Source: Alphaproteobacteria bacterium
GTDB taxonomy: Bacteria > Pseudomonadota > Alphaproteobacteria > Sphingomonadales > JAKSBY01
DNA length: 45,310 bases
NCBI GenBank assembly: GCA_021774625.1
Contig: JAJFIV010000018.1
Span: 1-45,310 of the forward strand
Direction: 5' to 3'
In this document: piece after piece, positions 1 through 45,310 of the stretch
Layout: every line of letters begins with the position of its first letter
How positions within the stretch are numbered: position 1 is the first letter of the stretch
Made by a program: the position numbers and the translations under genes
Notes under the pieces: model-generated
What the model saw: only the letters and a program-made list of their open reading frames with translations
Told to the model about the DNA's origin: nothing
The model's database searches: none

Positions 1-213
1 CGCCTCATGATAGCGGTCAAAAGAATGGATGCCTCTTTGTCCCCGGAACTCCCTGTCCCCGGAACTCCTGAGACGGTCAAGCGGCTGGAAGCAATACGCG
101 GCCCGGTGTCTGCAAATACCAAGACGATAGATGCCCTTGTATCGGCCATGAGTCCATATGTTGAATTCATCTCCTCCAACGGCGGTGGCCCCGGCGTGCG
201 GTTGAAAGAATGA
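1..213 (+). CDS. Unidentified reading frame open to the left edge (possible 3' end)
   Basis: This frame is open from the first base of the window to a TGA at 211-213, so it may be the 3' end of a gene that begins outside. The first ATG (position 7) has no room for a visible ribosome binding site. The protein is hydrophilic, Pro-rich near its start, and contains a short repeated peptide caused by a direct repeat of CCCCGGAACT at about 41-66. I recognise no family. It could also be a non-coding open frame; the call is weak. Confidence 0.3.
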   Translation, partial: RLMIAVKRMDASLSPELPVPGTPETVKRLEAIRGPVSANTKTIDALVSAMSPYVEFISSNGGGPGVRLKE

Positions 214-299
214 GGGAAAACGGTAGCGATTCATTGTATACTATTGTCTATTTGATTTTGTCTCCTTATACGCTTGGCTTTTGAGCGCGAAAGCAAAGC

Positions 300-1112
300 A
301 TGAATGACGAGCAACAGCAGAAAAAAATAAAGAGTTTGATCGAGGCGGGTGGTCGAATTCTGGGTGGAAGCGTGTCATCAGTAATAGCTGCGGCAATCGG
401 AGGGATCGTAGGTGGGGCCCCCGGAATCTTGGTGGGAGGGGCTGCTGGTGGTACTATAAATGAACTATTTGTCCATCTTGGGGAGGAATTTAGTCAGCGC
501 TATTTAAGTTATCGGGAGAAGGAACGTGTTGGGGCAACATTGGGAGGGATAATTGCTCTCGTCCAGGAAGCCCAAAGGTTAGGTGAGCAGCAGAGGGATG
601 ACGGCTTTTTTACGCGTCAGTCTGAAGGTCGGTCAGATGGAGAGGAAGTGCTTGAGGGAATTATCCAGGCGGCAAAAAGGGAGTATGAGGAAAAGAAGTT
701 GCCTTACCTTATGAAACTCGGAAAGCTTTCTTTTTTTCGGAAGGAACTAACTAAAGGCATCGGAGTCCAGTTAATTCACTTATCCGAAATGCTCTCTTAT
801 CAAGAATTGATCCTCATAGCGATAATTGGAAAAAACTCAAACAATTGCTTGCAACTTCGGCAAAGCACTTATGCAGGGTCAAAGCAAAAATTCGCAAATG
901 ACATCCTGTTGAATTCAATCCTGAATGACTTCAATCACATGGCAGGGCTTGGCCTTGTAACAAACGGTGGGGCAGGAGGAGTAGGAATTGCCTCATATGT
1001 GCCGGGAGGGATGAAATTGTTTGGTGCGGGTCTATGGCTATTCCATGGCTTGGAACTAAACGACATGCCGGTCGAGGAATTACAGCCTTATATTTCAATT
1101 TTGTGTGAATAA
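300..1112 (+). CDS. Gly/Ala-rich putative membrane-associated protein, unknown function
   Basis: A 270-residue protein that I cannot assign to a named family. Residues 17-52 form a Gly/Ala-rich hydrophobic stretch with small-residue repeats, like a glycine-zipper membrane hairpin; a second Gly-rich patch lies near residues 222-245. The middle (about 110-175) is helical and charged, rich in Glu/Lys, followed by a hydrophobic Leu/Ile stretch. The layout (N-terminal Gly zipper, helical bundle) recalls small membrane proteins of defence or toxin-like accessory genes, but that is only a resemblance. The gene is visibly more A+T-rich than the catabolic genes to its right and uses codons such as ATA and TTA freely, which suggests recent acquisition. 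The ATG at 300 is preceded only by a weak purine tract (GAAAGCAAAG). Confidence 0.6.
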   Translation: MNDEQQQKKIKSLIEAGGRILGGSVSSVIAAAIGGIVGGAPGILVGGAAGGTINELFVHLGEEFSQRYLSYREKERVGATLGGIIALVQEAQRLGEQQRDDGFFTRQSEGRSDGEEVLEGIIQAAKREYEEKKLPYLMKLGKLSFFRKELTKGIGVQLIHLSEMLSYQELILIAIIGKNSNNCLQLRQSTYAGSKQKFANDILLNSILNDFNHMAGLGLVTNGGAGGVGIASYVPGGMKLFGAGLWLFHGLELNDMPVEELQPYISILCE

Positions 1113-1184
1113 CCAACTGGTGCCAGCAACCGGGGTGTCTCGGTGCAGTGTACAGTACAGTTAATTGTTACTACCCTCTACAAA

Positions 1185-1364
1185 CTATCCAGCCTTCCCA
1201 TAATACTCATCCAGCCTGTCCAGTATCGCCAACCCCTGTTCCGGGTTGCCTTTCGCGGCTCTTGCGAGGAAGCGCACTTCGGTATCGAATTCGGCCAGGG
1301 CTTTTGAGGAAAAGTCCTGGAACAGTTTGCGGATAAGGATGCCGTCAGTAATTACACTGGTCTC
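1185..1364 (-). pseudogene. Truncated 3' end of an unidentified gene
   Basis: On the minus strand a frame without a start codon runs from just after a TAA to a TAG at 1185-1187. It encodes about 59 residues with normal, GC-rich host-like codon use; it contains a helical segment beginning DGILIRKLFQDF and ends DEYYGKAG. There is no ATG, GTG or TTG start with a ribosome binding site, and the reading frame overlaps the 3' end of the coiled-coil gene in another frame. The simplest reading is the surviving C-terminus of a gene cut off when the flanking A+T-rich genes arrived. I do not recognise the family. Alternatively it is the frameshifted tail of the coiled-coil gene. Confidence 0.45.
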
Positions 1365-1659
1365 TTATTTTCTCTCTAAATCTGTTGATGGATTGGCTGA
1401 TTGCATTGGATCTGCTTTTTTTGGTTTCTTTTTCCCTTTTCTTCTTGTTTCTTTGCTCTCTGGTTTTTGAGAGTTTGGCTTTCAATCGGGATACTGTCTG
1501 CTCGGCTGAGGAAATACTATTTTCCGTCTCTGATATTGTGCTGTTTAATTCCCGAATTTTAGCTTCAATATTGCTGATTTTTTCATTCGTATTTCTGCGA
1601 TCTTCTTCAAGGGCGCTAACTCGCTCTCGCCAATTCTCACATTGTTCCGGTGTTGCCAT
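1345..1659 (-). CDS. Small coiled-coil protein, unknown function
   Basis: A 104-residue, highly charged protein predicted by eye to be one long coiled coil: from about residue 10 to 95 hydrophobic residues recur at heptad spacing among Glu, Lys, Arg, Ser and Thr. There is no signal peptide, membrane segment or Cys cluster beyond C7 and C102. The ATG at 1659 has an excellent ribosome binding site (GAGGAGG, about 5 bases upstream), which makes it a real gene despite its simple composition. It is A+T-rich relative to the genes after 1825. Function is unknown; coiled-coil proteins of this size are often scaffold, phage-related or regulatory partners, none of which is shown here. Confidence 0.6.
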   Translation of the reverse strand: MATPEQCENWRERVSALEEDRRNTNEKISNIEAKIRELNSTISETENSISSAEQTVSRLKAKLSKTREQRNKKKREKETKKSRSNAISQSINRFREKIRDQCNY

Positions 1660-1824
1660 CGGGCCCTCCTCATCTATATCCGAATAGTCTGCGATATGAA
1701 GCAGCCTAACAATATACGTGAGAGTCAGGAAGAATTAAAATTTAGGGATATCGGGGGATAGTATACAATTTTTCGAAGCAATTTGCGCGGATCCCTCTCT
1801 CCTATCCATTTATGAGTTCATCTC

Positions 1825-2823
1825 TCACCCCACCCAGAACCCGTGCTTAAAGGGGTCATCATCATCGACGAAGATGGTGTTGAGGCCGGTGACCCTTGCC
1901 CAGCCTTCGATGGAGGGGATGATGGCATCATACTGGCCCACCCTGGCGACATCCTCGATGCGGCCGGTGAAGCGGCTGCCGATGATGCTTTCATGGATAT
2001 AGGCGTCTCCGGCCTTCAACTCACCGCGGGCATAGAGCTGCGCCATGCGGGCCGAGGTGCCGGTGCCGCAGGGCGAGCGGTCGATCGCCTGTTCGCCGTA
2101 AAAAACCGCATTCTTGCCGTCCGCGCCTTCGCCCGGCTCGCCGGTCCACATGATGTGGCGGATGCCGTTGATGGTGGGGTCTTCCGGATGGACGGGCACC
2201 ACCGATTTCGCCAGAATGTCGCGGATCACAGGGCTGAAACGGAGAATATCGGCGGCCGTCACGCTGTCGAGGCCGCCGTAACTTTCCTGCGGTTCTATAA
2301 TGGCGTAAAAATTGCCGCCATAGGCCACATCCATTTTGAGCGGCCCGAGGCCGGGACAGTCGATCTCGACGCCTTCCAGCGCCAGGAAAGCCGGCACATT
2401 GCGCAGTTTGACTGAAAGGACCTTGCCGTCATTTTCGGTATAATCAATGACAAGGGTTCCGGCCGGCGCGTCCAGCACCAGAAGACCGGGCGTGCGCGGT
2501 TTCAGCATGCCGTGCTCGATCCCGGCGGTGACCGCGCCGATGGTGCCGTGCCCGCACACGGGCAGGCAGCCGGTGGTTTCCAGATAGAGGATCGCCGCAT
2601 CGGCATCCTCGCTGACGGGCGGATAGAGAATGGCGCCCGACATTTGCGCATGGCCGCGCGGCTCAAACATCAGGGAGCGGCGGATCCAGTCATGATTTTC
2701 GATAAAATCCTGACGCTTTTCGCTCATGGTGGCACCCTGTAAATTCGGCACCGCGCCCGTCACCAGCCGCAACGGGTTGCCGCAGGTATGGGTGTCGATA
2801 CAGAAAAAGGTATGGCGCGCCAT
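1825..2823 (-). CDS. 4-hydroxyproline 2-epimerase / proline racemase family
   Basis: A 332-residue member of the proline racemase family. These cofactor-free cytoplasmic enzymes use two cysteines as acid and base to invert C2 of proline or trans-4-hydroxy-L-proline. Both are present: C90 in the CGHGTIG motif and C252 in DRSPCGTGTSA. The second Cys argues against the trans-3-hydroxyproline dehydratase subgroup, which carries Thr there. The gene starts 8 bp after the DapA-family lyase gene, behind an AGGGA site, so the two are cotranscribed. That neighbour type is typical of hydroxyproline catabolism, which favours 4-hydroxyproline epimerase over proline racemase. No D-hydroxyproline oxidase/dehydrogenase or 2-oxoglutarate-semialdehyde dehydrogenase is in the window. 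Confidence 0.87.
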   Translation of the reverse strand: MARHTFFCIDTHTCGNPLRLVTGAVPNLQGATMSEKRQDFIENHDWIRRSLMFEPRGHAQMSGAILYPPVSEDADAAILYLETTGCLPVCGHGTIGAVTAGIEHGMLKPRTPGLLVLDAPAGTLVIDYTENDGKVLSVKLRNVPAFLALEGVEIDCPGLGPLKMDVAYGGNFYAIIEPQESYGGLDSVTAADILRFSPVIRDILAKSVVPVHPEDPTINGIRHIMWTGEPGEGADGKNAVFYGEQAIDRSPCGTGTSARMAQLYARGELKAGDAYIHESIIGSRFTGRIEDVARVGQYDAIIPSIEGWARVTGLNTIFVDDDDPFKHGFWVG

Positions 2824-2831
2824 GGCGGTCC

Positions 2832-3734
2832 CTAAAGGTCGATATCCGGCCGGGTGGCAAGGGCCGTTTCGACCGCCTGGATAACGGCGGCCCGCTGCCT
2901 CCCTTCAAGCTTCAGCCGCGGCGCGCGGACCATTTCCGAGCCGCGCCCGGCGACCTGTTCCGCCAGCTTGATATTCTGCACAAAGGTTGGCACCGCATCG
3001 AGATGCAAAAGCGGCATGAACCATTCATAGATTTTACGCGCCTCGTTCCAGCGGCCCGCCTCGGCCAGTTTGAACAGCGCCACGGATTCCGCCGGAAACA
3101 CATTGCACATGCCGGACACCCAGCCGACAGCGCCCAGCAGCATGCTTTCCAGCAGCACATCATCCAGCCCGCAAAACAGGATATAGCGGTCCCCCAGTTC
3201 CCGTTTCAGATCGACAAAGCGGTTGGCCGCGCCGGACGATTCCTTGATGGAAACAATATTTTCGATGGGGGACAGTTTTTTCAGCGTCTCCACCGTGATA
3301 TCCACGCCATAGGCCATCGGGTTGTTATAGGCCATGATGGGCAGGGACGTTGCTTCCGCCACTTTGCCGTAATGGGCCACCACTTCATGTTCCATGGATT
3401 TATAGGACATGCCGGGCAACAGCATCAGGCCGTCGAGTTTGGCCTCTTCGGCAGCTTTTGCTGTAACAATGGCATTGGCCGTCGTGAATTCCGCAATGCC
3501 GGTCAGGACAGTTGTATCGCCCGCAGCCTCCCGTGCAGCCGCCATCAGTTTGCGTTTTTCATCAAGATTTAAGGCGGTGTTCTCACCGACCGAACCCATA
3601 ATCACCAGCCCGTCAACGCCATCCTTGATCAGCGAGGCAAAGACCCGTTGGGTGGCGTCCAGATTGAGACTCTCATCCTCATTAAATTGTGTAGAGGCGG
3701 CGGGAAAAACGCCGCGCCAGGTGACTGTCATCAT
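2832..3734 (-). CDS. DapA/NAL-family lyase, probably pyrroline-4-hydroxy-2-carboxylate deaminase
   Basis: A 300-residue class I aldolase-fold protein of the dihydrodipicolinate synthase / N-acetylneuraminate lyase family. The Schiff-base lysine is K164 in VSIKESSG and the catalytic tyrosine is Y136 in IMAYNNP, at the positions expected for the family. Housekeeping DapA is not implied: the gene sits between an Lrp-type regulator and a hydroxyproline epimerase with gaps of 35 and 8 bp. In that context the likely reaction is deamination of delta-1-pyrroline-4-hydroxy-2-carboxylate to 2-oxoglutarate semialdehyde. Two adjacent ATG codons form the start, after a GGGAACGG purine tract. Other sugar-acid lyase activities cannot be excluded from sequence alone. 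Confidence 0.82.
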   Translation of the reverse strand: MMTVTWRGVFPAASTQFNEDESLNLDATQRVFASLIKDGVDGLVIMGSVGENTALNLDEKRKLMAAAREAAGDTTVLTGIAEFTTANAIVTAKAAEEAKLDGLMLLPGMSYKSMEHEVVAHYGKVAEATSLPIMAYNNPMAYGVDITVETLKKLSPIENIVSIKESSGAANRFVDLKRELGDRYILFCGLDDVLLESMLLGAVGWVSGMCNVFPAESVALFKLAEAGRWNEARKIYEWFMPLLHLDAVPTFVQNIKLAEQVAGRGSEMVRAPRLKLEGRQRAAVIQAVETALATRPDIDL

Positions 3735-3769
3735 CCGTTCCCAGGTTTTCCCGATTGTTGCCGCATGGA

Positions 3770-4246
3770 TCAGCGGCGGGCAAGGGGAATCTCGGTTTTT
3801 TTGATCACGGTGCGCAATGCGAAGGCGGACCTGATGCGGGCAACGCCGGGCAGGCGGGTCAGGTTTTCCATATGGATATGTTCATAATCGGTGGCGTCCT
3901 TGACGATGACGCGGATGATATAATCGGCATCGCCGGACATGAGGTAGCATTCCATCACCTCGGGCACGTCCTTCACCGCCTCTTCAAACCGGGCGAGATG
4001 TTCCTGCTGCTGACTGTCGAGGGTGACCTGAACGAAAACGCTGCCGGGCCGGCCGGACGCCGCCTGATTCATCAGCATCACATAGCCGTCAATGATTCGG
4101 CTTTCCTCCAGCAGTTTGACCCGCCTGAGACAGGCGGATTCCGACAGCCCCACCAGACCAGCCAGTTGAACATTGGAAAGCCGGCCATTGCGCTGAAGAT
4201 GGACCAGGATCGAACGATCAATATCATCAAGATCAGATATTCGCAT
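3770..4246 (-). CDS. Lrp/AsnC-family transcriptional regulator
   Basis: A 158-residue Lrp/AsnC regulator: an N-terminal winged helix-turn-helix (about residues 5-60, with LSNVQLAGLVGLSESACLRRV as recognition region) and a C-terminal RAM/AsnC ligand domain (about 70-150; the segment around YLMSGDADYIIRV is typical). Such proteins form octamers that sense amino acids. It is the first gene of the minus-strand hydroxyproline group and is divergent from alanine dehydrogenase, so it could act on both sides of the 4247-4387 intergenic region. In several bacteria an Lrp-type regulator next to ald controls it; whether the ligand here is alanine or hydroxyproline is unknown. Confidence 0.92.
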   Translation of the reverse strand: MRISDLDDIDRSILVHLQRNGRLSNVQLAGLVGLSESACLRRVKLLEESRIIDGYVMLMNQAASGRPGSVFVQVTLDSQQQEHLARFEEAVKDVPEVMECYLMSGDADYIIRVIVKDATDYEHIHMENLTRLPGVARIRSAFALRTVIKKTEIPLARR

Positions 4247-4266
4247 AAAAGTTATCTATATATATT

Positions 4267-4289
4267 TTTTACGCAAGAAGCTGCGAAAA
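4267..4289. promoter_or_regulatory. Possible Lrp-type operator between the lrp-like gene and ald
   Basis: The divergent intergenic region contains an imperfect inverted repeat, TTTT-a-CGCA-N6-TGCG-AAAA, at 4267-4289. A further CGCAAG copy lies near 4312. The surrounding DNA is A+T-rich, as is usual for Lrp-family sites. Position between the regulator and its likely targets suggests an operator; this is inference. Confidence 0.35.
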
Positions 4290-4387
4290 TATTGCCTATT
4301 TACTCCATCTTCGCAAGGAAATTCAGGAAGTGAGTGGATATACTCTGCCTACATTCCACCATCCATTTCGGGTTGAAGGAGACGGAC

Positions 4388-5506
<1,119 letters not shown>

Positions 5507-5540
5507 TTTATTGCCTTAGCTGGTCTATAGTCAGGCGCTT

Positions 5541-6518
5541 ATGACGCTGCCTACTGTTCATATTTTCTCCCTTGGCGGGACCATTGCCATGACCGGCGAT
5601 GGTGACGGCGTGAAGCCGTCGCTGAATGCAGATGACCTGATCCGAGCGGTACCGCTCCTGGAAGATGTGGCGGATATCCAGGCAACCAGCTTTCGCAATG
5701 TGCCAAGCGCCAATCTGACCATATCCGATCTGGCGGAGCTTTGCGCGGCCATTGACCGCGCCATTGCGGACGGCGCTGCCGGCATCGTCATTACCCAGGG
5801 CACCGACACGATGGAGGAATGCGCCTTTGCGCTGGATGTGATGCTGCGCACCGATACGCCGGTTATTATCACCGGCGCCATGCGGAACCCGACCCTGCCC
5901 GGCGCCGATGGTCCGGCCAACCTTCTGGCGGCGGTCCTTGGGGCGGCGTCATCGGCGCTGCGGGGTCTTGGCGTTCTGGTTATCATGAATGATGAAATTC
6001 ATGCGGCGCGCTGGGTGAGAAAATCCCACAGCATGAATGTGGCCGCATTTGGCTCGCCCGGTATTGGCCGTCTGGGGCGCATCGAGGAAGGCCGCGCGCG
6101 GGTTTTTTCAACATCTATCCCGACCCCGCATATTTCCTATAAAGACCTGAAGCGGGATGCCAGGGTTGCCCTGGTCACGGCTGCTTTGGAGGAGGACGGT
6201 TGTATTCTTCCGGAATTATCGGCCCTTGGCTATTCCGGGGTGGTAATCGCCGCCCTTGGTGGCGGGCATGTCTCGGAGGGTTTTGCCGTACGGGCCGGCG
6301 CACTGGCAAAGACAATGCCGGTTATTCTGTCGGCACGGATCGGCACCGGCGGTATTCTGCAAAATACCTACGGCTACCCCGGCTCAGAACGGGACCTGAT
6401 TGCGAAGGGATTGATCCCGGCCGGTTCCTATGATGCCGTCAAAGCCCGCCTTCTGTTGCTTCTTCTGCTGCGCTGCGGCCATCCTAAAAACGATATCCAA
6501 ACGTATTTCAGGCAATAA
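5541..6518 (+). CDS. L-asparaginase / glutaminase family protein
   Basis: A 325-residue asparaginase that hydrolyses asparagine (and perhaps glutamine) to the acid and ammonia. The N-terminal nucleophile motif SLGGTIAM carries T14, and the second motif TQGTDTMEE carries T88/D89 with the conserved downstream Lys in RWVRKSHS. There is no signal peptide, so it is probably cytoplasmic. The C-terminal ARLLLLLLL helix is typical of the family. The gene follows ald with a 34-bp gap, so the pair feeds alanine and asparagine nitrogen into metabolism. The upstream ribosome binding site is poor, which fits translation from a shared message. A terminator at 6779-6811 closes the unit. Confidence 0.93.
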   Translation: MTLPTVHIFSLGGTIAMTGDGDGVKPSLNADDLIRAVPLLEDVADIQATSFRNVPSANLTISDLAELCAAIDRAIADGAAGIVITQGTDTMEECAFALDVMLRTDTPVIITGAMRNPTLPGADGPANLLAAVLGAASSALRGLGVLVIMNDEIHAARWVRKSHSMNVAAFGSPGIGRLGRIEEGRARVFSTSIPTPHISYKDLKRDARVALVTAALEEDGCILPELSALGYSGVVIAALGGGHVSEGFAVRAGALAKTMPVILSARIGTGGILQNTYGYPGSERDLIAKGLIPAGSYDAVKARLLLLLLLRCGHPKNDIQTYFRQ

Positions 6519-6778
6519 TATTCAAAACAACAGCCTGGCGTTTTTTTAAACACTTCACCGCATAAAAATACACCCATGCCTGTCATTTGCTACATTGTCA
6601 CAACATTCCGGGCGCTGCCGTTACTGCGGATTATCGGGGCGTGCCGGATTTTTTGGAAGACTGAAGAAGATTGGATGTATGAATCTCATCAGGTTTTCCT
6701 CTTTGGCGTGCTGCTTTGCTTCGGCAGGCGGCATCCAAATCCCAAGCTGTTTGCTGAATAGCAGACAGCACGACCTTC

Positions 6779-6811
6779 GGGGCGGCCGGTCTAGGCTGCC
6801 CCGCTTTTTTT
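6779..6811 (+). terminator. Rho-independent terminator after the asparaginase gene
   Basis: GGGGCGGCC and GGCTGCCCC form a 9-bp stem with one mismatch around a 6-base loop, followed by GC and a run of seven T. It ends plus-strand transcription from ald/asparaginase and overlaps the 3' end of the convergent MarR gene. The 260 bases between 6519 and 6779 hold no gene that I can support. Confidence 0.75.
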
Positions 6812-7267
6812 GGCCTCGAAGTCCAGCTGAATTTCCGAAAGCTTGTCTAAAATGGCGCTGAGTTTCATCCGCTGTTCCGGATCAAGTTCCGCCAGCAGCG
6901 CCGCTTCATAAGCCAGGGCCATGGGCACGATATTCTCGTATATATCGCGGCCCAGGTCCGTGAGCGATAACACCGAGCGGCGTTTATCCTCTTTGGCGAA
7001 TTTTCGGGCGACTTTGCCGGTTTCCAGTAATTTGCTGACCGCGCGGGAAACGGCAACTTTATCCATGGCCGTGCGCTCGGCGACATCATTGGCCGAAAGA
7101 CCCGGATCTTCCCCCAATACGGCAACCACCCGCCATTCAGGCACAGTCAGCCCGAATTTTTGCTCATATAAATCGGCAATGGCTTGACTGATCCGGTTGC
7201 TGAGGACGGACAACCGGTAGGGCAGGAATTCCGCCAGCTTGAGAGTTGATCTGTGATTGTCGCCCAT
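6791..7267 (-). CDS. MarR-family transcriptional regulator of the tyrosine/homogentisate operon
   Basis: A 158-residue MarR-type winged-helix protein. Helices before residue 40 would form the dimer interface. The recognition region is near LSANDVAERTAMDKVAVSRAV (about 55-76), and the wing contains the basic DKRRSVLSLTDLG motif (about 95-110). MarR proteins are dimeric repressors released by small aromatic ligands. It is divergently transcribed from hppD, and the 112-bp intergenic region carries palindromes that fit a MarR dimer. Control by homogentisate, 4-hydroxyphenylpyruvate or a related acid is likely by context, not shown. Confidence 0.93.
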   Translation of the reverse strand: MGDNHRSTLKLAEFLPYRLSVLSNRISQAIADLYEQKFGLTVPEWRVVAVLGEDPGLSANDVAERTAMDKVAVSRAVSKLLETGKVARKFAKEDKRRSVLSLTDLGRDIYENIVPMALAYEAALLAELDPEQRMKLSAILDKLSEIQLDFEAKKSGAA

Positions 7268-7269
7268 AA

Positions 7270-7311
7270 AAGTAAGTTTTACTTGCTATTAGTTACATAT
7301 GTAACTATAAG
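7270..7311 (+). promoter_or_regulatory. hppD promoter with MarR-type operator palindromes
   Basis: A perfect 18-bp palindrome, TAGTTACATATGTAACTA, occupies 7290-7307. A second dyad, AAGTAA-N3-TTACTT, lies at 7270-7284 next to the MarR start codon. A promoter-like pair TTGCTA (7283-7288) and TATAAG (7306-7311) with a 17-base spacer places the large palindrome exactly between -35 and -10. That geometry fits repression of hppD and autorepression of the MarR gene. Motifs are seen directly; function is inferred. Confidence 0.65.
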
Positions 7312-7379
7312 ATTACCCTGTTACAGGTTACACAATTTCGTTGCAAACGCACGACAGAATTTTACGAAGGGGCAGGCTG

Positions 7380-8456
7380 ATGGCGGATCTTTATGAAAAT
7401 CCGATGGGGACCGACGGGTTTGAGTTTGTGGAATATACGGCGCCCGACCCGGAAAAATTGCGAACGCTGTTTGAACAGCTTGGTTTTCCGGCGACCCATA
7501 AACACCGCTCCAAGAATGTGACCCTGCACAAGCAGGGAGATATCAATTTCATTATCAATGCGGAACCGGGCAGTTTTGGTCAGGAATTCGCCACTGAGCA
7601 CGGGCCGTCCGCCTGCGCCATGGGATTCCGGGTCAAGGATGCCGCTTATGCGTTTAAGCGCGCAGTGGAATTGGGCGCCACTCCGGTGGAAAATCCGGTT
7701 GGCCCGATGGAGCTGAATATCCCCGCCATCAAGGGCATTGGCGGCAGCCGGCTTTATCTGGTGGACCGGTATGGTGAAAACACCATCTATGATGTTGATT
7801 TTGTCGCCATTCCCGGCGTGGATAGGTCGCTTGATGCGGGCCTGACCTATCTGGATCATGTCACCCATAACGTGCAACGGGGCAACATGGATCAATGGGC
7901 GGGGTTTTATGAGAAGCTCTTCGATTTCCGGGAAATCCGCTATTTTGATATTGAAGGCAAACTGACGGGGCTTCTCAGCCGGGCCATGACCAGTCCGTGC
8001 GGCAATATCCGCATTCCGATCAATGAATCCCGCGATGATAAATCCCAGATCGCCGAATATCTGAAGGAATATAAAGGGGAGGGTATTCAGCATATTGCCC
8101 TCGGTACCAATGATATTTATGGAACCGTGGATATTCTGAAATCCCGCAATGTACCGCTGCAGGATACCCCGGATACCTATTTCGATCTGATTGATGAGCG
8201 GCTGCCGGGGCATGGCGAGGATGTAGAGGCGCTGCGGGCCAGGCGGATTCTGATCGATGGCGCACCGACGGAAGGACAGGGGCTTTTACTGCAGATATTC
8301 ACCAAGACCGTGATCGGCCCGATCTTTTTCGAGATCATTCAGCGCAAGGGCAATGAGGGATTCGGGGAAGGCAATTTTCAGGCGCTTTTTGAATCCATTG
8401 AACTGGATCAGATCCGTCGCGGTGTTCTGGATGCCGAAGGAAATGCGGCAGAGTAA
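7380..8456 (+). CDS. hppD: 4-hydroxyphenylpyruvate dioxygenase
   Basis: A 358-residue non-haem Fe(II) dioxygenase that converts 4-hydroxyphenylpyruvate to homogentisate, the entry step of aerobic tyrosine breakdown. It has two vicinal-oxygen-chelate halves. The three iron ligands are visible as H160 (YLDHVTHNV), H238 (IQHIALGTND) and E318 (IFFEIIQRKG), in nearly the same positions as in characterised bacterial enzymes. I chose the ATG at 7380 (after GAAGGGGCAGG) over the in-frame ATG at 7341, because homology starts at once with MADLYENPMGTDGFEF. It heads the operon hppD-hmgA-fah-aminotransferase and is divergent from a MarR regulator. Confidence 0.96.
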   Translation: MADLYENPMGTDGFEFVEYTAPDPEKLRTLFEQLGFPATHKHRSKNVTLHKQGDINFIINAEPGSFGQEFATEHGPSACAMGFRVKDAAYAFKRAVELGATPVENPVGPMELNIPAIKGIGGSRLYLVDRYGENTIYDVDFVAIPGVDRSLDAGLTYLDHVTHNVQRGNMDQWAGFYEKLFDFREIRYFDIEGKLTGLLSRAMTSPCGNIRIPINESRDDKSQIAEYLKEYKGEGIQHIALGTNDIYGTVDILKSRNVPLQDTPDTYFDLIDERLPGHGEDVEALRARRILIDGAPTEGQGLLLQIFTKTVIGPIFFEIIQRKGNEGFGEGNFQALFESIELDQIRRGVLDAEGNAAE

Positions 8457-8516
8457 TTCCGTGTATTTCGACTTTGCTCAAGATGAACGGAAGTGATGAA
8501 TATTAGCAAGTAAACA

Positions 8517-8614
8517 CCGTTCGGGCTGAGTGAGGCGGAGTCTCGTATCGAAGTCCGGGGATGGCTCCACCCTTCGATACACCTTTGCTGCGCAAAGGCA
8601 CTCAGGGTGAACGG
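8517..8614. repeat. 98-bp palindromic intergenic repeat, copy 1
   Basis: Starts CCGTTCGGGCTGAG and ends CTCAGGGTGAACGG, so its ends are near-complementary; internal segments (TCGTATCGAAGT... and CCTTCGATAC, then CCTTTGC-TGC-GCAAAGG) also pair. An inverted copy of exactly the same length is at 20528-20625. The core resembles the TTCG-GGCTGAG / CTCAG-GGTGAACG intergenic palindromes common in alphaproteobacteria. It sits between hppD and hmgA and would fold in the message. Confidence 0.8.
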
Positions 8615-8650
8615 AATGACCGGTTGCAAATGAATGAAGGAGGGTAACAT

Positions 8651-9796
8651 ATGAAAAACTGGATTTCCTTTCCCAAACAGCAGGGCGAAACCAGCCGTCA
8701 GGCGCACGCGGATTTTCCCGAAGGGGCTTATGAGCGGGAAATGGGCAAGGAAGGATTTTTCGGCCCGGCGACGCATCTGTATCATAGCCATCCGCCAACG
8801 GCGTGGCGAGATTTTGAAGGCCCGCTCCGCCCCCATGCGTTTGACACCAATAAACTGAAACAGGATCGAAGTTCGCCCTGGCAGGCAAAGCTGCTGCTGG
8901 AAAACGCCCATACCAAAATCCGGTTCTGGGAAACTGCGGACGCCATGGACCATCTGGTGCGCAACGGCGACGGCGACGAATTGCTCTTCGTGCATGAAGG
9001 CGGCGGCGATTTCTTTTGTGATTTCGGCCATATGACCTATCGGGATGGCGATTATATCGTGATTCCGCGCGGCGCCATGTGGCGGCTCGAACCCGCCTCG
9101 AAAACCAAGCTGATGATGGTTGAGGCGACCAATGACAGTTATAAACTGCCGGACAAGGGGCTGGTGGGCCCGCATGCGATTTTCGATCCGGCCATGCTGG
9201 ATACACCAGAAATCAATGAAAAATTCAAGGCACAGCAAGGTGACGATACCTGGCGCGTCGTCATCAAACGCCGGAATGCGCTTTCCACCGTGACCTATCC
9301 TTTCAGTCCGCTGGATGCCATGGGTTGGAAGGGGGATTTGCTGGTTGTCCGTATCAACTGGCGGGATATCCGGCCGCTGATGAGCCACCGCTATCATCTG
9401 CCGCCGTCGGCTCATACGACTTTTCTCGCAAACCGCTTTGTCGTCTGCACCTTCTGCCCGCGTCCGATCGAGAGCGACCCCGGCGCGCTGAAAGTGCCAT
9501 TTTATCATAACAATGACGATTATGACGAATTCATCTTTTATCACCGGGGCGAATTTTTCAGCCGTGATAATATTGATCCCGGCATGACCACATTCCATCC
9601 GGCGGGCTTTACCCACGGTCCCCACCCAAAGGCGTTCGAAGCCGGGAAAAAAGCCGCCAGGAAGGAAACCGACGAGGTGGCCGTCATGATCGATACCCGC
9701 GATGCGCTGGATGTCACAGCGGTGGCAAAAAGCGTGGAATGGGACGATTATGTCTATTCCTGGGGCGGCAAGCCGCAAAGGAAAACGGCCAAATAA
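8651..9796 (+). CDS. hmgA: Homogentisate 1,2-dioxygenase (short form)
   Basis: A 381-residue cupin-fold Fe(II) dioxygenase that opens the ring of homogentisate to maleylacetoacetate. The C-terminal active site is visible: a metal His in VPFYHNN, a Glu in DYDEFIF and a His in the HGPHP motif near the end of the catalytic loop (about residues 285-325). The first half carries a second cupin with DELLFVHEGGGDF. At 381 residues it is shorter than the classic 430-445-residue enzymes and belongs to the compact branch of the family. GGAGGG lies just upstream of the ATG. It is separated from hppD by a palindromic repeat but is in the same orientation and pathway. Confidence 0.9.
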   Translation: MKNWISFPKQQGETSRQAHADFPEGAYEREMGKEGFFGPATHLYHSHPPTAWRDFEGPLRPHAFDTNKLKQDRSSPWQAKLLLENAHTKIRFWETADAMDHLVRNGDGDELLFVHEGGGDFFCDFGHMTYRDGDYIVIPRGAMWRLEPASKTKLMMVEATNDSYKLPDKGLVGPHAIFDPAMLDTPEINEKFKAQQGDDTWRVVIKRRNALSTVTYPFSPLDAMGWKGDLLVVRINWRDIRPLMSHRYHLPPSAHTTFLANRFVVCTFCPRPIESDPGALKVPFYHNNDDYDEFIFYHRGEFFSRDNIDPGMTTFHPAGFTHGPHPKAFEAGKKAARKETDEVAVMIDTRDALDVTAVAKSVEWDDYVYSWGGKPQRKTAK

Positions 9797-9846
9797 CCGC
9801 AACGTTATTCTATCGATAACTTATCTTATTCTATAAGGAACCTACT

Positions 9847-10833
9847 ATGAAACTTGCATCCCTGAAACAGGGCCGCGATGGCCGTCTGGTGATTGTCTCC
9901 AAGGACCTGCGTCGTTACTTGGATGCGAATGATATCGCGCCGACATTACAGGCGGGGCTTGATGACTGGGATAAGATTGCGCCGCAGCTTCAGGCGCGAT
10001 ATGACCAGCTTCAGTCTGATCCTTCTTCCGGCGAGCCATTCAATGAAACAGCCTGCGCATCGCCCCTGCCGCGCGCCTATCAGTGGGCGGATGGCTCGGC
10101 TTATGTCAATCACGTGGAACTGGTGCGCAAGGCCCGCGGCGCGGAAATGCCGGAAAGCTTCTGGACTGATCCGCTGATGTATCAGGGGGGCTCCGACGCC
10201 TTTCTCGGCCCGCGCGATGATATCGAGATGGAGGACGAGGCCTGGGGCATTGATTTCGAAGCCGAAGTCGCCGTCATCACCGATGACGTCCCGATGGGCA
10301 TAGCGGCTGAGAATGCCGGAAAACATATCAAGCTGGTCATGTTGGTCAATGACGTCTCGCTGCGCAATCTGATTCCGGGCGAACTTGGCAAGGGCTTTGG
10401 TTTTTTCCAGTCCAAGCCCTCCAGCGCTTTTTCACCGGTCGCCGTGACCCCGGATGAGTTGGGCGATGCCTGGGATGGCGGCAAGGTGCATCTGCCGCTT
10501 GAAACCTATCTTAATAATAATAAGATTGGATCGCCCGATGCGGGAGTGGATATGACCTTTGATTTTCCGGCCCTGATCGCCCATGCGGCGAAATCACGGC
10601 CGCTGGGTGCGGGGGCGATTATCGGTTCCGGCACTGTCTCAAACACGGACCGGTCGGCCGGCTCCTGCTGTCTGGCGGAAGTGCGGATGCTGGAAAAAAT
10701 CGAGACCGGAGAAATGACGACGCCATTTATGCGTTTTGGCGATAAGGTGCGGATCGAAATGAACAGCCGGGATGGCCAGTCCATTTTCGGCACTATTGAA
10801 CAAAAGGTGAAGGCTTACAGCCCTCGGGAATAA
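9847..10833 (+). CDS. fah: Fumarylacetoacetate hydrolase family protein
   Basis: A 328-residue FAH-fold hydrolase, predicted to cleave fumarylacetoacetate to fumarate and acetoacetate, the last step of tyrosine catabolism. The conserved metal-binding acidic cluster is visible at EAWGIDFEAEVAVI (the D/E ligands, about residues 137-150). The family's VMLVNDVSLRNL stretch and GSGTVSN near the C-terminus are also present. It has an AAGGAA ribosome binding site and follows hmgA by 50 bp. The operon position strongly supports the substrate; other FAH-family members (ureidoglycolate lyase-like, decarboxylases) would not be expected here. Confidence 0.92.
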   Translation: MKLASLKQGRDGRLVIVSKDLRRYLDANDIAPTLQAGLDDWDKIAPQLQARYDQLQSDPSSGEPFNETACASPLPRAYQWADGSAYVNHVELVRKARGAEMPESFWTDPLMYQGGSDAFLGPRDDIEMEDEAWGIDFEAEVAVITDDVPMGIAAENAGKHIKLVMLVNDVSLRNLIPGELGKGFGFFQSKPSSAFSPVAVTPDELGDAWDGGKVHLPLETYLNNNKIGSPDAGVDMTFDFPALIAHAAKSRPLGAGAIIGSGTVSNTDRSAGSCCLAEVRMLEKIETGEMTTPFMRFGDKVRIEMNSRDGQSIFGTIEQKVKAYSPRE

Positions 10834-10859
10834 CAATCATGGATGACCAAAGGATAAAA

Positions 10860-11969
10860 ATGATCAATAAGCCCCAGCCTCATGCAGGCGTGATGCAGAT
10901 CGCACAATATCAGCCCGGCGAATCGGCGCTGGAAGGCCAGAGCCGGATCATCAAACTGGCGTCGAATGAATCGCCTCTGGGCGCCTCGCCGCGTGTGAAA
11001 GAGGCGATCCTGGCCCATCTTGAGACGCCGGAGCGCTATCCGGATGGCGCGGCAAAGGAGTTGCGGCAAGCGATTGCCGCCGCACAGGGCCTCAAATCAT
11101 CGGAAATTGTTACCGGCAACGGCTCGGAACAAATCATTCAGCTTCTCACCCGTGCTTATGCCGGGCCGGGGGATGAGGTTATTCAGACGGAATACGGCTT
11201 TCTGGTTTACCGGATCGCCGCCATGGCGGCGGGGGCGAAAATCCTGTCCGCCAAAGATAAGAATTTCACCGCCGATGTGGATGCCATTCTGGCCCTGGTC
11301 ACCGACAGGACCAAAATTGTCTTTATCGCCAATCCGAACAATCCCACCGGCACGCATATTCCGGCCTCAGAAATGGCGCGGCTGCGGCAAAGACTGCCGT
11401 CCCATGTTCTTTTGGTGATTGACGCCGCCTATGCGGAATATGTAACCGATGAAGCCTATTCCGATGGCGCGGATTTGGTGAAGGCCGCCATCGACAGCGG
11501 GGCGGACAATGTGGTCATGACCCGGACATTTTCAAAAATTTACGGCCTTGCCAGCATGCGTATCGGCTGGGCTTACCTGCCGGAAAGCATCGCCGGTGCG
11601 ATCAATCGGATCCGCGAAGTCTTCAACGTCACATCGCTTTCCCAGGCAGCCGGCATTGTCGCCGTGCAGGATCAGGACCATATCCGGAAGGCCAAGGCTT
11701 TTAACGCCGAATGGCTGCCGAAAGTCACGCACGCGCTGGAGGATATGGGCATCCCGGTCCTGCCGAGCCAGGGCAATTTCATCCTTGCCTGTTTTGCCGG
11801 CGGTGAAGCCGAGAGTGAGGCGGCCGACGCTCACCTGCGCGCCGATGGCATCATCGTTCGCCCCGTTGGCGGTTACGGCCTCCCTGACTGCCTCCGCATC
11901 ACCATCGGCACTGAAGCCGAAAATGAAGCCCTGATCAACAGCCTGAAAAACTTCCGGGCCGGGCGATAG
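10860..11969 (+). CDS. HisC-like PLP aminotransferase, probably aromatic/tyrosine aminotransferase
   Basis: A 369-residue fold-type I aminotransferase of the histidinol-phosphate aminotransferase family. The PLP lysine is K226 in TRTFSKIYGLASMRIGW; the IANPNNPTGT motif (cofactor Asn) and VIDAAYAEY (cofactor Asp/Tyr) precede it. Members of this family often accept tyrosine and phenylalanine. As the fourth gene of the homogentisate operon it most likely makes 4-hydroxyphenylpyruvate from tyrosine rather than serving histidine synthesis. I prefer the ATG at 10860 (AAAGGA five bases upstream) to the ATG at 10839, which lacks a binding site. A degenerate palindromic repeat follows directly. Confidence 0.85.
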   Translation: MINKPQPHAGVMQIAQYQPGESALEGQSRIIKLASNESPLGASPRVKEAILAHLETPERYPDGAAKELRQAIAAAQGLKSSEIVTGNGSEQIIQLLTRAYAGPGDEVIQTEYGFLVYRIAAMAAGAKILSAKDKNFTADVDAILALVTDRTKIVFIANPNNPTGTHIPASEMARLRQRLPSHVLLVIDAAYAEYVTDEAYSDGADLVKAAIDSGADNVVMTRTFSKIYGLASMRIGWAYLPESIAGAINRIREVFNVTSLSQAAGIVAVQDQDHIRKAKAFNAEWLPKVTHALEDMGIPVLPSQGNFILACFAGGEAESEAADAHLRADGIIVRPVGGYGLPDCLRITIGTEAENEALINSLKNFRAGR

Positions 11970-11976
11970 CCTCCGG

Positions 11977-12077
11977 CCCTTCGATGCGCCTTTGCTTTGC
12001 AAAAACACTCAGGGCGAACGTTATGTGGACTGTAAATGAAGGAAAGCCGTTTGGGCTGAGCTTGTCGAAGCCCGGGG
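11977..12077. repeat. Degenerate pair of palindromic intergenic repeat halves
   Basis: Two half elements related to the 98-bp repeat: 11977-12020 (CCCTTCGATGCGCC...CTCAGGGCGAACG) and 12047-12077 (CCGTTTGGGCTGAGCTTG then TCGAAGCCCGGGG). Their order and orientation differ from the full copies at 8517 and 20528, so this is a rearranged or separate insertion. It marks the end of the tyrosine operon and could act as a processing or termination structure. Confidence 0.65.
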
Positions 12078-12155
12078 CATTGGCCGCGGTCCCGCCTTGT
12101 GAGTATATAAAATAAATTCTATATGATCTCCTGATCAATATCACGGGAGGTGCGC

Positions 12156-12851
12156 ATGGACAACCATACAGACCGGATGCCGCTCAGGATCGTTATCGGC
12201 ACCAAAACCTATTCAAGCTGGTCATTAAGGGGATGGCTGGCGATTGCCCATACGGGACTTTCGTTCACCGAACACAAGCTTGCCCTGGACACGCCGGAAT
12301 TTTTTGATCAGATCGGTGACCTCAGTCCGACGCGCTGCGTTCCAGTTCTGCTTCACGGAGATCGGAAAATCTGGGATTCACTGGCTATCATCGATTATTG
12401 CGCGCGCCTTGCGCCTGAGATGAACTGGTGGCCGGATGACCTCGCGGCCTATGGTCATGCCCGCAGCATCACCGCGGAAATGCATAGCGGGTTTATGGCG
12501 TTGCGCCGCTATGCGCCAATGAATTTTCGCGGCCGCTGGAGCGGGCTGTCCCTCAACCCGCCCGTCGCCCGCGACGTTCAGCGCATTGACCAGATCTGGC
12601 AGGAATGCCGTGCGGCATCCGCCGGCGCAGGAAATTTCCTGTTCGGCCCCTTTGGCGCGGCCGACATGATGTATGCCCCGGTCGCCAGCCGTTTTGCGAC
12701 TTATGATATTGCCGCAAGTCCTGCGTCAAAGCGCTATATGGAGGCTGTTCTTGCCCACCCGCTGGTGGCCCGCTGGGCGAATGCGGCCCGGCGCGAAAAG
12801 CAGGAGGTCATACAGGATGAGTTGCCCAAAGATATCAAAAGCCTGGGATGA
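12156..12851 (+). CDS. Glutathione S-transferase family protein
   Basis: A 231-residue cytoplasmic protein with a thioredoxin-like N-terminal GST domain (TKTYSSWSLRGWLAI carries the catalytic Ser region; the cis-Pro is in RCVPVLL; WDSLAIIDYC is the glutathione gamma-Glu site) and an all-helical C-terminal domain (about 90-210). The ATG at 12156 has GGGAGG five bases upstream. Although it lies after the homogentisate operon, its active-site motif is not the SSCSWRVRIAL type of maleylacetoacetate isomerase, and it seems to have its own A+T-rich promoter region (12095-12140). Substrate is unknown. Confidence 0.88.
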   Translation: MDNHTDRMPLRIVIGTKTYSSWSLRGWLAIAHTGLSFTEHKLALDTPEFFDQIGDLSPTRCVPVLLHGDRKIWDSLAIIDYCARLAPEMNWWPDDLAAYGHARSITAEMHSGFMALRRYAPMNFRGRWSGLSLNPPVARDVQRIDQIWQECRAASAGAGNFLFGPFGAADMMYAPVASRFATYDIAASPASKRYMEAVLAHPLVARWANAARREKQEVIQDELPKDIKSLG

Positions 12852-13018
12852 CAACCGTTTTGAGGTCTGATTACTGTCTGGCCTGGTTCCTGACGTTAAA
12901 ACTGACAATTCTTGCCATTCATCCTTTCAAACGTTAGCCTGGAATAGGGAGGGCATAGGAAAAATTCCCCCCATTTTATGCTGCGCTCTTTATTCTCAAT
13001 CACGCAAGGGGATGTCTC

Positions 13019-16000
13019 ATGAAACATATTCTGCAATTCTTTTTTACTGTCAGCCTCGTTTTTACGCTTCAGGCTGCCGGTGGCGCGGTCCTGTCACAGG
13101 AGGATGAAGAGACAGCGTCGGAGAGCGGCGAAGAAAAATGGGACACCACACAGGCGCGCGGCGAGACGCGGGACATTGCCTTTACTACGGATGAAGGCAC
13201 ATTTATGTCGGTTGATGTTTCACCTGACGGCCAATGGATCCTCTTTGATCTGCTGGCCCATATCTATCGCGTTCCGGTGAACGGCGGCGAAGCGGAAAGC
13301 CTTACGCAAGACAGCGGCGTTGCGGTGAATTATCACCCGGCATGGTCGCCTGACGGCCGCTCCATCGCCTTTATTTCCGATCGCAAGGGGCAGGATAATC
13401 TCTGGATCATGGATGCGAACGGGGGGAATCCCAGGCAGGTGGCGCACGATCTGAACGCCCGTCATGTCACCCCCGGCTGGAGCGCGGACGGCAATTATAT
13501 CTATGTCCGCAAGCGGGGTTTGCCCAAACCGGGCAGCCGCCCGGACGCCGGGCTGTGGATGTTTCACAGGGACGGCGGCAAGGGCATCGAACTTGTCGGC
13601 CGCGATGAGGATGGCGCCTCCTGGCCCGCGGCTTCCGCCGATGGAAACTGGCTCTATTTTCACAGGCGCGATTTTTCGAATGTGACGGTCGGGCATCGGG
13701 ACGCTTTGGCGGGCGATATGCAGATCAGGCGGCTGAATCTGGAAACCGGCGAAATTTTCGCCGTCAGCGCCGGGACCAACCGCCAGCAATCGCGAGGGTC
13801 CAGCGGCGGCGCCGCGGCGCCGGAAGTTTCCCCCGATGGCAAACTCCTCGCTTTCATCAGGCGCATTCCCGATGGCACCATTTCTTATAAGGGCCACAAA
13901 TTCGGGCCGCGCACCGCGCTTTGGCTGCGGGATCTGGAAAAGGGAACGGAACGGATTCTGATGGACCCGGTTGAACAGGATATGATCGAAGGCATGAAAA
14001 CACTGCGCATTCTGCCCGGCTACAGCTTCACGCCGGACGGGAAATCCATCGTCATCTCCCAGGGCGGTAAGCTGCGGCGCGTGGATATCGCAACCGGCCG
14101 ACTTGACACCATCCCCTTTACGGCGCGGGTTGAACGGACCATTTCCGAACAGGCCTATCAGCCCTTCCGTATCAGCGATGATCCCTTTGAGGCAAAGTTT
14201 CTGCGCTGGTATGCGGCGTCGCCGGATGGTTCGAAGCTGGCTTTTCAGGCTGTCGGAAAAATCTGGATGCAGGATCTTCCGAACGGCACGCCGCGCCGTC
14301 TGACGCCGGACAGTTTTGAACCGTTTGAATATGCGCCTGCCTGGTCGCCCGACGGGCGCTCCATTGCCTTTACCACATGGGATGAAGCCGAGCGCGGTCA
14401 TGTCTGGAAGATCAGGGCCGCCGCCGGCGGCCGGCCTCAACAGCTCAGCACCGCCGCCGGCGAATATATCCACCCGGACTGGAGTACGGACGGCAAGACG
14501 CTGGTGCTGGCGCGCGGCGGCAATGCGACGGCCCGCGGCCGGAACATGCAGAACAACCCCTGGTGGGATATTGTCCGCCTGCCGGCCGACGGCGGCGAAA
14601 TGACGGCGGTGAGCCGCATTGATTACAGTGCGGATTTCGGCGGCGCGCGCCATCAACTGCCAAGGCCGGTCTGGGGCCCGGATAACCGGATATTCTTTCT
14701 GACCGGCACACCCGCGGCGGATGGCAATGCCCCTCCGGGATCAAACCCGGCCTCGCAACTGGTATCGGTGGCCGCATCGCCCTCCATCGACAGTCGGCGT
14801 ATTCACGCCCGTTTTGAACATGCGGATGAGGTCGTGATTTCGCCGGACGGCAGCCACCTTGCCTTTCTGGAAGGGGACAATATTTATCTGGCGCCCTTCC
14901 CCTACCGGCAGGCCAGCGCAAATCCGATGCTGATCAGCAAACAGAAGGACAAGGGCAAGCTGCCGGTCACCCGGCTCAGCAAGACGGGCGGGCTGTATCC
15001 CAACTGGCGCGATGCAGCGACGATCGAATTCGGCTCGGCGGCAACCTATTTTTCCCACAACCTGAACACGGACGAGACCACCGAAACCGCGATTTCTTTG
15101 TCAGTCCCCCGCCCGGTTCCGGCGGGAAGGATTGCTATGACGAATGCCCGGATTGTCACAATGCGCGGTCAGGAAGTGCTTGAAAACGCCACCATCGTGA
15201 TTGATGGCAGCCGCATCGTTTGCACAGGGGATTGTAATACCGATGGCGCTGACCGGGTCATTGATGCTGCCGGTTCGACTATCATTCCCGGTTTTGTCGA
15301 CATGCACGCCCACCATTTTCGTGAATATAACGGCATCATTCCGGCCCATGGCTATGAAAGCGCGATCTATCTGGCCTATGGCGTGACCACCGGTCTGGAC
15401 AATTCCATGTGGTCGCAGAATGTGTTTTCTTCCGCCGAGCTGGTTGAAGCCGGCAAGGTGATCGGTCCGCGCACCTTTTCCACCGGCGATCCGCTCTATA
15501 ACCGGGACTCCCCGCGGCAAAATCTACTGACAAGCTATGAGATGGCGGAGCAGGATATCAAACGCCTGAAATCCTGGGGCGCAGTTTCAATCAAGCAGTA
15601 TCTGCAGCCTCGCCGCGATCAGCGGCAGTGGGTCAGCGACGCCGCCCGCAAGGAGGGCCTGATGGTCACCGCGGAGGGTTCCGATCTGGCCTATAATCTG
15701 GGCATGATCATGGACGGTCAGACCGCGTTCGAACATCCCATGAGCTATATGCCGCTTTATGGTGATGCTGCGACCTTTTTTGGCCAGGCCAAAGCCGTGT
15801 ATTCCCCGACCTTTATCGTCGGTGGACCCTCCGCCTGGAATGAAGAATATTTCTGGCAGGAAACCGAGATCTGGAAGGACGCAAAACAGCGCAGATGGCT
15901 GCCCTGGCGGCAGCTTGTGCCCAATACCCGGCGCACTATCAAGCGACCCGCGACCGATTACAGTTTCCCGCTGATCGCGCAGGGCATGGCCGATGTGATC

Positions 16001-16390
16001 GCCGCCGGCGGTTACGGCGCCATCGGATCGCATGGCCAGCAGCACGGCATCGGCTCTCACTGGGAAATCTGGATGGCCGCCAGTGCCACAGGAGCCCATG
16101 GCGCGCTTGACGTGGCCACCCGTCAGGGCGCTTATTTCCTTGGCGCTATTGAGGATCTCGGCACGCTGGAAACCGGAAAGATTGCAGACCTGCTTGTGCT
16201 CAATTCAAACCCTCTGGACGATATACATAATACGCTTGATATCGGCTATGTGATGAAGGGCGGCGTGCTTTATGAAGCGGATACGCTGGATGAAGTCTGG
16301 CCCGAGGAAAAAGCCTTTGGGCCCAATTACTGGGTCGATCCGGAAATCTACCGCAGCGATGACCGCCCGGTTGACTATCACGAAGACTGA
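13019..16390 (+). CDS. Secreted beta-propeller/amidohydrolase fusion
   Basis: A 1123-residue exported protein. Residues 1-27 are a signal peptide (short basic start, hydrophobic core, Ala-rich cleavage area). Residues about 50-690 hold many TolB/PD40-type propeller blades, recognisable by repeats such as WSPDGRSIAF, SPDGKLLAF, WSTDGKTLV and SPDGSHLAF. Residues about 705-1095 are an amidohydrolase domain with the metal motif H763-A-H765 in GFVDMHAHH, a later His in TAFEHPMSY and DLLVLNSNPLDDI, typical of the imidazolonepropionase/prolidase-like branch. It is likely a periplasmic peptidase or amidase for peptides or cyclic amides. It is monocistronic by position. Substrate is not predictable from sequence. 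Confidence 0.9.
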   Translation: MKHILQFFFTVSLVFTLQAAGGAVLSQEDEETASESGEEKWDTTQARGETRDIAFTTDEGTFMSVDVSPDGQWILFDLLAHIYRVPVNGGEAESLTQDSGVAVNYHPAWSPDGRSIAFISDRKGQDNLWIMDANGGNPRQVAHDLNARHVTPGWSADGNYIYVRKRGLPKPGSRPDAGLWMFHRDGGKGIELVGRDEDGASWPAASADGNWLYFHRRDFSNVTVGHRDALAGDMQIRRLNLETGEIFAVSAGTNRQQSRGSSGGAAAPEVSPDGKLLAFIRRIPDGTISYKGHKFGPRTALWLRDLEKGTERILMDPVEQDMIEGMKTLRILPGYSFTPDGKSIVISQGGKLRRVDIATGRLDTIPFTARVERTISEQAYQPFRISDDPFEAKFLRWYAASPDGSKLAFQAVGKIWMQDLPNGTPRRLTPDSFEPFEYAPAWSPDGRSIAFTTWDEAERGHVWKIRAAAGGRPQQLSTAAGEYIHPDWSTDGKTLVLARGGNATARGRNMQNNPWWDIVRLPADGGEMTAVSRIDYSADFGGARHQLPRPVWGPDNRIFFLTGTPAADGNAPPGSNPASQLVSVAASPSIDSRRIHARFEHADEVVISPDGSHLAFLEGDNIYLAPFPYRQASANPMLISKQKDKGKLPVTRLSKTGGLYPNWRDAATIEFGSAATYFSHNLNTDETTETAISLSVPRPVPAGRIAMTNARIVTMRGQEVLENATIVIDGSRIVCTGDCNTDGADRVIDAAGSTIIPGFVDMHAHHFREYNGIIPAHGYESAIYLAYGVTTGLDNSMWSQNVFSSAELVEAGKVIGPRTFSTGDPLYNRDSPRQNLLTSYEMAEQDIKRLKSWGAVSIKQYLQPRRDQRQWVSDAARKEGLMVTAEGSDLAYNLGMIMDGQTAFEHPMSYMPLYGDAATFFGQAKAVYSPTFIVGGPSAWNEEYFWQETEIWKDAKQRRWLPWRQLVPNTRRTIKRPATDYSFPLIAQGMADVIAAGGYGAIGSHGQQHGIGSHWEIWMAASATGAHGALDVATRQGAYFLGAIEDLGTLETGKIADLLVLNSNPLDDIHNTLDIGYVMKGGVLYEADTLDEVWPEEKAFGPNYWVDPEIYRSDDRPVDYHED

Positions 16391-16474
16391 TCCTTACTGC
16401 CCCGGCAGGGCTGGGACTCGATCAAAACGGAAACCCGGAAAAACCAGACCGGGCGGGCTTTGGCTGCGCGTGCG

Positions 16475-17554
16475 TCAGGCCGCCTGGCTTTTGCCGGTTT
16501 TGACTGCTTTCGCCGCAGCGATCTTTTGCCGGGCCATTTCGTCGGCGATGGCGGAGGTGGGCTCACCGGTTTCCCTGGCGCGGGCGAAGATGGCGGTAAG
16601 GGTGGCGTAAATCCGCTCCACATCCTGCCAGGCCTGTTCGTGGCTCACTTTACGCTTCGCCACTTCATTGGCCACATTCATGATGCCGCCGGCATTGATC
16701 ACATAATCGGGGGCATAGAGGATGCCGCGTTCTGCGAGGCGCACACCATGATGGTCCGTGGCAAGCTGATTGTTGGCGGAGCCGGCGATGATTTTGACGG
16801 GGATGCGGTCCACAGTTTCATCATTAATTGTCGCTCCCAGTGCGCAGGGGGCGTAGATATCAGCCTTTGCGAGCGCGATAACCGCAGGGTCGACGGCAGT
16901 TGCGCCGAATTCGTCCACTGCGCGGCGCGCATTTTCCTCATTGATATCGGCGACCAGCAGGGTGGCGCCGTCAGCCGCCAGCTCCCGGCAGAGATTATAG
17001 CCGACATGGCCAAGGCCCTGAACGGCGATGCGCAGACCCTTCACGCTGTCTTCTCCGAACGCGTGTTTCACAGCGGCCTTAATACCAAAAAAAACACCAT
17101 GGGCGGTGTAGGGAGAAGGGTCGCCGCTGGCGGTTTCGCCGCTATCCAGGCCGGCTACATAGGGTGTCTGGGTGCCAACCTCTTCCATATCGCGTACGCT
17201 CATGCCGACATCTTCGGCCGTGATATAACGCCCGCCCGCCTGATGAACGAAGCGGCCAAAGGCGCGCATGAGCTCCGGTGTTTTATCTTTTTTGGCATCG
17301 CCGATAATCACCGATTTACCGCCGCCAAGAGCCAGACCGGCCATGGCGTTTTTATAGCTCATGCCGCGGGACAGGCGCAGCACATCGGTGATGGCTTCCT
17401 GTTCACTTGCATAGGGCCACATGCGGCAGCCGCCGGCGCCGGGCCCGAAAGCGGTGGAATGAATGGCGATGATGGCCTGCAGGCCGGTTTCCGGATCACT
17501 GCCGAAAATGACCTGTTCATGATTATCGAATGAATCGGAGGAAAAAACAGACAC
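16475..17554 (-). CDS. Leucine dehydrogenase (Glu/Leu/Phe/Val dehydrogenase family)
   Basis: A 359-residue NAD-dependent amino-acid dehydrogenase that deaminates branched-chain amino acids to their 2-oxo acids. K68 (MSYKNA) and K80 (ALGGGKSVI) are the substrate and catalytic lysines, at the same numbers as in characterised leucine dehydrogenases. The family Asp lies in TAEDVGM, and the dinucleotide motif GLGHVGYNL begins near residue 180. The short length and GGGK context favour leucine/valine over glutamate. It is convergent with the amidohydrolase gene and divergent from msrA. It supplies 2-oxoisocaproate, the start of the leucine pathway whose later genes lie at 19327-25288. Confidence 0.92.
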   Translation of the reverse strand: MSVFSSDSFDNHEQVIFGSDPETGLQAIIAIHSTAFGPGAGGCRMWPYASEQEAITDVLRLSRGMSYKNAMAGLALGGGKSVIIGDAKKDKTPELMRAFGRFVHQAGGRYITAEDVGMSVRDMEEVGTQTPYVAGLDSGETASGDPSPYTAHGVFFGIKAAVKHAFGEDSVKGLRIAVQGLGHVGYNLCRELAADGATLLVADINEENARRAVDEFGATAVDPAVIALAKADIYAPCALGATINDETVDRIPVKIIAGSANNQLATDHHGVRLAERGILYAPDYVINAGGIMNVANEVAKRKVSHEQAWQDVERIYATLTAIFARARETGEPTSAIADEMARQKIAAAKAVKTGKSQAA

Positions 17555-17636
17555 GCATGCGTTCCTTATCAGAATCTGCCCAAAAGCTGGCGGAAGTATG
17601 TCACGGAAAACAAGAAATGGGATTGCGTTGTTCAGG

Positions 17637-17652
17637 GAAAATCGAAATTTTC
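17637..17652. promoter_or_regulatory. Palindrome upstream of leucine dehydrogenase
   Basis: GAAAAT-CGAA-ATTTTC, perfect 6-bp arms, lies 83 bp upstream of the leucine dehydrogenase start in an A+T-rich part of the 280-bp divergent region to msrA. It could be an operator for an Lrp-type or other amino-acid regulator. No other gene is visible between 17555 and 17834. Confidence 0.3.
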
Positions 17653-17834
17653 GTTTGATTTTAATTTGGTGTGCGCAACGAATGATTAAAACGCCGTTGC
17701 CACGGCATGCCCCTCCCTGGTCATCAAATATTTCCCTGTCCCGATCCGGCAGGTATAAACAATGTTGCCACTGGTAAATCCGCCGCTTAGTCCTTATTTA
17801 TGGTGGCCAATCAGCGAAAGACAGGATGATGGCG

Positions 17835-18359
17835 ATGGAAACGGCAACATTGGCGGGCGGATGTTTCTGGTGTGTCGAAGCGGTCTATACGGATTTACAG
17901 GGTGTGCAATCCGTGGTCTCGGGCTATATGGGCGGCCATGCTGACAATCCGACTTACGAGCAGGTTTGCAGCGGCGAAACTGGCCATGCGGAAGTGACCC
18001 AGATCACATTCGACCCGGCTGTTATTTCCTATGACCAGTTGCTTGGCGTGTTCTTTGCGACCCACGATCCGACCCAGTTGAACCGTCAGGGCAATGACGT
18101 CGGGACCCAGTACCGTTCAGCTGTTTTTTATCACTGGGACAGTCAGAGGGCGTCCGCGGAGAAAGCCAGGGCGGAAGCCCTGGAAATCTGGGATAATCCC
18201 ATTGTGACCGAAATCACCAGAGCCGTGACATTCTGGCCGGCGGAGGATTACCATCAGGATTATTTCGCCAACAATCCGGAAAACCTCTATTGCGCCGCCG
18301 TGGTGGCGCCCAAGGTTGCAAAGGCGCGGCAGAAATATGCGCATCTTCTGAAACGCTGA
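17835..18359 (+). CDS. msrA: Peptide-methionine (S)-S-oxide reductase
   Basis: A 174-residue repair enzyme that reduces methionine-S-sulfoxide in proteins and free Met. The catalytic motif GGCFWC is at residues 8-13, with C10 the nucleophile. The GYMGG and GHAEVTQITFDP segments are family hallmarks. Resolving cysteine candidates are C38 and the late C147 (LYCAAV). Three in-frame ATGs (17826, 17829, 17835) are possible; I take 17835 because the family sequence begins at once and AGGA lies eight bases before it. The GNAT gene starts 10 bp later, probably in the same transcript. Confidence 0.95.
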   Translation: METATLAGGCFWCVEAVYTDLQGVQSVVSGYMGGHADNPTYEQVCSGETGHAEVTQITFDPAVISYDQLLGVFFATHDPTQLNRQGNDVGTQYRSAVFYHWDSQRASAEKARAEALEIWDNPIVTEITRAVTFWPAEDYHQDYFANNPENLYCAAVVAPKVAKARQKYAHLLKR

Positions 18360-18369
18360 TCCCGGGACT

Positions 18370-18879
18370 ATGACGATCCGTACACGATTCGAACAGGCAT
18401 CTGATAAAAATCAGATTTATACGGTAAATGAGCGGGCTTTCGGTCAACCCGACGAAGCTGATCTGGTGGATCGACTGCGGGCAGCCGGCCGGGTTGTTCT
18501 GTCTCTGGTTGCCGAAAAAGAAGACAAGATCGTCGGCCATATCCTATTTACTGCGGCAGAAATTGTTGGCGATGATCATACTCATCCGGCCATTGCTCTG
18601 GCCCCGGTTGCCGTCGCTCCCGAGCATCAGCGAAAGGGTCTGGGCGGCCGGTTGATTGAACAGGGGCTGGCCGAATTAACGCGTGGAGGATATCACCGCG
18701 TCATCGTTCTGGGCCATGCCGACTATTATCCGCGCTTCGGATTTTTACGGGCCGATCAATATGGCATCCTCTGTCCATTTGACGTGCCGCCAGAAGTATT
18801 TATGGCGTTGGCGTTGAAGCCGGACAGACTGGAAAACTGTGCCGGAACCATGCGCTGGGCACCGGAATTCGGGCTTTAA
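18370..18879 (+). CDS. GNAT-family N-acetyltransferase
   Basis: A 169-residue acetyltransferase with the GNAT fold. Motif A for acetyl-CoA is APVAVAPEHQRKGLGGRLIEQG (conserved R/Q-x-x-G-x-G/A pattern), followed by VIVLGHADYYPRFGF, typical of the YhbS-like subgroup. The acceptor is unknown; members of this group acetylate small molecules or proteins. It follows msrA by 10 bp, and its stop overlaps the 3' end of the convergent DksA-like gene by 4 bp. Confidence 0.9.
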   Translation: MTIRTRFEQASDKNQIYTVNERAFGQPDEADLVDRLRAAGRVVLSLVAEKEDKIVGHILFTAAEIVGDDHTHPAIALAPVAVAPEHQRKGLGGRLIEQGLAELTRGGYHRVIVLGHADYYPRFGFLRADQYGILCPFDVPPEVFMALALKPDRLENCAGTMRWAPEFGL

Positions 18880-19208
18880 CTTTCAGAGGCGCAATCCGTA
18901 CATAACGTTGCCATGGGATTGAGCTCCAGGCGTTTTTCCGCGATGTCATCACCGCATTTCAGGCAATAGCCGTATTCGCCATCTTCCAGCCGGGCAAGCG
19001 CAGCGTCGATGCGCTTCAGGTCGGTCCGGCGGCGGGCCTCGATGGCCTTGTCCATGGCCTGCTGCTGCAGGGCGTCCATGCGCGACAGGCGGCCCATTTT
19101 ACTCTGGTCGAGATCGACGGCTTTTCGGCTCTCGGCGGAACTTTCGCTTAAGGCAAGGAGTTCGGTTTGCAGGGCCAATAACCTGGCACGGGTGGTTTTG
19201 TGATCCAT
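18876..19208 (-). CDS. TraR/DksA-family zinc-finger protein
   Basis: A 110-residue protein with an N-terminal coiled coil (about residues 5-75) and a C-terminal zinc finger, YCLKCG and LCTDC, giving the four-Cys C4 site. DksA-type proteins insert the coiled coil into the RNA polymerase secondary channel and modulate initiation. This one is shorter than full-length DksA (about 150 residues) and belongs to the small DksA-like group; the coiled-coil tip contains acidic residues but I cannot align it precisely. The ATG at 19208 has AGGA at the right distance; an ATG seven codons upstream (19229) is less likely. Confidence 0.87.
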   Translation of the reverse strand: MDHKTTRARLLALQTELLALSESSAESRKAVDLDQSKMGRLSRMDALQQQAMDKAIEARRRTDLKRIDAALARLEDGEYGYCLKCGDDIAEKRLELNPMATLCTDCASES

Positions 19209-19232
19209 TTTTTGTCCTATGGACGGCATCAG

Positions 19233-19303
19233 CAGCCCTCACCCCCGGCCCAACCACCCGACAGGATATACTAAGCGGGTGGTTGGGCCGGGGGTGAGGG
19301 CTG
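19233..19303. repeat. Perfect 28-bp inverted repeat (long hairpin)
   Basis: The arms 19233-19260 and 19276-19303 are exact reverse complements over 28 bases (left arm begins CAGCCCTCACCCCCGG), around a 15-base loop. There is no T-run on either side, so it is not a standard intrinsic terminator. It separates the 3' end of ivd from the DksA-like gene. Confidence 0.85.
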
Positions 19304-19326
19304 GCTGGGTGGCACCTCAGTGCATC

Positions 19327-20490
19327 CTACTTCGTTTCCTCAAACAATTCACGGCCAATCAGCATGCGGCGAATTTCAGAGGTGCCGGCGCCGATCTCGT
19401 AAAGTTTGGCATCGCGCAGCAGGCGACCGGTGGGAAATTCACTGATATAGCCGTTGCCGCCCAGCGCCTGAATGGCTTCAAGCGCCATCCAGGTGGCTTT
19501 TTCGGCGGCGTAAAGAATGCAGCCGGCGGCGTCCTTCCGGGTGGTTTCGCCGCGGTCGCAGGCCTGCGCGACGGCGTAAGTATAAGCGCGGCAGGCATTC
19601 CAGGTGGAATACATATCGGCGAGCTTGCCCTGCATCAGCTGGAAGGTGCCGATAGGTTTGCCGAATTGCTGGCGGTCATGCACGTAAGGCACCACGGCAT
19701 CCATACAGGCCGCCATGATGCCGAGCGGCCCGGCGGAAAGCACCACGCGCTCATAATCCAGTCCGCTCATCAGGACGCCGGCGCCTTTATTTTCGTCGCC
19801 AAGCACGCTTGCATAAGGCACCTCGCAATCCTCGAACACCAGTTCGCAGGTATTGGAGCCGCGCATGCCGAGCTTGTCGAGCTTCTGCGCCGTCGAGAAA
19901 CCCTTCATACCCTTTTCGATCAGAAAGGTGGTAATGCCGCGGGAATGGGCTTCCATATCGGTCTTACCGTAAACCACCAGCACATTGGCGTCCGGGCCGT
20001 TGGTGATCCACATTTTATTGCCGTTCAGGATATAGCGGTCATTGCGTTTTTCCGCCCGCATCTTCATGCCGACCACGTCCGAGCCCGCCCCCGGTTCCGA
20101 CATGGCAAGGGCGCCGACATATTCGCCGGAAATCAGTTTGGGTAGGTATTTCTGCCGCTGTTCCGGGGTGCCGTTCCGCATGATCTGATTGACGCAGAGA
20201 TTGGAATGGGCGCCGTAGGACAGTCCCACAGAGGCGGAGGCGCGGGAAATTTCCTCCATGGCGATGCAATGGGCGAGATAACCCATATTGGCGCCGCCAA
20301 ATTCTTCTGACGCCGTGATGCCGAGAATGCCGAGATCCCCCATTTTCTGCCAGAGGTCATTGGGAAACTCGTTTTTTTCATCAATTTCCGCGGCGCGCGG
20401 GGCGATTTCCTTGGCGGCGAAACTGGCGACGGAGTCCCGCAGCATCTCGATGGTCTCGCCAAGGCCGAAATTCAGGGTGGGAATTTGCAT
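19327..20490 (-). CDS. ivd: Isovaleryl-CoA dehydrogenase
   Basis: A 387-residue FAD acyl-CoA dehydrogenase that oxidises isovaleryl-CoA to 3-methylcrotonyl-CoA, passing electrons to ETF. The catalytic base is E247 in [14 protein letters not shown], the position (helix G) that distinguishes isovaleryl-CoA dehydrogenase from most relatives, where Glu lies near the C-terminus. FAD/ETF signature segments [12 protein letters not shown] and WITNG are present, and the C-terminal ALGGNGY motif is intact. It is the last gene of the minus-strand leucine cluster, separated from mccA by a palindromic repeat. Confidence 0.95.
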
Positions 20491-20527
20491 GGGTCTTTAT
20501 CCTTTAGTGCTTCAACATTTTCATTCA

Positions 20528-20625
20528 CCGTTCACCCTGAGTGCCTTTGCAGAGCAAAGGTGTATCGAAGGGTGGGGTTATCTCCGAACTTCGATACGAG
20601 GCTCCGCCTCACTCAGCCCGAACGG
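20528..20625. repeat. 98-bp palindromic intergenic repeat, copy 2 (inverted)
   Basis: Starts CCGTTCACCCTGAG and ends CTCAGCCCGAACGG. It is the inverted counterpart of 8517-8614, with the same 98-bp length and the same internal blocks (GCCTTTGC...GCAAAGG, TATCGAAG, CTTCGATACGAG). It lies between mccA and ivd inside the leucine cluster. Confidence 0.8.
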
Positions 20626-20639
20626 TGGAGATTATTCGT

Positions 20640-22643
20640 TCACGCCTCATCCTCAATCTTCAATAAAAGGGTACTTTCGGTGACCTGATCACCGGCTTTG
20701 GCGGCAAGACCAGCGACGGTTCCGGCCCTCGGTGCGGTCAGGGTATGTTCCATTTTCATGGCTTCCAGGATCAGCAGCGGCGCGCCATTTTTCACGGCAT
20801 CGCCATTCTTCACCATGACATCCAGAATGCGGCCCGGCATGGGGGTGATGATGGCGCCGGGACCCTCCGCATCGCCCGCCGCATCGGTGCGCAGCGAATG
20901 GCGGTTCAGGACAAGCGTCACACCGTCCCGGACGATGGTCACCTGCTCCGGGGTGACATTGGCCGTTACGGTAAAGCGAATGCCATCAAGCGACAGGGTG
21001 ACCTGATCCTGGAAAATTTCAAAAAGCGCGCCGGTAAAGGTCTTGCTGCCGACCGTCAGTTGAAAGCAATTGTCAGCGCCGCTCGCATTGACGGCGACAT
21101 CCTCCTTCTCCTCATTCAGAAACAGAAACTGTTCCTGATAAGGCAGGTTAAGCCGCCAGCCGGCGGCTTCATCCCAGGGCGATGCCGGGTTTTCAACCTG
21201 ACGCGATGCGATGACGGCAAGGGATGCGAGGGCATAGCTTTCTGCGCTCAACGGGGCCTTTTTCGGCATCAGGTCATCGGCATGGCGCGGAATGAAGCCG
21301 GTATCCAACGCCCCCTTCCGGAACGCCTTGTTGGTCATAATTCTGCGCAAAAAGCCGAGATTGGTGGTCAGCCCGGCAATGGCGGTTTCCTCTAGCGCCT
21401 GTTGCATCTTGCCGATGGCCTCAGACCGGTCTTCGCCATACGCGATGATTTTGGCGATCATGGGATCATAATAGGTGGTGATCTCATCCCCCGCCTTCAC
21501 ACCGGAATCCACCCGGATATCGTCGTCATAAAGCGGATAGTCAAAAAGCTGCAGCCGGCCGCTCGCGGGCAGGAAATCATTGTCCGGGTCTTCGGCATAA
21601 AGCCGCACTTCAACGGCATGGCCGTCAATGAACAGGTCATCCTGATCAAGCGGCAGGACATGCCCGGCGGCGGCCAGAATTTGCCATTCTACCAGATCCT
21701 GCCCGGTGATCATTTCGGTGACCGGATGTTCCACCTGCAGGCGGGTGTTCATTTCCATGAAATAGAAGGGTGCATCCTTCAGGCCGTCTTTCACGTCGAC
21801 AATGAATTCCACCGTGCCCGCGCCCTGATAGCCGATAGCCTTGGCTGCGGCCACGGCGGCATCACCCATTTTGGCGCGAAGGTCCGGCGGCATGCCGGGG
21901 GCGGGGGCCTCTTCCACCACTTTCTGATGGCGGCGCTGCAGGGAACAGTCCCGCTCGAACAGATGGACGGCATTACCCTTAGCGTCGGCAAAAACCTGAA
22001 TTTCGATATGGCGCGGTACCTCAATCAGCTTTTCGATCAGCACAGTCTGATCGCCAAACGCGGACTTGGCCTCCCGTCTGGCGGAATTGAGAGCATCCTC
22101 GAATTCCCTGGCGGAAGCCACTTTCCGCATGCCCTTACCGCCGCCGCCGGCCACCGCCTTGATCAGCAGCGGATAGCCGATTTTTCCGGCGGCTTTTTTC
22201 AGGGTCGCAAGGTCCTGTTTCTTTCCGTGATAGCCGGGCACGACCGGGACATCCGCCGCCTCCATCAGGGATTTGGCTGCCCCTTTCAGGCCCATCGCCC
22301 GGATGGCGTCGGCGGGCGGGCCGATAAAGGCGATTTTGGCTTTTTGGCACGCCTCCGCAAATGCCGCATTTTCCGACAGGAACCCGTAACCGGGATGGAT
22401 GGCTTTTGCGCCCGTGCGCTTGGCGGCATCAAGGATTTTTTCCGCCACGAGATAGCTTTCAGATGCCAGGGCCGGGCCGATATGCACGGCCTCGTCCGCT
22501 ATCTGCACATGGACGGCGTCGCGGTCTGCATCGGAATAGACCGCAACTGTTTTGATTCCGAGGATGTTGCAGGTGCGGATCACCCGGCAGGCGATTTCCC
22601 CCCGGTTGGCGATCAGAATTTTATCAAACAGCTTAGCGGTCAT
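20640..22643 (-). CDS. mccA: 3-methylcrotonyl-CoA carboxylase, biotin-containing alpha subunit
   Basis: A 667-residue protein with a biotin carboxylase domain (residues about 1-450; it opens FDKILIANRGEIACRV and carries the ATP-grasp Gly-rich loop AVAGGGGKGMR), a linker/BT domain, and a C-terminal biotinyl domain with EAMKMEH (biotin Lys at 630). With mccB it carboxylates 3-methylcrotonyl-CoA to 3-methylglutaconyl-CoA. I chose the ATG at 22643, which begins the family homology; the frame stays open upstream to 22814 but there it only shadows liuC. The start overlaps the end of liuC by 11 bp, suggesting translational coupling. Confidence 0.95.
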   Translation of the reverse strand: MTAKLFDKILIANRGEIACRVIRTCNILGIKTVAVYSDADRDAVHVQIADEAVHIGPALASESYLVAEKILDAAKRTGAKAIHPGYGFLSENAAFAEACQKAKIAFIGPPADAIRAMGLKGAAKSLMEAADVPVVPGYHGKKQDLATLKKAAGKIGYPLLIKAVAGGGGKGMRKVASAREFEDALNSARREAKSAFGDQTVLIEKLIEVPRHIEIQVFADAKGNAVHLFERDCSLQRRHQKVVEEAPAPGMPPDLRAKMGDAAVAAAKAIGYQGAGTVEFIVDVKDGLKDAPFYFMEMNTRLQVEHPVTEMITGQDLVEWQILAAAGHVLPLDQDDLFIDGHAVEVRLYAEDPDNDFLPASGRLQLFDYPLYDDDIRVDSGVKAGDEITTYYDPMIAKIIAYGEDRSEAIGKMQQALEETAIAGLTTNLGFLRRIMTNKAFRKGALDTGFIPRHADDLMPKKAPLSAESYALASLAVIASRQVENPASPWDEAAGWRLNLPYQEQFLFLNEEKEDVAVNASGADNCFQLTVGSKTFTGALFEIFQDQVTLSLDGIRFTVTANVTPEQVTIVRDGVTLVLNRHSLRTDAAGDAEGPGAIITPMPGRILDVMVKNGDAVKNGAPLLILEAMKMEHTLTAPRAGTVAGLAAKAGDQVTESTLLLKIEDEA

Positions 22644-23433
22644 GATCCAACTTCCAGCTTGGGTCGCGTTTTTCGAAAAAGGCGGCAAGACCTTCCTTGC
22701 CCTCTGCGCTGGCCCGGCGGGCGGCGATACGCAGTGCGCTGTCACGGCGGAGATCATCGGTCGTTGATTGGTTTGCAAAATCGGCGACCAGCCTTTTGGC
22801 GTCGGCGACGGCACCCGGGGCAGCAGACAGAATCAGTTTCAGATAGTGTTCGGCGCGGATCTGCAAGGCGGCGTCATCCTCCACCACCTCATGCACCAGC
22901 CCTATGCGGCCGGCTTCTTCTGCATCGAACAGACTGGCGGTAAGAAACAGCCGCCGTGCTTCCCGCTGGCCAATGGCGGCAATGACGAACGGCGAGATTG
23001 TGGCGGGCGTCAGACCCAGCTTCACTTCGGTGAGCGCGAATTTGGCGCGGCGCGCGGCGATGGCGATATCGGCGCAGGCGACAAGCCCGACGCCGCCGCC
23101 AAAAGCCGCTCCCTGAATGAGGGCGATCACCGGCTTTGGCGCGCTGTTCAGCGCTTGCAGCATATTGGACAGCCGCATGGCGTCTGCCTCATTTTCTTCT
23201 TCCGTATAGCCCGCGGCCTTTTGCATCCAGTTGAGATCGGCCCCGGCCGAAAAACTTTTCCCGGTGGATTTCAGCAGGATCGCACGCACCGTGCCATCTG
23301 CGCCCAGCATCCGGAAGGCATCAGTCAGATCGGCAATGACCTGATCATCAAAGGCGTTATGCACTTCCGCCCGGTTCAGGGTGACGGTGGCAACCCCGCG
23401 GCTGTCGATATCACTCAGAATGGTTTCATACAT
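22633..23433 (-). CDS. liuC: Methylglutaconyl-CoA hydratase (enoyl-CoA hydratase family)
   Basis: A 266-residue crotonase-fold enzyme predicted to hydrate 3-methylglutaconyl-CoA to HMG-CoA. The oxyanion-hole segments are STGKSFSAGADLNWM (about residues 58-72) and IQGAAFGGGVGLVACADI (about 105-122). The KLGLTPATISPF stretch and catalytic Glu region follow. Its place between mccB and mccA in the leucine order gives the substrate assignment; sequence alone would say only crotonase family. Start at 23433 (MYETILSDID), since the upstream nine codons have no support. Two repeat elements fill the 247 bp to mccB. Confidence 0.9.
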   Translation of the reverse strand: MYETILSDIDSRGVATVTLNRAEVHNAFDDQVIADLTDAFRMLGADGTVRAILLKSTGKSFSAGADLNWMQKAAGYTEEENEADAMRLSNMLQALNSAPKPVIALIQGAAFGGGVGLVACADIAIAARRAKFALTEVKLGLTPATISPFVIAAIGQREARRLFLTASLFDAEEAGRIGLVHEVVEDDAALQIRAEHYLKLILSAAPGAVADAKRLVADFANQSTTDDLRRDSALRIAARRASAEGKEGLAAFFEKRDPSWKLDHDR

Positions 23434-23453
23434 GGCCAGGGTTTCCCATTTCC

Positions 23454-23543
23454 CCCTCACCCTGACCCTCTCCCCTCAGGGGAGAGGGAAGGAGCGCTGT
23501 GCCAGTCTCCCTCTCCCTCTGAGGGAGAGGGTTGGGGTGAGGG
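23454..23543. repeat. Imperfect palindromic repeat (CCCTCACCC / GGGTGAGGG type)
   Basis: Arms 23454-23488 and 23509-23543 are near-perfect reverse complements (about 35 bases each), and each arm is itself self-complementary (CCCTCTCCC-CTC-AGGGGAGAGGG). This matches a widespread class of GC-rich intergenic repeats in proteobacteria. It lies between mccB and liuC. Confidence 0.75.
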
Positions 23544-23564
23544 TGTATTCCGGCCGCCCAGACC

Positions 23565-23645
23565 GTCATTCCCGCGAAAGCGGGAATCCATCTATCCACC
23601 AGCGAGGTTGCTGCAGGCATGGATTCCCGCTTTCGCGGGAATGAC
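23565..23645. repeat. Perfect 27-bp inverted repeat (GTCATTCCCGCGAAAGCGGG type)
   Basis: Arms 23565-23591 and 23619-23645 are identical reverse complements over 27 bases with a 27-base spacer; each arm also contains the small palindrome CCCGCGAAAGCGGG. This is the classic mobile intergenic hairpin of many proteobacterial genomes. It sits 35 bp after the mccB stop. Confidence 0.85.
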
Positions 23646-23680
23646 AGTCGAATTTTATAACTAGACGCCGTTATCATCCA

Positions 23681-25288
23681 CTACATCCTGAAAACGCCGA
23701 AGGTGGTTTTTTCGATGGGCGCGTTGAGGGCGGCGGAAAGGCCGAGACCCAGAACCTGCCGCGTGTCCTGCGGCGCGATGATGCCGTCGTCCCATAGCCG
23801 CGCCGAGGCGTAATAGGGGTGGCCCTGATGCTCATACTGCTCGCGGATCGGCGCCATGAAGGCTTCCTCATCCTTTTTCGGCCATTTTTCGCCACGCGCC
23901 GCCAGTCCGTCCCGCTTGACGGTGGCCAGCACATTGGCCGCCTGTTCGCCACCCATCACGGAAATCCTGGCATTGGGCCACATCCACAAAAAACGCGGGC
24001 TGTAGGCGCGGCCGCACATGCCATAATTACCCGCGCCGAAGGAACCGCCGATGATCACGGTAAATTTCGGCACGTTGGCGCAGGCCACAGCGGTGACCAT
24101 TTTCGCGCCGTCCTTGGCGATGCCGCCTGCTTCATATTTCCGGCCTACCATAAAGCCGGTGATGTTCTGCAGAAAGACCAGCGGAATGCCGCGCTGGGCG
24201 CACAGTTCGATGAAATGCGCGCCTTTCTGGGCGGATTCCGAAAACAGCACACCGTTATTGGCGACGATCCCAACTGGATAGCCGTGAATATGGGCGAAGC
24301 CGGTGACCAGGGTCTCGCCATAAAGTTTTTTAAACTCGTCAAAGGCGCTGTCATCGACGATACGGGCGATAATGTCTCTCACATCATAAGGGTGTCTGGA
24401 ATCCGCAGGAATGATGCCGGGAATTTCCTCCGGGGCATAAAGAGGTTCGGTGCTTTGACGGACATCCAGATCAATCTGTTTTCTGCGATTGAGATTGGCG
24501 ACAATCTGCCTCGCCTGAGCCAGCGCCTGGGCGTCATCGACCGCGAGGTGGTCGGTCACCCCGGAGGTGCGGGAATGAAGGTCGCCGCCGCCCAGATCTT
24601 CCGCCGTGACCACTTCGCCGGTCGCCGCTTTCACCAAAGGCGGACCGCCCAGGAAAATGGTGCCCTGATTTTGCACAATCACCGATTCATCGGCCATAGC
24701 GGGCACATAGGCGCCGCCTGCCGTGCAGGATCCCATCACCACGGCAATCTGCGGTATGCCCGCCGCAGACAGGGTTGCCTGATTATAAAAAATCCGCCCG
24801 AAATGGTCCCTGTCGGGAAACACCTCGTCCTGATTGGGCAGGTTGGCGCCGCCGGAATCCACCAGATAGACACAGGGCAGATTATTCGCATGGGCAATTT
24901 CCTGGGCGCGCAGATGTTTTTTGACTGTCATCGGATAATAGGTGCCACCCTTGACCGTCGCATCATTGCAGACAATCACGCATTCCTGGCCGGAAATACG
25001 CCCGATGCCGGTGATGATGCCGGCCGCGGGGATATCATCGCCATACATGTCATAGGCTGCAAATTGGGACAGTTCCAGAAAGGGCGATCCGGAATCAAGC
25101 AGCAGATTGACCCGGTCCCGAGGCAACAGTTTGCCACGGTCCAGATGTTTCTGCCGCGCCCGTTCATGACCGCCAAGGGCGATCTTTGCTGTCTTGTCCC
25201 GCAAATCCCGCACCAGCGCGTCCATGGCCTTTGCATTGGCCTTGAAGCCTTCGCTGGTCGTATCAATGGTGGATTTCAGAATGCTCAT
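23681..25288 (-). CDS. mccB: 3-methylcrotonyl-CoA carboxylase, carboxyltransferase beta subunit
   Basis: A 535-residue acyl-CoA carboxyltransferase with two crotonase-like halves: an N-terminal part binding acyl-CoA (about 30-290, with [21 protein letters not shown] and [13 protein letters not shown]) and a C-terminal part binding carboxybiotin (about 300-535, with [23 protein letters not shown] and [16 protein letters not shown]). These motifs are characteristic of the methylcrotonyl-CoA enzyme. It is the first gene of the leucine cluster on the minus strand and is divergent from a LysR regulator. Length matches the family (about 535). Confidence 0.96.
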
Positions 25289-25344
25289 AAGAATGCCGGC
25301 CCGAATTGGAGAGTTGACAGTCTATAACAGGAGTTGAACAATAG

Positions 25345-25369
25345 ATAAAATCGTTTGTATTAATTTTAT
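25345..25369. promoter_or_regulatory. LysR-type dyad in the mccB/LysR divergent region
   Basis: ATAAAAT-N11-ATTTTAT, perfect 7-bp arms, lies at 25345-25369, between the divergent starts of mccB (25288) and the LysR gene (25385). A dyad with an 11-base spacer ending T...A is the usual form of a LysR recognition site, so autoregulation and control of mccB are likely by inference. Confidence 0.55.
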
Positions 25370-25384
25370 TGATAGAAAATATCT

Positions 25385-26263
25385 ATGTTTGAGCTTTATC
25401 AGTTGAGATACTTCCTCGCTGTCGTGGAAACCGGTAATTTTACCAAAGCGGCCGAGCGGACCTATGTGACCCAGCCGACATTGTCGGCGGGCATCAAAAA
25501 GCTGGAGGGCCATCTGGGAACGCGGCTGTTTCACCGCACCAACCGGCGGGTTTTCCTGACCGAGGCCGGCACAAGATTTGTCGAGCGCGCCAAAACCATT
25601 CTGTTCGAATGTAACCGGGCGGCATTGGAGCTGAAAGAGGTTGAAGCACCGACCGTGCTTCGGCTCGGTGTGCTCCGCACCATCCCGAGCGACCTCCTGT
25701 CCCGTCTGATTGGCGATTTCCGGCGCGAGGAACCCGTGGCTGTGATTGAATTATTTGAGGGCACCGAGCAGGAAATTCTCAACCGCTTCGATGCCGGCGG
25801 TATCGACCTGGCCATTTCCATTTTGCGGCCTGGCGGAAAATATGGCCGTAACCGGCAATTATTTGAGGAACGTTATGCCCTGGCCCTTGCCGTCGATCAC
25901 CCTCTGGCCGAGCGGGCCATGGTCAAGGCGGAGGAAATCGCCAATGATGCCGTCATTGTCCGCACCCGTTGCGAGGTGCTTTCCGAGACCAGCCGTTATT
26001 TCACCGACCATAATGTCCGTCCCCGCCTCGTCTACCGCACGGCTCAGGATGAACGGGCGCTGGCCATGGTCGCCGCCGGACTCGGTTTCACCGTCATGCC
26101 GGAACATTACCGCCATTCCGGCGTTTCCCGCCTGGCTCTTGACGGCCTTGACCTTAAACGCACCGTTGGCCTGATTTACGGTCCCGATTATCCCAATCCG
26201 GATCTTGGCCGCATCGTCACCCGCTTCGAGAGCTTCACCATCAGCCAGAACTGGGCGACGTGA
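25385..26263 (+). CDS. LysR-family transcriptional regulator
   Basis: A 292-residue LysR-type regulator with an N-terminal winged helix (about residues 1-60; TKAAERTYVTQPTLSAGIKKLE is the recognition region) and a periplasmic-binding-protein-like effector domain (about 90-290). No strong ribosome binding site precedes the ATG. It is divergent from the leucine cluster and shares with it a 96-bp region containing a LysR-type dyad, so it probably senses a leucine-pathway intermediate. Known leucine-cluster regulators in other proteobacteria are usually MerR (LiuR) or TetR (LiuQ) types, so a LysR here would be a different solution. Confidence 0.93.
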   Translation: MFELYQLRYFLAVVETGNFTKAAERTYVTQPTLSAGIKKLEGHLGTRLFHRTNRRVFLTEAGTRFVERAKTILFECNRAALELKEVEAPTVLRLGVLRTIPSDLLSRLIGDFRREEPVAVIELFEGTEQEILNRFDAGGIDLAISILRPGGKYGRNRQLFEERYALALAVDHPLAERAMVKAEEIANDAVIVRTRCEVLSETSRYFTDHNVRPRLVYRTAQDERALAMVAAGLGFTVMPEHYRHSGVSRLALDGLDLKRTVGLIYGPDYPNPDLGRIVTRFESFTISQNWAT

Positions 26264-26287
26264 GTTTTTGGACTGTTTGGGAAAAGT

Positions 26288-27292
26288 TCAGGATTCCAGG
26301 ATCTGCCGCACCTTGAGATAGTGCAGGCTGAACAGGTTATTTTCATCCGTCCAGAACTTCATGGCGTCGAAACCGCCGCGGCGCGCCAGTTCCTGAAACT
26401 CCTCAATACTGTATTTGCAGGAATTCTCGGTATGGATGGTTTCACCCCTGCTAAAGTGGAACTGCGCGCCGGCGACCATCACGTTTTGATCTTTCAGGCT
26501 TTCCAGATGCATTTCGATGCGCCCGCACTCTTCATTGTAAAAGGCCTTATGAGCGAAAGCGTCAAGTTCGAAAGTGCCCTGCAGTTCATTATTGATGTGA
26601 CGCAGCAGATTGAGGTTGAACGCCGCGGTGACGCCTTTTTTGTCGTTATAGGCGGCATGTAGAATGGCCGGGTCTTTCTTGAGGTCGACGCCGATCAGGA
26701 ATTCACCGCCGGGGCCGAGGGTTTTCGCGGCATTTTTCAGGAATTCCACTGCTTCCGCCGGCGTAAAGTTGCCGATGGTGGAACCGGGGAAAAAGCCAAC
26801 GCGTTTACCATGGCTATGGTCCCGCGGTTCTGGCAGGGTCATGGTCTGGCTATAGTCGGCGCAGACCGCAATCACTTCGACCTCCGGGTAGTCAACCGCA
26901 AGCTCTTCCGCCGCCGCCCGCAGATGATCCCGCGAAATATCGATGGGAATATAGGCCAGCGGGCGGTCAAGGGCCTCGAGAAGAACACGGACTTTTTCAC
27001 TCGCGCCGGAGCCAAATTCGATCAGTTCGGTGCGGGGGCCCATCAGCGCGGCAATTTCACCGCTGCGTTCGGTCAGAATCTTGATCTCGGTGCGGGTCGG
27101 ATAATATTCGTCCAGCCGGCAGATTTCCTCGAACAGTTCGGAGCCGCGCCGGTCATAGAAAAACTTGCTCGGAATGCTTTTCTGCGGTCTGGCAAGACCG
27201 GCCAGAACAGTATCGACAAAGCTTTCCGCCGTGGGTTCCAGATCAATGAACCCGCTGAGCCCGCGATTTTCTTGTTTTAGAGATTGTTTCAT
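26288..27292 (-). CDS. egtD: L-histidine N-alpha-methyltransferase (ergothioneine synthesis)
   Basis: A 334-residue SAM-dependent methyltransferase that trimethylates histidine to hercynine. Family landmarks are SIPSKFFYDRRGSELFEEIC near the start, LIEFGSGASEKVRVLL for SAM (about 80-95), VGFFPGSTIGNF in the centre and NNLFSLHYLKVRQ near the end. The start codon at 27292 overlaps the egtB stop as ATGA and has AAGGACTT upstream, so the genes are translationally coupled; longer starts lie inside egtB. The pair makes hercynine and then its S-conjugate with a thiol. Confidence 0.96.
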   Translation of the reverse strand: MKQSLKQENRGLSGFIDLEPTAESFVDTVLAGLARPQKSIPSKFFYDRRGSELFEEICRLDEYYPTRTEIKILTERSGEIAALMGPRTELIEFGSGASEKVRVLLEALDRPLAYIPIDISRDHLRAAAEELAVDYPEVEVIAVCADYSQTMTLPEPRDHSHGKRVGFFPGSTIGNFTPAEAVEFLKNAAKTLGPGGEFLIGVDLKKDPAILHAAYNDKKGVTAAFNLNLLRHINNELQGTFELDAFAHKAFYNEECGRIEMHLESLKDQNVMVAGAQFHFSRGETIHTENSCKYSIEEFQELARRGGFDAMKFWTDENNLFSLHYLKVRQILES

Positions 27293-28596
27293 AAGTCCTT
27301 TGCCAGCCTTATGCCGGTGAATTGCCATTGGGAGTGCGGGAAAAAGAAATTACGGTAGGTGGGGCGGACATGGCCGGCGGGCGTCACGCACGAACCGCCC
27401 CGCAGCACAAACTGGTTGCACATGAATTTGCCGTTATATTCGCCGATGGCGCCGGGTGCTGGTTTGAAACGCGGATAGGGGGCGAAGGCGGTCGCCGTCC
27501 ATTCCCACACATCGCCGAACAGTTGTTGAAGTCTGTTGCCAGCAGTGGCTTTGCCGGCCACGGCCGGATGATAGCGGCCATTTCCGAGGTCATTAACGGC
27601 GCCTGTGGTGCCGGCTGCGGCAAGGGCAAGCTCCAGTTCGGCCTCCCGCGGCAGACGGGCGCCGGCCCAGGTGGCAAACGCGTCGGCTTCATAATAACTG
27701 AGATGACTGGCCGGCTCATCAAAATTGACCGGCTGTTCACCGAACAGGGTGAAGACCTGCCAGCCGCCGTCCTTTTCCCGCCAATACAGGGGGGCATGAC
27801 GCTCTTCCGCCTGAATTTGCGCCCAGGCGTCGGACAGCCACAGCGCCGGATTTTTATAACCGCCGTCTACCATAAAGGCGAGATAATCGCCATTGGTCAC
27901 GGGGCGGGACGCAAGGGAAAAAGCGTTCAGGTAGGTTTTATGCCTTGGGCCTTCGCAGTCAAAGGCGAAACCATCGCCCGCATGGCCAATTTCATAAAGA
28001 CCCTCGGCAAACGCAACCCATTCCATATCCGGCGCTTTGCGCACCTCCTTCGGGTAAGGGGATTTATAGGCCGGTTTCAGCGGGTTGCAGGATAGAACAT
28101 GCTTGATGTCCGTCAGCAGCAGTTCCTGATGCTGTTCCTCGTGATGACACCCCAGTTCGATCAGGCCGGCGATGGTGCGCCAGTGCTTCCCGCCGGCAAC
28201 CTTGCCGACCAATTCTTGAACAGCAGCCGTGACATGGCCGCGGTAGGCCATAATTTCGGATAATGGCGGGCGGGATAAAAGCCCCCGATGCGGCCTTGGA
28301 TGGCGCGGCCCTTCGGCCTCATAATAGGAATTGAACAGAAAATGATAATCGGGGTCGAAAATTTTGTAGTCCGGATCAAAAACCTTCAGGATGAAGGTCT
28401 CATGGAACCATGTGGTATGCGCCAGATGCCATTTTGTCGGGCTGGCCTCCTCCATCGACTGAACAACCATATCTTCGGCGGACAGCGGTTTGACGAGTTT
28501 TTCCGTTAAAATGCGGACGGCGGAAAATCGAAAAAGACTTTCTTCCGCATTAAGCAGATGAGGGTCGATCGGCAGATGGTGTGGAGATAAAGGCAC
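27289..28596 (-). CDS. egtB: Hercynine oxygenase / sulfoxide synthase (ergothioneine synthesis)
   Basis: A 435-residue non-haem iron enzyme that joins hercynine to a thiol (gamma-glutamylcysteine or cysteine) as the sulfoxide. The N-terminal DinB-like domain carries the iron motif HX3HXE at H152, H156 and E158 and an earlier His in KWHLAHTTWF (H60). The C-terminal FGE-sulfatase-like domain (about 190-435) has FGDVWEWT and VLRGGSCVTP. Start is a GTG at 28596 that gives the family N-terminus. No egtA, egtC or egtE gene is nearby, so the thiol donor and the final C-S lyase are undefined here; a cysteine-using EgtB is possible. Confidence 0.95.
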   Translation of the reverse strand: MPLSPHHLPIDPHLLNAEESLFRFSAVRILTEKLVKPLSAEDMVVQSMEEASPTKWHLAHTTWFHETFILKVFDPDYKIFDPDYHFLFNSYYEAEGPRHPRPHRGLLSRPPLSEIMAYRGHVTAAVQELVGKVAGGKHWRTIAGLIELGCHHEEQHQELLLTDIKHVLSCNPLKPAYKSPYPKEVRKAPDMEWVAFAEGLYEIGHAGDGFAFDCEGPRHKTYLNAFSLASRPVTNGDYLAFMVDGGYKNPALWLSDAWAQIQAEERHAPLYWREKDGGWQVFTLFGEQPVNFDEPASHLSYYEADAFATWAGARLPREAELELALAAAGTTGAVNDLGNGRYHPAVAGKATAGNRLQQLFGDVWEWTATAFAPYPRFKPAPGAIGEYNGKFMCNQFVLRGGSCVTPAGHVRPTYRNFFFPHSQWQFTGIRLAKDL

Positions 28597-28793
28597 AATT
28601 CCGCTACCTGAGACCGCTATCCGTCCGTTAAAGTAGAGATTGTTTTCAACATAGAGACTTATATCCCCAGTTCAACCCTGTTCATTGAATTTAACGCGGC
28701 ATTGTGACAGGAAATGGCAGGAGTGTGGACAAGTCTTCGTAATAAATTAAGAGGGGCCCATGTGCCTGATCCGGTTTTAATGAGGGGGAAATT

Positions 28794-29738
28794 GTGCTTC
28801 TGAAGTTTCCAGCCGTCCTTGCCGCAGGGCTTTTACTGGCGAATTGTGCGCCGGAATTTGCCGGCTCTGGCCCGGCCATCCTCCTATCCCCTGCGCTGAA
28901 CGCTGACCATGCTCTTATGGCGGATGAAACACGTTTATCCGTCACCCGGTGGCAGCCTGACGAGACGATGGAGAGTCAAGCGGTCGTGATAGCGCTTCAT
29001 GGCTTCAATGACTATCGGCATACCTTTTCCCTGACCGGACCTTATTTTGCCGAAGATGGTATAATTACCTATGCCTATGATCAGAGGGGGTTTGGCGAAA
29101 GCAATACGCCGGGTGTCTGGCCGGGGGAAAAGGCGCTGGTTGACGACCTTGTCGCCTTTATCGGTCTGGTCAGGAAAAAACACCCGGACCAGCCGCTTTT
29201 TCTGCTTGGCGAGAGCATGGGCGCGGCAGTTGCTCTGTTGGCGGCTGCCGGCGAACGCACGGAAAATGCGGTGTGCGGTGTGATCCTGTCAGCTCCGGCG
29301 GTATGGGGCTGGTCCAACCTGAACCTTTTCTACGCCCTTACGCTGGGGGTTACGGCGCGCATTGCCCCCAACTGGAAACTGACCGGCAGGGGGCTGGATA
29401 TTCTGCCGTCGGACAATATTGAAATGCTAAGGGAAATGGCGCGGGACCCCCTCGTCATCAAGGAAACCAGAACAGACTCGATCTATGGACTGGTCGACCT
29501 GATGGACAACGCCGCCAGGGCGGCTTCCCGGATCCGGACGCCCGCTTTGATCCTGTATGGAGAAAAAGATCAGGTCGTTCCGCGCAAACCCATTGAAAAA
29601 CTACGGAAGCAACTCAGATCAGAACATAAATTTATTTTGTATCCAGAGGGTTATCACCTTTTATTGAGAGATTTAAATAGAAAGAAAGTCTGGCGGGATA
29701 TTTTACATTTTATACGGGAAAATCAGCACTGTATGTAG
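28794..29738 (+). CDS. Alpha/beta hydrolase, monoacylglycerol-lipase-like, probable lipoprotein
   Basis: A 314-residue serine hydrolase. The nucleophile is S141 in LGESMGAAV; the oxyanion strand is ALHGFNDYRHTF; the acid lies in ILYGEKDQVVP; the His is in EGYHLLLRD. This pattern resembles monoacylglycerol lipase and lysophospholipase. The N-terminus (MLLKFPAVLAAGLLLANC) looks like a lipoprotein signal with C18, although Asn at -1 departs from the usual lipobox. Start is GTG with GAGGGGG well placed. It is divergent from egtB and upstream of the exosortase-type cluster, but A+T content rises at its 3' end and a 140-bp gap follows, so membership in that cluster is doubtful. Confidence 0.85.
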   Translation: MLLKFPAVLAAGLLLANCAPEFAGSGPAILLSPALNADHALMADETRLSVTRWQPDETMESQAVVIALHGFNDYRHTFSLTGPYFAEDGIITYAYDQRGFGESNTPGVWPGEKALVDDLVAFIGLVRKKHPDQPLFLLGESMGAAVALLAAAGERTENAVCGVILSAPAVWGWSNLNLFYALTLGVTARIAPNWKLTGRGLDILPSDNIEMLREMARDPLVIKETRTDSIYGLVDLMDNAARAASRIRTPALILYGEKDQVVPRKPIEKLRKQLRSEHKFILYPEGYHLLLRDLNRKKVWRDILHFIRENQHCM

Positions 29739-29878
29739 CTTATACAATATTTGTGGTTGAGTTTATTTGTTTGTTAACTCCTTTGTCCGAGACTCCCAGA
29801 AAAGCGGATGTTTGAGCGCAGGGCCGGCTCATACTGGCAAGGCTAATGGGGACAAATTAGGGACATTTGGAGACCTGC

Positions 29879-30661
29879 ATGTCAACGACTAGCACGTTAA
29901 AGCCAGCAACTCAGAAAAAACCGCCTTCTTATCAGGACAACAGCCTCTCGGATCATTATTTTCGGTGGTTTTCATCAACCATTGCCGATACGCCTGAAAA
30001 GGTCGCTCAGGCCCATCGTTTGCGCTACGATGTCTATTGTGAAGAAACCGGGTTCGAACCGAAGGAGCTTAATCCCGACAGGCAGGAAAAAGACCCGTAT
30101 GATGCGCATTCGGCCCATGCGGTTCTGACCCATCTTCCGACCGATTCCGTTATCGGTACGCTCAGGATTGTCCTCCCCATACCCGGTGCGCCGGGCGCTG
30201 ACCTGCCGGCCCGGCTGGCCAGCAGGATGCTGGATGAACTTCCTTTTCTGCCAAAAGAAACGACCGGTGAAATTTCTCGTTTTACCGTCGCGAAAAAATT
30301 CCGCATGCGCAAGGAGGATACTTTATATCCGGCGGTCTATGAGGATCAGGGCGAAAAGGCCGGGGATGTCCGGCGTGTCCTGCCGCATATCGCTCTTGGT
30401 CTGATGCAAACGGTTTTCGAGATTACGCTGCGCCATAAATTAACACATCTTTGCGCGATCATCGACCCGGCGTTATTGAGGCTGGTTCGCCGACTGGGCC
30501 TGGAATTCCATAAAGTAGGCGATCTCATAGAATTTCACGGCTGGCGTCAGCCGGTTTACTGCGACAATCAGGAAATTCTGCAGACGGTTTATAATAATCA
30601 CCGCGATGTCTGGGACGTCATCACGTGCCGCCATCAAGACATTCTGGATGGGCTCTATTAA
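29879..30661 (+). CDS. PEP-CTERM/exosortase system-associated acyltransferase (LuxI-like fold)
   Basis: A 260-residue protein of the acyltransferase family found with exosortase/PEP-CTERM loci, distantly related to GNAT and acyl-homoserine-lactone synthases. Visible landmarks are HRLRYDVYCEETGFE (about 37-51), GTLRIVLPIP, EISRFTVAKKFR and a C-terminal HKLTHLCAIIDPALLRLVRRLG. There is no signal peptide or membrane segment. I chose the ATG at 29879 (GGAG six bases before) over an in-frame TTG at 29867. The acyl donor and acceptor are unknown. A ThiF/nitroreductase fusion gene follows after 41 bp on the same strand, which suggests they act together. Confidence 0.85.
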   Translation: MSTTSTLKPATQKKPPSYQDNSLSDHYFRWFSSTIADTPEKVAQAHRLRYDVYCEETGFEPKELNPDRQEKDPYDAHSAHAVLTHLPTDSVIGTLRIVLPIPGAPGADLPARLASRMLDELPFLPKETTGEISRFTVAKKFRMRKEDTLYPAVYEDQGEKAGDVRRVLPHIALGLMQTVFEITLRHKLTHLCAIIDPALLRLVRRLGLEFHKVGDLIEFHGWRQPVYCDNQEILQTVYNNHRDVWDVITCRHQDILDGLY

Positions 30662-30702
30662 ACGCGGCAGGGATATCTGACCGGGCTAGAGCATGGGTTT
30701 AC

Positions 30703-32730
30703 ATGAAATACCAGCATAAATATCCCTATCGGGAGCCGGCGAGCCGCCCTGAAAAGCCTTATTTCAACTATGACGAGGCTTTTTCGCGCAATATTGGCTG
30801 GGTAACCGAGGGCGAGCAACAGAAACTAAAGGAAAAACGGATTGCTATTGCCGGGATGGGAGGCGTTGGCGGCGTGCATCTGTTGACCCTGGCCCGCATG
30901 GGATTCTCCAAATTCCATATTGCCGATCTCGATAATTTTGAACTGGCCAATTTCAACCGTCAGGTCGGCGCAACAATCGAGACGATAGACAAACCCAAGG
31001 CGGCTGTCCTCGAAAAAATGGCGAAGGATATTAATCCGGAGGCGGAAATTCAGGTCTTTCCCGATGGCGTGAATGACGGAAATGTCGAAGAATTTTTAGC
31101 CGGCGTCGATCTTTATGTGGATGGTTTTGATTTTTTTGTGCTCGATATCCGCGCCAAAGTGTTTGCTAAATGCCACGAGAAAGGCATTCCGGCCATCACG
31201 GCGGCGCCGGTGGGCACCGGGTCGGCCTATTTAATTTTCATGCCGGACGGCATGAGCTTTGAGCAATATTTTCGCCTTAACGGGTTTTCCGAGCGCAAAA
31301 AATATGTGAATTTTCTGCTTGGGCTGACCCCGGCCATGCTGCAACGCTCTTATCTTCAGGATAAAACCCGGGTTGATTTTGCTGCGAAGCGCGGGCCTTC
31401 AACGCCGATGGCCTGTCAGATTTGTGCCGGAGTGACGGCGACGGAAGCGGTGAAAATTCTGCTCGGCCGCGGTAAAATCTATCCTGCGCCCCATTATCAT
31501 CATTTTGATCCATACCGCTCGCGATATGTTGTGGGCAAATTATGGCTCGGCAACCGCAATCCACTCCAGACGGTCAAGCGTCACCTGGCCTACCGCTTGT
31601 TTGACCGGCTGGCGCTTCAGGCGCGCCCCAAAGAGGAGGAAATTAGCCCAACCCTGCGGCCTGTGGAACATATTCTCAATCTTGCCCGCTGGGCGCCGAG
31701 CGGCGATAATATTCAGCCTTGGCGTTTTGAAATCGTCTCTGATTTTCAGGTCCGGATTCAGTGTGATCTGACGGCCAATGACAGTGTTTACGAATTCGAT
31801 AACGCACGGCCGACCAGGCTGGCTCTGGGGATGCTGCTCGAGACAATGAAAATTGCCGCGACCCGTTTTGGCTGGGCCGGGCAGTGGATTACCGGCGAGC
31901 GGGACGGCAGGATCACGGTCGAGTATTATTTCCGGGCCGTGAAAGACGTTGCCGCGGACCCGCTGGCGGATTTCATTCCTGTGCGCTCCACCGACCGTCG
32001 CCGCTACCGGCAATTGAAGCTGAGCGAAGAACAGAAAGCGGTGCTTGCAGACGCACTGGGGCCGGACTTGACTGTCCGGTGGTTCGAAAGCGTTCGGGAA
32101 CGCACCCGCATTGCCAGGCTCAGCAGCAAGGCAACGGCGATCCGGCTGACCATACCGGAATGTCATACCGTTCATCAAAAAATTATCGACTGGTCGTCGC
32201 ACTTCAGTCGGAGCGGCATTCCCGCCGCCGCCGTCGGACTGGATCCGGCAACGACCATCCTGATGAAATGGCTGATGAAAGACTGGCGGCGCATGAAATT
32301 TATGAACAGAACCCTGGGCGGGGCTTTGTTGGCGGCTTTCCAGCTGGATGTCATTCCCGGTTTGCTGAACGCGGCGCAATTTTCCATTCACCGGACCTCC
32401 GGGCTGACCGGGCCCGAGGCACTGGATGATATTTTGCGGACCGGAGCGGCGCTGCAGAGATTTTGGCTCACGGCTGCCCGCTATGGGCTTGTTCTTCAGC
32501 CGAATTTCGCCCCCCTGTGTTTCGCGCATTACGGCCGGACCGGCCATGAATTTACCGCTGATCCGCGCCAGATGGAAAAAGCCGGAAACGTCGCCGCGCT
32601 CCTGGAAAGAACAGTTGGCGGCGAACAGGGCAATCCTGTCTTTCTGGGCCGCATCGGATATCCTTTGCACAGGTCTGCGCCTGCGCGCTCCCTTCGTTTA
32701 TCGCTTGACCGTCTGACCGCAAGCCGATAG
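30703..32730 (+). CDS. ThiF/E1-like adenylyltransferase fused to a nitroreductase-like domain
   Basis: A 675-residue two-domain protein. Residues about 25-285 are an E1/ThiF/MoeB-like Rossmann domain: nucleotide loop GMGGVGG at 51-57, acidic residue in ADLDNFELANFNRQ (75-87) and the Arg finger at 86. Only one CxxC (C238, C241) is visible, so the usual four-Cys zinc site seems incomplete. Residues about 318-675 are a flavin nitroreductase-like domain beginning LARWAPSGDNIQPW. E1 domains adenylate a carboxyl terminus or small acid; nitroreductases oxidise or reduce with FMN. The ATG at 30703 is the first good start, though its binding site is weak. Neighbours are an acyltransferase before and a polyprenyl-phosphate sugar transferase after. 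Substrate unknown. Confidence 0.88.
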   Translation: MKYQHKYPYREPASRPEKPYFNYDEAFSRNIGWVTEGEQQKLKEKRIAIAGMGGVGGVHLLTLARMGFSKFHIADLDNFELANFNRQVGATIETIDKPKAAVLEKMAKDINPEAEIQVFPDGVNDGNVEEFLAGVDLYVDGFDFFVLDIRAKVFAKCHEKGIPAITAAPVGTGSAYLIFMPDGMSFEQYFRLNGFSERKKYVNFLLGLTPAMLQRSYLQDKTRVDFAAKRGPSTPMACQICAGVTATEAVKILLGRGKIYPAPHYHHFDPYRSRYVVGKLWLGNRNPLQTVKRHLAYRLFDRLALQARPKEEEISPTLRPVEHILNLARWAPSGDNIQPWRFEIVSDFQVRIQCDLTANDSVYEFDNARPTRLALGMLLETMKIAATRFGWAGQWITGERDGRITVEYYFRAVKDVAADPLADFIPVRSTDRRRYRQLKLSEEQKAVLADALGPDLTVRWFESVRERTRIARLSSKATAIRLTIPECHTVHQKIIDWSSHFSRSGIPAAAVGLDPATTILMKWLMKDWRRMKFMNRTLGGALLAAFQLDVIPGLLNAAQFSIHRTSGLTGPEALDDILRTGAALQRFWLTAARYGLVLQPNFAPLCFAHYGRTGHEFTADPRQMEKAGNVAALLERTVGGEQGNPVFLGRIGYPLHRSAPARSLRLSLDRLTASR

Positions 32731-32874
32731 CAACGGCAGGTGGAATCGATGTATTGATTTCCTGTCACGCCCAACGTCTTATGCTTTAATAAAAATTAAT
32801 ACTAAAATAGGATCATCCGGGCTGATGAAAAGCTTAGGGATTGAGGGGCGCGGACGCGCTCATATACAATTGGT

Positions 32875-34266
32875 ATGATCAGGCTGTTCAAACATTATGT
32901 TCCGAAATCACTGCTCTATCTGGGGGTGATAGAGTCCCTTTTGCTGATGGGCTCGATTGAGGCAGCGGTTCATATCCGGAGCTTTCAGGCGGGAATCAAT
33001 CCGGGGCCGCTGATGGTCAGAATTCCCGAAATACTGACTTATGTGGTCGTGCTTTATGTGACAATGCTGTCCGTCGGGCTCTATCGCAGTGTGACCGCGC
33101 GCGATCCGAAACTTAGTTTTCTCCGGCTCGCGATCGCTCAGTTTTTAGCCCTATTTGTCATGTCGCTGATTTTCTTTGCGTTTCCTGATGTGGCAATCTG
33201 GCGCAGCATCATCATCATCGCGCTGCCGCTTGCCTTTATCATGATCATGATTGTCCGGGCATTCTTTGTCCGGGTGACGGATCTTAACCGTTTCCGCCGG
33301 CGTATTCTTGTTGTGGGGGCCGGCGACCGAGCCAAAAGACTGCTGGAGTTTCAGAAAAACGCAGAGGGCGCGGGCTTCGAGATTCTCGGTTGTGTTTCAC
33401 CAGACAGTGAAAAGGCCAAAATAGACAATGCCCTGTGCGGCGAGGCCGTCGGTCCGTTGCCGGATTATGTCGAGCAGAATGATATTGACGAAATTGTGCT
33501 GGCGCTGGAGGAACGGCGCGGCGCCTTGCCGATCCATGATCTTTTGACCTGTAAAATCAAGGGGGTGAAGGTTTCCGATTTTGCGACTTTTTTCGAGCGG
33601 GAGCGGGGTTATGTGGATATTGATACCCTGCAGCCGAGCTGGCTTGTTTTTTCCGACGGGTTTTTAGGCGGCAAGCTGTGGGAACAGATATTCAAAAGGC
33701 TGTTTGATATTTCCGCCAGCCTTGCTGTTCTGGTGTTTACACTGCCAATTCTTTTGGTCACCGCGCTCGCCGTCAGGTTTACCAGCAAAGGCCCTGTCCT
33801 TTATCGGCAGGAGCGGGTGGGCCGTTTGGGGAAAACCTATCATGTCCTGAAATTCCGCAGTATGAGGACTGATGCGGAAAAGGACGGTGTTCCGCAATGG
33901 GCGGATGAAGACGATCCCCGCGTCACCAAAGTCGGAAAAATTATCCGCGCCTCACGGATTGACGAAATTCCCCAGATATTCAATGTTTTGAAAGGGGATA
34001 TGAGTTTTGTCGGGCCGCGCCCGGAAAGGCCTTATTTCGTCGACAGCCTGGCGGCGCAAATTCCGTTTTATAATGAACGCCACCACGTGAAGCCGGGGAT
34101 CACCGGCTGGGCGCAAATCAACCACCCCTATGGCGCTTCCGTGGAAGATGCAAAAAGCAAGCTTGAATATGACCTCTATTATATCAAGAATTATACGATA
34201 TTCTTGGATTTTCTGATTCTGATTCAAACGGCCCGTGTCGTTTTGTGGCCGGACGGTGTCAGATAA
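32875..34266 (+). CDS. Polyprenyl-phosphate sugar-1-phosphate transferase of XrtA/PEP-CTERM loci
   Basis: A 463-residue membrane protein that loads the first sugar phosphate on undecaprenyl phosphate for exopolysaccharide synthesis. Residues about 10-125 contain four hydrophobic segments; about 135-250 form a nucleotide-binding-like domain (RRRILVVGAGDRAK). A further membrane helix near 280-300 precedes the bacterial sugar transferase domain (KGPVLYRQERVG, KFRSMRTDAEKDG, SFVGPRPERP, KPGITGWAQIN). The arrangement matches the XrtA-associated (TIGR03013-like) branch, which lies next to PrsK/PrsR. Spacing to prsK is 42 bp. The sugar is not predictable. Confidence 0.9.
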   Translation: MIRLFKHYVPKSLLYLGVIESLLLMGSIEAAVHIRSFQAGINPGPLMVRIPEILTYVVVLYVTMLSVGLYRSVTARDPKLSFLRLAIAQFLALFVMSLIFFAFPDVAIWRSIIIIALPLAFIMIMIVRAFFVRVTDLNRFRRRILVVGAGDRAKRLLEFQKNAEGAGFEILGCVSPDSEKAKIDNALCGEAVGPLPDYVEQNDIDEIVLALEERRGALPIHDLLTCKIKGVKVSDFATFFERERGYVDIDTLQPSWLVFSDGFLGGKLWEQIFKRLFDISASLAVLVFTLPILLVTALAVRFTSKGPVLYRQERVGRLGKTYHVLKFRSMRTDAEKDGVPQWADEDDPRVTKVGKIIRASRIDEIPQIFNVLKGDMSFVGPRPERPYFVDSLAAQIPFYNERHHVKPGITGWAQINHPYGASVEDAKSKLEYDLYYIKNYTIFLDFLILIQTARVVLWPDGVR

Positions 34267-34308
34267 GGAGCCGTCCGTTAACGGAGCCCGGCTCAAAAGA
34301 GTGCACAC

Positions 34309-36420
34309 GTGACAGAATTTGGCAATATTGGTTTTGTTATTTTTGCAGCGGCCAGCGTCGCCTTCGTCTTTTTGACGGCTATTCTGGTTATCAGCTGGAA
34401 GCGCGGGCCGGCGGGCGTCTGGATGATTGCGGCCTCGTCGGCGACGTTTGTGTGGGCGGCCACATCCGCATTTTCATATGTTTATCCGCAAACGGCTGGC
34501 CCGCTTGCCTCTCCGTTGGAAACGATCCGGACACTGATCTGGGGCGCTTTTTTTGTGTTTCTTATTTCCCGCTCCTGGTCCCGGGACAATAGACCGCACA
34601 GCGGCCTGATGGCGGTTCTGATCGCAGGAGCCGCTTTTTCAGTCCTGCTTTTCGCTCTGGATATTGCTGAATATTCCGGCTGGCTGCCGGCTCCCGGGTT
34701 GTCGGAAACTATTGCCCAATCCTATTTCGGTTTGCGGCTGGCCCTGGCAATTTGCGGGCTTGCCCTGGTGGAAAACTTTTACCGCAACACGGATTCAGGC
34801 AATCGCTGGGGCGTCCGGATGCTGTGTCTCGGCATTGGCGGCATGTTTGGCTACGATGTGTATCTTTATGCCGACGCCATGCTCTTTCACGAGATTTCCG
34901 ATGATTTTCTGACCGCGCGCGGGGCCATCATCACGATCATTGCGCCACTGATTGCCGTATCCGCCGCACGGAATCCGACATGGAAGCTCAATGTTTTTAT
35001 CTCGCGCCGCGCCGTTTTTCATACGGTTTCCTTTGTCGGCAGCGGTGTTTATCTGATCGTTATGGCGGGCGCCGGCTATTATCTGAGGGAGGTTGGCGGC
35101 GAGTGGGGCACCCTGCTTCAGGTGAGCCTGTTTTTTGGCACGATTCTTTTGCTTATCATTGTTTTATTTTCAGGACGGGCACGGGCGCAAACGCGGGTTT
35201 TTTTCAACAAGCATTTTTTCAACTATAATTATGACTACCGGGAAGAATGGCTGCGTTTTATCCGGACGGTTTCCTCGACCGCGAGCGGCGCCACGCTGCA
35301 GGAAAGGGTGGTGCAGGCAATTTGCGATATATTTGACAGTCCCGGCGGACATTTGTGGCTGGCCGGTGGACAAGGCGCTTTTAAACCTGTGGCCCGCTGG
35401 AATTTTCAGCATGATATGAAAGATGCGGAACCCACTGACAGCCCGTTCGTTAAAAAAATGTCAGACCTGCAGTGGGTTATCAATCTGGACGATTTGCGGG
35501 AAGACCCTGGCGAATATCAAAACATGGCCGCGCCGAAATGGGTGGAGGCGGAACCCAGGGCCTGGCTTGCAGTGCCATTAATTCACCATGATCAGCTGAT
35601 AGGGTTCATTGTTCTGGAGCGGCCGCGGGCGGCGAAAACGCTTGATTGGGAGGATTTCGACCTGCTGAAAACGGTCGGCCGGCAGGCCGGAAGCTATATC
35701 GCGGAACAACTGGCGGAAAAAGCTCTGGTGGAGTCCCAGCAATTCGAGGCCTTTAACCAGAGATTCGCATTTGTCATGCATGATATCAAGAATTTGGTGA
35801 GCCAGTTGTCGCTGCTCCTCAGTAATGCCGAGAAATATGCTGATAATCCGGAGTTCCAGAAGGACATGCTCGCCACAATACAGGGATCGGTTGATAAAAT
35901 GAACATGCTTTTGGGGCGGCTGCATGATCAGACGGACCGGGGGGCGAACCTGGAGGATGTTAATCTCTCCCGCCTGTTGCAGCAAATCACTGGTGATTTT
36001 GCGCGTATTTTTCCTTCCATTGAACTGATGGATGAAGAGGGAAATGTCTGGGTTACCGGAGAAACGCAGCGGTTGCAGGCGGCGCTGGTCCATTTGATCC
36101 AGAATGCCATTGATGCCGTAGACGGGCAGGGCGAGGTTTCCGTATCCCTGGCTATTGACCAGGGCAACGCCATCGCCAATATTAGGGATACCGGTCCGGG
36201 CATGGATGAGGAGTTTGTCCGGACAGAGCTATTCAGGCCTTTCCGCACGACAAAAGATGCGGGCTATGGAATCGGCGCCTATGAAAGCCGTCAGATTATT
36301 ACCGACTTTGGCGGCAAGATGCAGGTCGAAAGCACCGTCGGACAAGGAACAAACATAACGCTTAAATTGCCGCTTTCGAAAAGAAGCATGGCGCAAAGCG
36401 GCACGGCGGGGGACGAATGA
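34309..36420 (+). CDS. prsK: PEP-CTERM system membrane histidine kinase PrsK
   Basis: A 703-residue kinase. The first half has about eight hydrophobic segments (residues 5-290), followed by a GAF-like domain (about 320-465). The phosphoacceptor is H491 in FVMHDIKNLVSQL. The ATPase domain has the N box (HLIQNAIDAVDG), the G1 box (DTGPGMDEEF) and YGIGAYESRQII. This architecture is that of PrsK, the sensor of XrtA-type exosortase loci. Start is GTG at 34309. The stop overlaps the prsR start as ATGA, so kinase and regulator are coupled. The signal sensed is unknown. Confidence 0.92.
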   Translation: MTEFGNIGFVIFAAASVAFVFLTAILVISWKRGPAGVWMIAASSATFVWAATSAFSYVYPQTAGPLASPLETIRTLIWGAFFVFLISRSWSRDNRPHSGLMAVLIAGAAFSVLLFALDIAEYSGWLPAPGLSETIAQSYFGLRLALAICGLALVENFYRNTDSGNRWGVRMLCLGIGGMFGYDVYLYADAMLFHEISDDFLTARGAIITIIAPLIAVSAARNPTWKLNVFISRRAVFHTVSFVGSGVYLIVMAGAGYYLREVGGEWGTLLQVSLFFGTILLLIIVLFSGRARAQTRVFFNKHFFNYNYDYREEWLRFIRTVSSTASGATLQERVVQAICDIFDSPGGHLWLAGGQGAFKPVARWNFQHDMKDAEPTDSPFVKKMSDLQWVINLDDLREDPGEYQNMAAPKWVEAEPRAWLAVPLIHHDQLIGFIVLERPRAAKTLDWEDFDLLKTVGRQAGSYIAEQLAEKALVESQQFEAFNQRFAFVMHDIKNLVSQLSLLLSNAEKYADNPEFQKDMLATIQGSVDKMNMLLGRLHDQTDRGANLEDVNLSRLLQQITGDFARIFPSIELMDEEGNVWVTGETQRLQAALVHLIQNAIDAVDGQGEVSVSLAIDQGNAIANIRDTGPGMDEEFVRTELFRPFRTTKDAGYGIGAYESRQIITDFGGKMQVESTVGQGTNITLKLPLSKRSMAQSGTAGDE

Positions 36421-37772
36421 GTAAATCGCGGCCAACCCTTCTTATCGTGGAAGACGATACCGGGCTTCAGCGGCAGTTAAAATGGAGCTTCGAGGATTAC
36501 GAGCTTCTGTTCGCGAAGACACGCAAACAGGCGTTGGCGCATGTGCGTTCGCATGAGCCCAAGGTTGTGACCCTCGATCTCGGATTGCCGCCCGACCCGG
36601 ACGGCACCAGCGAAGGCTTTGCCGCCCTCGAAGAAATACTTAAACTGGCGCCGGAGACCAAAATCATTGTGGCTTCGGGTCATGGCGAAAGGTCGAGCGC
36701 ACTCAAGGCTATTGCCATGGGAGCCTATGATTTTTATCAAAAACCCATAAATGCCGATGAACTGGCCCTCATTATCCAGCGGGCCTTCCATCTCTATGAC
36801 ATTGAGACGGAAAACCGCCTGCTGGCCAATTCCCTTGCCCGCTCGCCGCTTGAGGGAATCATCACATCGGCGGATAATATGGTCAAGGTCTGCCAGATGG
36901 TCGAACGGGTGGCTCCCACCGATGCCAGTGTGATGCTGCTGGGCGGCAGCGGAACCGGCAAGGAACTGCTTGCAAAAGCCCTGCATGGCCTGAGCGCGCG
37001 AAAAGATAAACCCTTCGTGGCCATCAATTGCGCAGCCATTCCGGAAACCCTGCTGGAAAGCGAGCTGTTCGGTCATGAAAAAGGGGCTTTCACCGGGGCT
37101 ATCAGTCAGACAATCGGTAAAATAGAAAGCGCGCAGGGCGGGACTTTTTTCCTGGACGAAGTCGGCGATATTCCGCTGGCGCTTCAGGTGAAACTGTTGC
37201 GCTTTTTGCAGGAAAGAGTGATAGAGCGCATCGGCGGCCGCAAAGAAATCCCGGTCGATGTCCGGATCGTCAGCGCAACTCATCAGAATCTTGAGAAACT
37301 GATTGCCAGCGGTATTTTTCGGGAAGATATCTATTACCGTCTAGCGGAAATCACCATCAGTATCCCGCCCCTGAGTGAACGAACGGGTGATGCGGCCCTG
37401 CTGGCCCACAGTTTTTTAAACAGGTTTAATGAGGAAGGCCGGAAATCTGTCAAAGGCTTTACCCCGGACGCCCTGACTGCCATTTCCAGCTATCCGTGGC
37501 CTGGCAATGTCCGGCAGTTGGAGAACAAGATTAAGCGAGCCGTTATCATGGCGGAAAATAACTGGGTATCGGCGGCTGATCTCGATCTCGCGGTCAAGGA
37601 TGAAGAAAAGCTTGTTCTGAATTTAAAACAGGTGCGGGAGGAGGCGGATAAACGCGCCATCCGCATGGCGCTGGCCCAAACCGAGGGCAATGTCTCCCAA
37701 TCCGCAAAGCTGCTTGGCGTCAGCCGGCCGACTTTCTATGACTTGATCAAACAATATGATATAAAAGTATAA
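36417..37772 (+). CDS. prsR: PEP-CTERM-box response regulator PrsR (sigma-54 activator)
   Basis: A 451-residue NtrC-type regulator. The receiver domain (1-130) has acidic VEDD and the phosphoacceptor D54 in VVTLDLGLPP. The AAA+ domain (about 150-390) has the Walker A motif GGSGTGKE near 176-183 and the sigma-54 contact loop GAFTGA at 223-228. The C-terminal Fis-type helix-turn-helix is NVSQSAKLLGVSRPTFYDLI. It should activate sigma-54 promoters of PEP-CTERM or exopolysaccharide genes in response to PrsK. I could not find a convincing -24/-12 promoter in the nearby intergenic regions. Confidence 0.94.
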   Translation: MSKSRPTLLIVEDDTGLQRQLKWSFEDYELLFAKTRKQALAHVRSHEPKVVTLDLGLPPDPDGTSEGFAALEEILKLAPETKIIVASGHGERSSALKAIAMGAYDFYQKPINADELALIIQRAFHLYDIETENRLLANSLARSPLEGIITSADNMVKVCQMVERVAPTDASVMLLGGSGTGKELLAKALHGLSARKDKPFVAINCAAIPETLLESELFGHEKGAFTGAISQTIGKIESAQGGTFFLDEVGDIPLALQVKLLRFLQERVIERIGGRKEIPVDVRIVSATHQNLEKLIASGIFREDIYYRLAEITISIPPLSERTGDAALLAHSFLNRFNEEGRKSVKGFTPDALTAISSYPWPGNVRQLENKIKRAVIMAENNWVSAADLDLAVKDEEKLVLNLKQVREEADKRAIRMALAQTEGNVSQSAKLLGVSRPTFYDLIKQYDIKV

Positions 37773-37851
37773 AATAACATAATTGGGCCACGTTCCCATA
37801 ATTGTATTTAGGCAAGAGGATCACCGGCTCTGCCGGGAAAAAGAGGTTGAA

Positions 37852-40665
37852 ATGATGAAAATTCGCAATTCACTCACTGGGCTGCTGGCCACGGCCGCGC
37901 TTTCGTTTTTTTTAACGCTCCAGCCGGCCCCGAGTTATGCCGTTGATTCCGAAAAATCGGCATCTTATCTCGACTCCGCTCGGGAATTTTTTGATGAGGG
38001 TAAATATCAGGCGGCGATCATTGAATTGAGAAATTCCCTGAAAGCCGACGCCAACAATGTGGATGCCAGGCTGCTGATGGCGGAAATTTATCTGCTTGCC
38101 GGCCAGGGCTCGGCTGCGCAAACGGAAATCGAAACGGCCCGCAATCGCGGTGCGGGAAAAGATGCCACGGCTCTCAAGATGGCCAGGGCCTATCTGCTGC
38201 TGCGAAGATATGATGATGCGTTGGCGGAACTGGACGGTGCGGATTTGCCGGCAGCCGATATCGCCGAAGGCTATCTGGTTCGCGGCGATGTATACATGGT
38301 GTCAAACGACCGTGAAAAAGCGGAAGAATCATATCTGGAAGCGGAAAAACTCGATCCGAATTTTCATATGGCAAAGATTGCCCTTTCCAGGGCTGCTCTA
38401 GCGGACCGGGATTTTGAGACGGCGAATCGCAAAATTGATGAAGCCATTGCCTTGAAACCCGGTGACAGCATGGCTCATCTCACCAAAGGCCTGATTGCCA
38501 GGGCGAATCGCCAGACGGAAGCGGCAATTTCCAGTTATTCCACGGCATTGGAACTGAACCCCAATAATTTGCTGGCGCTGATTGAGCGGGCCGGCGCCCT
38601 GATCGATGCCGGACGGCAGGATGAGGCGCAGACGGATGTGGATACGGCCTACCGGCTGTCGCCGGATAATCCCATGGCTCACTATTTATCAGCCCTCCTG
38701 CTTGCCAGGGCCGCAGATTATGAGGGTGCGGATGCCAAGCTGGTTGAGGCCAGCGCGCTGGTTGACAGTTTTGTGCCCGCAGCGCTGGTGAAAGGCTATG
38801 TCGCCTATCAACTGGGAAATCTTGAACAGGCGGCAACATATCTGTCGCGCTTTGTGGATGCTTTTCCCAACCATGCCCTGGCGCGGCAGGCTTACGGCGC
38901 CACTTTGCTGCGTCAGCAGGATGCCGTCGGTGCGGTGACGGTTTTAAAGCCCCTTGTTGAACAGGGTGCCGAGGATGCGCGGTCCTACGCTCTGTTGGGG
39001 GCTGCCCAGATGCAAACCGGGGATTATGAGGCAGGCACCCGGAATGTGGAGCTCGCGATTGAAAAAGCGCCTGATTTGACCAGCCTGAGAACGCAGCTGG
39101 CCGTTGGCAGGCTAGCACTTGGCGATTCGGGAAGCGCGATTGAAAATCTGGAAGCCGTGGTTGCCGACGACCCCAAACAATTAAGGGCGGCAATCATGCT
39201 GGCGCTGATCGAACGGCGTCAGGGCAATTATGATAAGGCGATGGAAGCCGCTGAAAGCATCATTGAAGAGGCGCCGGAAAATCCGGTTGGACATAATATC
39301 AGGGGGGCAATCCTGATTAATTTAAATCAGCTGGAAGAGGCAAGAGCGGAGTTTGAGGCGGCGCTGGAAATCAATCAGAACTTCTTCCCGGCCCGATCCA
39401 ATATTGCACAGCTGGAAAGGTTTGAGGGCCGTCTTGATGAAGCAGAGCGGCAATATCGCTATATCCTGAATGAAGACCGTTCAAACACGCAGGCTCTGGT
39501 CGCCATGGCGCAACTGGCGAGCCAGCGAGGGCAAAATACCGAAGTGATCGAGTGGCTGGAGCGGGCGGTTGCCTCGGCGCCGCAATCGTCCAATGTGCGA
39601 TCCATATTGATCCGCGGCCATCTGCTGAACAAGGAGTTTGCCAAGGCGCGGCAGGCGGCCCAGGATGCGGAACGCGACTTTCCACTGAACACAACGATTT
39701 TAGCCACTGCCGGTCAGGCCTATCTGGCAAGCGAAAGCTATGAGGAAGCCCGTGAATCCTATAGCCGGCTGGTCAGCCAGCAGCCTCAGAATATAGAGGC
39801 GCGGCGTATTTTGGCGCGCACTCAGTGGTCTTTGGGTGAGACCGATGAGGCCCGCGGCACTTTTGTCCGCGCCCTTTCCGACGCGACCGGAAATAACTCT
39901 GCCGGCATCCTGACGGATCTGGTTTCGCTGGAGGCGCAGAGCGGCAATTTTGAAGAGGCTGTTGCCTATGCGACAGACCTGAAAAAGTCCTATCCCAATG
40001 CAAATTATTCCGATCTTCTTTTGGGAAATCTCTATGCCTTTGCAGAACGTTACGACGAAGCGATTGAAGCACTGAATGCGGCCAAAGCCGTTGCGGATAC
40101 GGCACAGGCGCGGATCAGCCTGATTCAGACTTACCGCAAAGCCGGACGGACTGAGAATGCGATTGCCGAGATCGACGACTGGGTCAAGGGATCACCGGTG
40201 ACACCGAATGTAAGGGTAATCGCCGCTGATTTGTATCTTTCGCTGAAGCGTTATCAGGAGGCGCTGGAACAATATGAGCAGATTCAGAAAGCGGTGGGCG
40301 ATAATGCGATCATTCTTAACAATCTCGCATGGGTCTATCATGAAATTGGCAGTGACAAGGCGATAGAAACGGCCGAGAAAGCCTATCAGATGTCGCCAGC
40401 CACACTGCAGATTGCCGATACCCTGGGCTGGATTCTCGTCAACACAGACAAGGATATTGACCGCGGTTTGCAGCTTCTGCAGACCGCCGCCGACGGCATG
40501 GCGGATGACGGCGATGTCCGGTACCATCTCGCGGTTGCCTATGAAAAGCACGGGCGCATGGAAGAAGCGCGCCAGCAATACAGGCTTGCAGTCAATATTG
40601 GGGATGCCTTCGATAATTACGAAACGGCAAAAGAACGCCTACTGGAAATTTCCGCGCAGAACTGA
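37852..40665 (+). CDS. prsT: PEP-CTERM system TPR-repeat protein PrsT
   Basis: A 937-residue exported protein. Residues 1-32 form a signal peptide (basic start, hydrophobic core, ending PSYA). The rest is a near-continuous array of about 20 tetratricopeptide repeats, seen as recurring patterns such as A-x-x-x-Y-x-x-A-L-x-x-N-P-N-N. Its length and partners match PrsT, a periplasmic scaffold of XrtA-type exopolysaccharide export loci. The ATG at 37852 has AGAGG five bases upstream; a longer frame from 37783 would bury the signal peptide. The gap from prsR is 79 bp. Confidence 0.92.
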   Translation: MMKIRNSLTGLLATAALSFFLTLQPAPSYAVDSEKSASYLDSAREFFDEGKYQAAIIELRNSLKADANNVDARLLMAEIYLLAGQGSAAQTEIETARNRGAGKDATALKMARAYLLLRRYDDALAELDGADLPAADIAEGYLVRGDVYMVSNDREKAEESYLEAEKLDPNFHMAKIALSRAALADRDFETANRKIDEAIALKPGDSMAHLTKGLIARANRQTEAAISSYSTALELNPNNLLALIERAGALIDAGRQDEAQTDVDTAYRLSPDNPMAHYLSALLLARAADYEGADAKLVEASALVDSFVPAALVKGYVAYQLGNLEQAATYLSRFVDAFPNHALARQAYGATLLRQQDAVGAVTVLKPLVEQGAEDARSYALLGAAQMQTGDYEAGTRNVELAIEKAPDLTSLRTQLAVGRLALGDSGSAIENLEAVVADDPKQLRAAIMLALIERRQGNYDKAMEAAESIIEEAPENPVGHNIRGAILINLNQLEEARAEFEAALEINQNFFPARSNIAQLERFEGRLDEAERQYRYILNEDRSNTQALVAMAQLASQRGQNTEVIEWLERAVASAPQSSNVRSILIRGHLLNKEFAKARQAAQDAERDFPLNTTILATAGQAYLASESYEEARESYSRLVSQQPQNIEARRILARTQWSLGETDEARGTFVRALSDATGNNSAGILTDLVSLEAQSGNFEEAVAYATDLKKSYPNANYSDLLLGNLYAFAERYDEAIEALNAAKAVADTAQARISLIQTYRKAGRTENAIAEIDDWVKGSPVTPNVRVIAADLYLSLKRYQEALEQYEQIQKAVGDNAIILNNLAWVYHEIGSDKAIETAEKAYQMSPATLQIADTLGWILVNTDKDIDRGLQLLQTAADGMADDGDVRYHLAVAYEKHGRMEEARQQYRLAVNIGDAFDNYETAKERLLEISAQN

Positions 40666-41009
40666 TGCTGGCTCCCGACTCTCGGTCAAATGGGTCAACC
40701 TGATCAGAAAAGACTCTAGGCGGCTGAGAAGCGCGCCCTTCAGTACCGACCCCCAGCCGGCCCATCAGGGCTGCATTGACCCCGGTAACTGACCTTGCAT
40801 CTGTCTGCAAAATTAATCATACAAGAGGGACGGGAACATCACGCCTATCCTCAACGTATTGACATAAAAATAAAAATCTCCCTGCCGCATCATTTTTAAT
40901 TTTTTTACACAATCTCCTTGACTCTTTCGTCTTAGTGTATTACTTAACTAGTACACCGCATCAATAGAACGCTATAAAGGTGCGACACGAGGAATGAAAG
41001 GAACAGGAA
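40666..41009. other. Intergenic region between prsT and the ABC operon
   Basis: No gene is supported in these 344 bases. The first 140 are GC-rich without a clear terminator. The second part is A+T-rich and holds the promoter and operator-like palindrome of the following operon. Confidence 0.6.
40918..40956 (+). promoter_or_regulatory. YtrA-type operator and promoter of the ABC operon
   Basis: A 22-bp dyad GTGTATTA-N6-TAGTACAC lies at 40935-40956 (7 of 8 arm positions pair). It follows a -35-like TTGACT at 40918-40923, so it would cover the -10 region. The half site GTGTACTA is like the sites bound by YtrA-subfamily GntR repressors, and such a regulator is encoded 212 bp downstream. Autorepression is therefore the likely logic; the -10 box itself is not clear. 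Confidence 0.65.
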
Positions 41010-41135
41010 ATGAATATCACCACCACACGCAATTTGACGGATCGCTGTTTGCGCAGGGAAAGACGCCGTAACCGCCGGATCGGCCGCAGCTATAGCTATA
41101 CGGGCCGGACGAATAAGACGGTTCTTTTTGCTTAA
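41010..41135 (+). CDS. 41-residue Arg-rich small protein
   Basis: A very short gene with ATG at 41010, preceded by AAGGAACAGGAA, ending TAA at 41133-41135. The peptide is strongly basic: about eleven Arg in 41 residues, concentrated in CLRRERRRNRRIGRS (residues 13-27), then a Tyr/Ser/Thr tail ending KTVLFA. No signal peptide, no second Cys. It lies between the operator palindrome and the GntR gene, 32 bp before the latter, so it would be the first product of the operon. It could be a nucleic-acid-binding or membrane-active peptide, or a translated leader. No family recognised. Confidence 0.55.
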   Translation: MNITTTRNLTDRCLRRERRRNRRIGRSYSYTGRTNKTVLFA

Positions 41136-41167
41136 GTCTTTGAAACGCGAACAAGGAAGGGTGAACC

Positions 41168-41545
41168 ATGAACCCGGACTGGAATGAAGATCAGCCGATT
41201 TATCGGCAACTGAGGGACAGGATGGTTTCGGCCATTCTCGACGGCTCCCTCAAGGAAGGCGAGGCGCTTCCCTCCGTCCGGACCGTGGCAGTGGACCTGC
41301 AGATCAACCCGCTGACGGCCTCGAAGGCTTATCAGGAGCTGGCAGCGGAAAATTTGGTAGAGAAACGCCGGGGGCTGGGCATGTTTATTATCGAAGGTGC
41401 AAGGAAAAATTTATTAACGGCGGAACGGGACCGTTTCCTGAAAGAGGAATGGCCGCGTATTGCCGAACGCATTCAATCATTGGGGCTGAATTTACAAGAC
41501 CTGCTGAAGGCGGCTCCCAATGGAAACGGAGGCCAGACATCATGA
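41168..41545 (+). CDS. GntR-family regulator, YtrA subfamily
   Basis: A 125-residue regulator: GntR winged helix-turn-helix (about residues 8-75; IYRQLRDRMVSAIL, LPSVRTVAVDLQINPLTASKAYQEL, VEKRRGLGMFI) and a short two-helix C-terminal dimer domain of about 45 residues, the hallmark of the YtrA subfamily that controls adjacent ABC transporters. AAGGAAGGG precedes the ATG. The stop overlaps the ATPase gene start as ATGA. Likely an autorepressor acting at 40935-40956; the signal may be a cell-envelope-active compound, as for other YtrA regulators. Confidence 0.92.
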   Translation: MNPDWNEDQPIYRQLRDRMVSAILDGSLKEGEALPSVRTVAVDLQINPLTASKAYQELAAENLVEKRRGLGMFIIEGARKNLLTAERDRFLKEEWPRIAERIQSLGLNLQDLLKAAPNGNGGQTS

Positions 41546-42399
41546 CAAATGTGATCGAAGCAAAAGGATTGTCGAAATCCTATGGCGCTTTTCAGGCCTT
41601 GAAGAATGCCACATTCACCATCCCGCTGGGACGGATTGTCGGTGTGATCGGCGCCAATGGCGCCGGCAAGACGACGATGCTGAACTCGGTTCTGGGGCTC
41701 AGCTCGTTTGACGGGGAACTTTCCGTTCTGGGGCGTGATCCGTCGAAAGACCGGAGAAATCTGATGGAGGATATTTCCTTCATTTCCGATGTGGCGACGT
41801 TGCCCAAATGGATGAAGGTAAAGGAAGTTCTGGACTATGTGGAAGGCGTGCATCCCAAATTCTCACGGGAAAAAGCGCTGGATTATCTGTCCCGGACAAA
41901 AGTGCCGCTGACAAAAAAAGTCAAGGCACTGTCGAAAGGCATGGTCGTGCAGCTTCACCTGGCGGTTGTTATGTCCATCGATGCCAAGCTTTTGGTGCTG
42001 GACGAGCCGACGCTGGGTCTCGATATCATTTTCCGCAAGGGCTTTTACGCCAATCTTCTGGAGGATTATTTCGACCAGGAACGGACCATTATCGTCACCA
42101 CCCATCAGGTCGAGGAGATCGAGCATATCCTAAGCGATGTGATCTTTATCGAGGACGGGGAAATTGTGATGGATGCGCCGCTCGACGAATTATCTTCGAG
42201 CTTTGCCGAACTGGTGACCGATGAAGCGAACGCGGCTGAAGCCCGTGCATTGCGGCCATTGACGGAACGCAAAAGCCTGGGCCGCTATGCCTTTGTTTTC
42301 GAAGGCGTGGACCGCGGCAAATTGAAATCACTCGGCGAGGTTCGCGGCATGGGCCTGGCGGACATTTTCGTTGCCAAAATGACGGGAGAAAAACAATGA
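41542..42399 (+). CDS. ABC transporter ATP-binding protein
   Basis: A 285-residue ATPase. Walker A is GANGAGKT at residues 37-44; the signature is LSKGM instead of LSGGQ; Walker B is LLVLDEPTLGLD; the switch His is in VTTHQ. The C-terminal 60 residues extend past the core, as in drug or antimicrobial-peptide exporters. The ATG at 41542 overlaps the GntR stop (ATGA) with GGAGG upstream, and its own stop overlaps the permease start the same way, so the three genes are tightly coupled. The substrate is unknown. Confidence 0.94.
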   Translation: MTNVIEAKGLSKSYGAFQALKNATFTIPLGRIVGVIGANGAGKTTMLNSVLGLSSFDGELSVLGRDPSKDRRNLMEDISFISDVATLPKWMKVKEVLDYVEGVHPKFSREKALDYLSRTKVPLTKKVKALSKGMVVQLHLAVVMSIDAKLLVLDEPTLGLDIIFRKGFYANLLEDYFDQERTIIVTTHQVEEIEHILSDVIFIEDGEIVMDAPLDELSSSFAELVTDEANAAEARALRPLTERKSLGRYAFVFEGVDRGKLKSLGEVRGMGLADIFVAKMTGEKQ

Positions 42400-43328
42400 G
42401 CGGAAATATAGCAATCACCAAAGCGCGGGCTTTGTTCACACGTGAATTCCTGGAACATAAAACGGCCTTTTTCACGACGCCGCTGGTTATCACCCTGTTC
42501 ATGCTTGGCGCTTTCTTCCTGTTGACCGCCGGAACCGCGACCGGAATCATTGAATGGCATGATGATATCTGGGAAATTGAGCGGAACGGGATGGAGCATG
42601 CCGATGAAATTGCCCGGCATGTCGGGATGGCCCTCTATGCCCTGTCGCTGCCGCTGCAATTGGTGCTTCCGTTCGTCATTTTCTTTGTGCTTCTTGGCTC
42701 ACTTTATGATGACCGGAAAGACCGCAGCATTCTGTTCTGGAAATCCATGCCGGTATCCGGTCTGGAGGAAATCGGCACGAAACTGCTGGCAACGATCATA
42801 ATGGCGCCGCTGATCCTGTTCGGGTTTATCATTATACTTCAGATCGGTTTTGTCATCCTTTCCATGATTTTCACCAGCACGGTGGGTCTTCCCAACGCAG
42901 GTGTTCTGTGGCAGCCGGGCCAGATGTTCAGTGTCTGGGGCCTGTTGATAGCATCCTTCTTCCTGCACGCACTGTGGGCGCTGCCGATCTTCGGCTGGCT
43001 GATGCTGGTTTCCGCCTATGCGCCCAAAGCGCCGCTGCTTTACGCGGTGGTGCCGCCGGTGGCGCTGTTTGCCGTGGAAGGCATCTTTTTCCACACGGCG
43101 CATCTCGCCGAATGGTTTGGCGGCCGTCTCAGCTCGGTCGCCGTGCAGTTCAATGGCGATGACATCCAGCTTGGCGGTTTCGGGTCCCTGACCCAGCGGG
43201 ACCTGTTCGAGACCGACTTTCTTGACGCCTTTACGATGACATTTACATCCGGCGACTTCTGGTTCGGGACCCTGCTGGCGGCCGCTTTCTTTGCCGGCGC
43301 CCTTTACTTGAGGAAGTCCCATGCCTGA
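42396..43328 (+). CDS. ABC-2-type transporter permease
   Basis: A 310-residue membrane protein with about six hydrophobic segments (near residues 28-50, 75-110, 130-160, 180-205, 210-235 and 285-303). The LLGSLYDDRKDRSILFWKSMPVSGLEEIGTKL segment is the cytoplasmic loop typical of ABC-2 permeases that work with YtrA-linked ATPases. Between segments 5 and 6 lies a roughly 55-residue hydrophilic loop. It partners the upstream ATPase as a homodimeric or heterodimeric exporter. The next small gene overlaps its end by 8 bp. Confidence 0.9.
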   Translation: MSGNIAITKARALFTREFLEHKTAFFTTPLVITLFMLGAFFLLTAGTATGIIEWHDDIWEIERNGMEHADEIARHVGMALYALSLPLQLVLPFVIFFVLLGSLYDDRKDRSILFWKSMPVSGLEEIGTKLLATIIMAPLILFGFIIILQIGFVILSMIFTSTVGLPNAGVLWQPGQMFSVWGLLIASFFLHALWALPIFGWLMLVSAYAPKAPLLYAVVPPVALFAVEGIFFHTAHLAEWFGGRLSSVAVQFNGDDIQLGGFGSLTQRDLFETDFLDAFTMTFTSGDFWFGTLLAAAFFAGALYLRKSHA

Positions 43329-43545
43329 GATCATTGCATTTCCAATTGATAAAACCCGACGTCACGACACAGCCGAGGAGAGGAGAGAAAAGATGAAAGG
43401 ACAGCATTTTTTGCAGGCGCTCAACGCAGCAATGGCAGAAACCGAAATCCCGGTCGGTCTGATCCGCCACAAGAAGCGGACGCCGGCTCCGGGTGACAAG
43501 CGAGGAGAAATTTATAACAAGGTTGCGGAAGCAATCGCACTCTGA
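43321..43545 (+). CDS. Small protein at the end of the ABC operon, unknown function
   Basis: A 74-residue hydrophilic protein overlapping the permease stop by 8 bp. Its second half starts at another ATG (43393) preceded by a very strong purine site (GAGGAGAGGAGAG), which would give a 50-residue product beginning MKGQHFLQALNAAMAETEIP; either start may be used. No signal peptide, membrane segment or known domain. The position after the permease and before a terminator makes it the last gene of the operon. Confidence 0.6.
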   Translation: MPEIIAFPIDKTRRHDTAEERREKMKGQHFLQALNAAMAETEIPVGLIRHKKRTPAPGDKRGEIYNKVAEAIAL

Positions 43546-43603
43546 CCCCAATCCCCCACACAGAACCCGGACAACCCGGGTCACGACAGCAAATGCTCAC
43601 TTT

Positions 43604-43643
43604 CCCCGCCGTTCCTTCCCTTAACGGCGGGGGCTTCTTTTTT
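43604..43643 (+). terminator. Rho-independent terminator of the ABC operon
   Basis: CCCCGCCGTT and AACGGCGGGG form a perfect 10-bp stem around a 9-base loop, followed by GCTTCTTTTTT. It ends plus-strand transcription and abuts the 3' end of the convergent rlmB gene. Confidence 0.9.
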
Positions 43644-44364
43644 AAGGATTTGATAGAGCATAAAGCGCCACGGCGGCGGCGTTGGAAGCATTCAGGCTCT
43701 CGATTGTTCCGCTGATGGGAATACGGGCCAGCAGGTCGCAGTGTTTTTTCGTGTTCTGCCGGAGACCGCTGCCTTCGGCGCCGATAACCAGAACGATATT
43801 CTCTCCCAGATTCACGTCTGAAAGGACCTGCTTTGCCGCGCCGTCAAGGCCGATCCGCCAATAACCCGCTTCCGCCAGCTGATCAAGGCTGCGGGCCAGA
43901 TTGGTCACCTGCGCCCATGGCAGGAGATCCAGCGCCCCGGACGCCGCCTTGGCCAGCGCCCCGGTTTCGCCCGGACTGTTGCGGTCCGTCGTGACAAGGG
44001 CGCGGGCGCCAAAGGCGGCGGCGGACCGCATAATGGCGCCCACATTGTGCGGGTCGGTGATCTGGTCGAGGGCGACAATCAGATTTTTCCGGCCCTCCCG
44101 GGGAGCAAGGCTTTGAAGATCAATGCCGGGCAGGGGTTCGACCTCAAGAATCAGTCCCTGATGATGGGCGTCGCGGCCCGACAGTTTGTCCAGTTCATTC
44201 TTGTCCGTGATCCGGACCGGCAACGCCTTGGGAAGCGATACTTTCGCCGTCAGGGCGCGCAGCGCCTCTTTGGCGGCCAGAAGCTGCTTTTTGCCTCTCT
44301 GCGGATTGTTCAGCGCCGCTTCGACCGCATGACGGCCATAAAGTCTGTGATTTGATGGGGGCAT
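43642..44364 (-). CDS. rlmB: 23S rRNA (guanosine-2'-O)-methyltransferase, TrmH/SpoU family
   Basis: A 240-residue SPOUT methyltransferase. An N-terminal substrate-binding domain begins RLYGRHAVEAALNNP. The trefoil-knot catalytic domain has LDQITDPHNVGAIMRSA (motif 1), VLVIGAEGSGLR (motif 2) and IPISGTIESLNASNAAAVALY (motif 3). This is the RlmB branch, which methylates a guanosine in domain V of 23S rRNA. It uses SAM and acts in the cytoplasm as a dimer. It is divergent from tRNA-Tyr. The assignment to RlmB rather than another TrmH paralogue rests on the N-terminal domain. Confidence 0.92.
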   Translation of the reverse strand: MPPSNHRLYGRHAVEAALNNPQRGKKQLLAAKEALRALTAKVSLPKALPVRITDKNELDKLSGRDAHHQGLILEVEPLPGIDLQSLAPREGRKNLIVALDQITDPHNVGAIMRSAAAFGARALVTTDRNSPGETGALAKAASGALDLLPWAQVTNLARSLDQLAEAGYWRIGLDGAAKQVLSDVNLGENIVLVIGAEGSGLRQNTKKHCDLLARIPISGTIESLNASNAAAVALYALSNP

Positions 44365-44408
44365 TTTTCAATTCTTTCCGGTTGCCGCCTTTATGCGCGA
44401 CTTGATTA

Positions 44409-44436
44409 TTGACATCAATCGGGAATTCCGCATAGT
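44409..44436 (+). promoter_or_regulatory. Probable sigma-70 promoter of tRNA-Tyr
   Basis: TTGACA (44409-44414) and CATAGT (44431-44436) are separated by 16 bases, ending 37 bases before the mature tRNA. Confidence 0.6.
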
Positions 44437-44473
44437 GCGGCCTCTCAAAGACACGGTCTATCCTGGGATCATT

Positions 44474-44559
44474 GGAGGGGTGGCCGAGTGGTTAAAGGCA
44501 GCAGACTGTAAATCTGCCCGCGTATGCGTACGCAGGTTCGAATCCTGCCCCCTCCACCA
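44474..44559 (+). tRNA. tRNA-Tyr (GTA)
   Basis: An 86-base class II tRNA. The acceptor pairs GGAGGGG with CCCCTCC and the CCA is encoded. The anticodon GTA is at 44508-44510 in an AGACTGTAAATCT stem-loop. A long variable arm precedes the T arm GCAGGTTCGAATCCTGC. Confidence 0.97.
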
Positions 44560-44564
44560 GCCTT

Positions 44565-44941
44565 CGCCAAGGCTTCGGCTGGCAGGCCAGACTTCTCAAT
44601 GTATCAGGGTGCTGTGATGCGATTTGTCTATATATTGCGGAGTGTCAATCATGTCGATCAGTGGTATGTGGGATTCTGTGATAAAATAGAAAGCAGGCTT
44701 GCAATCCATAACGCTGGGGGGGATCATTGCATACGAAAAAATTTGCGCCATGGAAACTTGTGACCTATCTGGCTTTCTCTGATCCAGATAAGGCAATTGC
44801 TTTCGAGAAATATCTTAAATCAGGCTCAGGACGAGCATTTGCAAAAAAACGCTTACGTTAGCTCTTCCCTTGTGACCTGAGTTTAGCTAAAAGAAGACCG
44901 TCATGAAATCCCCCGCGGGCTTGCCCGCTGAAGCCTTGGCG
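44565..44941. repeat. Inverted repeat bracketing the GIY-YIG gene
   Basis: CGCCAAGGCTTCGGC at 44565-44579 and GCTGAAGCCTTGGCG at 44927-44941 are reverse complements at 14 of 15 positions. One starts 5 bases after tRNA-Tyr; the other ends 3 bases before tRNA-Gly. Together they bracket the broken nuclease gene as if it were an inserted unit. Confidence 0.6.
44617..44851 (+). pseudogene. Frameshifted GIY-YIG nuclease domain gene
   Basis: Starting at ATG 44617 the frame encodes RFVYILRSVNHVDQWYVGF, the GIY-YIG signature, and the conserved Arg/His region SRLAIHNAGG. The family then continues in another frame as HTKKFAPWKLVTYLAF and EKYLKSGSGRAFAKKRL, ending TAG at 44849-44851. The frame breaks at or near a run of seven G (about 44716-44722); one extra G or two fewer would restore an intact protein of about 78 residues. 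In the present form translation stops at about 44763. It is either a pseudogene, a slippage-controlled gene or a homopolymer sequencing error. Confidence 0.8.
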
Positions 44942-44944
44942 TAA

Positions 44945-45018
44945 GCGGGTGTAGCTCAATGGTAGAGCCCCAGCCTTCCAAGCTGGTTACGTGGGTTCGA
45001 TTCCCATCACCCGCTCCA
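44945..45018 (+). tRNA. tRNA-Gly (TCC)
   Basis: A 74-base tRNA. GCGGGTG pairs with CACCCGC, followed by T and an encoded CCA. The anticodon loop CTTCCAA contains TCC at 44977-44979, and the T arm is GTGGGTTCGATTCCCAT. Confidence 0.97.
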
Positions 45019-45077
45019 ACTTCCCTTTCCATTCTTTGATTTTGGAGCAATCTGCGCGTTTTTTCCGGCGGAAACGC

Positions 45078-45106
45078 TTGACCACGTTAAAATTGCTGAT
45101 TATGAC
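45078..45106 (+). promoter_or_regulatory. Probable sigma-70 promoter of tuf
   Basis: TTGACC (45078-45083) and TATGAC (45101-45106) with a 17-base spacer lie about 64 bases before the tuf start. Confidence 0.5.
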
Positions 45107-45169
45107 GTCGGGTCAATGACTGCATCGCGCCCGGGCGCGAATCCACGCTAACCAACAGGGAATATTAAA

Positions 45170-45310
45170 ATGTCGAAAGCGAAGTTTGAGCGGACCAAGC
45201 CGCACTGCAATATCGGGACGATTGGTCATGTTGATCATGGGAAGACGACGCTGACGGCGGCGATTACGAAGGTATTGGCGGAGTCTGGGGGCGCGGAGTT
45301 CACGGACTAT
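45170..45310 (+). CDS. tuf: Elongation factor Tu, 5' end (cut by window)
   Basis: The first 47 codons of EF-Tu, the GTPase that brings aminoacyl-tRNA to the ribosome. After [20 protein letters not shown] comes the P-loop [15 protein letters not shown]. The gene runs off the right edge. Its place just after tRNA-Tyr and tRNA-Gly is the classic tRNA-tufB arrangement of proteobacteria. Confidence 0.97.

Follow-up and report, generated by a model that had tools for sequence, protein, structure and literature searches.

A predicted oxzAB-type N-acyl oxazolone operon in an alphaproteobacterial XrtA/PEP-CTERM exosortase locus

Known Pathways to N-Acyl Oxazolones and Dehydro-Amino Acids

In Pseudoalteromonas rubra, N-acyl oxazolones are made by OxzA, an N-acyltransferase, and OxzB, a fusion of ThiF and flavin oxidase domains (de Rond et al. 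2021, according to the accounts in PMC12856293 and PMC10404671). In the same way, TrzA and TrzS from Mycobacterium and Rhodococcus combine an acyltransferase with a ThiF-flavin fusion and produce N-acyl oxazolones through the tryptazolone pathway (PMC12856293). The tyrazolone pathway of M. tuberculosis is a three-protein version, TyzA/TyzC/TyzB (PMC10404671). The steps reported are N-acylation, ATP-dependent cyclisation and O2-dependent desaturation (PMC12856293, PMC10404671). Their obligate order, cyclisation then desaturation, was shown for TrzA/TrzS; TrzA takes short-chain acyl-CoA and tryptophan, and MsAcg is the nearest structure reported for the FMN domain of TrzS (PMC12856293).

Producers of N-acyl dehydrotyrosine carry NasY, ThiF and nitroreductase genes together, and this three-gene set was proposed as their pathway (PMC12479983). 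An N-acyl amino acid synthase (NAS) was also described beside PEP-CTERM/exosortase genes (Craig et al. 2011, as cited in PMC7293339). The word exosortase is absent from three papers on the oxazolone and dehydrotyrosine pathways (PMC12479983, PMC10404671, PMC12856293).

Gene Content of the Locus and Comparison with Described Systems

The window, i.e., the whole stretch of 45,310 nucleotides analysed, carries an acyltransferase gene followed, after a spacer of 41 bp, by a ThiF/nitroreductase fusion gene and then by several genes of the XrtA/PEP-CTERM system (Table 1). The fusion gene is a single open frame of 710 codons, in which a GTG at 30625, overlapping the acyltransferase gene, is a less likely start than the ATG given in the table. 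An earlier note on this DNA had described three same-strand genes encoding an acyltransferase, an E1-flavin fusion and a sugar-phosphate transferase; their coordinates and strand are confirmed, as are their identities through the TIGR03694, ThiF/nitroreductase and TIGR03013 matches. The "acylated, adenylation-activated, oxidised small molecule" that it envisaged fits oxazolone chemistry of the OxzAB/TrzAS type. The pathway was presented there as possibly undescribed, which is not supported, as the same architecture is known as OxzA/OxzB and TrzA/TrzS (PMC10404671, PMC12856293). The pair belongs to an enzyme system whose characterisation is recent, and the XrtA setting adds some interest to it.

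Table 1. Features of the locus, and relatives with a stand-alone cyclase.
Feature	Position or loci	Strand	Basis
N-acyl amino acid synthase, OxzA/NAS-like, LuxI/FeeM superfamily	29879..30661	+	ATG 29879, stop 30661; TIGR03694 exosort_acyl
ThiF-flavin oxidase di-domain protein, OxzB-like, predicted oxazolone synthetase	30703..32730	+	ATG 30703; PRK08223
E1/ThiF adenylating cyclase domain (predicted), residues 21-286	30763..31560	+	invariant residues, TcdA match, ThiF fold
FMN oxidase domain (predicted), nitroreductase superfamily, Acg-like, residues 317-675	31651..32727	+	MsAcg 2ymv fold
XrtA-system polyprenyl glycosylphosphotransferase EpsB_2	32875..34266	+	TIGR03013, 554 bits (cut-off 393)
XrtA/PEP-CTERM histidine kinase PrsK	34309..36420	+	TIGR02916, 733 bits
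PEP-CTERM sigma-54 response regulator PrsR	36417..37772	+	TIGR02915, 705 bits
XrtA/PEP-CTERM TPR protein PrsT	37783..40665	+	TIGR02917, 642 bits
Stand-alone PRK08223-type E1 loci, no FMN-oxidase homologue detected in genome	L032-L037, L040, L044, L045		genomes G294, G320, G336, G288, G385, G276, G015, G115, G019

Kinship to the characterised enzymes was judged via profiles, structures and a protein of a species congeneric with P. rubra, P. luteoviolacea. As for OxzA/OxzB, the acyltransferase gene of the window precedes a single gene for a ThiF-flavin oxidase fusion. A homologous pair occurs in P. luteoviolacea, where a TIGR03694 acyltransferase (125 bits) lies upstream of a fusion 43% identical to the window protein; the window pair differs in that it sits in an alphaproteobacterial XrtA/PEP-CTERM locus. 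With TrzS, the fusion shares the domain order and an FMN domain whose nearest structure is M. smegmatis Acg (MsAcg, 2ymv; Z 28.2 over 296 residues), but it reaches only 167 bits on the TrzS/Rv1355c family profile NF005901, for a cut-off of 476. It is predicted to work like TrzS yet falls outside the narrower TrzS (Rv1355c) family. The three activities of TyzA/TyzC/TyzB are those predicted for the pair, but the ThiF and FMN enzymes, fused in the window, are separate proteins in that system. The dehydrotyrosine gene set also has the same three functions, and Massilia relatives (L093 and L097) stand in the tree of the window protein, with ThiF and FMN domains encoded by adjacent genes in a genus that has a known N-acyl dehydro-amino acid producer; this set differs by its separate genes and by the fact that no cyclic product was observed (PMC12479983). 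Finally, the window shares with the locus of Craig et al. a NAS adjoining PEP-CTERM/exosortase genes, and differs from it by the cyclase-oxidase step, of which the citing text in PMC7293339 makes no mention.

The Acyltransferase

The acyltransferase scores 210 bits on TIGR03694, above the curated cut-off of 111.95. Eight of its residues (R49, Y53, E70, D75, R96, E131, S133 and R134) are invariant among 44 homologues and match the catalytic pattern of the LuxI family. Its AlphaFold model (pLDDT 86) has the AHL synthase TofI as top fold match (Z 18.4) and also matches FeeM (2g0b; Z 16.8 over 176 residues). Both the LuxI-type residues and the TofI match would suit a synthase of AHL-type quorum signals. 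Such a function is nevertheless extremely improbable, considering the FeeM match and the description of the TIGR03694-type family as N-acyl amino acid synthases. Furthermore, AHL synthesis was rejected because the AHL-synthase profiles remain far under their cut-offs (21 bits against 292 for PRK13834 and 20 against 250 for AHserLSynTraI) while TIGR03694 exceeds its own.

The ThiF-Flavin Fusion

The fusion contains the Pfam domains PF00899 (ThiF, 152 bits) and PF00881 (Nitroreductase, 37.8 bits), scores 434 bits on the E1-like family PRK08223 (cut-off 266) and gives an AlphaFold model with a pLDDT of 91. The ThiF domain retains GxGGVG, D77, N85-R86-Q87, K99, D140 and D143 as invariants among 49 homologues, D143 being a candidate equivalent of D217 of TrzS according to alignment to the E1 family. 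Its best PDB sequence match (E 3.5e-21) is TcdA, an E1-like enzyme that performs intramolecular cyclisation of a carboxylate on a small group. The nearest E1-fold structures are AclA (9egb; Z 27.6), for which a literature search found nothing, and ThiF (1zfn; Z about 26.5-26.7).

The fold is also similar to those of MoeB, UBA5, MccB and PaaA, as well as of ThiF itself, which would be compatible with the activation of a ubiquitin-like or peptide substrate leading to a protein conjugate or a peptide natural product. This alternative is highly improbable, the best sequence match being a small-group cyclase. Ubiquitin-like conjugation was rejected because E1 enzymes that activate ubiquitin-like proteins have a catalytic cysteine and a zinc site made of two CxxC pairs, and among the 49 homologues no cysteine is invariant and a single CxxC pair is present; RiPP azole synthesis was rejected because no precursor peptide or azole cyclase was seen.

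The invariants of the FMN domain are PSxDNxQ, R428, R432, R481, H491, Q599 and R650, of which R481 and Q599 are candidate equivalents of R540 and Q651 of TrzS that fit by spacing only. Three features of oxazolone synthases are present in the window: a LuxI/FeeM-type acyltransferase adjoining a ThiF gene, the adenylation residues and a C-terminally fused Acg-like flavin domain.

Conservation of the Pair

A scan of named genomes yielded more than 500 relatives of the fusion, the best 80 of which were taken for neighbourhood reading. All of these 80 have both the ThiF and the FMN domains. When the window is added, the domains are fused in 59 of the 81 loci and encoded by adjacent genes in the other 22; the E1-flavin fusion, singled out as unusual in the earlier note, is actually the known OxzB/TrzS architecture. 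A TIGR03694-type synthase lies at 4.5 kb or less in 43 of the best 80. Among the remaining loci, ten upstream genes were examined: six are of FeeM type (PF21926); of the other four, two are unrelated genes and two lack any Pfam match. In the protein tree, the window fusion groups with those of L050 and L114 (SH-aLRT 99), both of which have the same gene order.

Within the order, the fusion was found in 19 of 120 genomes. Conservation of the two genes as neighbours, on which the earlier note had staked its proposal beforehand, is borne out by the 17 order neighbourhoods read: all have the fusion, and in 16 it is preceded by the synthase in the same orientation, while in the seventeenth the contig ends first. 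These neighbourhoods and the loci of the named scan are not independent, since some appear to be the same records (e.g., L141/L050 and L155/L114). In a sample of 398 genomes of the phylum, in which presence was defined by profile cut-offs, the E1 type occurs in 16 genomes, the synthase in 31 and both in 14, for 1.2 expected (hypergeometric probability 1e-15 by genome and 9e-10 by genus). In all 14, no more than about 5 kb separates the synthase from the E1 gene, and a fifteenth E1 genome, G350, has a FeeM-like synthase (match to the N-terminal part of PRK14852). The E1 type and the acyltransferase are associated far beyond chance, and the acyltransferase and the fusion form a conserved unit.

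The family PRK14852 (NCBIfam NF011425) is also matched by L031, L067, L076, L091, L097, L108 and L112. FeeM-type synthases align with the first ~230 positions of this profile, and the E1 and FMN domains with its middle part. This hints at the existence of triple-fusion proteins (synthase, E1 and FMN), although none was seen directly. Four plasmid matches, from Nitratidesulfovibrio (31-32%) and Bdellovibrio, are distant.

Cyclase-Only Variants

Nine of the 16 E1-positive genomes of the phylum have no homologue of the FMN domain (E 1e-5). Most of their stand-alone E1 loci (Table 1) have a TIGR03694 synthase nearby; for example, the E1 gene of L033 is flanked by PrsT and the synthase, alongside an exosortase and a PEP-CTERM protein. 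As these nine genomes show no detectable FMN partner, the cyclase would have some use without desaturation, and we infer saturated oxazolones as the products of such loci. The published pathways (PMC12856293, PMC10404671, PMC12479983) do not account for this subset.

Association with the XrtA Locus

The genome of the window has the XrtA/PEP-CTERM system, which makes a polysaccharide coat and directs proteins to the cell surface: besides PrsK, PrsR, PrsT and EpsB_2, a profile search located an exosortase (PF09721, 248 bits) elsewhere, at C7:46504-47250, and 11 PEP-CTERM motifs are present. The link with exosortases suggested in the earlier note holds in one direction, 15 of the 16 E1-positive genomes having an exosortase, but not in the other, as 64 of the 79 exosortase genomes found among the 398 lack the E1. 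Within the order, an exosortase is present in 18 of the 19 fusion genomes, and the sole exception is 67% complete. The pair is a stable guest of XrtA loci but an optional one, most exosortase genomes lacking it.

The distance to the exosortase varies: it is about 8 kb from the fusion in L144, L149 and L156, while in several genomes, including that of the window, the pair and the exosortase gene are 45 kb or more apart or on different contigs. EpsB_2, PrsK and PrsR are found downstream, arranged as in the window, in nine of the 17 order neighbourhoods, seven of which also have PrsT, the two others being truncated where the stretch ends. In part of the order (L038, L059, L060, L145-L148 and L150-L153), the gene for a second PrsT-like TPR protein separates the synthase from the fusion.

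The earlier note had included the third gene in the pathway; in a pathway of this kind, EpsB_2 would attach or use the acylated product. The three genes are indeed adjacent and co-oriented in the window as well as in L141, L151 and L155, where there is no room for another gene between the fusion and EpsB_2. However, EpsB_2 is named for XrtA loci generally, most of the best 80 of the more than 500 relatives have no EpsB_2 near the pair, and in six further relatives that have it, 1.5 to 4 kb of other sequence intervene. A single three-gene pathway is thus very unlikely: EpsB_2 is part of the XrtA exosortase/polysaccharide system and not a step of oxazolone synthesis.

Regarding expression, 15 sigma-54 sites (TGGCAC-N5-TTGCW, at most two mismatches) occur in the window for 27 expected. 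None lies 5' of the acyltransferase gene or of EpsB_2, and no sign of control by PrsR was seen upstream of the pair. A scan of the window for sigma-70 promoters and terminators remained at chance level.

Predicted Pathway and Product

As judged from sequences and structural models, the region 29879-32730 is very probably an oxzAB-type N-acyl oxazolone operon lying within an XrtA/PEP-CTERM exosortase-exopolysaccharide locus. Its acyltransferase would take a fatty acyl group from acyl-ACP or acyl-CoA and link it to the alpha-amino group of a probably aromatic amino acid. The ThiF domain would then adenylate the carboxylate of the N-acyl amino acid, and attack of the amide oxygen on this adenylated carboxylate would close the five-membered oxazolone ring, with neither carrier protein nor thioester. 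The FMN domain would use O2 to introduce an exocyclic C=C bond in the oxazolone, whose ring may open in water to yield N-acyl dehydro-amino acids comparable to thalassotalic or kyonggic acids.

This oxazolone reading is supported by the agreement between family profiles, TrzS/OxzB domain order and invariant residues, by the TcdA match, the MsAcg-like FMN fold and the LuxI pattern joined to a FeeM fold. It is also supported by the linkage of the pair in relatives, by the P. luteoviolacea and Massilia loci, and by the conserved spot before EpsB_2-PrsK-PrsR-PrsT. The nine E1-positive genomes devoid of an FMN partner and the remoteness of the exosortase in several genomes count against it.

The end product could instead be an open-chain N-acyl dehydro-amino acid of the thalassotalic, kyonggic or stieleriacine type, with an oxazolone that is transient or never released. 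This alternative deserves consideration while being the less probable one. Oxazolones were not found in the dehydrotyrosine producers that carry the NasY, ThiF and nitroreductase genes (PMC12479983), and they do break down by hydrolysis into the desaturated acyl amino acid (PMC12856293). However, the OxzB and TrzS fusions give oxazolones in published assays (PMC12856293, PMC10404671), and owing to this same hydrolysis, such unstable compounds are easily missed by normal extraction.

According to the oxazolone reading, the N-acyl amino acid linked to the exosortase is probably converted to a reactive oxazolone. For one group of exosortase loci, the acyltransferase would thus pass from "product unknown" to a specific, testable chemical prediction, and two literatures become connected: that on N-acyl oxazolones and that on the exosortase/PEP-CTERM system with its N-acyl amino acid synthase. 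A more speculative proposal, which we consider unlikely, is that the exosortase locus makes an electrophilic N-acyl oxazolone that would modify the surface or act as an activated donor of acyl groups, acylating exopolysaccharide or sorted PEP-CTERM proteins. If true, acylation of amino or hydroxyl targets would explain why exosortases are accompanied by N-acyl amino acid synthases, and the loci with synthase and cyclase but no oxidase would be a stripped-down form of the same idea.

Other genes of the window deserve mention. A 4-hydroxyphenylpyruvate dioxygenase gene (TIGR01263, 407 bits) heads a co-oriented run at 7341-12851, about 17 kb from the pair. By eye, this run resembles tyrosine/homogentisate catabolism; it may be irrelevant, but tyrosine is a candidate substrate. 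Upstream of the pair, the gene at 28794-29738 encodes an alpha/beta hydrolase (Hydrolase_4) with a lipoprotein-like N-terminus; it was rejected as a ring-opening partner because no homologue lies near the loci of any of the best 80 of the more than 500 relatives. The ergothioneine genes egtD and egtB (26288-28596, minus strand) are also located just upstream of the pair, and an EgtD-like gene is found 5' of the pair in L114/L155.
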